Origin: an uncultured Solobacterium sp. | GTDB taxonomy: Bacteria; Bacillota_I; Bacilli_A; Erysipelotrichales; Erysipelotrichaceae | DNA: 42,959 nucleotides | Reading direction: 5' to 3' | Assembly: GCA_900543035.1 (NCBI GenBank) | Contig: UQPV01000019.1 | Location: 1-42,959 of the forward strand | In this document: one piece after another, positions 1-42,959 of the stretch | Position numbering within the stretch: the first letter of the stretch is position 1 | How the letters are laid out: each line of letters begins with the position of its first letter | Translations under genes and position numbers: made by a program | Notes under the pieces: model-generated | Database searches by the model: none | What the model was told of the DNA's origin: nothing | Seen by the model: the letters and a program-made list of their open reading frames with translations, nothing else

Positions 1-57
1 CTATCAAAAATCAGTTAGTCTACATTTTCAAACTTTTTCATCTAATTTACTTGATTT
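1..57. other. AT-rich window edge, no gene seen
   Basis: No coding frame is supported here. The segment lies downstream of coaD, which is transcribed towards the window edge. An inverted repeat, AAAAATCA at 6-13 and TGATTTTT at 52-59, overlaps the coaD stop. It has a long loop and could only be a weak terminator. Confidence 0.4.
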
Positions 58-549
58 TTATATAGTTAGCTTTCTCTCATATTTCCGCTCTATCGCCGCC
101 GCCACGTTTTCCGGCACATAACGGCGGATGTCTGCGCCATAGGAAGCGAACTCGCGGATGATGCTGCTGGATACCGCCGCATAGCCTTCCTGCGCGAACA
201 GGCAGACCGTCTCGATCTGTTCATCCAGCTCATGATTCGCCCAGGCGATCTGTTTCTCATAGGCAAAATCCGCTTCATCGCGGATCCCGCGAATGATCAC
301 CTGTGCGCCCAGCTCTCTGACCTTGCGCACCAGCAGTCCCTCTGCCGTATCCACCCGCACATTGCCCATGCCGCGGATGTTCTCTTCGATCAGCGCGCGG
401 CGCTCTTCTGCCGTGAACAGCGCATGCTTCTGCGAATTGACCGCGATGACCACGATCACTTCATCATAGAGCCTGGCCGCCCTGCGGATCAGATGCAGGT
501 GGCCCAGCGTCACCGGGTCAAAGGATCCCGGAAAGACCGCCCTGCTCAT
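58..549 (-). CDS. coaD: phosphopantetheine adenylyltransferase
   Basis: This enzyme transfers AMP from ATP to 4'-phosphopantetheine, the penultimate step of coenzyme A synthesis in the cytoplasm. The N-terminus MSRAVFPGSFDPVTLGHLHL holds the nucleotidyltransferase motif GSFDPVTLGHL, with the T/HxGH ATP-binding element. Near the C-terminus is the family-typical SSSIIRE segment. At 163 residues it has the usual family length. I use the start at 549 because AGGAGG lies five bases upstream; an in-frame ATG at 567 would add six residues without support. The start overlaps the rsmD stop as ATGA, so the two genes are translationally coupled, an rsmD-coaD pairing that is common in Bacillota. Confidence 0.97.
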   Translation of the reverse strand: MSRAVFPGSFDPVTLGHLHLIRRAARLYDEVIVVIAVNSQKHALFTAEERRALIEENIRGMGNVRVDTAEGLLVRKVRELGAQVIIRGIRDEADFAYEKQIAWANHELDEQIETVCLFAQEGYAAVSSSIIREFASYGADIRRYVPENVAAAIERKYERKLTI

Positions 550-1100
550 GCCGTCCTCCTGTAACACGTGATGCGTATCGTTCCATATGTATTCTCCTTT
601 ACCTTGACGAGGCTGCCATACGCCTCGTCGAAGACATCCTCACTGAGGCTTTCGACGATGACCCATGCCGAGGGCTCAAGCAGCGCCTTCTCTTCCAGCG
701 CGAGCATGAGCTCTGCGTTCTTCTGCTTGCGGTATGGCGGATCCAGATAGACTAAGTCGAAGCGGATGTCCGCCTGCGCAAAGGTGTCGAGCATGGCGAA
801 CACATCGCGGCGGTGAATGTGGCAGCGCTCCTCCACGCCCAGCTTGGACGCGTTGCTGCGGATGGTCGCGACCGCCTTCGCGCTGATGTCGCACAGCCAG
901 CTCTCGCGCATGCCGCGGCTGAGCGCCTCAAAGCTGATATTGCCGCTGCCCGCATACGCATCCAGCATCCTTCCGCCCTCAAAATAGGGGCCGATGCGAG
1001 AAAATACCGCCTCCTTGATCTTGTCGGCGGTCGGACGGGTCGCACTGCCCGCAACGGCATCGATGGTGCGGGAACGAAACTCCCCTGCAACAATTCGCAT
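546..1100 (-). CDS. rsmD: 16S rRNA (guanine966-N2)-methyltransferase
   Basis: RsmD methylates G966 of 16S rRNA using S-adenosylmethionine. The protein starts MRIVAGEFRSR, which is the family hallmark. It carries the SAM-binding segment LDAYAGSGNISFEAL and the N6/N2-methyltransferase motif DPPY (in YLDPPYRKQ). Length is 184 residues, as expected. The start at 1100 follows GAGGAG with a nine-base spacer; the upstream ATG at 1130 would add an unsupported ten-residue tail. It is followed directly by coaD (ATGA overlap). Upstream lies a 144-base gap to the ftsW-type gene that contains a perfect stem-loop described separately. Confidence 0.96.
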   Translation of the reverse strand: MRIVAGEFRSRTIDAVAGSATRPTADKIKEAVFSRIGPYFEGGRMLDAYAGSGNISFEALSRGMRESWLCDISAKAVATIRSNASKLGVEERCHIHRRDVFAMLDTFAQADIRFDLVYLDPPYRKQKNAELMLALEEKALLEPSAWVIVESLSEDVFDEAYGSLVKVKENTYGTIRITCYRRTA

Positions 1101-1149
1101 ATTTTTCAACTCCTCGTGTATAAACGCCAAAGACGGGGGAATGATACTA

Positions 1150-1240
1150 GTGCATCCGATGAAACAACGGATGTGAAACCCCCAATCTTTGTTTCTCCTC
1201 TTCCCTTTCTTTGGAAGTCCGCGGACCGCGGACTTCTTTT
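1150..1240 (+). ncRNA. candidate small RNA with CU-rich segment and terminator
   Basis: Between two minus-strand genes the plus strand shows three elements in order. First is a hairpin with arms CATCCG and CGGATG (about 1153-1174). Next is an unpaired CU-rich stretch (about 1188-1212) containing TCTCCTCTTCCC, complementary to Shine-Dalgarno sequences. Last is a perfect 10-bp stem, GAAGTCCGCG at 1214-1223 and CGCGGACTTC at 1227-1236, followed by TTTT. This resembles the layout of Gram-positive regulatory RNAs. No convincing plus-strand promoter was found, so this is a suggestion only. Confidence 0.25.
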
Positions 1241-1244
1241 CTGC

Positions 1245-2480
1245 TTACTGCTTTTCCGCCAGCTCCGTCGTATTGATCTTCGCGATGACATGCTGACACA
1301 GCCCCATCGTGATGAACGCGCTCACCAGCGCGGAACCGCCGTCGGAGATGAACAGCAGCGGAACGCCGGTCAGCGGCAGCAGCGCGCTGACCCCGCCCAC
1401 ATTCAGCATGAAGTGGGCGCCCAGATATATGGCCGCGCCGCTCAGGATGATCTTATATGGCACGAAATTGGTCTTGAACGCATAGCGGAACAGCCGGAAG
1501 ATGATGATGCCGTACCCGATCGTGATGAACAGCAGGCCGAAGATGCCCAGCTCCTCGACGATGATGGCCAGGATATAGTCGCTGTCCGCCTGGGTCAGAT
1601 AACCATACTTCCGGGTAGAGTTGCCAAACCCCAGCCCGAAGATGCCTGAGCTGGTGATGGCGTAAAGCGCATGCGAAGGCTGATAGCCTCCGCCGTACAT
1701 ATCGAGCGCGGTCGGGTCCGCGGCATTGACGAAACGAGCGGCGATATGCCCGAGCAGCGGCAGATCCGCCATCTTTTCCACGATCGGCAGACCGATGGGC
1801 GACATGCCGATGAAGACCAAGACAAAGCCGATCAGCACGGCCGCGCGCGCTGCGACCTGCAGCTTGCGCAGCTTCGGATAAGCGACAGGCTGTATCGCGC
1901 CTGCGCAGATCAGAAACAAGATGGCCAATGCGCCGATATCGCGCTGCGCCAGGATGATGACGCTGAACAAGACAAAGCAGATGATCGGCACCCGCAGCAT
2001 CTTCCATGCGCTCTTCTGCATCCCCTTGTGATACTGCGCCGCATAGACATACGTCGCGATCAGCACGATCATGAGCGGCTTGACGAACTCAGAAGGCTGC
2101 AGCGAGATGACCTGCGAACCGATCGTGATATAGATCCAGGCGTTGGATCCGCCTTGTTCGATCGAAAAGAACGGCAGGATGAGCAAGACCGTCATCGCGA
2201 TGATGATCACCTTGCTCAGCCGGTAAAACCAGTTGAATTCAAATACCTTTGCCGCAAAGAGCATCGCGACATACCCGGCGATCATGAACAGCCCCTGTTT
2301 CACGGCAGTGGTGATGACGACCATATTGTTGGAAGAAGTCTGTCCCACATTGATGTCCACGATCATCACGGAGCCAAACAGCACCAGCACAAGCACGGTG
2401 AAATGCAGGATCTTGTCCGATCCTTTCGGCATGCGCAGGATACCGGTCAGCTTCCCTTTTTTCCTCTTCTCCTTCGCCAT
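1245..2480 (-). CDS. SEDS-family peptidoglycan polymerase (FtsW/RodA type)
   Basis: This is a polytopic membrane protein of the SEDS family, which polymerises lipid II into glycan strands with a partner class B penicillin-binding protein. Hydrophobic segments run throughout its 411 residues, about ten in all. Family motifs include the segment YLTQADSDYILAIIVEELG and, near the end, LPLTGVPLLFISDGGSALV, where most relatives have FISYGGSS or FISRGGSS. Start at 2480 is set by AAAGGAGGGG ahead of ATG. Rather basic residues (MAKEKRKKGKL) precede the first membrane segment. I cannot separate FtsW from RodA function by reading alone, and no penicillin-binding protein gene is adjacent. Confidence 0.9.
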   Translation of the reverse strand: MAKEKRKKGKLTGILRMPKGSDKILHFTVLVLVLFGSVMIVDINVGQTSSNNMVVITTAVKQGLFMIAGYVAMLFAAKVFEFNWFYRLSKVIIIAMTVLLILPFFSIEQGGSNAWIYITIGSQVISLQPSEFVKPLMIVLIATYVYAAQYHKGMQKSAWKMLRVPIICFVLFSVIILAQRDIGALAILFLICAGAIQPVAYPKLRKLQVAARAAVLIGFVLVFIGMSPIGLPIVEKMADLPLLGHIAARFVNAADPTALDMYGGGYQPSHALYAITSSGIFGLGFGNSTRKYGYLTQADSDYILAIIVEELGIFGLLFITIGYGIIIFRLFRYAFKTNFVPYKIILSGAAIYLGAHFMLNVGGVSALLPLTGVPLLFISDGGSALVSAFITMGLCQHVIAKINTTELAEKQ

Positions 2481-2542
2481 GGTCCCCCTCCTTTGCAGTA
2501 AGTACATTCTACCATATTCGAAAATGCTTTTACACGGCGTTT

Positions 2543-2572
2543 TTGTGAAAAAAACTTTTCAATCGATATAAA
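2543..2572 (+). promoter_or_regulatory. candidate promoter of def
   Basis: TTGTGA at 2543-2548 and TATAAA at 2567-2572 are separated by 18 bases in the AT-rich gap between the divergent ftsW-type gene and def. The match is moderate and the choice of -10 is not unique. Confidence 0.35.
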
Positions 2573-2620
2573 AGACGTTAAAATAAGAATTATCATGAAC
2601 ATCAGAAAGGAAGGACATTC

Positions 2621-3175
2621 ATGAAAATATCTGTGAAGGACATCATTCTCGATACCGATCCGCGCATCCGCACGAAAAGCGAGCAGGTCCCCCTGCCCCT
2701 GAGCGCAGAAGACAGCGAGCTGCTCGAGGCGATGATCGCTTATGTGCGCGATTCGCAGGACGAGGAGATCGCCAAGCGTGAAGGCCTGCGCCCCGCCGTG
2801 GGCATCGCCGCCATCCAGCTCGGCATCCCCAAGGCGCTGATCGCTGTCAGCGTCCCTACGGAAGAGGGCAGCGATGAATTTGCGCTGGCCAACCCCAGGA
2901 TCGTTTCGGAATCCGTGCAGAACGCCTATCTGGCGCAGGGAGAAGGCTGCCTTTCCGTTGCCGAGGAGCATGAGGGGCTCGTCTGGCGTCATGCCCGCAT
3001 CACGGTCACCGGCTACGACCTGCTCAGAAAGGATTTCATCCGGGTCAGAGCGGAAGGCTATACCGCCATCTGCCTCCAGCATGAGATCGATCATCTTTCC
3101 GGCATCCTCTTCTATGACCGCATCAACAAGGATGACCCGTGGAAAGAAGATCCGCAGGCGGAAGTCATCGGGTGA
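2621..3175 (+). CDS. def: peptide deformylase
   Basis: Peptide deformylase is a metal-dependent hydrolase that removes the formyl group from the N-terminal methionine of nascent proteins. All three family motifs are present: GIAAIQLG (residues 61-68), EGCLS with metal ligand Cys110, and QHEIDHLSG with His154, Glu155 and His158. The 184-residue length and the insertions before motif 1 match the long Gram-positive type. Start ATG at 2621 is preceded by GAAAGGAAGG. It is divergent from the ftsW-type gene and followed by a hairpin terminator. Confidence 0.97.
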   Translation: MKISVKDIILDTDPRIRTKSEQVPLPLSAEDSELLEAMIAYVRDSQDEEIAKREGLRPAVGIAAIQLGIPKALIAVSVPTEEGSDEFALANPRIVSESVQNAYLAQGEGCLSVAEEHEGLVWRHARITVTGYDLLRKDFIRVRAEGYTAICLQHEIDHLSGILFYDRINKDDPWKEDPQAEVIG

Positions 3176-3180
3176 TAAGC

Positions 3181-3210
3181 CAAGGGACACATTCCGTGCC
3201 CCTTGTTTTA
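3181..3210 (+). terminator. rho-independent terminator after def
   Basis: Ten-base arms, CAAGGGACAC and GTGCCCCTTG, pair with one mismatch around a five-base loop. A short T-rich run follows. Confidence 0.7.
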
Positions 3211-3228
3211 TCATCCAAAGAGAAATGG

Positions 3229-3256
3229 TTGACAAAACAGATGCCTTCTTTATAAT
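3229..3256 (+). promoter_or_regulatory. consensus promoter upstream of rnj
   Basis: TTGACA at 3229-3234 and TATAAT at 3251-3256 are both perfect consensus hexamers, 16 bases apart. This should be a strong vegetative sigma promoter and would give a leader of about 120 bases before rnj. Confidence 0.8.
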
Positions 3257-3313
3257 AGATGATTGATTCAGGCATACCATTAGCTCATATGAAGTTTAAA
3301 GAAACGGATTTTA

Positions 3314-3322
3314 TGCTATAAT
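3314..3322 (+). promoter_or_regulatory. second rnj promoter, extended -10
   Basis: TGC followed by TATAAT (3317-3322) forms an extended -10 element closer to rnj. No good -35 is visible, as is usual for such promoters. Confidence 0.55.
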
Positions 3323-3385
3323 AGTATGGACAAGGGTGCAGTCATTTGATCTGAACATGAGATAAATCATAGGAAAGGAGATAAT

Positions 3386-5272
3386 ATGAATTCTAATCAC
3401 CGCACACACGCACCGAAAGAAACCGATAGTTTCCGCAATGAATATAATAAGACATCGATCGAAAAAAACGATACCATGATATACGCGCTTGGCGGACTGG
3501 GTGAAATCGGCAAGAACACGTACTGTTTTGAACATGGAAATGAGATCCTGATCGTTGACGCAGGTGTCCGTTTTCCCGAGGACAACCTCCTCGGTGTGGA
3601 CTATGTCATCCCCGATTACAGCCATCTGCTCAAGCATAACCGCAAGCGCAAGGTGCTCGTCATCACGCACGGTCACGAGGATCACATCGGGGGCATCCCC
3701 TTCCTGCTCCGCACGGTAAATGTGGAAGCGATCTACGCGCCGCGCTTTGCCTGCGCGCTGATCCGCAAGAAGCTGGAGGAACATCGCATGGTGAAGGGCG
3801 TGAAGCTCATCGAGATCACCGATGAGTCATCGATCCACATGAAGCATTTCACCGTGGGCTTTTTCAACACGATCCACTCCATTCCCGATTCTCTGGGCAT
3901 ATTGATCAATACGCCCAACGGGCGCATCGTCGAGACCGGCGATTTCAAGTTCGACCTGACCCCGGTCGGGCTGAATGCCGATTATCAGGTCATGGCATAC
4001 ATGGGACAGATCGGGGTCGATCTGCTCATGAGCGATTCCACCAATTCCGGCGTCGAAGACTTTTCCATCTCGGAGAAGAAAGTCGCACAGGAGATCCTGG
4101 AGATCACGCGCAAGTGCAGCGGCAGGCTGATCGTCGCCACGTTCGCATCCAACGTGCACCGCGTCTCTCAGATCCTGGAGGCAGCCGTACGCTGCGGGCG
4201 CAAGGTCTGCATCTTCGGACGCAGCATGGAAAACGTCGTCAACATCAGCCGCAAATCCGGAAATATCCGCATCGCGGACGAGCATTTCCTCACGCCTGAG
4301 CAGCTCAACCACACGCCGGCGAACAAGATCTGCATCGTCTGCACAGGGTCGCAGGGAGAACCGCTGGCGGCGCTCTCCCGCATCGCCAACGGCACGCACC
4401 GCTGGATCAAGCTGATCCCGGGCGACACGGTCGTCTTCTCCTCTTCCCCGATCCCAGGCAACGGCGAGAGCATCAACCATGTGGTGAACAAGCTGTTCCG
4501 CGCCGGCGCCAACGTGCTGACCAAGTCTGTGCTGAACAACCTGCACACGACCGGGCACGCTTCCCAGGAGGAGCAGAAGCTGATGCTGCAGCTGATCAAG
4601 CCGAAATATTTCATGCCGGTCCACGGCGAATACAAGATGCTCGTCCAGCACAAGAACACGGCGATCGAGACCGGCATCCCGCCGGAAAACATCTTCACCT
4701 GCGCCAACGGCGACGTGCTCGTCCTGCGCGATCATCAGGTGCTGCCGACCAGCTTCCGCATACAGGCGGACGACATCTATGTGGATGGCAATGACATCAG
4801 CGGGCTTTCCACCGCTGTGCTCAAGGACCGTAAGATCCTGGCCAACAACGGTCTGGTCTCCGTGGTCATCGCCATCGATTCTAAAGAAAACAAGATCCTG
4901 ATGAAGCCGGTCATCGTTTCCCGCGGCTTCGTCTTCATCAAGGATTCTCAAAGCCTGCTTAGAGAGGCGGAGAATATCGTCTATGCGGCGCTGAAGGAAA
5001 AGATGGCGCAGCGCACGACATTCGGCGAGCTGAAGAACTGTGTCCGCTCCTCGCTCGAACCGTTCCTCTACAACAAGACGCGGCGCAACCCGATCGTCAT
5101 CCCGGTCATCATCAACTCCAAGTCGACCATGGCCGAGATCGAAGCGATGCGTGCCGCGCGCAACGCTTCCCGTGCAGCCAGGGCAAAGAACCATGGTGCG
5201 AAGGAGCACCGCCGCCACGATAAAGAGGCACAGGGCGAAGCCAAAAAGGCACAGCCGGCAAAAGCAGAATAA
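3386..5272 (+). CDS. rnj: ribonuclease J
   Basis: RNase J is a metallo-beta-lactamase/beta-CASP exo- and endoribonuclease central to mRNA decay and rRNA maturation in Bacillota. The metal-binding motif is HGHEDH at residues 95-100. The order is beta-lactamase core, beta-CASP insert (from about residue 220 to 370), return of the core (GHASQEEQKLML, then FMPVHGEYKML), and a C-terminal domain. The N-terminus has a 30-residue extension before MIYALGGLGEIGKN, and the C-terminus is a basic, Ala/Lys-rich tail. It is 628 residues, longer than the usual 555 because of these ends. ATG at 3386 has AAAGGAG upstream. Two promoters precede it. Confidence 0.96.
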   Translation: MNSNHRTHAPKETDSFRNEYNKTSIEKNDTMIYALGGLGEIGKNTYCFEHGNEILIVDAGVRFPEDNLLGVDYVIPDYSHLLKHNRKRKVLVITHGHEDHIGGIPFLLRTVNVEAIYAPRFACALIRKKLEEHRMVKGVKLIEITDESSIHMKHFTVGFFNTIHSIPDSLGILINTPNGRIVETGDFKFDLTPVGLNADYQVMAYMGQIGVDLLMSDSTNSGVEDFSISEKKVAQEILEITRKCSGRLIVATFASNVHRVSQILEAAVRCGRKVCIFGRSMENVVNISRKSGNIRIADEHFLTPEQLNHTPANKICIVCTGSQGEPLAALSRIANGTHRWIKLIPGDTVVFSSSPIPGNGESINHVVNKLFRAGANVLTKSVLNNLHTTGHASQEEQKLMLQLIKPKYFMPVHGEYKMLVQHKNTAIETGIPPENIFTCANGDVLVLRDHQVLPTSFRIQADDIYVDGNDISGLSTAVLKDRKILANNGLVSVVIAIDSKENKILMKPVIVSRGFVFIKDSQSLLREAENIVYAALKEKMAQRTTFGELKNCVRSSLEPFLYNKTRRNPIVIPVIINSKSTMAEIEAMRAARNASRAARAKNHGAKEHRRHDKEAQGEAKKAQPAKAE

Positions 5273-5275
5273 CCC

Positions 5276-5303
5276 GAGGTCCGCTGCGGCGGACTTCTTT
5301 TTT
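5276..5303 (+). terminator. rho-independent terminator after rnj
   Basis: Nine-base arms, GAGGTCCGC and GCGGACTTC, with one G-T pair and a TGCG loop. A run of six T follows. The same GTCCGC/GCGGACTTC core recurs at 1214-1236. Confidence 0.85.
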
Positions 5304-5348
5304 GCCGTTCAGTATGATAGAATATCTTACACACAGGTGGTGAAACAG

Positions 5349-6218
5349 ATGGTAAGAAAACTGCTTCGCATCGTTTCCATCCTTCTTGTCCTCGCGCTGA
5401 TCTTCATGGGCTCGATGTACTACGCGCTGTTCGTGGCGGTCAACCATACCGAAGTGCGCTATGAGACCCTGCGCTCAGACAAGATCCCGGAATCGATGAA
5501 CGATATACAGATCCTGTTCTTCACGGACGTGGAATACGGCGCGTTCATGAACGAGAACAAGCTGCAGGATGTGATCGATACGATCAATGATGCACAGGCG
5601 GATGTCGTCATCTTTGGCGGCGATTTGTTTGATCATCCCGAGAAAAACGGGATCGATGAGGAAACTGCTTCCTCGCTCACCGAGATGCTCAAGCAGATCG
5701 ATGCGCCGCTGGGCAAATACGCCGTGCTCGGCGAACGCGACCAGGTCAGCGAAGAGGTCAGGACGCAGGTCACCCAGATCCTGGACGGCGCCGACTTTGA
5801 GCTGCTCACCAACACCGCGATCCGCATCCGCAACGGATCGATGAGCGGCATCACGCTCATCGGGGCGGATTCCCAGGTAAATGGCTCTCCAGACCTCAGC
5901 GCCGCCTTCAGCAACATCAGCGATCAGGAATACAACATCATGATCACGCACTGTCCGGATCTGTTCGCCGATGAGCAGATTCCCTATGCGTCGATCTCCC
6001 TGGGGCTGGCCGGTAATTCCCACGGCGCACAGATCAATATCCCGCTGATCGGCGGATACCGGCAGTTTGACGGTTCCCAGACTTACTCACTGGGCAAATA
6101 CAGCATCAGCGGCATGGAGCTGCAAGTCTCCAGCGGCGTAGGCACCACTGAGATCAACGCCCGGCTGTTTTCTCCAAGCGAGGTTGTCGTCTACCGCCTC
6201 GTCCACACAGAAAGCTGA
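5349..6218 (+). CDS. degenerate membrane-anchored metallophosphoesterase (YkuE-like fold)
   Basis: The protein has an N-terminal membrane anchor (residues 5-30) and then a calcineurin-like phosphoesterase fold facing outwards. The fold is recognisable from its order of motifs, but most metal ligands are changed. The usual DxH is DVE at 60-62, GNHD is GERD at 128-131, and GHTHGGQ is GNSHGAQ at 222-228. GDLFD (91-95) and the HCPD histidine (201) remain. This pattern suggests a non-catalytic or altered-function relative rather than an active phosphodiesterase. Start 5349 has AGGTGG eight bases upstream. It is 289 residues with an intact frame, so it is not an obvious pseudogene. Confidence 0.8.
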   Translation: MVRKLLRIVSILLVLALIFMGSMYYALFVAVNHTEVRYETLRSDKIPESMNDIQILFFTDVEYGAFMNENKLQDVIDTINDAQADVVIFGGDLFDHPEKNGIDEETASSLTEMLKQIDAPLGKYAVLGERDQVSEEVRTQVTQILDGADFELLTNTAIRIRNGSMSGITLIGADSQVNGSPDLSAAFSNISDQEYNIMITHCPDLFADEQIPYASISLGLAGNSHGAQINIPLIGGYRQFDGSQTYSLGKYSISGMELQVSSGVGTTEINARLFSPSEVVVYRLVHTES

Positions 6219-6255
6219 AAAAAAGCAGATCGGATCGCACCGGTCTGCTTTTTCT
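6219..6255. terminator. bidirectional terminator between convergent genes
   Basis: A long stem with arms of about 14 bases (AAAAAGCAGATCGG and CCGGTCTGCTTTTT, one wobble pair) sits between the metallophosphoesterase and hppA stops. It has A-runs on one side and T-runs on the other, so it can serve both strands. Confidence 0.85.
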
Positions 6256-6261
6256 TTTCTC

Positions 6262-8352
6262 TTAATGGAACAGGAAATCCAACAGCGGCGTCATCTGCAT
6301 CAGGATCGGCGCCAGGATCAACGAGATCACCGACATGAGCTTGATGAGGATGTCCATCGCAGGTCCTGCCGTATCCTTGAACGGATCGCCTACCGTATCT
6401 CCGGTGACGGCGGCCTTATGAGCATCGCTGCCCTTTCCGCCCAGCTTTCCGCTTTCGATATACTTCTTCGCATTGTCCCACGCGCCGCCGGCATTGGCCA
6501 TGAACACCGCGAGCATGATGGCGGAGAGCAGCGCGCCCAGCAGCATGCCGCCCAGACCAGCCGTGCCCAGCAGCAAGCCGATGATCACCGGCGAACATAC
6601 GGCGATCAGCCCTGGCAGGATCATTTCCCGCAATGCCGCCTGCGTGGAGATATCGACACAGCGCGCATAATCCGGCTTGCTCGTTCCGGCCATGATGCCC
6701 GGATCATCCCGGAACTGACGGCGGACCTCATCGATCATGTGATTGGCTGCCGTGCCCACGGACTTCAAGGTCAGCGAGGTAAAGAAGTATGGCAGCATCG
6801 CGCCGATCATCAGCCCGATGATCACGCCTGGCTCAAGCAAGGAGATGACATCCAGACCTGCCGCCTGCGCAAACGCGACGATCATGGCCAGCGCGGTGAA
6901 TGCGGCGCTGCCGATGCAGAAGCCTTTGCCGATGGCCGCGGTCGTATTGCCTACCGAATCAAGACGATCGGTGATGCTGCGGACTTCTGGCTCAAGTTCT
7001 GCCATCTCTGCGATACCGCCGGCATTATCTGCGATCGGTCCATATGCGTCTACCGAAACAGTGATGCCGGTCGTCGACAGCATGCCGACCGCGCCAAGCG
7101 CGATGCCATACATGCCGAAGAACAGATAGCTCAGCACGATGCCCGCACCCAGCAGCAGGACCGTCAGCATCGTCGACTGCATGCCGATGCTGAAGCCAGA
7201 GATGATGTTGGTCGCATGACCGGTCTGACTCTGATGCGCGATCTCCTTGACATGCTTGTGCTCATCGCTCGTGTAGTATTCCGCGATCTTGCCGATGAGG
7301 ATCCCGACGATCAAGCCGGAAAGCACCGAGAAGAACGGTCCATTCTCATCAAAGACGACCCTTGAGGCCGCAAAGGATGCCGCCAGCACGAATCCGGTCG
7401 CCACATAAGTGGCGATGCTCAGCGCCTTCTGCGGGTTCTCCCAGCTGCGGCAGCGGATGAACAGCTGTGCAGCCACCGAGGCGATGACGCCAAGCGCCGC
7501 GATCACAAACGGGAACGCAGCCGCCTCCAGCGCCGCATTCTGCCCGCTCACGCTCACGCTGATGCCCAGCGAGATGGCTGAGACCAGCGCGCCGACATAA
7601 GATTCGCAAAGATCTGAACCCATACCGGCGATATCGCCGACATTGTCACCGACGTTATCGGCGATGACCGCCGGGTTGCGCGGATCATCCTCCGGGATGC
7701 CCGCTTCCACTTTGCCGACCAGATCGGCACCGACATCGGCCGCTTTCGTATAGATGCCGCCGCCGACACGGGCAAACAGGGCGATGAATGAACAGCCTAA
7801 GCCATAGCCAGCCACGACCGGCACCGCGGCCGCTACATCATCAAACAAGATGACAAATACAGCAAACACGGCAGCCAGACCTAACAAGCCGAAACCGACC
7901 ACGCTGATCCCCAGCACTGAACCGCCATTGAACGCGACATGCAATGCCTTCGGCATCCCGCTGCTGCGCGCACCCTGCGCCACTCTGGCATTGGCCGCGG
8001 TCGCCGCCTTCATGCCGATAAAGCCGGCAGCACCGCTGCACAGCGTGCCGACGACAAAGCAAAACGCTCCGCTGACCCCGACACCGTCGATTCCCTGCAG
8101 CGAAGGCACCATGCCCAGCACGGCCAGCACCGCCGCCACGATGATGATGAAAATGATGATGATGCGATACTCACGCTTCAAGAACGCCATCGCTCCCTCA
8201 TGGATGAATCCCGACAGCTCCTGCATCGTCCGGTTTCCCGCATCTTCCTTGCGGACACTGCGATACAGCGTGAATGCATAGCACAGCGCCAGCAGCGAGA
8301 CCAGCATCACCGCAGTCAGCAAGATCATCAGCACATGTTGATTCCATTCCAT
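6262..8352 (-). CDS. hppA: membrane-bound ion-translocating pyrophosphatase, K+-dependent class
   Basis: This integral membrane pump hydrolyses pyrophosphate and moves H+ and/or Na+ across the membrane. The 696-residue length and about sixteen hydrophobic segments fit the family. The substrate-binding segment is complete, DVGADLVGKVEAGIPEDD followed by NPAVIADNVGDNVGD. In the segment GNTTAAIGKGF the second residue after GNTT is Ala, not Lys. By family knowledge that assigns it to the K+-dependent class, which includes Na+ pumps. Ion specificity itself cannot be read here. Start 8352 is supported by GGGAGGAG seven bases upstream; an extended frame to 8493 has no ribosome site. It ends against a shared terminator with the convergent upstream gene. 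Confidence 0.96.
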   Translation of the reverse strand: MEWNQHVLMILLTAVMLVSLLALCYAFTLYRSVRKEDAGNRTMQELSGFIHEGAMAFLKREYRIIIIFIIIVAAVLAVLGMVPSLQGIDGVGVSGAFCFVVGTLCSGAAGFIGMKAATAANARVAQGARSSGMPKALHVAFNGGSVLGISVVGFGLLGLAAVFAVFVILFDDVAAAVPVVAGYGLGCSFIALFARVGGGIYTKAADVGADLVGKVEAGIPEDDPRNPAVIADNVGDNVGDIAGMGSDLCESYVGALVSAISLGISVSVSGQNAALEAAAFPFVIAALGVIASVAAQLFIRCRSWENPQKALSIATYVATGFVLAASFAASRVVFDENGPFFSVLSGLIVGILIGKIAEYYTSDEHKHVKEIAHQSQTGHATNIISGFSIGMQSTMLTVLLLGAGIVLSYLFFGMYGIALGAVGMLSTTGITVSVDAYGPIADNAGGIAEMAELEPEVRSITDRLDSVGNTTAAIGKGFCIGSAAFTALAMIVAFAQAAGLDVISLLEPGVIIGLMIGAMLPYFFTSLTLKSVGTAANHMIDEVRRQFRDDPGIMAGTSKPDYARCVDISTQAALREMILPGLIAVCSPVIIGLLLGTAGLGGMLLGALLSAIMLAVFMANAGGAWDNAKKYIESGKLGGKGSDAHKAAVTGDTVGDPFKDTAGPAMDILIKLMSVISLILAPILMQMTPLLDFLFH

Positions 8353-8395
8353 TTGATCACTCCTCCCCCAAATGTATATGTATGCGCTTTCATTT

Positions 8396-8424
8396 ATTAT
8401 AACAGAAAACTGCTGTCCATACAA
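8396..8424 (-). promoter_or_regulatory. hppA promoter
   Basis: On the minus strand, TTGTAT (8419-8424) and TATAAT (8396-8401) lie 17 bases apart. TGT directly before the -10 also makes it an extended -10. The rest of 8353-8666 holds no gene, only this promoter and the lipoprotein terminator. Confidence 0.75.
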
Positions 8425-8613
8425 AAAAACCTTTACCGGCAGCGATCGTTTTCTTCTTAGGTCTATGTGGCCCATGGATAACGCTGATTTCACATACGTA
8501 CATTTATACTACACGATCCTGCCGCACAAAAAGACGCACAGGAAATGACAACAGGCCAAATTTCATCAAAATCTTCTGCACACAAAGGCAGTTCACGCCC
8601 CTCAGATGAAAGC

Positions 8614-8631
8614 AGGCCCCAGACGGGGCCT
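8614..8631 (-). terminator. hairpin downstream of the lipoprotein gene
   Basis: A perfect seven-base stem, AGGCCCC and GGGGCCT, around a four-base loop lies just past the lipoprotein stop. On the minus strand it is followed by GCTTTC, a poor T-run, so termination may be weak. Confidence 0.5.
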
Positions 8632-8666
8632 TGTGCGATAGGAAGAGCCTGGATTGACATCCTCCA

Positions 8667-10043
8667 TCAGTCAAAGGTGATCTTGACCGTAGGATCGTCA
8701 ACATCGTTGCTGCCTGCTTTGATCTCGAATCCGATCTCAACCTCCTTGACATCCGAAGCAGCAGTGATCTGATTGGTTTCTAAAGACGATCCCCACAGCA
8801 AGATCTCAAGGGCGGCAGATTCACCATCTGCAAGCTCCTTGTATTCACAGAAAGCGTCTGTCATGACCCCATTCACGGACAAAGAGTCACCAATATAATC
8901 GATGGTCAGCGTTTTCCCGCTTTTGTTCTCAGCGAGCAAGAGCACATGCAGATCCGAGCTGTATCCGGACGGATCTTCCAGCACTGTTTTTGCCACGATC
9001 CGCAGGCCGCCTTCGTGATAGACTTCATCGCCTGCGGCATCATGCTCTGCCGCCGTATCAGGCACGACGATCTCAACAGGGGTCTCACTAGCAAGTTCTT
9101 TCCCCTCAGCATCATACTGGCTGAGAGAAAGCGTAACGGAACCTACTTCTTGAATGCCATAAACGCTCCAGTATTCCGAATTCAGCACTTCGGACAGCTC
9201 AACATCAATGATGCAGCGCTTGCCCGGGTTGATCGTATCGCTCGACCAAACAACGCTGCTTGCGACCAAGCCGTTGATGGCAATGTCAGAAGTGGTCATA
9301 TGCACCATATCGCTCGTAGTATTCTCCAGTTCCAGAAGCAAGGCGGTCCTGCCGTCTTGATTGACCATCACTCCGCTTGAACACAGCTTGATCCCGTTCT
9401 CTTCATAAAGCGGATCCTGTGAGAAATAAGTCATGTCGTAACCATAGGTGTTCATCGCGGCACGGCTTTTGATCGTTTCCTGGTAATGATCCTTACCGTA
9501 GTCATGCGCGTCAAACGCTGATGTCTTCAATTGCCGGGGACCGGAGTATGTATCGTTGTAGTCATCGTCCGACATCGTAAATCCGATCTCCATATCGGCA
9601 ATCTCGTCGATGCCGTACAGCATGAGCGCGTCATAGCTGAAGCTGATGGTTTCATTTGCTTTTTTCCCGTCTGCCACATCACAGTTCAAATACCCATCGC
9701 TCACCATATACCCATTGATGGAATTGCAATGATATCCCATCGTGCCGCTGCTGAATGATAAATCCTTGCCGCTGCTATTTTCAATGCTCAGTTCCAGATC
9801 CACAGAATGATCCGTATAATTCAAGCCCGTCGCAGTGATCTTTACACCGTTTTCATCCACCATAACGGTCTCGTCAAGAGAAGCGCTCTTATTGAATGAG
9901 CCTAGCTCCTCGCCGGATCGTTCCTGCTGATCCCCAGCTGTCTGCTGCTCGCTTCCTGCAAGAGCATCGTTGGTATTGCTGCCGCAAGCAGCAAGAGAAA
10001 AGATCAGGCAGATCATAAGCAGTAATGATGATCGTTTCTTCAT
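8667..10043 (-). CDS. lipoprotein with three related domains, function unknown
   Basis: The N-terminus MKKRSSLLLMICLIFSLAAC is a type II signal peptide with lipobox LAAC, so the mature protein should be tethered to the outer face of the membrane. A low-complexity linker follows, then three similar units of about 110-120 residues. They start near ENGVKITATG, ENGIKLCSSG and EGGLRIVAKT. Each has a hydrophobic strand with a pattern like ELSIENSSGK/LLELENTTSD/LLAENKSGK, an NG motif (INGYM, INGLV, VNGVM) and a closing EIGF-like strand. They look like Ig-like beta domains. Start 10043 has AAAGGAAGG upstream; an alternative at 10061 precedes the signal peptide unnecessarily. I do not recognise a specific family or partner. 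Confidence 0.8.
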   Translation of the reverse strand: MKKRSSLLLMICLIFSLAACGSNTNDALAGSEQQTAGDQQERSGEELGSFNKSASLDETVMVDENGVKITATGLNYTDHSVDLELSIENSSGKDLSFSSGTMGYHCNSINGYMVSDGYLNCDVADGKKANETISFSYDALMLYGIDEIADMEIGFTMSDDDYNDTYSGPRQLKTSAFDAHDYGKDHYQETIKSRAAMNTYGYDMTYFSQDPLYEENGIKLCSSGVMVNQDGRTALLLELENTTSDMVHMTTSDIAINGLVASSVVWSSDTINPGKRCIIDVELSEVLNSEYWSVYGIQEVGSVTLSLSQYDAEGKELASETPVEIVVPDTAAEHDAAGDEVYHEGGLRIVAKTVLEDPSGYSSDLHVLLLAENKSGKTLTIDYIGDSLSVNGVMTDAFCEYKELADGESAALEILLWGSSLETNQITAASDVKEVEIGFEIKAGSNDVDDPTVKITFD

Positions 10044-10129
10044 GTTATCCTTCCTTTCCATTCAGACGAGGAAGCTGATCCTCGTCATCGATCTGTTCAA
10101 CCGCAAAGTCAACATCTTCTCTTAGGCAT

Positions 10130-10165
10130 GATCATGGCCTGTCAGCCAAACGATGCGCCATGATC
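10130..10165. repeat. inverted repeat upstream of lipoprotein gene
   Basis: GATCATGGC at 10130-10138 and GCCATGATC at 10157-10165 are perfectly complementary with an 18-base spacer. The site lies about 90-120 bases upstream of the lipoprotein start and could form an RNA hairpin in its leader. There is no T-run. Confidence 0.5.
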
Positions 10166-10170
10166 GTCCC

Positions 10171-10193
10171 ATTTGCTCACCACGTGAACAAAT
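10171..10193. promoter_or_regulatory. operator-like palindrome
   Basis: ATTTGCTCAC and GTGAACAAAT are ten-base arms, nine of ten complementary, around CAC. The geometry fits a binding site for a dimeric repressor. The nearest downstream gene in a sensible orientation is the lipoprotein at 10043. The regulator is unknown. Confidence 0.5.
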
Positions 10194-10534
10194 TCGTTTT
10201 CCCTTTCAGATCCGTGCATTTCTCACCCCATTTTTCGTTCATCCTCTTGCGCTGTCTCTTCCTGTCTTCATGAGAGATACGGATCAAGCTGACCTGACAG
10301 AATGACCAGATCGATGATCACGCCTGCACCGGCTGGCCCTGCCTTCGTCAAGCTTGTGTGCGCCGGACAGGCCGAGGAACAGACAGCGCAAGAAAGAGGC
10401 CCGCATTCTTTTCACCGCACGACCCGCCCTCAAAACAGGAGCTCACCTATCTGCAGGCATCATCGACGGATATCCCTTTGTGACGATAAAAGCATATCAT
10501 CCGCATGTGCATCTCTGGTTTTCTCCATGCAGGC

Positions 10535-10565
10535 AAAAAAAAAGCCTGGACGTGATGGTCCAAGC
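10535..10565 (-). terminator. rho-independent terminator after phoR
   Basis: On the minus strand an eight-base stem, GCTTGGAC and GTCCAGGC with one wobble pair, has a six-base loop and is followed by nine T. Confidence 0.85.
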
Positions 10566-10601
10566 TTTCGACAGGATCATGATCCCTGTTTGAACATCTC
10601 T

Positions 10602-12020
10602 TTATGCTGCTTGATCTGCAGATGATTCATCCACGATGACATCCGGCAGCGTGATCGTGATCGTCGTCCCGATGTTCTCTCGGGAAAACAGATCGATCTT
10701 GCCATGATAATAGCGCGCGATGTGTTTGACGATGGACAGTCCCAGGCCGGTCCCGCCGATCTTGCGGCTTCGTCCTTTGTCCACCCGGTAGAAACGTTCG
10801 AAGATATGCTTTTCATCTTCCTTGCTGATGCCGATGCCGCTGTCTTCCACCGTGATCACCAGCAGGTTCTCCTGTCTGCGGATCAGCACATCGACCGTTC
10901 CGCCTTCATGATTATATTTGATGGCATTGCTGATGAGATTGCCGATGAGCTGCTCCACATGCTTCTGCGACATATGCACGCAAAGCGTCTCACACTGCAT
11001 CTCCAGCATGACCCGATGCTCGTTGGCCATCGGCGTGAATGACTTGCACAGCTCTTCCACGGCGGGGCGCAGGGCGATATCGGTCTTCTTCTCCACGACG
11101 TCATTGCCTTCCAGCCGGGAGATCATGAGGATATCGGTGATCAGCGCGGTCATGTGCGTCGTCTCTTTCAGGATGCGGTCCACACATTCCTGCGCCTGCT
11201 TGGGATCGTTGACGACACCGCTTCGCAGCAGTTCACCATATCCGCGGATGCTGGTCAAGGGCGTCTTCAGCTCATGGGAAGCATTGTCAAAGAATTCCTG
11301 GCGGATCTTCTTCTCGCTTTTCAGCTTTTTCAGATAATGATTGATCTCATTTTCCATCTGTTCGATCGTCGAAGCGATCTCATTGAGCTCATCATACTCA
11401 AATGTACGAAACTTCAGCGTCGTTCCCTCTTTCTGCGATTCACGGATGGTCCTGCCGATCTCGCGCAGCGGACGGGTCACCGAACGGGCCGATTTGCGCG
11501 AGAGGATGATGGCGATGAGCAGTGCGACCGCAAAGGAGATAGCTGCCACCGGCAGCAGCGTCATCGCATAGCTGTCTAATCCCTGATAAGGGATGGCCAT
11601 CCGGTAGACCGCATGCTGCTCCTTTGAATAAAGGGCGACATACATCATCCGAATGTTCATCGTCGTAGAATCGCGCACGGCATATCCCATGCCGTCTGCG
11701 CTGCTCAGCGCCATCTGCACCTCTTCCCGCTCCAAATGGTTCTCCATATCCCCGCGCACATCGCTGTCCAGCAGCACGGTGCCGTCTTCATCGATGATGG
11801 TCAGCCGGGAATCATCCCCTCTGAGCGAATCAGAGAGATCGTCTTTCTGCTCGACGAGGTTTTCCACCGGGATGGATCGTATCGTCTGCAGCACATACTC
11901 GAGATCCCTGCGGGTAGACTCCATCATGATGTTGGAGACGACCAGATAAAAGATCAGAAAGCCGCAGAGCAGGGCCGCTGTCACGACCAGCACATAATCT
12001 CTCAGTATCCGTTTTCTCAT
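10602..12020 (-). CDS. phoR: sensor histidine kinase, PhoR type
   Basis: This 472-residue membrane kinase has TM1 (about 9-30), an extracytoplasmic sensor region, TM2 (about 152-174), a HAMP region and a HisKA segment with phosphoacceptor His249 in ASHELKTPL. The ATPase domain carries NLISNAIKYN (N box), DSGIGIS (G1) and GGTGLGLSIVKHIA (G2). Its start overlaps the stop of the response regulator as ATGA, with GGAG upstream, so the two are coupled. The naming as PhoR is inferred from the operon with a phosphate transporter and the Pho-box-like repeats ahead of it. The domain order would fit other sensors too. A strong terminator follows. Confidence 0.85.
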   Translation of the reverse strand: MRKRILRDYVLVVTAALLCGFLIFYLVVSNIMMESTRRDLEYVLQTIRSIPVENLVEQKDDLSDSLRGDDSRLTIIDEDGTVLLDSDVRGDMENHLEREEVQMALSSADGMGYAVRDSTTMNIRMMYVALYSKEQHAVYRMAIPYQGLDSYAMTLLPVAAISFAVALLIAIILSRKSARSVTRPLREIGRTIRESQKEGTTLKFRTFEYDELNEIASTIEQMENEINHYLKKLKSEKKIRQEFFDNASHELKTPLTSIRGYGELLRSGVVNDPKQAQECVDRILKETTHMTALITDILMISRLEGNDVVEKKTDIALRPAVEELCKSFTPMANEHRVMLEMQCETLCVHMSQKHVEQLIGNLISNAIKYNHEGGTVDVLIRRQENLLVITVEDSGIGISKEDEKHIFERFYRVDKGRSRKIGGTGLGLSIVKHIARYYHGKIDLFSRENIGTTITITLPDVIVDESSADQAA

Positions 12021-12709
12021 GTATTGCTCTCCTGCACGAAGCGGTAGCCTACGCCGCGGATCACCTGGATCCATCCGTCATAGGGCTCTCCCAGTTTGCG
12101 GCGCAGCGAGTTGATGTGCACATCCAGCGTCCTGCTCTCTCCTACGAAGTCATATCCCCAGATCTGATTGAGCAGCTCCTGACGGCTCACCGCCTTGCCC
12201 TTATGGGAGATCAGATACTTGAGCAGCTCGAATTCCTTATATGTCAGATCCACCTGCTGCTCGCGCACATGCACGGTGCGTCCGTCAAAGTCGATGTTCA
12301 GCCCCTCTTCGTTGAAGTTATGCGTCTCGCTGTGGCTCGTTCCGCTTCTGCGCATCAGCGAACGGATGCGCGCCGTCAGTTCCAGCACCGAGAACGGCTT
12401 GGTCATGTAGTCATCTGCGCCCTGATCCAGACCGATGACCTTATCCAGCTCGCTGTCCTTCGCGGTCAGGATGATGACCGGCAGCCCGCTCAGATGCTCA
12501 TCCTCGCGGATCCGGGCGATCAGCTCCAGGCCGGTCATCCCCGGCAGCATCAGATCAAAGATGCCCATGTCTGCGCTGTTCTTCTTCAGATATTCCCAGG
12601 CCGTCTCCGCATCCTCAAATGACACGGTCTCATACTGGAACTGCATCAGCGTCAGTTCGATCAGATTACGAATGCTTTCATCATCTTCTACAATCAGAAT
12701 TCTCGCCAT
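12017..12709 (-). CDS. phoP: OmpR/PhoB-family response regulator, PhoP type
   Basis: Residues 1-120 form a receiver domain with acidic pair Glu8-Asp9/Asp10, phosphorylation site Asp52 (IFDLMLPG), Thr82 and Lys104. Residues 130-230 form a winged-helix DNA-binding domain ending in VIRGVGYRF. This class binds direct repeats with about 11-bp spacing, which is the geometry seen upstream of the operon. The gene starts 26 bases after the Na/Pi transporter stop and overlaps the kinase gene, so all three should be one transcript. A role in phosphate control is inferred from context. Confidence 0.88.
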   Translation of the reverse strand: MARILIVEDDESIRNLIELTLMQFQYETVSFEDAETAWEYLKKNSADMGIFDLMLPGMTGLELIARIREDEHLSGLPVIILTAKDSELDKVIGLDQGADDYMTKPFSVLELTARIRSLMRRSGTSHSETHNFNEEGLNIDFDGRTVHVREQQVDLTYKEFELLKYLISHKGKAVSRQELLNQIWGYDFVGESRTLDVHINSLRRKLGEPYDGWIQVIRGVGYRFVQESNT

Positions 12710-12735
12710 AATCTTCCCTCTTTCCTTTCACGGCT

Positions 12736-14388
12736 TCAGGCGCCTTGAATCTGTTCCTCTCGGACATAATCTGCCAGATGCACCGCATAGCTGCTGATCC
12801 GCTGCAGATGCCCGATCGCATCGAGGAACAATACGCCGGCTTCTACCTGACAGCGCTGCTGCGCAAGCCTGCGGATGTGCCGGTCACGGATCTGCTCCTC
12901 CAGCTGCGTGACCATGCGTCCGCTCTGCACTGCCTTCTGATAGCGCTGTGTTTCCTGCGGATCCTGCCAGAAGGAGAGCGCCTCCTCCAGCGTCTCGCTG
13001 CTCTGGGCGCTGATGAGCTGCAGGTCCTCATAGCCACCGATGGAGAACATGCTGTTTTCCTTCAGCATCAGCTCACTGAGCTCAGCCAGATCCTTGCAGC
13101 GATCAGAGATCTTTTCCAGATCATTGACCATGAGCAGCAGATGCCGCAGCTGCATCTGCTGATGCTCATTCAGCGCAGCAATGTCGATGTGCACCATATA
13201 CTGTGTAAGCTCCCGCTCATAGCGGTTGACGATCGCTTCATTTTCATAGACCCTGTGGATCGCCTTCTCGCTGCGGTTGACGATCGCCTTGCGGCTGGAT
13301 TCGATATTGCCCAAGACGACGCTGCCCATGCGGCGCACTTCCTGCTTGGCCGATTCAAACGCGAATGCCGGCGTCTCCAGGATGCGGCTGTCCAGCGCCG
13401 GCGCAAAGGGATCCGGCTTTTCCTGCGGCTTCACGATGCGGCGGGCCAAGGCCTCCAGCTGGTCCGCGAACGGAAACAGCAGCGCGGTGGCCGCCACATT
13501 GAAGAACGTATGGAACAGCGCCAGCTCCACGCTGTTGAGCGGCGCCGCGCCGATCCAGGGAAACAGCGTGAATACCACGGCCGCACCTATGGCGAACACT
13601 GCGGCGCCGATCGTGTTGAACAACAGATGGATGAGCGCCGCGCACCTTCCGTTCCGCCCTGCGCCGGCCCCGGCGATCAGCGCGCTTACACATGTTCCGA
13701 TATTTTGTCCCAGCGCGATATAGACCGCACTGTTCCATGTAACTATACCATTCATTGCCAGGGTTTGTAAAATGCCAAGTGAAGCGGATGAGCTCTGAAG
13801 CAGGGCCGTCACGCCGAAGCCGACCGCGATGCCCAGAAGCGGATGCGTGCCGATCACGATAAACGCCTCGGTAAAGAAAGGCGAATCGCTGTATGGCGCA
13901 ACCGCGGCGCTCATGTTTTCCAATCCGAGAAACAACAGACCGAAGCCGGCCAGGATGCTTCCTACATCACGTCGGCGCGGTTCTTTTCCGCTCAGCAGCA
14001 GCGCCACGCCGATCCCCAGCAGCAGCGGGGCGAAGAACTGCGGACGAAGCAGGTTCCCCCATTCGTTCATAGAGACAAGCCATGCGGTCAGCGTCGTGCC
14101 GATGTTCGCACCCATGATGATGCCCACGGCCTGGCTCAGCGTCATCATGCCGGCATTCACGAATCCCACTGCCATGACCGTGGTCAGTGAAGAGCTCTGG
14201 ACGATCGCGGTGATCAGCGCGCCTACCGCAACGCCCAGCAGGCGGTTGTCTGTGAACAGACGCATAAAACGCCGGCTTTTCTCTCCGGCGCTCTTCTGCA
14301 GTCCCTCTGACATGATGTGCATGCCGAACAGGAACATGCCCAGACCGCCGATAAAGGAAAACAGGGCGTTCAGTACACTCATACCCAT
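12736..14388 (-). CDS. Na/Pi cotransporter family protein with PhoU-like C-terminus
   Basis: The N-terminal part has the paired QSSS repeats of the PF02690 family: ITAIVQSSSLTTVMAVGF near residue 60 and VTALLQSSSASLGILQTL near 205, each with hydrophobic helices. From about residue 340 to the end it is helical and hydrophilic, with a PhoU-like pattern (LLLMVNDLEKISDRCKDLAEL). Such proteins import phosphate with sodium in several bacteria. I place the start at 14388, where AAGGA lies 11 bases upstream; 14400 and 14382 are alternatives. It leads an operon with the phoP/phoR pair and is preceded by Pho-box-like repeats. Confidence 0.88.
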   Translation of the reverse strand: MGMSVLNALFSFIGGLGMFLFGMHIMSEGLQKSAGEKSRRFMRLFTDNRLLGVAVGALITAIVQSSSLTTVMAVGFVNAGMMTLSQAVGIIMGANIGTTLTAWLVSMNEWGNLLRPQFFAPLLLGIGVALLLSGKEPRRRDVGSILAGFGLLFLGLENMSAAVAPYSDSPFFTEAFIVIGTHPLLGIAVGFGVTALLQSSSASLGILQTLAMNGIVTWNSAVYIALGQNIGTCVSALIAGAGAGRNGRCAALIHLLFNTIGAAVFAIGAAVVFTLFPWIGAAPLNSVELALFHTFFNVAATALLFPFADQLEALARRIVKPQEKPDPFAPALDSRILETPAFAFESAKQEVRRMGSVVLGNIESSRKAIVNRSEKAIHRVYENEAIVNRYERELTQYMVHIDIAALNEHQQMQLRHLLLMVNDLEKISDRCKDLAELSELMLKENSMFSIGGYEDLQLISAQSSETLEEALSFWQDPQETQRYQKAVQSGRMVTQLEEQIRDRHIRRLAQQRCQVEAGVLFLDAIGHLQRISSYAVHLADYVREEQIQGA

Positions 14389-14412
14389 ATGTTTACACAT
14401 CCTTACAGTTGT

Positions 14413-14467
14413 ATTATGTCATTCGTCCCGTAAAAAAGTATTCATCCGTTTGTAAAATCGGTGTAAA
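14413..14467 (-). promoter_or_regulatory. Pho-box-like array and -10 for the Na/Pi transporter-phoPR operon
   Basis: Read on the minus strand, hexamers TTTACA (14462-14467), TTTACA (14451-14456), a weak ATGAAT (14440-14445) and TTTACG (14429-14434) start at exact 11-base steps. The Bacillus PhoP site is four TT(A/T/C)ACA-like repeats with about five bases between. A possible -10, CATAAT (14413-14418), follows with no good -35, as expected for an activated promoter. Confidence 0.65.
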
Positions 14468-14493
14468 ATCATGACATACCGCCAAGCGAACAG

Positions 14494-14540
14494 ACAAAAC
14501 GCAGAGCGCCGCCCGCTGTTCAAGCAGGTGCGCTCTGCGT
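14494..14540 (-). terminator. terminator after the azlCD-GNAT operon
   Basis: Ten-base arms ACGCAGAGCG and CGCTCTGCGT enclose a loop of about 22 bases just beyond the GNAT stop. On the minus strand GTTTTGTC follows. Confidence 0.65.
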
Positions 14541-14542
14541 CA

Positions 14543-14967
14543 TCATTTCAGGGTCTTGATATAGCGGCGGTGGGAAAGACACATGCCCTTGCGCGCATAG
14601 AAGCGATGCGCGTCATGACGGGCACAGCTGCAGGAAAGCTCGATCTGCACACAGCCGGCCTGTGCGCTCAGCGCGCAGGCACGATCGAACAGCACGGTTC
14701 CGATACCGCGTCCGCGGCAGCCCTCCTCCACCGCAAGCTCCATGATCTCTGCGATGCGCGCGCAGTGATGCAGCTGATCCTCCATGCGCACATTCGCAAC
14801 CCGATCACTTCCCCATCTTCCTCCCAGACCAGAGAGAAGATCCACTCATCCGCACATTGCGCCAGATACAGCTGATCGAAGCGTGCGCGGGGAAATGCTG
14901 CATCCTCCAGCGCGCAGATCAGCCGGTATACCGCCGCAGCGTCCTTCGCGCAGCCAAAGCGGATCAT
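14543..14967 (-). pseudogene. GNAT N-acetyltransferase broken by a one-base frameshift
   Basis: Two overlapping frames together make one GNAT protein of about 140 residues. The upstream frame runs MIRFGCAKDAAAVYRL to VWEEDGEVIG. The downstream frame continues VANVRMEDQLHHCARI and includes the acetyl-CoA loop EEGCRGRGIGTVLF and the C-terminal HRFYARKGM. The join lies at about 14804-14814, where the minus strand has GGG; a fourth G would restore one frame. It could be a pseudogene, a sequencing error in a short G run, or a strain-specific loss. The start at 14967 sits one base after the azlD stop, so it was translationally coupled to azlCD. Confidence 0.8.
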
Positions 14968-14968
14968 A

Positions 14969-15271
14969 TCAGCAGAACAAGGCGGCCAGGTAAACCGCAA
15001 GCGAAGCGGCAGCGGCCACCATGAGCAGGCTCTTGCCGCGCCAGGCGAGGATGACCGCCGTCAGCGTGCCGATGCAAGAAGGGATCAGCGCGCCGCCGGA
15101 GGTGAAGACGGCCGGGAACGTCATCGCGCCGAGCACCGCATAAGGCACATAATACAGGAAAGACTGCAGAAAGCGGCTCTTGATGCGGCGGCTGAAGCAG
15201 ACCAGCGGCAGACAGCGGATCAGATAAGTAACGACAGCCATGACCGCGATATACAAGATGAGCTGCATCAT
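14969..15271 (-). CDS. azlD: branched-chain amino acid transport protein AzlD
   Basis: This is the small four-helix membrane subunit that works with AzlC in export of branched-chain amino acids and analogues. It is 100 residues, as is typical, with the family segment YLIRCLPLV near residue 17 and hydrophobic segments across the length. The ATG at 15271 overlaps the azlC stop as ATGA; the frame extends upstream within azlC but without meaning. Confidence 0.92.
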   Translation of the reverse strand: MMQLILYIAVMAVVTYLIRCLPLVCFSRRIKSRFLQSFLYYVPYAVLGAMTFPAVFTSGGALIPSCIGTLTAVILAWRGKSLLMVAAAASLAVYLAALFC

Positions 15272-15969
15272 GTGTTCTCCTCCTGCACCGGGAACAGCCA
15301 CGCCCCCAGCGACGCCGCCGCAACCGTGCAGATGATGATGACGAATCCGCTGCTGATGGGTACATAAGCCTGCAGCAGCGCAGACAGACAGCTCAGCAGC
15401 GAGGCGCAGGCCACGACAGCCGTGATCTGCTTCGACTTGCGGCAAGGCGGCAGGATGATTGCCAGGAACATGCCGTAGATCATGATGCCCAATGCGTCGC
15501 GCACGGCCTGCGGAAGCAGTCCGCTGGCCACACCGCCGCACAGCGTGCCCAGCGTCCAGGCCGCGATAGGCAGCGTCATCAGCCCGACCATGTAACGAAA
15601 GCCGACCCCGTTGTAGCGGCTGGAAGACAGCGCGAAGATCTCATCCGTAACGCCGAAGGAAATGATCGCCCGCTGCGGACGGGGCATCTGCGGATCCACC
15701 TTCTGCGTCAACGAGAGCGACATCAGAAAATAACGCAGATTGATGACAAATTGCGAAAGCGCCATCTCGATCAATGACCCTGACGCCGCGATGATGGTCA
15801 GTCCTGCAAACTGCCCTGCGCTGGTCAGGCAGGTGAATGAGATCGCGACGGCCGCCCAGAGCGGGACGCCCTGTGTCAGCGCCGTCATGCCGAAAGCAAA
15901 TGAGACGGAAAAATACCCTAAAGCGATCGGGATCCCGTCACGGATCCCATCGGCAAATTTGTTTTGCAT
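15268..15969 (-). CDS. azlC: branched-chain amino acid exporter AzlC
   Basis: AzlC is the large subunit of the AzlCD exporter. The protein is 233 residues and polytopic. It has the family pattern GIRDGIPIALGYFSVSFAFG at the start, then TSAGQFAGL and NLRYFLMSLSL. Start 15969 has AAAGGGG upstream. The gene is first in an azlC-azlD-GNAT operon with its own promoter at 16014-16042. Confidence 0.93.
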   Translation of the reverse strand: MQNKFADGIRDGIPIALGYFSVSFAFGMTALTQGVPLWAAVAISFTCLTSAGQFAGLTIIAASGSLIEMALSQFVINLRYFLMSLSLTQKVDPQMPRPQRAIISFGVTDEIFALSSSRYNGVGFRYMVGLMTLPIAAWTLGTLCGGVASGLLPQAVRDALGIMIYGMFLAIILPPCRKSKQITAVVACASLLSCLSALLQAYVPISSGFVIIICTVAAASLGAWLFPVQEENT

Positions 15970-16013
15970 CCCCAAAACCCCTTTTTTGCACAATCATGCT
16001 TTACAAGTTCAAT

Positions 16014-16042
16014 ATTATAAGTCAAAACCGCTTTCTGCTCAA
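16014..16042 (-). promoter_or_regulatory. azlC promoter
   Basis: Minus-strand TTGAGC (16037-16042) and TATAAT (16014-16019) are 17 bases apart. Confidence 0.7.
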
Positions 16043-16067
16043 TCCCCGTCACACGCCGAACGCTTGA

Positions 16068-17183
16068 TCATCTGCCGCCTTCGATGAAATCGCACAGGCG
16101 CTCCGTTGCCCTGCGGTCGATGCATGCGCGCTGAGCCGCCTTCATCTGTGCGCTCAGCGTACCATCGGCAAACCGGCGCAGCACATCTGGCAGCTCCTTT
16201 GTTGGATCGCAGACAGCCACGCTCATGTGACGGCGGACAAAGTATTCCATATTGTATGTCTCACAGCCGGGAATGGGAGACAGGTGGACCAAAGGGACCC
16301 CCAGCACAGCGGCTTCCGTGGAAGAGAGCCCGCCCGGCTTGGTGATGAACAAGTCGCATGCCGCCATATACTGCGCCATATGCGAAGTGCTCCCCTTGAT
16401 CAGGATGCGCGGATCATCTCCATAGCGCCGCGCCAGCCGGCATCGCAGCCGCTCATTCCTGCCGCAGATGACGATCAGCGTGCATTCCTTCTGTTCCTGC
16501 AGGAAATCCGTGATGACCTCGATCGTCTCCTCGATCTTTCCTGCGCCGATGCTGCCGCCGGAAAGCAGGATATAGCGGCTCTGCTGATCCAGCCTCAGCG
16601 CCGCGCGTGCCTGTCTTTTCGAGATGCCCTCGCTGAATTCGCTGCTGACCGGGATGCCGTATGGCAGCATCCGCTCTGCCGGGATGCCGTATGCGCTGAA
16701 GCGGTCGACCAGATCGTCAGAAGGCACCACATAATAATCACAGTCTGTCTCTTCCATGAACGGGATGCAAGTATAATCGGTCGCGATGAGCATCGTCCTG
16801 GGAAGCGCAAAGCGCTGCTGCTTCAGGTTCGTCAGGATATGCGCCGGATACATATGGCTCATGATGATCAGATCAAAATGATGCGCATCCAGATACTCGC
16901 CCATGACGGACGCCATCTTCCCATTCACCCAGTATACCGGCGAATGGATCGGAAGCTGACGGTAAGACTCGCCCAGGGAATACATCTTGCCAAACAGCCC
17001 CGGCGAGCGCTGGACGAGCCTGACATAAGAGTCTGAGACCAGATTGGCGACATTCCGGCCGGCCAGCAGATAAGGGTCCGTGAACGTGACCTGATGTCCG
17101 CGCCGGCGCAGCTCGTCAGCCACGGCCTTGCCGGCTGCGTTATGTCCGCCGCCGGTGCCGCAGGACAGAATCAGTATTTCCAT
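16068..17183 (-). CDS. processive diacylglycerol glycosyltransferase family (UgtP/MGDG-synthase-like)
   Basis: The protein is a GT28-type, GT-B fold glycosyltransferase. The N-terminus MEILILSCGTGGGHNAAGKA matches the glycine-rich acceptor loop of monogalactosyl-diacylglycerol synthases and UgtP. The C-terminal half has LLSGGSIGAGKIEETI and the nucleotide-sugar motif FITKPGGLSSTEAAVLGVPLV. Such enzymes make mono- and diglycosyl-diacylglycerol, the glycolipid anchor of lipoteichoic acid. At 371 residues it is of typical length. GGAGG lies seven bases before the ATG at 17183. The sugar donor cannot be read from sequence. It stands alone, with a promoter and a palindromic hairpin in its leader. 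Confidence 0.88.
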   Translation of the reverse strand: MEILILSCGTGGGHNAAGKAVADELRRRGHQVTFTDPYLLAGRNVANLVSDSYVRLVQRSPGLFGKMYSLGESYRQLPIHSPVYWVNGKMASVMGEYLDAHHFDLIIMSHMYPAHILTNLKQQRFALPRTMLIATDYTCIPFMEETDCDYYVVPSDDLVDRFSAYGIPAERMLPYGIPVSSEFSEGISKRQARAALRLDQQSRYILLSGGSIGAGKIEETIEVITDFLQEQKECTLIVICGRNERLRCRLARRYGDDPRILIKGSTSHMAQYMAACDLFITKPGGLSSTEAAVLGVPLVHLSPIPGCETYNMEYFVRRHMSVAVCDPTKELPDVLRRFADGTLSAQMKAAQRACIDRRATERLCDFIEGGR

Positions 17184-17200
17184 AACATGACCTCCGTTGC

Positions 17201-17216
17201 CGGCACGATCGTGCCG
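17201..17216. repeat. perfect 16-bp palindrome in glycosyltransferase leader
   Basis: CGGCACGATCGTGCCG is fully self-complementary. It lies between the likely minus-strand -10 (TATAAT, about 17228-17233) and the ribosome site of the glycosyltransferase gene. It could be an operator or, as RNA, a hairpin. No T-run follows. Confidence 0.6.
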
Positions 17217-17285
17217 ACTTAAGGATAATTATACTGAAAACCGTCTGCTTTTGCTTACCCATTGCAGTAAAAGTGTCCATTTTCG

Positions 17286-17323
17286 TGATGAAAAAGACGC
17301 TCCGTCAAAGAAGCGCCTTCTCC
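17286..17323 (-). terminator. possible terminator after the M23 hydrolase gene
   Basis: An imperfect stem (GGCGCTTC against GGAGCGTC on the minus strand, with mismatches) is followed by TTTTTC immediately after the stop of the hydrolase gene. Confidence 0.45.
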
Positions 17324-18823
17324 TCAATATAAGATATCTTCAGGGTGTTCGCGGCAAGGCGTCCTGCCGATGATGTCACAGCCGGTCGTCGCTACGCTCC
17401 ATCCGGTCCCAAACGCAAAGTCGCTCGTCTGCTGGAAGCGCGCCACCGCGTTGGCGATGGACATGCTGCCCAGGTTGACCACTTCGATATGGCAGTGTGC
17501 GCCAAATGAATTTCCGCTGTTGCCCGTATAGCCCATCAGCTGTCCCTGAGAGACCGTCTGTCCCGGAGAGACGACGATGCCGGTGGACATATGGGCAAAC
17601 GAGATGAAGTAGGTCGTGCCGTTCACCCGCGTGATCATGGCCATGTTGTTGGCCGCACCGTAAGGCCAGCCTGCCGAAGCATCCGGATAGCCGCCGTTGT
17701 CCGAAGGGAATCCCTCGTTGGTCCATACCACGATGCCGTTGGACGGTGCATAGATCGGCGTGCCGATCGGGGCCGCGATATCCGCGCCCAGATGCTCTCC
17801 TCCGCCCGGATAATACCAGCTTCCGGCAGAAAGCGTCCCGCGGACCGGAGAGATGAACCCATCGCTGCTCATGTTTCCGCCGCCTCCGGAACCGCCCGAT
17901 CCACCAGAGCCTGATGAGCCGCCGTTGTCGCTGCTTCCACCGTTTGACCCGCCGCCGGAGCTGCCGGAACCGCCGTTATCCGGTTCATCCTGCGGCTCTT
18001 CGACCAGCGAGCTGGGATCCATGGCGATCATGTTCCCGCCCATCGTCTGCGCATCGTAGGTGGCGTTCTCCATGCGCTGCACGATCTCCTGCTGGTTGCT
18101 TTGATAGACGGCCAGCAGCTGTTCACGCTGCTGGCGGACCTCATCTGCCGCCGCACGCTGTTCCTCGATCTCGGCCTTCTGCTCCTCCTGCTGTTCCCGC
18201 AGGCGGTCCTGCTCGCTGAGCTGCAGCTGCAGCTCATCACGCAGCTTCTGCAGCTGCTTCATCTGATCTTCATCATCCTGTGTGATGCGGTTGAGTCCTT
18301 CCAGACGCCTGAGCATATCGCTGAGGTCATCTGCGCCCATGATCAGATCCACATACATGTTCGTGCCCACAGAGGCTTGTTCGCTGACCATCCGTTCGCG
18401 GATGATGCGGTCATATTGCTCGATCTCCAGACGCTTTTCATCGATCTGCGCATTGAGCGCAGCGATGGTCGCATCAAAGGAGGCAATGCTTTCTTCCTTC
18501 AGCGCGATCTGCGCATCCAGCTCCTGCACGAGCGCATACTGCTCACGCGCCAGCGCGGCGATCTCATCGATGTCGTTGCCGATGTTCTCGATCTGCTGCT
18601 GCAGCTCGCTGATCTGCTGTTCCACTTCCTGCTGTCTGGACGCATACGCATTCTTGAACTGCGTGCACAGATCTGCGTCCTCCTGTGTCGGCTGAACGGC
18701 CGAACATTTTTTGATCCAATATTCCTCATCGGAAAAGTCTTCCGCATGGATCTGCACTGGCGGGATGCTGCCGGCAAGCAGGAACACCGCCGTGACAGAC
18801 GCCACGATCTTCCTTCTGTTCAT
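17324..18823 (-). CDS. secreted M23-family peptidoglycan hydrolase with coiled coil
   Basis: A Sec signal peptide (residues 1-28, ending IHA) is followed by a long coiled-coil region (about 45-265) rich in Glu and Gln. A Gly/Ser-rich linker comes next (about 275-315), then an M23/LytM metallopeptidase domain. Zinc ligands are visible: His344 and Asp348 in EHLGAD, and His443/His445 in GAHCHIEV. The layout matches EnvC/CwlO-like hydrolases, which cut peptide cross-links and are often gated by an FtsEX-type ABC transporter through the coiled coil. No ftsEX is nearby. Start 18823 has GAGGAG six bases upstream. At 499 residues the protein is complete. Confidence 0.92.
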   Translation of the reverse strand: MNRRKIVASVTAVFLLAGSIPPVQIHAEDFSDEEYWIKKCSAVQPTQEDADLCTQFKNAYASRQQEVEQQISELQQQIENIGNDIDEIAALAREQYALVQELDAQIALKEESIASFDATIAALNAQIDEKRLEIEQYDRIIRERMVSEQASVGTNMYVDLIMGADDLSDMLRRLEGLNRITQDDEDQMKQLQKLRDELQLQLSEQDRLREQQEEQKAEIEEQRAAADEVRQQREQLLAVYQSNQQEIVQRMENATYDAQTMGGNMIAMDPSSLVEEPQDEPDNGGSGSSGGGSNGGSSDNGGSSGSGGSGGSGGGGNMSSDGFISPVRGTLSAGSWYYPGGGEHLGADIAAPIGTPIYAPSNGIVVWTNEGFPSDNGGYPDASAGWPYGAANNMAMITRVNGTTYFISFAHMSTGIVVSPGQTVSQGQLMGYTGNSGNSFGAHCHIEVVNLGSMSIANAVARFQQTSDFAFGTGWSVATTGCDIIGRTPCREHPEDILY

Positions 18824-18917
18824 CACCGTCTCCTCACTTCCTTGTTTTTCCAAAATCCGCCTCTCCTATTATAGACGGTTTTCGACAGCTTGCCTAGACG
18901 ACATCTCTCGAACTTTG

Positions 18918-18951
18918 TCGGGAAAAAAACACAGAGATCTCTCCCTGTGTC
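18918..18951 (-). terminator. terminator after maf
   Basis: On the minus strand ACACAG and CTGTGT close a hairpin followed by a run of T, overlapping the maf stop. Confidence 0.65.
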
Positions 18952-19507
18952 ATGAAAATTGATCAAGCGCGCGCATGAGCCGGGATACCGGCAGGCCCAC
19001 GATGTTGAAATAATCTCCGCAGATGCTTTCGACGAACAGACGGCCCAGCCCCTGGATGCCATAGGCGCCGGCCTTGTCCATCGGCTCCCCGCTTCGGATA
19101 TATGCGGCGATCTCCTCTTCCCGCAGCGGGAAGAAGCGCACCTCGCTGACGCAGTGAAACAGCACTTCCTCATTGCCGCAGAGCAGCGCGACGCCGCCGA
19201 TGACCTGATGGCGACGGCCGCTGAGCATCCGCAGCATGCGTGCGGCATCCGCCTCATCCGCCGGCTTGCCCAGCACCAATCCATCGACGGCGACAAGCGT
19301 ATCAGCGCCGATGACGATGCATTGAGGATGCCGGCGGGCGATGGGCATCGCCTTTTCCTTCGCCAGCTGCTCGATCGCCTGCGTGATGGGCAGCGATTCA
19401 TCCAGATGTTCTTCGATCTGCGCCGGCTCTACGCGAAAGCGCAGTCCGACCTCCTCCAGCAGCTCCTTGCGGCGGGGCGACTGGCTGGCCAGTATGATCT
19501 CTTTCAT
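18950..19507 (-). CDS. maf: Maf-family nucleoside triphosphate pyrophosphatase
   Basis: Maf proteins hydrolyse non-canonical or selected nucleoside triphosphates to monophosphate and pyrophosphate and are linked to septum control. The N-terminus MKEIILASQSPRRKELLEEVG is diagnostic, with SQSPRR near residue 9. VIGADTLVAVDG and KAGAYGIQGLG are also present. Length is 185 residues. Start 19507 has GGAGG with an eight-base spacer; an ATG two codons upstream is too close to it. It lies downstream of the permease gene with a 75-base gap and may be cotranscribed. Confidence 0.94.
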   Translation of the reverse strand: MKEIILASQSPRRKELLEEVGLRFRVEPAQIEEHLDESLPITQAIEQLAKEKAMPIARRHPQCIVIGADTLVAVDGLVLGKPADEADAARMLRMLSGRRHQVIGGVALLCGNEEVLFHCVSEVRFFPLREEEIAAYIRSGEPMDKAGAYGIQGLGRLFVESICGDYFNIVGLPVSRLMRALDQFS

Positions 19508-19587
19508 CCCCATTTCCTCCTTCGATCCTTGTCTGATCAGCGCGGATCACGCGCTTGCTCCTGCTTTGCGCTCATCGATCGCCCAGA

Positions 19588-20934
19588 TCACGCCTGATCC
19601 TGCTTTGCTGCCGGTTCAGGCGCTTTCTTTTTCGGCAAGATGAGGTTGAGCACCGTCGCCACCACGAAGGTCATGATGATGCTGTTCTGCGCAAAGATCA
19701 TGTTCACCCATTCCGGCAGCTGAGCCAGAACTGAAGGGATGTTGCCGATGCCGACGCCTAGTCCCAGCGAAAGGGCGATGATCAGTCCGGTGCGCTCGTC
19801 CATCTTCTCCCGCCCCAGCGCCTGAATGCCGCTGACGACGATCATCGAGAACATGATGACGGCCGCGCCGCCCAGCACCGACTGCGGCATGATCGAAAAC
19901 AGCACGCTGATCTTCGGGCAGAACCCGCACAGCAGCAGGAAGATGACGCCGGTCAGGATGACGAAGCGGTTGACGATGCGGCTCACCACGACCAGACCGA
20001 CATTCTGCGCGAAGGTCGTGACCGGAAGGACGCCGAAGAACGATCCGAACAGGCTGCCGACGCTGTCGGCCATGACGCCGCCGCGCATCTCTTCCGGCGT
20101 AGGCTCGCGGTCAAATGCGCCGTTGGTGATGCCGCTGATGTTGCCGACCGTCTCCACGGCGGTAGCTACGAACAGGATGCACATCGCGATGATGGCTTGC
20201 AGATCAAAGGTCGGCATGACCGGCATGAACTTCGGCAGGGCGAACCAGGCCGCATCCGCCAGCGGGCTGAAATCCACCATGCCCAGGCAGATGGCGAGCA
20301 CATAGCCGGCCACGATACCGATCAGGATGGACGCGTCTGCGATCCATCCCTTGAACTGCTTGGCGATCAGGATGATGATGATGACGAACGTGCCGACCAG
20401 CAGATGGTTCGGACTGCCGAAATCCGCCGCGCCGCTTCCTCCGCCGAAATAGCTGATGCCCACCGGCAGCAGCGTCAGTCCGATGGCCATGATGACCAGC
20501 GAAGTGACCAGCGGCGGAAACAGCTTGCGCAGCGGCTTGATGAAATAGCCGAGGATGAGCTCCATCACGCTGCCGACGATGCATGCGCCGACGATCGCGC
20601 CATACCCCGCGCTGGCACCGATCACGCCGGCCGTGGAGATGAAGCTGGAGCTGGTGCCCATGACGATCGGCAGCCGCGAACCGAGCTTCCACACCGGATA
20701 CAGCTGCAGCAATGTCGCGATGGCTGCGACGAACATCGCATTCTGGATCAGCGATGTGCGCAGATCAAGCGCGATGTCCAGCAGTCCGCAGACGATCATC
20801 AGCGGCGAAATGTTGGCCAGGAACATGGCCAGCACATGCTGGATGCCCAGCGGAAGCGCACGTTTCAGCGGTACTCTTCCTTCGAATTCGTAGACAGACC
20901 CATACTGCTTGTCTTTTTTCTGTTCCTTCTTCAT
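19588..20934 (-). CDS. nucleobase:cation symporter-2 (xanthine/uracil permease family)
   Basis: This polytopic transporter of the NCS2 family imports xanthine, uric acid or uracil with a cation. Markers are the QHVLAMFLANISPLMIV segment in the first helix, FVATAVETVGNISGIT, and the signature region FGVLPVTTFAQNVGLVVVSR. Its length, 448 residues, and sequence look more like xanthine permeases, but I cannot fix the substrate. The start at 20934 is chosen because MKKEQKKDK precedes the first helix and AAAGGGGAAAGG lies just upstream. The upstream frame to 21015 crosses a leader terminator, which argues that the gene is controlled by premature termination. Confidence 0.9.
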   Translation of the reverse strand: MKKEQKKDKQYGSVYEFEGRVPLKRALPLGIQHVLAMFLANISPLMIVCGLLDIALDLRTSLIQNAMFVAAIATLLQLYPVWKLGSRLPIVMGTSSSFISTAGVIGASAGYGAIVGACIVGSVMELILGYFIKPLRKLFPPLVTSLVIMAIGLTLLPVGISYFGGGSGAADFGSPNHLLVGTFVIIIILIAKQFKGWIADASILIGIVAGYVLAICLGMVDFSPLADAAWFALPKFMPVMPTFDLQAIIAMCILFVATAVETVGNISGITNGAFDREPTPEEMRGGVMADSVGSLFGSFFGVLPVTTFAQNVGLVVVSRIVNRFVILTGVIFLLLCGFCPKISVLFSIMPQSVLGGAAVIMFSMIVVSGIQALGREKMDERTGLIIALSLGLGVGIGNIPSVLAQLPEWVNMIFAQNSIIMTFVVATVLNLILPKKKAPEPAAKQDQA

Positions 20935-20951
20935 TTCCTTTCCCCTTTCGC

Positions 20952-21036
20952 AAAAAAGCCCCGTGTCGCCACGAGGACATCCATGCGCCGAAACAGACGG
21001 GCGCACAGATGGCACAATGCTGCCTAGAATATATCA
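20952..21036 (-). promoter_or_regulatory. structured 5' leader with terminator ahead of the permease
   Basis: On the minus strand an extended -10 (TGA then TATATT, 21028-21036) is followed by three hairpins. P1 is GGCA/TGCC within 21011-21024. P2 is an 11-bp stem between 21000-21010 and 20979-20989. P3 is a seven-base stem, CCTCGTG/CACGGGG (20959-20976), followed by CTTTTTT. P3 is a rho-independent terminator only 18 bases before the start codon. Part of the P2 5' arm could instead pair with GGCGACA in the terminator. This is the layout of an attenuator or riboswitch, but it does not match the purine riboswitch or the PyrR site as I know them. Confidence 0.5.
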
Positions 21037-21062
21037 CAGACAGCTGAAAAATACCATCATGA

Positions 21063-21803
21063 TCAGCTTTTTTTGCGGCGCTGAGCCGTTTTTGCCAGCA
21101 GTCCCGGACAAAACCGCAGCATCAGCACATCCCGCTGGGTCAGCAGCGCGATGATCGCTGCCGGTACATAGAAGGCGAGGAACCACAGGATGATGCGGAC
21201 CACGAGATGATTGAAGAACGCCTCTGGGAACAGGTTGATCATCAAATCGGTATACGGGTTGAGCAGCCACAGATCATTGGTGAAGAACAGCTGATGGAAC
21301 GTGGTCCAGAAGCCGTTGAAGTCAGCCATGATCCAGACGCCCAGCAGGCACAGAAATAAGATGAACAGCACCGACACCTGCAACAGTCCGGCGCTGAGCA
21401 CGCTGAGGAAATGCCTGCGCCGTTCGACGATCGAGAGCGCCAGGCTGAGGATGATCCCGCCCAGTGCGCCCCATCTCACGATCATGGCATGTTGATACAG
21501 CGCGCGCACATCGACCATGTGCGCCTTTTCCCTGTCGTTGAACGCTTCCTGCGTCACGCCGTTGATGCGCACGTCCACTTCGATCGAATCCACATCTCCG
21601 CGCAGATAATCCAGCAGCGTCGTCGTCGCCTTCATGAGGTCTTCCTGCGGCATCTGCAGCGACTCGGCCGTATTCAGCTCCCGGTATTGCTCTTCAAAAA
21701 AGGTCACGTTGAAACAGTTCATGTCTATGCTGCTTAGCAGCAAAAATACGATCAGCGAAAGGCCGAAGAGGATCCCGGTCAGCGTTTCCGCAGTCTTTTT
21801 CAT
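21063..21803 (-). CDS. DUF1461/TIGR01906-family integral membrane protein
   Basis: The 246-residue protein has an N-terminal helix (about 10-27), an extracytoplasmic stretch with the conserved pattern FNDREKAHMVDVRALY (about 92-107), then helices near 110, 135 and 195. This matches the family of uncharacterised membrane proteins TIGR01906. No biochemical role is known to me. It is the last gene of the thrC-thrB-ACT-GNAT run, 28 bases after the GNAT stop, and may be only a passenger of that transcript. Confidence 0.75.
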   Translation of the reverse strand: MKKTAETLTGILFGLSLIVFLLLSSIDMNCFNVTFFEEQYRELNTAESLQMPQEDLMKATTTLLDYLRGDVDSIEVDVRINGVTQEAFNDREKAHMVDVRALYQHAMIVRWGALGGIILSLALSIVERRRHFLSVLSAGLLQVSVLFILFLCLLGVWIMADFNGFWTTFHQLFFTNDLWLLNPYTDLMINLFPEAFFNHLVVRIILWFLAFYVPAAIIALLTQRDVLMLRFCPGLLAKTAQRRKKS

Positions 21804-21831
21804 CGATCATCACTTCCTGCTTATCAGTGTA

Positions 21832-22287
21832 TCACAGCGTTTCCGCCATGAAAAGAGGGCTGTGCGTCATGATGAGCTCACGTTCGCCGCTGGCCGCATC
21901 CACGCCTTCTGCACAGACCTGAAATCCGGCGCGCGCATAAAAGCGGCGCGCTCGTTCGTTTTTCTCATACACGCACAGCCTGAGGCACACATCCTTCTTC
22001 AGCTTCAGCGCGTGATCGAGCAAGCTTCGCCCGATCCCTTTTCCCCGCGCATCTTCCCTCACGAACAGGCCGGCGATGAGATCGCCCTGCAGGCCGATGA
22101 ACCCATCTGCCGCGCCGTCTGCGCCTTCATGCACATAGATCTCTGCCTGTGCCAGCTGTGCGTTGACCGCATGGCGCTGCCCATGCCAGTAGGCAGCCGG
22201 GATGAAATCGTGCGCGCTGAGGTTGCCCTGCAGCCAGATCTCCGTGACCTGATCCAGCTGTGATGCGTGCATCCGCCGTATCGCCAT
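21832..22287 (-). CDS. GNAT-family N-acetyltransferase
   Basis: A 151-residue acetyltransferase with the acetyl-CoA loop VREDARGKGIGRSLLDHAL and the C-terminal ERARRFYARAGF. The opening IWLQGNLSAHDFIPAAYWH resembles the YjaB-like branch. The acceptor substrate is not known. Its ATG lies one base after the stop of the ACT-domain gene, so it is translationally coupled to the threonine operon. Confidence 0.87.
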   Translation of the reverse strand: MAIRRMHASQLDQVTEIWLQGNLSAHDFIPAAYWHGQRHAVNAQLAQAEIYVHEGADGAADGFIGLQGDLIAGLFVREDARGKGIGRSLLDHALKLKKDVCLRLCVYEKNERARRFYARAGFQVCAEGVDAASGERELIMTHSPLFMAETL

Positions 22288-22288
22288 C

Positions 22289-22723
22289 TCACTCCACCGC
22301 GATCAGCTGCACGTTGGCCAGCCCCTTGATCTTCTTGAGCATGCGCAGCAGCTCATCCAGACCGATCTGCATCTCGCTGATGTCAAAGGACAGGACGACG
22401 CTGGCCCAGTCATGGATCGGGATGGTCTGGCTGATGGTCAGGATGTTGGCATTGACCTCAGACATGCAGTTGAGCGTCTCGCTGAGGATGCCCTTCTTAT
22501 GATGCAGCATCATCGAGATGACCGCCTTGCGCTGTTCCTTGCCCTGTACGGCCGGAAACACATAATCTTTATATTTATAATACGTCCCTCTGGAGATGCC
22601 GACCCGCTTGACGGCCTCGCTCACCTGGCGGACCGTGCCGTTCTCCAGCATCTGCCGCGCCTCGATGACCTTATCCATCACATCCGGCAGGATCGCAGAA
22701 TCGACAATGTAATACTTACTCAT
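22289..22723 (-). CDS. ACT domain-containing protein, UPF0735 (PheB-like)
   Basis: The N-terminal half (residues 1-60, ending ISRGTYYKYKDYVFPA) is the conserved UPF0735 segment with a helix-turn-helix-like pattern. The C-terminal half (about 70-144) is an ACT domain, the usual amino-acid-sensing module. It overlaps the end of thrB by eight bases and should be coupled to it. Such proteins often sit beside thrB or pheA. A regulatory role in aspartate-family synthesis is an inference. The start at 22723 is uncertain: AAGGAGG lies 14 bases upstream, and a GTG at 22738 is too close to it. Confidence 0.82.
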   Translation of the reverse strand: MSKYYIVDSAILPDVMDKVIEARQMLENGTVRQVSEAVKRVGISRGTYYKYKDYVFPAVQGKEQRKAVISMMLHHKKGILSETLNCMSEVNANILTISQTIPIHDWASVVLSFDISEMQIGLDELLRMLKKIKGLANVQLIAVE

Positions 22724-23597
22724 GGATCTCGAAGGCACCTCCTTCTGCCGCAGCCTTCAGCTCCAGCACCTGCCAGCTGCGAAAGCGCTCGCTGAGCTGT
22801 CTGCACAGCTTGCCGCCTGTATCGGCAGTGCACACCGCCAGCATGGTGGAGCCGCTGCCGCTGATCACGAAGGCGAGCGCGCCCAGATCCATGCACAGCC
22901 GCTTCACCTCATCATATTCCGGGATGAGCCGGCTGCGGTACGGCTCCTGCATCCGGTCGATGCAGGCATGGCGGACCATTTCCTCATCTCCGCTCTCCAG
23001 CGCCTTGCCCAATGTAGCGCAGCGTCCCATCTGATAGATGGCGTCCGCATAGCTCATGTCCGAAGGCAGGATGCGGCGGGCATCCTCCGTGCGCACTTCA
23101 TAATCCGGGATGATGGTCACGAAGCGGAATTTCTCATGGACAGCAAACTGTGCGGTATATGGCAGGCCGTTTTCCATGAACGATGCGCACAGGCTGCCAT
23201 ACAGCGCCGGAGCCACGTTGTCGGGATGATGTTCGAGCAGCGTGGCCAGACGCAGCAGCTCCTGCAGCGGAAGCTTCTGCCCGCTGTACGCCACGGCCCC
23301 CAGCACCCCGGCCACGATGCAGGATGCGCTGCTGCCCAGCCCCCGCGCCACCGGGATCGGCGTATCGATGTGGATCTGCACGACAGGCACGCGTTTGCCC
23401 AGCGCCATCAACGTGCGCGCAAACGCGTGATAGACCAGGTTGTCCTTGTTTTGATATGCCTTTGGACAGCCGCTGATCATGAATTCAGGCCCGTCAAAGC
23501 AAAACGTGAAGACACCCTGCCAATCCAGCGCCAGACCCATGCAGTCGAACCCGACGCCCAGGTTGGCGCTCGTCGCCGGCACCTTGACCCGGATCAT
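22716..23597 (-). CDS. thrB: homoserine kinase
   Basis: ThrB is a GHMP kinase that phosphorylates homoserine with ATP in threonine synthesis. MIRVKVPATSANLGVGFDCMG is the family N-terminus, PVARGLGSSASCIVAG (about residue 85-100) is the ATP loop, and VISGSGSTMLAV is the C-terminal motif 3. Length is 293 residues. Its ATG overlaps the thrC stop as ATGA. Confidence 0.96.
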   Translation of the reverse strand: MIRVKVPATSANLGVGFDCMGLALDWQGVFTFCFDGPEFMISGCPKAYQNKDNLVYHAFARTLMALGKRVPVVQIHIDTPIPVARGLGSSASCIVAGVLGAVAYSGQKLPLQELLRLATLLEHHPDNVAPALYGSLCASFMENGLPYTAQFAVHEKFRFVTIIPDYEVRTEDARRILPSDMSYADAIYQMGRCATLGKALESGDEEMVRHACIDRMQEPYRSRLIPEYDEVKRLCMDLGALAFVISGSGSTMLAVCTADTGGKLCRQLSERFRSWQVLELKAAAEGGAFEIHE

Positions 23598-25084
23598 TTC
23601 AGGATCTCCCTAGCGCCCGCGATGACATACTCCTCCATCTCCTCGCAGGAGATCACATCCGCAAAGCGCTCCGGCATATCCTTGAGCGCATACAGCCCGG
23701 CCGGGATCTTCTGTTTGCTGAGCTGCTCCAGCTTCCGCATGCAGGCAAAGTCATCCAGACCTTCCTGCGCTTCGCCCAGCGCCTTGAGCACATCGCGGGT
23801 AAACTTATACGGAGAAGCGGTAGAGAGCAGCACCGTGACCTTGCCGTCCAGCCGTTCCTTCAGCTGTTCCAGCACATGGGCGCCCACCGCCGTATGCGGA
23901 TCCATCACATAGCCGCAGCGCGCATATACGGAACGGATCTGCGCCGATGTCTGCGCATTGTCACAAGACGCGCTGAGGAAGAGCGAAGCGATCTTCTCCT
24001 TCGTCTGCGCATCCACTTCGTAACGTCCCTGTTCAGCCAGATCCTTCATCCAGCCAGCGACCCTCACGCTGTCCTTTCCGCTGAGATAATACAGCATGCG
24101 CTCCAGATTGGAAGAGATCAGGATATCCATGCTCGGAGAGATCGTCTGATGGAAAGGGCGGTTGCGGTCATAGACGCCGGTATTCAGGAAATCCTCGAGC
24201 ACATTGTTCTCGTTGGCGGCCACGATCAGCCGGTGCACCGGCAGGCCCATGAGCTTCGCATAGTACCCGGCAAGCACATTGCCAAAGTTGCCTGTCGGCA
24301 CGCAGAAGTTCACTTCTTCTCCCATCTGGATCGTGCCTGCTTCCAGCAGCTGGCGATACGCCGCAAAGTAATAGACGATCTGCGGCACCAGACGGCCGAT
24401 GTTGATGGAGTTGGCGCTGGAGAGCACGATGTGATCCTCATCGAGCGCCGCCTTGGCCTGCGCGCTGTGAAACAGCCGCTTCACCCCGGACTGCGCATCA
24501 TCGAAGTTTCCTCTGATCGCGCATACCCGCACATTTTCTCCCTGCTGGCACACCATCTGCAGACGCTGGATGTCGCTGACCTTGCCATACGGATAGAAGA
24601 CCGTGATGCCGATGTTCTCCGCGTCCTGAAAGCCGCTGAGCGCCGCCTTTCCGGTGTCGCCGCTCGTCGCGGTCACGATCATGACCTTTTCCTTGCGCCC
24701 GTTCAGCGCCGTGGACATGAGCTGCGGAAGCATGCACAGCGCCACGTCCTTGAAGGCGCTGGTCGGCCCGTGAAACAGCTCCAGCACCGGCAGATCCCCT
24801 GCCATGACCAGCGGCGTGATCTGCTCGCTGTCAAACTTGCCCGTATAGGCGAGATCCACGCAGCGCGCCAGCTCTTCCTCGCTGTAATCCCAGAGCACTT
24901 CCGCGAACAGCCGCTTCGCCATCTCCTGATAATCCAGCTTCAGCAGGGCGTCCAGATCCAGTCGGACATCCTCCAGCCCGTCCCAGACATAAAGTCCTCC
25001 ATCATCGGCGATGCCCCGCAGGACAGCCTCTTTCGGCGAGAGCTTCCCGTTTCCTCTCGTGCTGTGATAATATCTGTTTTCCAT
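23594..25084 (-). CDS. thrC: threonine synthase
   Basis: ThrC converts O-phosphohomoserine to threonine with pyridoxal phosphate. The PLP lysine is Lys112 in GPTSAFKDVA, and the phosphate loop region is TATSGDTGKAAL. The protein starts MENRYYHSTRG, typical of the 490-residue class found in E. coli, yeast and many clostridia rather than the short Bacillus form. Length is 496 residues. AAGGAG lies seven bases before ATG 25084. It is divergent from hom, which makes the precursor. Confidence 0.96.
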   Translation of the reverse strand: MENRYYHSTRGNGKLSPKEAVLRGIADDGGLYVWDGLEDVRLDLDALLKLDYQEMAKRLFAEVLWDYSEEELARCVDLAYTGKFDSEQITPLVMAGDLPVLELFHGPTSAFKDVALCMLPQLMSTALNGRKEKVMIVTATSGDTGKAALSGFQDAENIGITVFYPYGKVSDIQRLQMVCQQGENVRVCAIRGNFDDAQSGVKRLFHSAQAKAALDEDHIVLSSANSINIGRLVPQIVYYFAAYRQLLEAGTIQMGEEVNFCVPTGNFGNVLAGYYAKLMGLPVHRLIVAANENNVLEDFLNTGVYDRNRPFHQTISPSMDILISSNLERMLYYLSGKDSVRVAGWMKDLAEQGRYEVDAQTKEKIASLFLSASCDNAQTSAQIRSVYARCGYVMDPHTAVGAHVLEQLKERLDGKVTVLLSTASPYKFTRDVLKALGEAQEGLDDFACMRKLEQLSKQKIPAGLYALKDMPERFADVISCEEMEEYVIAGAREILK

Positions 25085-25109
25085 CTCGATTCTCCTTCCG
25101 TTTTTGTCA

Positions 25110-25138
25110 TTGCAATTTGTTATCACCTATGATACAAT
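25110..25138 (+). promoter_or_regulatory. promoter of hom-lysC-asd
   Basis: TTGCAA (25110-25115) and TACAAT (25133-25138) are 17 bases apart, with TGA before the -10 (extended). A minus-strand promoter for thrC, TTGTTT with TATCAT 17 bases on, overlaps the same stretch, so the two divergent promoters may interfere. Confidence 0.65.
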
Positions 25139-25157
25139 GTACGCAATTTAAAAACAA

Positions 25158-25184
25158 GTGTTTTTTATTCAAAAACACCGTTTT
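25158..25184 (+). promoter_or_regulatory. AU-rich hairpin in the hom leader
   Basis: GTGTTTTT (25158-25165) and AAAAACAC (25171-25178) form an eight-base stem with a five-base loop, followed by CGTTTTTA. It looks like a weak terminator between promoter and start codon. It is equally T-flanked on the other strand, so it may instead separate the divergent transcripts. Confidence 0.35.
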
Positions 25185-25207
25185 TATTGATGGAGGGTTA
25201 GAACGAT

Positions 25208-26317
25208 ATGAACATTGCGTTACTTGGATTTGGAACTGTCGGAAAGGGTGTCTATGAGATCATCCGCCGTAAAGCGAGCAGCGATACCGCTGCGATCGAG
25301 GTATCTCACATCCTGATCTATGAAGGACATGATGAAAAGACGATGGACATCATGACCTATGACTATGAAGAGATCCTGAAGGATCCCGCGTGCACGACCG
25401 TGGTGGAAGTCATCGGCGGGATCGAACCTGCGCATACCTATATCTTAAAGGCGCTGCGCTCCGGCCGCAACGTCGTGACAGCCAACAAGGCGGTCGTGGC
25501 GGCGCATATGGAAGAGTTCATCGAGACCGCGCGCGAAAACGATGTGCAGTTCCGCTTTGAGGCGAGCTGCGGCGGAGGCATCCCATGGATCCACGGGCTG
25601 ATGCAGGCCAAGCGCATCGATCCGATCTCCCGCATCAGCGGCATCTTCAACGGCACGAGCAACTATATCCTGGACCAGATGATGAAGAAGGACCTGGATT
25701 TTGACGTCACGCTGAAAGCAGCCCAGGAAGCCGGCTATGCCGAAGCTGACCCCAGCGCCGACATCGACGGCATCGATACGGCCAACAAGGCAGTCATCTC
25801 TTCCTCGCTGGCCTTTGAGACCTACTGCCGCCGCGACTTCCCGATGAGCGGCATCCGCAACCTGAAGAAGAGCGATCTGGACTGGTTCCGCGAACGGGGA
25901 CAGAGCATCCGCCTGATGATGCTTTCCACCGCGCAGGACGACCGCTACTGCTGCGTCGTAGAACCGATGGCGCTGTCCGTCCATTCTCTCGAGGCCAACG
26001 TGCCGGACAACTTCAACCTGACCACGCTCATCGGCGATACGATCGGCGAGCTGAAATTCTATGGCCAGGGCGCCGGCAGCCTGCCCACGGGCAATGCCAT
26101 CGTGAGCGATCTGATCGCCATCTGCCGCCAGGAACCTTTCGATGTTCCAGCGATGAGCGAAAAGCAGTTCGATCCTTCGCTGCTTCGCGGAGACTATATC
26201 CTGCGTGCAAACGGGGAGATCGGCGAATTCCACGATATGGATCCCGTGCAGATGCATGAGCAGTACCGCCTGACGCTGCAGGAGGATCCCGACGCCTTCC
26301 TCGTGCGGCTGCTGTAA
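25208..26317 (+). CDS. hom: homoserine dehydrogenase lacking the ACT domain
   Basis: This enzyme reduces aspartate semialdehyde to homoserine with NAD(P)H. The nucleotide-binding loop is LLGFGTVGKG (residues 5-14). The substrate-binding regions VTANKAVVA and PSADIDGIDTANKAVI are clear. At 369 residues it stops short of the usual 430, so the C-terminal ACT domain that gives threonine feedback in most relatives is absent. The sequence ends naturally rather than by frameshift. A separate ACT-domain protein is encoded in the divergent operon. GGAGG precedes ATG 25208. Confidence 0.95.
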   Translation: MNIALLGFGTVGKGVYEIIRRKASSDTAAIEVSHILIYEGHDEKTMDIMTYDYEEILKDPACTTVVEVIGGIEPAHTYILKALRSGRNVVTANKAVVAAHMEEFIETARENDVQFRFEASCGGGIPWIHGLMQAKRIDPISRISGIFNGTSNYILDQMMKKDLDFDVTLKAAQEAGYAEADPSADIDGIDTANKAVISSSLAFETYCRRDFPMSGIRNLKKSDLDWFRERGQSIRLMMLSTAQDDRYCCVVEPMALSVHSLEANVPDNFNLTTLIGDTIGELKFYGQGAGSLPTGNAIVSDLIAICRQEPFDVPAMSEKQFDPSLLRGDYILRANGEIGEFHDMDPVQMHEQYRLTLQEDPDAFLVRLL

Positions 26318-26328
26318 GAGGGCGCGCC

Positions 26329-27669
26329 ATGATCAAGATCACCAAATTCGGCGGATCTTCTGTGGCAAACGCCGCACAGTTTCGCAAAGTCAAACATATT
26401 ATAGAAAGCGATCCCTCGCGCCGCTTCGTCGTCGTCAGCGCGGTGGGACGCGCGTCCAAGACCGACAACAAAGTGACCGACCTGCTCTACCTGTGCCATG
26501 CGCACATGGAATATCATGTGGACTGCTCCCCGGTATTCGACATGATCAAGGCACGCTATGTGCGGATCCGGGATGAGCTCGGGCTGCGCTGCCCGATCGA
26601 ACGGGAGCTGGACGCCATCTGGAACCAGATGAAGACATCGATCACGCTCGATGAGCTCGTCAGCCGCGGCGAATACCTGACGGCCCGGCTCATGGCCGAA
26701 TACCTCGGATATGCGTTCATCGATGCCAAAGACGTCATCCGTTTCCGTTATGACGGCACCTTTGATTTCGAATTCTGCGAAAAAAGCCTGCAGCGGCTGG
26801 CCCGCAACAATCAGCCCTTTGTCATCCCGGGCTTTTACGGCAGCACGCCGGATGGCAGGATCCGCATCATGACCAGAGGCGGAAGCGACGTCACCGGCAG
26901 CATCCTCGCCAAATGCCTGCATGCGGACATGTATGAAAACTGGACCGATGTATCCGGCTTCCTGATGGCGGATCCGCGCATCGTGCGCAATCCCAAGCGC
27001 ATCCGCACGATCACTTACAGCGAGCTGCGCGAGCTGTCTTACATGGGCGCCAGCGTCCTGCATGAGGAAGCCATCTTCCCGGTGCGGGAGGCGAACATCC
27101 CCATCAACATCCTGAATACCAATCAGCCGGATTCCCCGGGCACGATCATCGTGAACGAGCTGCAGGCAGAGGATGAAGACAGCGATATCATCACCGGCAT
27201 CGCCGGCAAGAAAGATTTTACCGCCATCGCGCTGTATAAGAATCACATGTCCGATGAAGTGGGCATCGTGCGCAAGACGCTTTCTGTCTTCGAGCGTTAC
27301 CGGGTGTCCATCGAACACATCCCCAGCGGCATCGACACCTTCAGCATCGTCGTCGCCAGCCGCGATGTCAAAGACATCATCTATGACATCATCAATGACA
27401 TCCGCCGGGAAGTGCATCCGGACAATATCCGCGTCATCGATGAGATCGCCCTGATCTCCACCGTGGGCCGCAACATGAGCTCTCGTCCCGGCATCAGCGG
27501 AAGGCTGTTTGCGGCGCTGGGCAGCAGCGGCATCAACATCCGCATGATCGCGCAAGGCAGCGATGAGATCAACATCATCGTCGGCGTGGAAAACAAGGAT
27601 TTTGAAAAGACGATCTCTGTGATCTATGAAGGGTTTGTCGGAAAGGAGAACAAGAGTGAAACGATATAA
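26329..27669 (+). CDS. lysC: aspartate kinase
   Basis: LysC phosphorylates aspartate, the first step of the lysine/threonine/methionine pathway. KFGGSSVANAAQF at the N-terminus is the kinase motif, FYGSTPDGRIRIMTRGGSD the substrate and ATP region. Two ACT domains occupy roughly residues 290-446, so feedback control is likely. It lies 11 bases after hom and overlaps the asd start by 14 bases, so hom-lysC-asd form one operon. Length is 446 residues. Confidence 0.95.
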   Translation: MIKITKFGGSSVANAAQFRKVKHIIESDPSRRFVVVSAVGRASKTDNKVTDLLYLCHAHMEYHVDCSPVFDMIKARYVRIRDELGLRCPIERELDAIWNQMKTSITLDELVSRGEYLTARLMAEYLGYAFIDAKDVIRFRYDGTFDFEFCEKSLQRLARNNQPFVIPGFYGSTPDGRIRIMTRGGSDVTGSILAKCLHADMYENWTDVSGFLMADPRIVRNPKRIRTITYSELRELSYMGASVLHEEAIFPVREANIPINILNTNQPDSPGTIIVNELQAEDEDSDIITGIAGKKDFTAIALYKNHMSDEVGIVRKTLSVFERYRVSIEHIPSGIDTFSIVVASRDVKDIIYDIINDIRREVHPDNIRVIDEIALISTVGRNMSSRPGISGRLFAALGSSGINIRMIAQGSDEINIIVGVENKDFEKTISVIYEGFVGKENKSETI

Positions 27670-28669
27670 TGTAGCCATCCTGGGCGCGACCGGCGCGGTC
27701 GGCCGAGAAATGATGAAGGTGCTGGAGGAACGGCAGTTCCCCATCGCCCAGCTGAAGCTGCTGGCCAGCAGCCGCAGCGCCGGAAAGACCATCCTGTTCA
27801 ATGGAAGAGAACAGATCATCGAGGAGGCGCGCGAAGACAGCTTTGACGGCGTCGATATCGTGCTGGGCGCGGCCGAAAACGACATCGCCATGAAATATCT
27901 GCCGATCGCTGCCGCAAAAGGCGCAGTGGTGGTGGACAACAGCTCTGCCTACCGTCTGGACGACGATGTCCCGCTCATCATACCGGAGATCAACCCGCAG
28001 GATGTGCATGCGCATCACGGCATCATCGCCAACCCCAACTGCGCCACCATCATCGCGCTGGTGGCCGCATGGCCGCTGCATCAGGCCTTTGGGATCCGGC
28101 GCATGATCGTCTCGACTTACCAGGCGGTCAGCGGCGCCGGCGTAGGCGGCATCCGCGAGCTGAACGAGCAGATGAAGGCGCTCAGCGAAGGCAGCGAGAT
28201 CCCTGCACCGCAGACCTTCCAGTACCCGATCGCCTGCAACCTGATCCCGCAGATCGGCGGATTCAATGCCCAGGGATACTCCAGCGAGGAGATGAAGATG
28301 CAAAACGAAGGACGCAAGATCATGCACCTGCCGCAGCTGCGCGTCAACTGCACTTGCGTGCGCGTGCCAGTCATGCGCTCTCACTCCGAAAGCATCACCA
28401 TCGAATTCGAGCGAGAGGTCGATGTGGAACAGGCAAGAGCGCTGCTGGCCCAGGCGCCCGGCGTACGCGTCGTCGATGATCCTGCGCACAGCCGCTATCC
28501 GATGCCGCTGGAAACCAGCGATCAGGATCTCGTCTTCGTGGGACGCCTGCGTGAGGACATCTCCGATGACACCCATCATTCCCTGACCTTCTGGTGCTGC
28601 GGCGACCAGGTGCGCAAAGGCGCAGCCACCAATGCCGTGCAGATCGCTCAGCTGCTGATCGAAAAATAA
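27656..28669 (+). CDS. asd: aspartate-semialdehyde dehydrogenase
   Basis: Asd reduces aspartyl phosphate to aspartate semialdehyde. The NADP loop is VAILGATGAVGREM (residues 6-19) and the catalytic cysteine is Cys129 in ANPNCATI. I use the GTG at 27656, which has AAGGAG seven bases upstream and begins exactly at the conserved N-terminus (KRYNVAILG). The ATG at 27626 would add ten unrelated residues. Length from GTG is 337 residues. The start lies inside the end of lysC. Confidence 0.95.
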   Translation: MKRYNVAILGATGAVGREMMKVLEERQFPIAQLKLLASSRSAGKTILFNGREQIIEEAREDSFDGVDIVLGAAENDIAMKYLPIAAAKGAVVVDNSSAYRLDDDVPLIIPEINPQDVHAHHGIIANPNCATIIALVAAWPLHQAFGIRRMIVSTYQAVSGAGVGGIRELNEQMKALSEGSEIPAPQTFQYPIACNLIPQIGGFNAQGYSSEEMKMQNEGRKIMHLPQLRVNCTCVRVPVMRSHSESITIEFEREVDVEQARALLAQAPGVRVVDDPAHSRYPMPLETSDQDLVFVGRLREDISDDTHHSLTFWCCGDQVRKGAATNAVQIAQLLIEK

Positions 28670-28671
28670 GA

Positions 28672-28721
28672 AAAAAGCACACCGCCAAGGCGCAATGCAC
28701 GCCGCAGACGGTGTGTTTTTC
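28672..28721 (+). terminator. terminator after asd
   Basis: Outer arms GCACACCG (28678-28685) and CGGTGTGT (28709-28716) with an inner GGCG/CGCC stem are followed by TTTTT. Confidence 0.8.
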
Positions 28722-28736
28722 AGATCATACGGACTT

Positions 28737-28779
28737 TTTACTCCCGCTTAACACAAACTTTACGTTGATGTGATTTAAT
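28737..28779 (+). promoter_or_regulatory. Pho-box-like array upstream of the orphan response regulator
   Basis: TTTACT (28737-28742), TTAACA (28748-28753), TTTACG (28759-28764) and a weak GTGATT (28770-28775) start at exact 11-base steps. TTTAAT at 28774-28779 may serve as -10. The arrangement is the same as that ahead of the Na/Pi transporter operon. Confidence 0.6.
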
Positions 28780-28798
28780 GAATAGCAAGGAGTGATGA

Positions 28799-29479
28799 AT
28801 GATGAAACATATCCTGGTGATCGATGATAATGAAGATGTGCGCAAGATCATCGGCTATGATCTGCTCAAGGCCGGATTCGCAGTCGACGATGCCGAAGAC
28901 GGCACGAGCGGATTCGCGCTCGCCTGCCAGCGCACCTATGACCTGATCATCATCGACTGGATGATGCCGGGGATGAACGGATTGGCGCTGACCCGCGCCC
29001 TGCGTGCCAGAAACATCCGCAGCGTCTTGTTCATGTTGACGGCGAAAGACGGCGACAACGATCTGGAAGAAGCCTTTGCCGCCGGCGTCGACGACTATCT
29101 GCGCAAGCCGTTTTCGCCCCGGGAGCTGCAGATCCGCATCCGCAAGCATCTGCAGGGCAGGTCCCTCAGCGAGCCAGAGGACAAAGCGATCCTGCACTAT
29201 CGGGACCTTACGCTCGATGAACGCAGCCGCCGCTTCCTCATCGCCCAGACAGAGATCCCCCTCACCCGCAAGGAATTCGATCTCATGGATCATTTCATGC
29301 GGCATCCGGAAACGGTGCTTTCCCGCAATGAGATCCTCAATGCGCTGTGGGGCTTTGATTATGACGGGGACACGCGGATCATCGATGTGCATGCGTCCAA
29401 GCTGCGCGGCAAGCTGACTGGCAGCCAGGCACAGATCACCTCATCCAGAGGCATAGGCTATATCCTTCAGCCACGCTGA
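28799..29479 (+). CDS. orphan OmpR-family response regulator
   Basis: The protein has a receiver domain (Asp9-Asp10, phosphorylation site Asp53 in IIIDWMMPG, Thr81, Lys103) and a winged-helix output domain (about 130-226, ending GIGYILQPR). Length is 226 residues. No histidine kinase lies next to it. AAGGAG precedes ATG 28799; a second ATG follows directly. Pho-box-like repeats upstream suggest that it is controlled by, or belongs to, the phosphate response, but it could equally bind these 11-bp repeats itself. Confidence 0.88.
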   Translation: MMKHILVIDDNEDVRKIIGYDLLKAGFAVDDAEDGTSGFALACQRTYDLIIIDWMMPGMNGLALTRALRARNIRSVLFMLTAKDGDNDLEEAFAAGVDDYLRKPFSPRELQIRIRKHLQGRSLSEPEDKAILHYRDLTLDERSRRFLIAQTEIPLTRKEFDLMDHFMRHPETVLSRNEILNALWGFDYDGDTRIIDVHASKLRGKLTGSQAQITSSRGIGYILQPR

Positions 29480-29497
29480 TGCGCCTATGCCTTTTTT
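29449..29497. terminator. terminator overlapping the response regulator end
   Basis: Ten-base arms AGGCATAGGC (29449-29458) and GCCTATGCCT (29483-29492) with a 24-base loop are followed by six T. The stem begins within the coding region. Confidence 0.7.
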
Positions 29498-29703
29498 CAT
29501 GTCTTTTCTACTGCGCCTGCCACATAGCCAAGCACCGCCAGCAAAGCGGCAAGCAGCGCGAACAGCGGCTGCCTGCACACGATGGCCGCGGCCGCGAGCA
29601 GCAGCACGATCAGCACGCTGAAGCCGCGGCTGTGCGAAGCGATCCGCACATAGGCCAGCAGCCCGAATGCAAGCGCGGCGATCAGGATCGTGGTCTCGCT
29701 CAT
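29497..29703 (-). CDS. small two-to-three-helix membrane protein, unknown
   Basis: The 68-residue protein starts MSETTILIAALAFGLLAYV and is almost entirely hydrophobic, with likely helices near 5-20, 27-43 and 45-63. GGAGG lies eight bases before ATG 29703, which supports real translation. It follows the exporter ATPase gene by 16 bases and is the last gene of the surface-polymer operon. I recognise no family. Confidence 0.6.
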   Translation of the reverse strand: MSETTILIAALAFGLLAYVRIASHSRGFSVLIVLLLAAAAIVCRQPLFALLAALLAVLGYVAGAVEKT

Positions 29704-29719
29704 CCCATCTTCCTCCCGG

Positions 29720-30481
29720 CTATCGTTTGCCGTCGTTTTCATGCCGTTTCCGATAACGGCGCATGAACCCTTCATAGTTTTCCACCACTTCCGCGGCAGG
29801 ACCATATTCCTTCACCAGGCCATCATGGATCCACAGCACATCGTCACAGAGCTCAAGGATGCTGGCATTGCTGTGAGAGACGATCATGACGGTCTTGTCC
29901 TTATGCGAGATGATCTCCTTCATCTTGGCATAGCTCTTCTCCCGAAAGCTCATGTCGCCCACGCTGAGCACTTCATCGATCAGGATGATCTCTGTGTCCA
30001 GAAATGCCGTGATAGAGAACGCCAGCTTGGAATGCATGCCGCTGGAATACGTCTGCACCGGCTTATAGATAAAATCGCCCAGCTCTGAAAACTCGATGAT
30101 CTCCGGCAGCCGCGCGCGGATCTCCTTCTCCGTAAATCCCAGCAGCAGCCCGGACAAGAAGATGTTCTCATAGCCGCTCAGCATCGTCTGAAAGCCGATG
30201 CCGATGGCGAGCAGCGAAAGCCGGTTGCCGAAGGTATCGATCGTGCCCTCATCCGGCGAGAACACGCCGGCGATCGTCTTCAGCAGCGTGGATTTTCCGC
30301 TTCCGTTCTTGCCGATGATCCCGATGATCTTCCCCTTGGGCACCGTGAAGCTCACGCCGCGCAGCGCCTCATAGCTGTCACGGCGCTGCCGGATCTGCCC
30401 CAGGCTCTTGCGCAGCGAGAACGACTTCATGCTGCGGTAACGCACATGGACGTCCTTGACCTCGATCGCAGGTTCGTTCAT
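29720..30481 (-). CDS. polysaccharide/teichoic acid ABC exporter ATPase (Wzt/TagH-like)
   Basis: This is the ATPase of an ABC-2 polysaccharide exporter. Walker A is GKNGSGKST (residues 57-65), the ABC signature is YSSGMHSKL, and Walker B is IILIDEVLSVGD. The N-terminal SFSLRKSLGQIRQ stretch before the core is characteristic of the TagH/RfbE/Wzt branch. The 253-residue protein has no long C-terminal carbohydrate-binding extension, so substrate choice must lie elsewhere. Its ribosome site sits at the end of the permease gene. Confidence 0.92.
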   Translation of the reverse strand: MNEPAIEVKDVHVRYRSMKSFSLRKSLGQIRQRRDSYEALRGVSFTVPKGKIIGIIGKNGSGKSTLLKTIAGVFSPDEGTIDTFGNRLSLLAIGIGFQTMLSGYENIFLSGLLLGFTEKEIRARLPEIIEFSELGDFIYKPVQTYSSGMHSKLAFSITAFLDTEIILIDEVLSVGDMSFREKSYAKMKEIISHKDKTVMIVSHSNASILELCDDVLWIHDGLVKEYGPAAEVVENYEGFMRRYRKRHENDGKR

Positions 30482-30484
30482 GTC

Positions 30485-31288
30485 TTACACCACCTTTACA
30501 TAATTGTTCTCATGACGGTACATGAGAAACAGTCCGATGCCCAGCAGCACGACAGAGAACGCCAGCCAGTAAAGGAACATCATCGGCCGCAGCGCTTCCC
30601 CGTAAATGATGATCTGGCGGAACTCGTTGATCAGATACGCCACCGGGTTGACATGGGTCATGAGCCAGCCGATGTCGATTCCCATGAAGATCCGGTTGCC
30701 CAATCGATCGCCGATGTCATAAAAGACACCGGACAGATAGAACATGAACCGCAGGATGACCTGAACGATATTGTACAGATCGTTCACATAGACGCCGAAA
30801 TGCGCCACGATCACGCTGCAGGCCAGCGTCAGGATGAAGACGAGCACAAGCAGCGGGATGCAATAGAGCAGCTGCAGGCGAAACGGGATCCCATACGCGA
30901 TCATGAACCCGGCCACGATCCCGAAGGAGATCATCATCTTGAAGAAATTCACATACATCTTTTCTAAGATGAGCATGTATTTGGGTATGTAGATCTTAGA
31001 GACGATGCCCTTGAACGTATTGACGATCTTGACCGAGATCGACACGTTCTTGTTGAAGAAGTTCCATATCGTCAGTCCGATGATGACCACCACCGGCAGA
31101 TATTCTCCTTCCGTACGGAACACCACGACCGTGATGAACACATAGACGAGCATGAACAGCACCGGATCCAGGATCCACCAGATCCAGGTCAGATAAGACG
31201 CGCTGACCTCGCTCTTCAGCTCTGATTTCGCGGCATAGACAGAATACGGATTATACCGTTTCAGATGCCGCCATACTTTTTGAATCAT
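30485..31288 (-). CDS. polysaccharide/teichoic acid ABC exporter permease (Wzm/TagG-like)
   Basis: A 267-residue ABC-2 permease with six hydrophobic segments after a basic N-terminal region ending SELKSEVSASYLTWIWWILDPVLFMLVY, the typical opening of TagG/RfbD/KpsM proteins. It pairs with the ATPase downstream to flip a lipid-linked polymer to the outer face. The second ATG (31288), with GGGGGC eight bases upstream, is preferred to 31294. Confidence 0.92.
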   Translation of the reverse strand: MIQKVWRHLKRYNPYSVYAAKSELKSEVSASYLTWIWWILDPVLFMLVYVFITVVVFRTEGEYLPVVVIIGLTIWNFFNKNVSISVKIVNTFKGIVSKIYIPKYMLILEKMYVNFFKMMISFGIVAGFMIAYGIPFRLQLLYCIPLLVLVFILTLACSVIVAHFGVYVNDLYNIVQVILRFMFYLSGVFYDIGDRLGNRIFMGIDIGWLMTHVNPVAYLINEFRQIIIYGEALRPMMFLYWLAFSVVLLGIGLFLMYRHENNYVKVV

Positions 31289-31302
31289 AACCATGCCCCC
31301 AT

Positions 31303-31680
31303 CTATATGTAGTTCAGCATTTTTTCCGCCGGGCGCCGCCAGTCCATGAGCACGATGTTCTTCAGCGTGAGCTTTCGATGATAACGTTCATAATAATCCA
31401 GCGAAAGGAACCGCACGCCCGGATGAACGCGCATCAATCGATGGATGTCCAGCGTATGGCCATGCACCACGACGACGATGCGGGTATTGTCCCGCCGCAC
31501 CTGCGCGTAATGCTGCAGGATGTCATCCATCTCTTCCAGCGCATGCAGCTGATAGACCATGAAATAGTCCTGACTGCGGTACAGCGTCGGCGCAGCCGGA
31601 CGCACACTGCGATACAGCTTCTTGGCGATCCGATAGAGGACCGCATTTTTCTTTGCGATCTTAATGAGCCACTTCTTCAT
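31303..31680 (-). CDS. hypothetical protein in surface-polymer cluster
   Basis: The 125-residue protein is basic at the N-terminus (MKKWLIKIAKKNAVLYRIAKKLYRS) with no signal peptide. It continues with a soluble alpha/beta-looking region including TRIVVVVHGHTLDIHRLM and ends WRRPAEKMLNYI. I do not recognise it. It lies between the two-domain glycosyltransferase, with which it overlaps by 20 bases, and the exporter permease. Start 31680 has GGAGG five bases upstream. Its place suggests a role in polymer assembly or export. Confidence 0.65.
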   Translation of the reverse strand: MKKWLIKIAKKNAVLYRIAKKLYRSVRPAAPTLYRSQDYFMVYQLHALEEMDDILQHYAQVRRDNTRIVVVVHGHTLDIHRLMRVHPGVRFLSLDYYERYHRKLTLKNIVLMDWRRPAEKMLNYI

Positions 31681-33790
31681 CATTGCCTCCATGTCTGAGC
31701 AGACGCGAGATGCTCTGCCAGATCACTTCAATGTCATAGTTTTCCGCCGCATATGCCCGGCATGCCTCGATATCTTCCTGAAGCTGCCGCGGATGATCCT
31801 GATAGAACAGGATGCGTGCGGCCATGCGCTCCACCGTCTCGACGACACAGGCCTTCGGATACAGATATTCGATGCCTTCCCATGGCAGCGCCAGCGCCAT
31901 GGCGCGGGATGCCAGACCTTCAAACGGCGTCACATGAAAGCTCTCCGGCTGCTTGGCATCGCTCATCGACAGCACATAGCCGATCTTGCTCAGGAAAGCA
32001 GGCACATCCACCCATCCGTCGAAGATGACCGCATCCTCCAGGTGTTCCTCCTTGATCTGCTGATAGATGCGCTCATAATAAGCGCGTTCCTCAGGGACGT
32101 TCCACGTATTGGCGAATTCCTCCGGCCGCTTTCCCGGCACATGCAGGACATAGCGGGAATCATGACGGCGCAGCAGCTTGATCAGCTCGACTGCGCGGGC
32201 CAGTCCTTTGCGCTTCGGCAGCGCGCCGATCAGCGCGATATGGAACTGCGCATCTTCCCGCTTCGGCCGTTCATAGTTCTTCATGTCGATGAAATTATTG
32301 ATCACACAGCATTTTTCCAGCGGGATCGAAAAACGGCGCATGAATTCTTCCATGTAATAATACGAGACCGTGATGAGCTGATCCAGCGCGATCACATTGA
32401 GGCTTCGGCCGAACCGGCGGTTCACCTCAAAGCGATGGGCCCGCACGAACAGCCGCTGATGCGGATAAGCGTTTCGCGAATACCAGCGGGCGCTCGTCAA
32501 CAGCCATTCACACCAGATGATGTCGGCCCGATCGCGCAGCCGCTTCGCCTCCCGCACCGAGAAATCGGTATATTCGCTTTGTTCCTGCACGATGAGGTCA
32601 TATTCTTCCTTCATACGCGCAAACAGCGGCTTCAGGAACTTCAGGTCATGCCCGGATACGAGCAGGCGCTGACGCTGCTCAGGAAATACGCTGAGCGCTT
32701 CCCTCATCATCTGTATCGTCTTGGGCACGCTGAACCTTGCGGCCCGCTCGTTCAGCTGTTCGCGCAGACGTTCGATCCGGTTTCCTGCAAACGCCCAGCG
32801 GATCTTTTCCAGGCATTCCTGCTCGCTCTCCGCAAACAGCGGATAATCGCTGCCGAGGATCTCCTCATGCATGGCGCTTCGGCGAAGCACCATCGGGATG
32901 CCGGCCTGAAGATATTCGAGCAGCTTGACGGAGACCTCAAGCGAGCCGTCATGGTCCACCCGGGTGGAACGGAATGCATAGCCCAGCTCGCAGCGGCTCA
33001 TCACCTCCCGCAGATCGCCGCGGGAAAGCGAGCCGTAAAACTGGATGTTCTCTCCTTCGTTAAGCCGGCGGAAGATCTCCTCTTTTTCCTCCGCCATGTC
33101 GCGGTTGACCTTATCGCCGACCATATGCAGCGTGATGTCTGGATCGCTGTTCTTCAGCTCTTCCATGATGTCCAGCAGCTCGATGATGTTCCAGTCTCTT
33201 GCGATCTTTCCGGCATAGATCAGCGAACCGCGCTCTCGTTCAGCCTGCGGAAACGGGAACACGATCGGATAGAGCACACGGTATTTGGCGCCGTCCACGC
33301 CCAGCACCTGCTGCAGATAGCGTTTCATGGCGTCTGTCTGCACCAGATAGACCTTCACCCGCTCATACAGCGTGCGCAGAAAATCTTTCTCCGCATCGCT
33401 GATCTGTTCGCTGTCATGGCAGAAATCGGTCAGATATGGCACCACCCGATCGATCAGCGGAGAATGCAGCAGCGGCTTCATCACGCCCATACCGCGGATA
33501 ATGAAGCAGGCATAGTCCCGCAGCGCGTCGATGCGGCTGATCACCTTCACGATATTGCCCGCATCCACCTCCGTCAGTCTGTCGATATAGTTTTTCACAT
33601 ACAGCAATCGGACCCGGTAAATGCCGCGCAGCTCACGGACGAGGCGCTCATTGCGGATCCGCTTCTTGAGCAGGATATCCACCATGATCTCCTCATCCAT
33701 GCTTAACAGCCGTGCCAGATTGACCAGCCACACGCTGGAGCCATCGATCAGGTTCAGATCGACGTCCCCATAGATCAATATCTTTTTCAT
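31661..33790 (-). CDS. large protein with two GT4-type glycosyltransferase domains
   Basis: The 709-residue protein contains two GT-B units in tandem. The first spans about residues 1-370, with SLIYAGKIARDWNIIELL and the donor-site segment DGSLEVSVKLLEYLQAGIPMV. The second spans about 385-700, with IALIGALPKRKGLARAVELI and an EX7E motif in PESFHVTPFEGLASRAMAL. It probably adds two sugars in succession to the polymer. No membrane segment is seen. Start 33790 begins MKKILIYGDVDLN; AAGGAG is 15 bases upstream, rather far. An earlier ATG at 33832 adds only residues read from within wecC. Confidence 0.85.
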   Translation of the reverse strand: MKKILIYGDVDLNLIDGSSVWLVNLARLLSMDEEIMVDILLKKRIRNERLVRELRGIYRVRLLYVKNYIDRLTEVDAGNIVKVISRIDALRDYACFIIRGMGVMKPLLHSPLIDRVVPYLTDFCHDSEQISDAEKDFLRTLYERVKVYLVQTDAMKRYLQQVLGVDGAKYRVLYPIVFPFPQAERERGSLIYAGKIARDWNIIELLDIMEELKNSDPDITLHMVGDKVNRDMAEEKEEIFRRLNEGENIQFYGSLSRGDLREVMSRCELGYAFRSTRVDHDGSLEVSVKLLEYLQAGIPMVLRRSAMHEEILGSDYPLFAESEQECLEKIRWAFAGNRIERLREQLNERAARFSVPKTIQMMREALSVFPEQRQRLLVSGHDLKFLKPLFARMKEEYDLIVQEQSEYTDFSVREAKRLRDRADIIWCEWLLTSARWYSRNAYPHQRLFVRAHRFEVNRRFGRSLNVIALDQLITVSYYYMEEFMRRFSIPLEKCCVINNFIDMKNYERPKREDAQFHIALIGALPKRKGLARAVELIKLLRRHDSRYVLHVPGKRPEEFANTWNVPEERAYYERIYQQIKEEHLEDAVIFDGWVDVPAFLSKIGYVLSMSDAKQPESFHVTPFEGLASRAMALALPWEGIEYLYPKACVVETVERMAARILFYQDHPRQLQEDIEACRAYAAENYDIEVIWQSISRLLRHGGNDEEVAH

Positions 33791-33794
33791 CGCA

Positions 33795-35027
33795 TCACCG
33801 TTTTTCTCCTTGTTCAAATCCGATGCAGTCATAATGCGGGACGCTGAGGATCTTCGCCCTTGCCTGCGGGCTCAGAAATTCGCGGTGTCCCAGCGCAATG
33901 ACCACATGGTCGCAGACATCCAGGCATTCATCGAGCGAAAGCAGCGGGATGCCCTCCAGCGTATCCGCGGTGGAATTCGGCTCACAGCCATACACCGCAT
34001 AGCCTTTTTCCTGCAGCAGATGCGCAAGATGCAAAGACGGGCTTTCCCGCATATCATCGATGTCCGGCTTATATGCCATGCCCAGGATGCCGATCTTTTC
34101 GCTGTGATCGCCCTTCAGCTGCTTTTCCATCTGTTCCATGACCCAGCGCGGCTTGCCATCGTTGATCACTCGCGCTTCATGGATCAGCGAAGCATCTTCC
34201 TGATAGCGCTCCACCAGGAACCATGGATCGACCGCAAGGCAGTGTCCGCCCACGCCCAGTCCCGGGCTCAGGATGTTGACCCGCGGATGGCGGTTGGCCA
34301 GCGCGATCAGCTCATGCACATCGATGCCTGCGACAGCGCAGATCTCGCTGAGCTGATTGGCAAAGGCGATATTGATGTCCCGGTAAGTGTTTTCCACCAG
34401 CTTGCACATCTCCGCGGTCACATCATCACAAGTCAAACAGTGCCCTTCCTTGACAAAGGTCTCATATAATTCCTTGGTCATCTGAGCGGCACGCGGATCG
34501 GACGAACCGATGATGCGGTCATTGTGTTCGAGCTCATACAGGATGCGGCCAGGAAGCACCCGCTCCGGGCAATGCGCCGTATAGAAGCTGCCCATCGGCA
34601 GACCGCTCTCCTCTGCCAGCACCTCGCTCATCATCTGCGTCGTGTGCGGCGGAACGGTCGATTCCAGGATGACCAGGTCGCCTTCCTTCAGCACAGAAGC
34701 GACGAGCTTGGCCGCGGAACGCACATAGCTGAGATCCGCGCGTTTGACCTCTCCTTCCAAAAACGGCGTCGGCACGCACAGGATATAGATCTGCGAAGGC
34801 TCCAGCTCGCTGGTGATGCGCAGATTGCCGCTTTGCTGCACGGCGGAAAATGCTTCCTGAAGGTGGTTTTCCACGATGTGGATCCTGCCCTCACTCAGGC
34901 TTTCCCTCACGCTCGGATTGACGTCGTATCCCTTGACCAGATGGCCCGCCTGAGCGAGGACCACCGCCGTCGGCAGACCGATATACCCCAGTCCAACTAC
35001 ACTGATTTCTCTCTTCTCTGCTTTCAT
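33795..35027 (-). CDS. wecC: UDP-N-acetyl-D-mannosamine dehydrogenase
   Basis: This enzyme oxidises UDP-ManNAc twice with NAD+ to UDP-ManNAcA. The NAD loop is VVGLGYIGLP near the start. The catalytic region is NILSPGLGVGGHCLAVDPWFLV, where the Cys in GGHC is the nucleophile. AVDPWF rather than the KDPxF-type segment separates WecC from UDP-glucose dehydrogenases. Length is 410 residues. The start at 35027 is supported by AGGTGA. Substrate would come from WecB encoded 0.9 kb away. The gene overlaps the 3' end of the tagA-like frame by 137 bases. Confidence 0.93.
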   Translation of the reverse strand: MKAEKREISVVGLGYIGLPTAVVLAQAGHLVKGYDVNPSVRESLSEGRIHIVENHLQEAFSAVQQSGNLRITSELEPSQIYILCVPTPFLEGEVKRADLSYVRSAAKLVASVLKEGDLVILESTVPPHTTQMMSEVLAEESGLPMGSFYTAHCPERVLPGRILYELEHNDRIIGSSDPRAAQMTKELYETFVKEGHCLTCDDVTAEMCKLVENTYRDINIAFANQLSEICAVAGIDVHELIALANRHPRVNILSPGLGVGGHCLAVDPWFLVERYQEDASLIHEARVINDGKPRWVMEQMEKQLKGDHSEKIGILGMAYKPDIDDMRESPSLHLAHLLQEKGYAVYGCEPNSTADTLEGIPLLSLDECLDVCDHVVIALGHREFLSPQARAKILSVPHYDCIGFEQGEKR

Positions 35028-35742
35028 TTTCATTCACCTGTCTCTTCTTTCTCTCTTTTCTGATCATTCGTTCAAACCGGAACAGCTCCGGCAGCTGTGA
35101 AAAACGTCTGGGTTCCAGCACCATGCGGAACAGCCACTCGAATCCGAGGTTCTGGATCCAGCGCGGCGCCCGGACGAGGGAGCCGCTCAGTATATCAAAT
35201 GCTCCGCCGACCCCCAGATATACATTCGCGCACGTTTTTTCCTTGTTTTCCGCGATCCATCTCTCCTGGGCCGGTGTCCCTTTGGCGACGAAGACGATGT
35301 TCGCCTGACTGGCGTTGATCTGTTCGACGACATCGTCGTCTTCATATCCGCTGCAATGACCGACGATGCGGATATCGGGATAGCGGGAACGCAGCACCTC
35401 CTGGGCCTTCAGGTTGTTGGACAGGAGGGCGCCATATAAAAAGATGCTGAGACCGAGATCCGCGGCATGCGCGCAGAGATCTTCCATCAGATCCACGCCG
35501 GTGATCCGTTCGACCGGCTCCTGCGCAGCTTTCACGACAGCGGCGCCGTCTGCCAGAAACACATCAAACGTATCCAGCAGCCTGCGGGTCTCCTCATGCT
35601 CAACGGCTCGTACGATCTTGCGGGCATTGACAGCGACCATCGCCAGCTTCTGCCTGTTGTCGACAGCGGCCTTGACCGCACGGCGGATCTCTTCTTTGCT
35701 TGTCACGCTCAGCCTGACGCCGAGCACGGTAATTTCCTTCAT
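34891..35742 (-). CDS. tagA: WecG/TagA-family glycosyltransferase with anomalous C-terminal tail
   Basis: WecG/TagA enzymes add ManNAcA or ManNAc from the UDP-sugar to a polyprenyl-linked GlcNAc. Family features include FLADGAAVVKAA, ERITGVDLMEDL, IFLYGALLSNNLKAQ and FVAKGTPAQERWIAENK. The conserved domain ends near residue 230 (LPELFRFERMIRKERKKRQ). About 47 further residues are read out of frame through the start of wecC. A TGA one base off frame lies directly before the wecC start (35034-35036), so a one-base change in the adjacent purine tract would give a normal 235-residue protein. ATG 35742 has GGTGAG upstream. With wecC beside it, a ManNAcA donor is more likely than ManNAc. Confidence 0.85.
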   Translation of the reverse strand: MKEITVLGVRLSVTSKEEIRRAVKAAVDNRQKLAMVAVNARKIVRAVEHEETRRLLDTFDVFLADGAAVVKAAQEPVERITGVDLMEDLCAHAADLGLSIFLYGALLSNNLKAQEVLRSRYPDIRIVGHCSGYEDDDVVEQINASQANIVFVAKGTPAQERWIAENKEKTCANVYLGVGGAFDILSGSLVRAPRWIQNLGFEWLFRMVLEPRRFSQLPELFRFERMIRKERKKRQVNENESREERNQCSWTGVYRSADGGGPRSGGPSGQGIRRQSEREGKPE

Positions 35743-35766
35743 CAGCTCACCATCTTTTCTCCCTAG

Positions 35767-35832
35767 AATATACCAACAGACACGGGTCTGTTTATTCACC
35801 GCTCAGTAATGATATCGTTAAGATTCTGTTAA
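35767..35832 (-). promoter_or_regulatory. Pho-box-like repeats and -10 facing tagA
   Basis: On the minus strand TTAACA (35827-35832), TTAACG (35816-35821) and ATTACT (35805-35810) start at 11-base steps. TATATT at 35767-35772 is a likely -10. The repeats would lie at about -45 to -72. Confidence 0.55.
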
Positions 35833-35854
35833 GCAATCGTCGTCACATCACTTC

Positions 35855-35919
35855 TTTACCGTTTCTTTACGATAACTTGTTCCTCTGATGATGTTTGGCT
35901 GCCGCATACCCGCTAATAT
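35855..35919 (+). promoter_or_regulatory. Pho-box-like repeats and -10 facing wecB
   Basis: TTTACC (35855-35860), TTTACG (35866-35871) and the weaker TTGTTC (35877-35882) start at 11-base steps. TAATAT at 35914-35919 is a candidate -10. The distance to the -10 mirrors that on the tagA side. Confidence 0.55.
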
Positions 35920-35956
35920 GGACTCATAAAATGAAGCGACCAAAAGGAGGATCCTC

Positions 35957-37072
35957 ATGTATAAAGTCATGTGTATTTTCGGCACCCGGCCGGAGGCCAT
36001 CAAGATGGCACCGGTCATCCACGCGATCGAACAGCATCCCCAGCTGCAAGGCATCGTCTGCATCAGCGCCCAGCACAGAGAGATGCTGGACAGCGTGCTG
36101 GAGACATTCAAGATCAAGCCCGATCATGATCTGAACATCATGAAGCACGGCCAGACCCTGCACAGCATCACCTGCGACATCCTGGAGCGGCTGACACCTG
36201 TGCTGCAGGATGAGAAGCCCGACATGATCCTGGTCCACGGCGATACCACGACGACCTTCGCAGCCGCGCTCGCCGCGTTCTATCAACAGATCGCCATCGG
36301 GCATGTCGAGGCAGGGCTGCGTACTTATCATAAGTATTCCCCTTATCCGGAGGAGATGAACCGTCAGCTCGTCTCCCGCATGGCTGACCTTCACTTTGCC
36401 CCGACAGCGACCAGCCGGGACAACCTTCTGCAGGAACACATCAGGGAAGAGCAGATCATCGTGACCGGAAACACGGCCATCGACGCGCTGAAGCTCACCG
36501 AATGCGAGGCGTATGACCATGAGGCGCTGCGATGGGCCGACGGGCACCGCATCCTCCTGCTGACCGCGCACCGGCGGGAAAATCAGGGCCAGGGACTGAG
36601 ACAGATCTATGCGGCCGTACGCACGCTTTGCGAGACTTATCCGGACATCCGGGTGATCTATCCCTGCCACATGAACCCGAACATCCGCAAGCTGGCACAT
36701 GAATGCCTGGACGGCTGCAGCCAGGTATTGATCAGCGAACCGATGGAGGTCTACGATTTCCACAACCTCATCCGTCACGCCTATCTGATCCTGAGCGACA
36801 GCGGCGGGATCCAGGAAGAAGCGCCGAGCCTGGGCAAGCCGGTCCTCGTGCTGAGAGATACGACCGAACGCCCGGAAGGCATCGCGGCAGGAACGCTGAA
36901 GCTGGTCGGCACCGATACCGACTCGATCGTCCGCGAGACATCCATCCTCTTGGATGATCCCCACGCTTACGCCGCTATGGCCAACGCGGTGAACCCTTAC
37001 GGCGACGGCAGGGCAAGCGAGAGGATCACCGACGCCCTCATCTCTTATTTTGAGAGGAACGCGGCAAAATAA
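35957..37072 (+). CDS. wecB: UDP-N-acetylglucosamine 2-epimerase (non-hydrolysing)
   Basis: This cytoplasmic enzyme interconverts UDP-GlcNAc and UDP-ManNAc. FGTRPEAIKMAPV at the N-terminus, HGDTTTTFAAALAAF and HVEAGLRTYHKYSPYPEEMNR in the first domain, and SDSGGIQEEAPSLGKPVLVLRDTTERPEG in the second are all diagnostic. Length is 371 residues. AAAGGAGG precedes ATG 35957. It is divergent from the tagA-wecC operon that would use its product. Confidence 0.96.
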   Translation: MYKVMCIFGTRPEAIKMAPVIHAIEQHPQLQGIVCISAQHREMLDSVLETFKIKPDHDLNIMKHGQTLHSITCDILERLTPVLQDEKPDMILVHGDTTTTFAAALAAFYQQIAIGHVEAGLRTYHKYSPYPEEMNRQLVSRMADLHFAPTATSRDNLLQEHIREEQIIVTGNTAIDALKLTECEAYDHEALRWADGHRILLLTAHRRENQGQGLRQIYAAVRTLCETYPDIRVIYPCHMNPNIRKLAHECLDGCSQVLISEPMEVYDFHNLIRHAYLILSDSGGIQEEAPSLGKPVLVLRDTTERPEGIAAGTLKLVGTDTDSIVRETSILLDDPHAYAAMANAVNPYGDGRASERITDALISYFERNAAK

Positions 37073-37075
37073 ACG

Positions 37076-37122
37076 CAAAAAAAGTCATATCGCCGGGTCA
37101 GTCCCGATGATATGACTTTTTG
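37076..37122. terminator. bidirectional terminator between wecB and membrane protein gene
   Basis: A long stem, AGTCATATC with GATATGACT plus an inner CGGG/CCCG, is flanked by A-runs and T-runs, so it serves both convergent genes. Confidence 0.88.
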
Positions 37123-37123
37123 C

Positions 37124-37645
37124 TTATTCGTCCTGTTTGTCTTCCTCTTGCCGGTCTTCGTCCTCTGCTTTCGGATCAGCTTCCGCCTCCTGCGTGTCTT
37201 CTCCTTCATCCGCAGGACGTCCTTCCTGTTCCTCAGCCTCTTCGCTCGCTTCCACGAAACCGGCTGCCGGCTCATCCTCGGCCGTTTCCTGCACGCTGTT
37301 TTCCACAGCTGCTTCCTGCTTGTCGGTTTCCGCAGCCGCTTCCTGCGCATCTGCCGGCTCCGGCTGTTCCTGCGGGATCAGGCAGGCATGCAGATCATTC
37401 AGCTTCTGCAGGATGACGCCAGCCACATAGAACAACAGCGCAAAGCACAGATACAGGTAAGACTGGGAGACCATGTACTGGACAGCCTCCGCAAGATTAG
37501 AACCGATGTCCATCCCCTGATACGCGTAATACTGTGAGACGTAATCATATGCGGAATACATCATATAGACGCCATAGCACAGCAGCAGCACGGCCAGGAC
37601 ATAGAGCGCGATCGTTCCGGCCCTGGTTCTCTTTTTCTGATTCAT
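37124..37645 (-). CDS. small membrane protein with acidic tail, unknown
   Basis: The 173-residue protein has a basic start (MNQKKRTRAG), a membrane helix (about 10-32), a short extracytoplasmic stretch rich in Tyr, and a second helix (about 63-80). A long Glu/Ala/Gln-rich, highly acidic low-complexity tail follows to the end. I know no family. Start 37645 has AAGGAG upstream. An extended -10 (TGT then TATACT, 37671-37676 on the minus strand) precedes it and shares a 12-base stretch with the dtxR-family promoter at 42.8 kb. Confidence 0.6.
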   Translation of the reverse strand: MNQKKRTRAGTIALYVLAVLLLCYGVYMMYSAYDYVSQYYAYQGMDIGSNLAEAVQYMVSQSYLYLCFALLFYVAGVILQKLNDLHACLIPQEQPEPADAQEAAAETDKQEAAVENSVQETAEDEPAAGFVEASEEAEEQEGRPADEGEDTQEAEADPKAEDEDRQEEDKQDE

Positions 37646-37718
37646 TTCTTCATCTCTCCTTATCTTTATCAGTATAACATGTTCTCCTCCCATTTATGTG
37701 TCGGTTTGGTGAAGAACG

Positions 37719-37743
37719 AAAAAAAGCACGCCGCTGCATGCTT
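37719..37743 (-). terminator. terminator after tRNA-Leu(GAG)
   Basis: On the minus strand AAGCATGC and GCGTGCTT form an eight-base stem with one wobble and a four-base loop, followed by five or more T. Confidence 0.8.
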
Positions 37744-37753
37744 CCTTTACAAA

Positions 37754-37837
37754 TGGTGATGCCGATGAGACTTGAACTCACACGGGTTGCCCCACTACCC
37801 CCTCAAAGTAGCGTGTCTGCCATTCCACCACGGCATC
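37754..37837 (-). tRNA. tRNA-Leu(GAG)
   Basis: The acceptor arms GATGCCG and CGGCATC pair perfectly and CCA is encoded. The anticodon loop TTGAGGG gives GAG, decoding CUC/CUU. A long variable arm (class II) and a T-loop with GTTCAAGTC are present. Total length is 84 bases. TATAAT lies upstream on the minus strand. Confidence 0.95.
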
Positions 37838-37910
37838 GTTACGAGTAGTATTATACTATATGCCGAAATGAATTTCCAGTACAATTTACACAAATTTTGT
37901 CTTTCGGATA

Positions 37911-37938
37911 AAAAGAAAAGCCTTCGTTTGAAGGCTTA
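37911..37938 (-). terminator. terminator after tRNA-Leu(CAG)
   Basis: A perfect eight-base stem, AAGCCTTC and GAAGGCTT, with a four-base loop is followed on the minus strand by TTCTTTTT. Confidence 0.85.
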
Positions 37939-37947
37939 CTTTGCATA

Positions 37948-38032
37948 TGGTGCGGAGGAAGGGATTTGAACCCTCACGCCTTGTGGGCACTGCCGCCTGA
38001 AGACAGCGTGTCTGCCGTTTCACCACCTCCGC
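37948..38032 (-). tRNA. tRNA-Leu(CAG)
   Basis: Acceptor arms GCGGAGG and CCTCCGC pair and CCA is encoded. The anticodon loop TTCAGGC gives CAG, decoding CUG. A class II variable arm and GTTCAAATC T-loop are present. Total length is 85 bases. Confidence 0.95.
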
Positions 38033-38044
38033 GTTTGCTCTAAT

Positions 38045-38073
38045 AATATACAACACATCCTATCCTTTGTAAA
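38045..38073 (-). promoter_or_regulatory. promoter of tRNA-Leu(CAG)
   Basis: Minus-strand TTTACA (38068-38073) and TATATT (38045-38050) are 17 bases apart, just upstream of the tRNA. Confidence 0.65.
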
Positions 38074-38167
38074 CCCCTTTTTTCAATTTTTTTGTCAAAA
38101 ATTTCAACTTTCTCTGTCATGGCGTTTTTCGGACCATCTGCCTGTCAAGAGCCGTGTCCACAGCACG

Positions 38168-38200
38168 AAAAAAAACTGAGATCCCCTCCCAGTTTTCTCA
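38168..38200 (-). terminator. terminator after the PfkB-family gene
   Basis: On the minus strand AAAACT and AGTTTT with an inner GAG/CTC pair form a bulged hairpin followed by eight T. Confidence 0.7.
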
Positions 38201-39133
38201 GCCTTCCATCACCGGCTCTCTCATCACTTCGATATGCACTTTCGCATACAGCTTCTTTACCGCCTCTGCGTCTGCCATGCCTCTGGAGAACGCTGACGCG
38301 CTGCCTGCGGCGATTCCTCTTTTGAAGGCCAGCGCATAATCGGAAGTCTGCAGCCATCCCTTCAGGAAACCAGCGACCATCGCGTCTCCGGCTCCTGCCG
38401 TATTGATGACACGTCCTGCCGGGCTCTTCCCGTAATAAAACCCGCCATGCTCATCCAGAAGATATGCGCCATGCTCGCCGCATGACACGAGCACATTGCG
38501 GACGCCGCGCTGCGCAAGAGCGATCATGCTGGAGAGCAGCACGCCTTCTTTCATCGGGCAGTGGAAGATCTCCTCCAGCTCCCGAAGGCTCGGCTTGATC
38601 AGAAACGGCTTTTCCTCCAGCACATGCAGGAAGGGGCTTCCGCTGGTATCCACGATGCACAGCACGCCTCTGCCGCTGAGCCGCCTCATGATCTGCGCAT
38701 AGATGGTGTCAGGCACGCTCTTCGGCACGCTGCCCGCCATCACCAGCACATCGCCTTCCCCAAGACGATCCAGCATGGACATCAGCGTGCCGATCTCTTC
38801 CGCGTCCGGCTGCGGTCCCTGTCCGTTCACCTCTGTTTCCTCTTCATCGAGGATCTTGACATTGATCCGGGTAAAACCGTTTTTGACGCGCAGAAAGGAA
38901 GGGGTAACGCCGCAGGAGCGCACACCGTTCTCAAACAGCTCTGCCGTCACGCCGGCCGTGAAGCCAAGCGCGATGGAATCGACGTTCAGATGCTTCAGCA
39001 TGATGGAAACATTCACACCCTTTCCGCCATAAAAAATTTCCTCGCTGTCTGCGCGGTTGATCTTCCCCGGCATCAGCTTTTCCATTTCCACCAGATAATC
39101 CAGTGAGGGATTCAGTGTCAGTGTATAGATCAT
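38198..39133 (-). CDS. PfkB-family sugar phosphate kinase, 1-phosphofructokinase type
   Basis: The 311-residue protein opens MIYTLTLNPSLDY and carries YGGKGVNVS (about 36-44), MAGSVPKSVPD and the ATP/catalytic segment NTAGAGDAMVAGFL. These are the marks of the 1-phosphofructokinase/tagatose-6-phosphate kinase branch. It would phosphorylate a hexose phosphate to the bisphosphate. No PTS gene is next to it, so the substrate is open. Start 39133 has GGAGGAG upstream; the frame extends to 39202 without a ribosome site. TATAAT at 39168-39173 on the minus strand is its likely -10. Confidence 0.9.
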   Translation of the reverse strand: MIYTLTLNPSLDYLVEMEKLMPGKINRADSEEIFYGGKGVNVSIMLKHLNVDSIALGFTAGVTAELFENGVRSCGVTPSFLRVKNGFTRINVKILDEEETEVNGQGPQPDAEEIGTLMSMLDRLGEGDVLVMAGSVPKSVPDTIYAQIMRRLSGRGVLCIVDTSGSPFLHVLEEKPFLIKPSLRELEEIFHCPMKEGVLLSSMIALAQRGVRNVLVSCGEHGAYLLDEHGGFYYGKSPAGRVINTAGAGDAMVAGFLKGWLQTSDYALAFKRGIAAGSASAFSRGMADAEAVKKLYAKVHIEVMREPVMEG

Positions 39134-39278
39134 GATTGCTCCTCCTTTCCATACATCCATTGTTCTCATTATACTACGGTCCTGCCACATTACGTCAAGC
39201 AAGTTTCCCTGACGGTTTCCGACAAAACCTGAGCCTCGCGCTCCTTACCATTCTATGCGCCTGCTGTCCGGACATGAC

Positions 39279-39306
39279 AAAAAGCCCCCGCTTCACGCGA
39301 AGGCTC
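39279..39306 (-). terminator. terminator after the adhesin gene
   Basis: A two-part hairpin (AGCC/GGCT outside, CTTCGC/GTGAAG-type pairing inside) is followed on the minus strand by TTTTTG. Confidence 0.6.
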
Positions 39307-39315
39307 CTCGGCACG

Positions 39316-42258
39316 TCAATGCGCCCTATGCTTCCTCCTCAGCCATGCGGCTGCCAAGATAGATCCTGCAGAAAGCGCTGCCCATGGCAGAGCTGTGCTG
39401 TTCGCCGCAGTCTTCGGCTTACGCGTATTCTCGATGCGGATCAAGACGGTCTGTGACACGCCCGGCGTATCTTCATCTAACACGATCTTGCTCACTTCGT
39501 TTGATGGCTGATAGCCTTCAGGCGCCTGCAGCTCTTTCAGGTAATAGGTGCCATAGCGCAGTCCGGAAAACACTGCCGTTGCGCTCTCCTGATCCGCGTG
39601 CGCCTTCATGATCAGCGTCTTGCACGCCTCATCCGCATACAGCCCGAATACGAAATCGCGCCCCTTGATCGGCTCGCCGCTCGCTGAATCGACCTTTTGT
39701 ATTTTCAGATCGCTCAAGACCGCCTCATTCTCCACGCGCAGCTGCAGCTGCTGATGATCATCGCTGATCTGTACATGATAGATGTCATCCGTGCGCGCAT
39801 AGCCATAAGGCGCCTGTTCCTCCACGATCCAATAATCGCCGAATTCCAGATCGTCAAACACGATCCGTCCATCCGGACCGCTCTCTCCCTCCATGACCAG
39901 ATCCTGCAATGCCGCATCCGCATAAAGCGCAAAGCGCGCGCCTTCCAGCAAGCTGCCATCCTCTGCATCTGCCTTGATCAGCTCTATGCTCCCGCGTTTG
40001 AGCACGTTGACCGCATCGCCCAGCGCGATCGTGATCATGGAGACATCTTCCTGGCCGAAGCTGACCGTAAATGGATATTCCGTTTCTGACAGCTGATATC
40101 GCTCATCTGTCGCCAGCTCCCTGAGCACATAATCGCCCTGCGGAAGATCCGGACAGTCCTCGAGCATCCCTTGCGCATCCACGCCGCTTACACTGATCAA
40201 CTGTCCGGCCGGGATGCCGATGCTGCCATCGCTGAAGCAGATATCCGACACCGCAAAGATCCCAAAGCGCACGTTCGCGAGCGCGTCGCCCAGCTCGCTG
40301 TACTGCGGCTCCTCCATCTGCTTGTGAAACTGCAGGCGGATGCGGACATGCGCATTATGCAGGCGGTCAGACACCAGCTGCAGTTCCGTGCTCTCATCGT
40401 CCTTGATCTCAAAGGGGTGACGCTGACGATCGATGACATGCCCCGGCAGCGTCCTGGTCTCCACATAATAATACTTGCCGCAAAGCAGGTCCGGCGACTG
40501 CACAGGGGCGCTGCCGGATTCCAGCACCGCTACCTGCTCATCCTGCTTCGCATAGGTCACGCCGCCCACCGTGATGTCCTCTGCAGCGAAGATGGCGATC
40601 TGCGCGCCGCTCAGCGTACCTTCTTCCCACACTGGCGTGAGCATCGTCCCAAATTCGCTCTCCTGCTTTTCATTCCGCTGATAAAGGCTGCCTGTCTTCT
40701 GCCAGCTCAGCTTGCCCTTGACCAGCTCATCCTCCATCGTGACCGTTGCATCCTGCACAGCATGACGGTCTCCCTCCTCATCGTACACATAGACACGGCC
40801 ATCTTCATCGAGCTCAAACACGATCTTCTCGCTGCAGGCAAAGCCATATGGCGCAGACGTCTCTTCCAGGATCAGCCGCTGTCCGCAAGGGAGCCCGCGC
40901 ACCACCTCAGGCGCGTCTGCGCTCGTCCATTGCTTCAGGATCGTCTTCGGATCATCTTCCGGATAGATGCGCAATTCAGCGCCTGCCAGAAACGCCCCTG
41001 TGGAGGCGTCCAGCTTGTGAAAGCGGACCTCTGTCTGCTCATTTTCCACCGTCACGCAGATCAACGGCGTCTTTCCATCCGGCAAGGTCTCATGCTCCCC
41101 ATCTTCTCCGATGCTCACCTTGATCGGCGCTGTGTTCAGGACATATCCATACGGCGCCTTGTGTTCCCTGATCTCATAGTCGCCATATGGCAAGGCGTCT
41201 ATCTGCGCCGTTCCGCTCTCATCTGTCTCGATCACTTCGACCAGCTGACCATCTGATGCCCGATAGACGCCGAACTGCACGCCGGCGATCTCGATCATCT
41301 CTTTGCTTTGAGCATCCTTCTTCAAGATCCGCAAAGCGCCGTTGACCCTGACCTCCACGCTGACCTCTGCCAGCTTCGGCGAAGGTCGGCCAAGCGTCAT
41401 CACATCCTGAGAAGTCGGGCTGTCAAACACGACAGGGATGATCGCTGAGGCGTTTTCATACAGGCAGCTGAAGGTCACCTTGCCTGTCTCCATTTCCTGG
41501 TCCACCCAGATGCGCAGCGCATTCCCATCCTGCTCGACATGCAGGCCCTCGCTGATCTCAGAAGGGACATACCATTGGAACAAGCCATGTTCATCGCACA
41601 GCGTCACGGCATCCTCCTCGCCCAGCGCATGCAGCTTCACCTGTGTCCCATGGAAAGAGACCTCCTTTTCCATCAGTGCCAGACGGGATTCGATCTGGGA
41701 GATCTTCTTTTGGATGTCCGCATGGATATGGCTGATGGACGGGTATTGCCCGGGCTTCCATTCATGCAGAGTCCTCCAGATACAGACCTGTGTGGCAAAG
41801 TCCATCTCATGCGACGTGTCGCCCTGAAAGCCATAGCCCAGCGCTGTGATGTATGACAGCTTCTGACGGACGGACGCATCAGTGACATACGCGCCAAAGG
41901 AGATATCGTCATAATCCTGCGATCCGTCGACCGCATTCGTAAGCGGATCTACGCAATAGACGCGCTGATCGTTGATCCAGATCCGTGAATAGACGCAGCT
42001 GTCATAGCCGGTGTTGCTCTTTTCGCTCATCTTGATGACCCACTTGTTGTCATAATCAGTATGGAGCCCCTTGGGGGTCTCGACCCGCACCTTGAATCCG
42101 CTGCGGATCAGATCCGTCGGAGAGATCTTCACCTCCATCTTCGCTTCTGCCTCAGCAGGCACGATCTGACGCGCCTGCAGCGGAAGCTGAACAGACTGGC
42201 TCAGGCACAGGACGCAGATGATCATCAGCGTTCCCAGTCTTTTCAAAACCCTTTTCAT
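39316..42258 (-). CDS. thioester-domain surface adhesin with SpaA/Cna-B repeats
   Basis: The 980-residue protein has a signal peptide (about 1-30), then a thioester domain in which Cys102 (YCVDP) and Gln157 (ATQVCIW) should form the internal thioester. Six SpaA/Cna-B type domains follow, starting near LRILKKDAQ, VRFHKLDAS, LSWQKTGS, IRLQFHKQM, IELIKADAE and LKIQKVDSA. Most contain a late Glu in a YGDYEIREHKAPYGY-like segment that would support Lys-Asn isopeptide bonds. The C-terminus is a sorting-signal layout (hydrophobic helix, then RRKHRAH), but the motif is KPKTA at 947-951 in place of LPxTG. It is probably a covalently binding host adhesin. Start 42258 has AGGAG seven bases upstream. No sortase is in the window. 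Confidence 0.9.
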   Translation of the reverse strand: MKRVLKRLGTLMIICVLCLSQSVQLPLQARQIVPAEAEAKMEVKISPTDLIRSGFKVRVETPKGLHTDYDNKWVIKMSEKSNTGYDSCVYSRIWINDQRVYCVDPLTNAVDGSQDYDDISFGAYVTDASVRQKLSYITALGYGFQGDTSHEMDFATQVCIWRTLHEWKPGQYPSISHIHADIQKKISQIESRLALMEKEVSFHGTQVKLHALGEEDAVTLCDEHGLFQWYVPSEISEGLHVEQDGNALRIWVDQEMETGKVTFSCLYENASAIIPVVFDSPTSQDVMTLGRPSPKLAEVSVEVRVNGALRILKKDAQSKEMIEIAGVQFGVYRASDGQLVEVIETDESGTAQIDALPYGDYEIREHKAPYGYVLNTAPIKVSIGEDGEHETLPDGKTPLICVTVENEQTEVRFHKLDASTGAFLAGAELRIYPEDDPKTILKQWTSADAPEVVRGLPCGQRLILEETSAPYGFACSEKIVFELDEDGRVYVYDEEGDRHAVQDATVTMEDELVKGKLSWQKTGSLYQRNEKQESEFGTMLTPVWEEGTLSGAQIAIFAAEDITVGGVTYAKQDEQVAVLESGSAPVQSPDLLCGKYYYVETRTLPGHVIDRQRHPFEIKDDESTELQLVSDRLHNAHVRIRLQFHKQMEEPQYSELGDALANVRFGIFAVSDICFSDGSIGIPAGQLISVSGVDAQGMLEDCPDLPQGDYVLRELATDERYQLSETEYPFTVSFGQEDVSMITIALGDAVNVLKRGSIELIKADAEDGSLLEGARFALYADAALQDLVMEGESGPDGRIVFDDLEFGDYWIVEEQAPYGYARTDDIYHVQISDDHQQLQLRVENEAVLSDLKIQKVDSASGEPIKGRDFVFGLYADEACKTLIMKAHADQESATAVFSGLRYGTYYLKELQAPEGYQPSNEVSKIVLDEDTPGVSQTVLIRIENTRKPKTAANSTALPWAALSAGSILAAAWLRRKHRAH

Positions 42259-42356
42259 CCTTTCACTCCTTTCCGTCTGCCTCGACAGAGACAGACCATT
42301 CTCTTGCCTTCCTTTACCTGATACGCCTGTTTTCCGTTTCTCCCCTCGCACACATG

Positions 42357-42385
42357 AAAAAAAAGTCCGGGATCTTTTCCCGGAC
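42357..42385 (-). terminator. terminator after the DtxR-family gene
   Basis: A perfect seven-base stem, GTCCGGG and CCCGGAC, is followed on the minus strand by eight T. It separates the regulator from the adhesin gene. Confidence 0.9.
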
Positions 42386-42396
42386 CTGACCGTCAC

Positions 42397-42768
42397 TTAC
42401 TGTCTGCGGTGCTCCTCGACGAACTGCTTCAGCTTCTGATAGCTGTCCTCGCTGAGGACATGCTCCATCCTGCAGGCATCATTTTCCGCCGTCTGCGGAT
42501 CTACGCCAAGCTCACAGAGAAACTTCTGCAGGAAACGGTGGCGGCCATAAATGCGCTCAGCGATCTTCATGCCTTCCTCCGTCAGCGTGATCTCCCGCTC
42601 CTCTATATGGATAAGGCCGCGTTCCTTCAGGATCCCCATCGCCCTGGATACGCTGGGCTTGGAATAGTTGAGCTCCCTGGCAATGTCGATCGAACGCACC
42701 GTGCCATGTTCCTGTTTCAGCTTCAGGATGGCCTCTAAATAGTCTTCTCCAGATTCATGAATATTCAT
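42397..42768 (-). CDS. DtxR/MntR-family metal-dependent regulator
   Basis: The 123-residue protein has a winged-helix domain (about 5-65, with SIDIARELNYSKPSVSRAMGIL as recognition region) and the dimerisation and metal domain. It lacks the C-terminal SH3-like domain, as in MntR. By alignment from memory, the metal ligands are Asp9, Glu12, His77, Cys99, Glu102 and His103. Asp9/Glu12 are as in MntR, while Cys99 replaces MntR Glu99 and resembles DtxR. It may sense Mn or Fe. AGGAG lies eight bases before ATG 42768. A palindrome overlaps its promoter, which suggests autoregulation. Confidence 0.9.
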   Translation of the reverse strand: MNIHESGEDYLEAILKLKQEHGTVRSIDIARELNYSKPSVSRAMGILKERGLIHIEEREITLTEEGMKIAERIYGRHRFLQKFLCELGVDPQTAENDACRMEHVLSEDSYQKLKQFVEEHRRQ

Positions 42769-42807
42769 CTTGATCACTCCTGTTTCATCGCAAATCGTCA
42801 ATATCAA

Positions 42808-42829
42808 TATATGTTCAGTATAACATATA
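42808..42829 (-). promoter_or_regulatory. palindromic operator over the DtxR-family promoter
   Basis: TATATGTT (42808-42815) and AACATATA (42822-42829) are perfect inverted repeats with a six-base spacer. The spacer holds the minus-strand extended -10 (TGT then TATACT). A bound dimer would block polymerase, consistent with autorepression. Confidence 0.6.
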
Positions 42830-42959
42830 CCGGTGGGATTCGCGAATAAATTGCCCCTGTACTTGTGTACAAACGCTCATTCTTTCCTCCATTTCCCCGC
42901 GCCTAAAGTCGCGCGGACACAAATACTTCATCAATAAATCCCACATGCTCTCTTTCGTG
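42815..42959 (-). other. window-edge segment, possible 3' end of a gene
   Basis: On the minus strand one frame is open from the window edge to a TGA at 42815-42817 (ending RESHRYMLY). Another runs from the edge to a TAG at about 42903 (ending HVGFIDEVFVSARL). I recognise neither, and both are too short to judge. GGAGG with an ATG five bases on, in the first frame, could also start a 21-codon peptide that ends in the regulator promoter. Confidence 0.25.

Follow-up and report, generated by a model that had tools for sequence, protein, structure and literature searches.

A compact gene cluster (29497-37072) in a window of 42,959 nucleotides, the whole stretch of DNA analysed here, from a gut bacterium near Merdibacter is best read as directing the synthesis of a teichuronic-acid-like, ABC-exported and phosphate-controlled surface polymer that contains ManNAcA, a reading that we regard as moderately probable. 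Judged from gene families and promoter motifs, Pho control and the export of a ManNAcA-containing polymer appear well supported, and we infer that ManNAcA lies in the repeating chain and not solely in the linker. The earlier note had proposed that an anionic ManNAcA polymer takes the place of a phosphate-rich one when phosphate is low: precursor supply, export families and Pho-type boxes agree with such a polymer, whereas the replacement is hypothetical.

Gene organization and conservation

wecB is divergent from a compact operon with the order wecG-wecC-(two-domain GT4)-(125-residue protein)-wzm-wzt. Family scores agree with the original delineation of the cluster, the coordinates of which are correct, and the gene set recurs in the genomes of six relatives; the gene order is identical in all six loci L001-L005 and L072, and L006 keeps most of it. 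Hairpins with T runs close both the wecB end (-25.6 kcal/mol) and the other end, 3' of the neighbouring response regulator (-23.0 kcal/mol). The start codons of wecG (35742), the GT4 gene (33787), the 125-residue protein gene (31680) and the gene for a small membrane protein (29703) are probably internal to the listed frames. Genome-wide statements refer to the genomes of relatives (G001-G005 and G208) rather than to the window's own genome, and G208 is called Merdibacter-type on the basis of belonging to the same family as G002 and of its matching gene arrangement. No published account of such a cluster in Erysipelotrichaceae was found in the open-licence literature.

Precursor supply and the first transfer

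WecB (35957-37072, plus strand) is a UDP-GlcNAc 2-epimerase yielding UDP-ManNAc by family (TIGR00236, 512 bits against a cut-off of 210; PF02350), and the wecC product (33795-35033, minus strand) is annotated as the dehydrogenase that converts UDP-ManNAc to UDP-ManNAcA, so named from NF008286 (408 bits, below the cut-off of 459). Scores from other dehydrogenase models are far lower (TuaD 148 bits, TviB 140 bits), the best solved relative is Cap5O (305 bits), and the best UDP-Glc dehydrogenase reaches 169. The uronic acid precursor enzyme of the cluster, nearest to Cap5O and under the equivalog cut-off, thus scores as a UDP-ManNAc enzyme and not as a UDP-Glc enzyme, and WecB and WecC together would, by family, produce UDP-ManNAcA. 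A point against the favoured reading is that G002 has a second PF03721-type dehydrogenase outside the cluster (131 bits).

The wecG/tagA-like gene (34891-35742, minus strand) encodes a GT26 transferase (PF03808, 176 bits; TagA structure 7mpk, 1.5e-33). The WecG and TarA models give near-equal scores (137 and 130 bits), too alike for the protein to be identified as WecG or TagA by model score. By analogy with its family, it would transfer ManNAcA or ManNAc, probably the former, as the second sugar onto lipid-linked GlcNAc (GlcNAc-PP-undecaprenol). A TagO/WecA-like starter was found in two of the six genomes, G002 and G208 (assembly completeness not given). PF00953 matches do not count as TagO genes, since the sole PF00953 protein in the other four (G001, G003, G004 and G005) is MraY, which leaves the lipid-linked GlcNAc start unaccounted for in these genomes.

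The same scores bear on a different reading, in which the cluster supplies the linkage unit for ordinary wall teichoic acid, with WecB acting as MnaA and the GT26 protein as TagA, both shared with a TagF-type locus, any ManNAcA polymer then being a minor product or no more than a branch. Its appeal lies in the likeness of the WecG and TarA scores and in M. massiliensis, where the sole epimerase (Epimerase_2) and the sole GT26 above cut-off are both inside this cluster, a separate tagGH-tagD locus lies outside it, and the scanned genes of that tagGH-tagD-tarF-like locus include no GT26. As regards the proposed replacement of a phosphate-rich polymer, CDP-glycerol transferase genes occur elsewhere in the genomes of M. 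massiliensis and M. merdigallinarum, and upstream of the M. massiliensis tagGH locus only AT-rich partial matches to a Pho box are present, none of which was accepted. Against the linkage-unit reading, the cluster has its own exporter, UDP-ManNAc dehydrogenase and two-domain GT4 protein. Its proteins include no CDP-glycerol or CDP-ribitol enzyme in profile searches, PF04464 being absent, as the earlier note had stated. Moreover, G003 and G208 hold complete clusters with no PF04464 match in the genome (assembly completeness not given), which argues for a chain made without CDP-glycerol; in G004, both PF04464 matches are below the cut-off. On balance, the linkage-unit reading seems unlikely, and a ManNAcA polymer in its own right is preferred.

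Chain assembly and export

In the preferred reading, the chain would be built by a two-domain GT4 protein (31661-33787, minus strand), a candidate polymerase that adds two sugars alternately, perhaps glucose and ManNAcA as in the teichuronic acid of Micrococcus luteus. Both GT4 stretches are contained in a single frame of 723 residues, 48-68% identical in six relatives. Its structure model has a pLDDT of 74, with residues 436-513 below 50, and a fold search hit GT4-type glycosyltransferases, which we take to be GT-B folds, with 454 chains at E<=0.001; querying PDB sequences with the GT4 alignment gave no match.

A 125-residue protein (31303-31680, minus strand) is encoded beside the GT4 gene, as it is in L001-L007 and L072; it has basic N-terminal helices followed by a small alpha/beta domain, and may assist chain extension by the GT4 protein. 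It belongs to no Pfam or NCBIfam family, is matched by 14 proteins at E<=0.001, and its structure model (pLDDT 80) has no PDB match at E<=0.001 in a fold search. Attempts to name it by family, homologues or fold were abandoned, as the only resemblances, to portions of glycosyltransferases and other Rossmann-type folds, were weak.

The completed chain would, by family, be shipped out by Wzm and Wzt. The membrane protein Wzm (30485-31294, minus strand) is just above the cut-off of PF01061 (ABC2_membrane; 28.3 against 26.9 bits), and the wzt/tagH-like ATPase (29720-30481, minus strand; PF00005), 82-89% identical in L001-L005 and L072, reaches 220-238 bits against two models of teichoic-acid exporters without passing the cut-off of either. 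The 68-residue small membrane protein (29497-29703, minus strand), the longer frame of which has no family by profile search, matches nothing at E<=1 among a first set of relatives' loci and gives only short matches (E 6.4-8.5) in 109 loci; it is probably incidental to the cluster.

An LCP enzyme would finally link the chain to peptidoglycan. Each of the six genomes has 2-4 LCP genes, and in L003, L004 and L005 one lies immediately 5' of wecB, a position that speaks against a rival in which a phosphate-controlled acidic polysaccharide forms a capsule or is secreted without attachment to the wall. Such ABC exporters serve capsules too, and neither the frames nor the profile search revealed an LCP gene adjoining the cluster in the window, so that a capsule is conceivable, albeit improbable.

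Pho-box-like repeats and regulation

The gap between wecB and wecG contains two Pho-box-like direct repeats. The one facing wecB (TTTACC-N5-TTTACG, TTTACCGTTTCTTTACG, 35855-35871, plus strand; score 11/12) sits 102 nt 5' of the gene, and four species agree at 10 of its 17 columns, compared with 48 of the 173 columns that lie outside the boxes and the -10. The one facing wecG, box A (TTAACA-N5-TTAACG, TTAACAGAATCTTAACG, 35816-35832, minus strand), scores 12/12 and is followed by a conserved -10-like element (TATATTCTA, 35764-35772, minus strand) with 8/9 columns invariant in four species. Conservation of the repeats in close relatives is only partly confirmed: the wecB-facing box scores 11/12 in all three Merdibacter-type loci (L001, L002 and L072), whereas the wecG-facing one is 12/12 in L001 and L002 and has a decayed second half-site in L072. 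The best-scoring reading of each box agrees with repeats that face both ways; GTTAAC is a palindrome, however, and the wecB-facing strand gives the better score for box A in L001 and L002.

Several counts weigh these repeats against chance. The strict pair TTHAYR-N5-TTHAYR occurs three times in the window, 5' of wecG, of the PhoB-like regulator at 28799 and of nptA-phoB-phoR, against a mean of 0.22 and a maximum of 2 in 60 simulations. Less striking is the pattern TTAACRNNNNNTTAACR with 2 mismatches, found five times where 1.9 are expected, a count reached by 4 of 100 shuffles. Across whole genomes, TTAACRNNNNNTTAACR occurs once in G002 and three times in G001, the wecG promoter being included in each, and its reversed control five times and not at all, respectively. 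With a matrix derived solely from five uptake promoters in relatives, the wec gap has rank 1 in L001 and L002, 2 in L003, 3-4 in L072 and 9 among 85,884 positions of the window, and the 11-bp spacing outperforms the nine others tried. In L004 and L005, two of the three non-Merdibacter clusters, the gap has no clear box (ranks 16 and 36). The promoter contains the 11-bp repeats of the host Pho box, as befits a Pho regulon member, with an only moderate permutation control: with five loci, 27 of 400 column-permuted matrices perform equally well, and with seven loci 51 of 400 do, so that AT-rich promoters account for part of the ranking. The relaxed pattern exceeds its reversed control in G001 (13 vs 5) and not clearly in G002 (14 vs 17) and G208 (12 vs 11), so that its genome count was rejected as proof of a regulon; of its 39 matches, 30 had loci and 27 were examined (L039, L093 and L108 being left out), with 12 of the 27 in frames of at least 70 residues. 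A conserved match within wzm (window position 30484) was set aside as coding.

Boxes of the same form precede genes of phosphate uptake and its regulation. In the window, one (14451-14467, minus strand; 12/12), present also in L057 and L058, lies 5' of a set (10602-14400, minus strand) comprising a Na/Pi symporter with PhoU domains, a PhoB-like regulator and a PhoR-like kinase (PF02690, PF01895, HisKA, HATPase_c), the regulator beside nptA (12017-12709) scoring 222 bits with TIGR02154, below the cut-off. Counterparts stand 5' of nptA or phoB in G001, G002 and G208 too, and among the four genomes with enough upstream sequence, which leaves out G003, the pstS boxes score 12/12 in G004 and G005 and 11/12 in G001 and G002. 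Adjacent to the cluster, a triple repeat (28737-28764, plus strand; 12/12 at 28748 plus an extra half-site) precedes a second PhoB-like response regulator (28799-29479, plus strand; TIGR02154, 175 bits, below the cut-off of 296) with no adjoining kinase gene, and a box precedes a similar regulator in G001 and L102. OmpR-type regulators, including WalR, recognise similar direct repeats, and the neighbouring regulator has a repeat of its own; the wec boxes might be bound by such a protein, for instance that regulator or WalR, in response to a signal other than phosphate, an option made improbable by the same-form boxes before the nptA/phoB and pst genes of relatives. The nptA-linked PhoB/PhoR pair likely controls the cluster: in low phosphate, PhoR/PhoB would switch on both divergent promoters through the 11-bp direct repeats, and wall anion would be maintained at no phosphate cost.

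A more specific proposal, which we put forward tentatively, is that the two-GT4 protein is a fused teichuronic acid synthetase that assembles, within the cell, a chain of glucose and ManNAcA of the Micrococcus type, ABC-exported and Pho-switched in gut Erysipelotrichaceae, with a second, Pho-box-bearing PhoB paralogue next door in the window. Since the only GT26 and epimerase of M. massiliensis lie in the cluster, its induction could also reshape a parallel teichoic acid. If the cluster does the job known from Bacillus, wall phosphate sparing has more than one solution, gut Erysipelotrichaceae using other parts for chain making and export, and M. luteus-type teichuronic acid, known from enzymology, would become genetically testable through a compact gene set.

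Comparison with known systems

The wall teichoic acid TagO-A-GH pathway shares with the cluster a GT26 transferase, UDP-ManNAc supply and a TagGH-like exporter. It differs in the CDP-glycerol enzyme and the PF04464 transferase for CDP-glycerol or CDP-ribitol that the cluster lacks, in the UDP-ManNAc dehydrogenase that the cluster has, and in the starter, a TagO/WecA-like gene having been found in two of the six relatives' genomes. The teichuronic acid of M. luteus is described as built from ManNAcA and glucose by a pair of glucosyl- and ManNAcA-transferases, on a linker that ends in GlcNAc (PMC3005890). The cluster genes could supply these synthetase steps; the reported synthetase is split into a 54-kDa and a 52.5-kDa subunit, while a single fused two-domain protein is present here. 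The staphylococcal surface carbohydrate Ssc is likewise a proposed phosphate-free surface polymer, mutants of which grow poorly in low phosphate; it relies on Tua-like transporter and polymerase genes, and the five genes listed in that source include neither an ABC exporter nor a ManNAcA gene (PMC11841062).

The Pho-controlled change of wall polymer is best known from Bacillus. In Bacillus subtilis, PhoP~P activates the tuaA-H operon for a phosphate-free acidic wall polymer in low phosphate (PMC6232261), the Pho boxes are 11-nt direct repeats (PMC4415409), and the teichuronic acid is a glucuronyl-GalNAc polymer handled by the transporter TuaB and the polymerase TuaE (PMC11841062). The cluster resembles tua, as these sources portray it, in the proposed phosphate-free acidic polymer under Pho and in the 11-nt direct repeats, but in place of a TuaB-like transporter, a TuaE-like polymerase and a UDP-Glc dehydrogenase (the TuaD model scoring far below the WecC model) it has WecB/WecC, GT26, a two-domain GT4 protein and an ABC exporter. 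The cluster probably performs a job known from Bacillus, but assembles and exports the polymer with other machinery.

Gene content and conservation of the wec cluster

By protein family, the predicted products of the wec cluster (29497..37072) would supply UDP-ManNAcA and include a GT26 transferase, two GT4 domains and an ABC exporter, and family-model searches bore out the gene families named in the earlier note. The wecB gene (35957-37072, plus strand), whose product scores over the cut-off of its own family model, and the minus-strand run of wecG, wecC, a two-domain GT4 gene, a gene for a 125-residue protein, wzm and wzt are tightly packed, overlapping or separated by short gaps. With the UDP-ManNAc dehydrogenase model, whose cut-off is 459, the wecC-type dehydrogenase reaches 408 bits, versus 148 with TuaD, and its closest solved structure is Cap5O; the GT26 protein (wecG) matches TagA structures, and model scores do not separate its WecG and TagA identities. 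The wecG and wecC frames overlap by 143 bases in the window (34891-35033) versus 26 in the Merdibacter massiliensis locus (L002).

The window derives from a Merdibacter relative (Erysipelotrichaceae): for the two-domain GT4 protein, sequence identity is 68% with the homologue in Candidatus Merdibacter merdigallinarum (L001) and 66% with that in M. massiliensis. With the cluster proteins as tblastn queries, the order wecB, wecG, wecC, double GT4, 125-residue protein, wzm, wzt was recovered in the relatives' loci L001-L005 and, identically, in L072 of genome G208. The wecB gene is divergent in L001, L002 and L072, as in the window, and is the first gene of the operon in L003-L005, where an LCP gene lies immediately upstream; L006 retains every cluster gene except wecB, with the wzt/wzm order swapped and two extra genes inserted. 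Within the family of M. massiliensis, the GT4 protein was found at E<=1e-60 in only 3 of 272 genomes, and the small membrane protein had no convincing match among the loci fetched from relatives. A gene directly follows wzt at L004:14203-15993 and L005:14230-16116. In L004 its product, truncated where the locus ends, is a GH25 hydrolase bearing choline-binding repeats, so that the cluster may be accompanied there by a wall enzyme. The window also encodes a 1026-residue surface protein (39316-42396) that combines six SpaA-type stretches and a thioester domain.

Pho-type boxes

The gap between wecB and wecG contains two Pho-box-like 11-bp direct repeats, scored on 12 points. The wecB-facing box (35855..35871, plus strand) scores 11/12 in the window, L001, L002 and L072, and the wecG-facing box (35816..35832, minus strand) 12/12 in the window, L001 and L002, its second half-site being lost in L072. 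In a four-species alignment, the invariant columns number 10/17 in the wecB-facing box, 11/17 in the wecG-facing box, 8/9 in a -10-like element and 48/173 in the rest of the gap. Three copies of the strict pair TTHAYR-N5-TTHAYR are present in the window (0.22 expected), upstream of wecG, of the PhoB-like regulator at 28799 and of nptA-phoB-phoR. TTAACRNNNNNTTAACR occurs once in the M. massiliensis genome (G002) and three times in that of Ca. M. merdigallinarum (G001), the wecG promoter included in both, and its reversed control five times and not at all, respectively. Boxes of the same form lie upstream of pstS (12/12 in G004 and G005, 11/12 in G001 and G002), of nptA in two relatives' loci (L057, L058), of phoB in G208 and of a second regulator in G001.

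As to neighbouring regulators, the PhoB-like response regulator at 28737-29479, tail to tail with the wec operon, has its own Pho-like triple repeat and no adjacent kinase; a similar regulator, also with a box, is present in G001 (L102). At 10602-14400, the genes for a PhoB-like regulator, a PhoR-like kinase and a Na/Pi symporter fused to PhoU domains form a single run. The PstS-like binding protein at L051:4245-5171 matches its profile with two halves in swapped order, as in circular permutation, and such proteins occur at similar places in G001, G003, G004 and G005.

With a matrix built from five uptake promoters, none of them a wec promoter and none from the window, the wec gap ranked 1 in L001 and L002, 2 in L003, 4 in L072 and 9 in the window, but 16 in L004 and 36 in L005; another run with slightly different bounds gave 3, 13 and 19 for L072, L004 and L005. 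Among 10 spacings tested on the first five loci, 11 was best by far (summed log rank 1.86; next 4.28). Column-permuted matrices equalled the real one in 27/400 cases on five loci and 51/400 on seven, and a relaxed pattern showed no clear excess over its reversed control in G002 or G208. The argument for Pho control is therefore based on conservation and on which kind of genes share the box, and not on how rare the motif is.

Chain start and phosphate-containing polymers

GT26 enzymes require lipid-linked GlcNAc. The six genomes searched carry one or two PF00953 copies each: the single copy of G001, G003, G004 and G005 is MraY, and a second, WecA-like protein occurs only in G002 and G208, scoring 135 and 133 bits, under a cut-off specific to E. 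coli. Its gene (L077 in G002, L078 in G208) adjoins an MreB-like gene, judged by start sequence. For the four MraY-only genomes, compared through loci L079-L082, the absence may reflect missing data or a different initiating enzyme.

In M. massiliensis, the pst operon encodes a binding protein and two permeases (Pfam), and some genes beyond it lie tagGH-like exporter genes, a glycerol-3-phosphate cytidylyltransferase gene over cut-off (TIGR01518), three genes for PF04464 proteins and dltB/dltA-like genes that fall short of the cut-off. PF04464 genes over cut-off are also present in G001 and in G005, where they follow the wec cluster at a distance of a few genes; G004 has two matches, both below cut-off, and the profile search gave no match in G003, G006 or G208. 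The sole Epimerase_2 and sole GT26 over cut-off in G002 belong to the wec cluster; G001 and G004 have another epimerase as well, and G003-G005 show one further GT26 match over cut-off, which is partial. The genes therefore do not support a simple Bacillus-like swap of two complete pathways, and the phosphate polymer would either have another start or borrow that of the wec cluster. The cluster and the repeats in its central gap are confirmed, and the proposal that a ManNAcA polymer replaces a phosphate-rich one is supported in part, for precursor supply, export and the Pho-type boxes; the replacement itself stays hypothetical. A MGDG_synth-type glycolipid synthase (16068-17183), possibly another phosphate-free envelope component, had no strict Pho box upstream in the window scan.

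Proposed route and comparison with known systems

In the proposed mechanism, the PhoR/PhoB pair encoded at 10602-12709 would drive both divergent promoters, the GT26 enzyme would add ManNAcA, the two-domain GT4 protein would polymerise the chain and an LCP enzyme (2-4 genes per genome in six genomes) would attach it. We lean slightly towards a phosphate-controlled cluster for a ManNAcA-containing surface polymer as the best explanation. That a fused two-GT4 synthetase builds a Micrococcus-type glucose-ManNAcA chain, ABC-exported and Pho-switched in gut Erysipelotrichaceae, is a tentative and rather doubtful extension. Confidence in both is lowered because a WecA-like starter was found in only two of the six cluster-bearing genomes.

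According to excerpts of the respective sources, PhoP~P represses tagAB and activates tuaA-H in B. subtilis (PMC6232261), S. aureus Ssc is a proposed phosphate-free polymer whose mutants grow poorly in low phosphate (PMC11841062), and the glucose-ManNAcA teichuronic acid of M. luteus, with a linker beginning with GlcNAc, is made by a complex of glucosyl- and ManNAcA-transferases (PMC3005890). The cluster gene set would fit the M. luteus route, with the difference that both transferases would here be fused in one protein.
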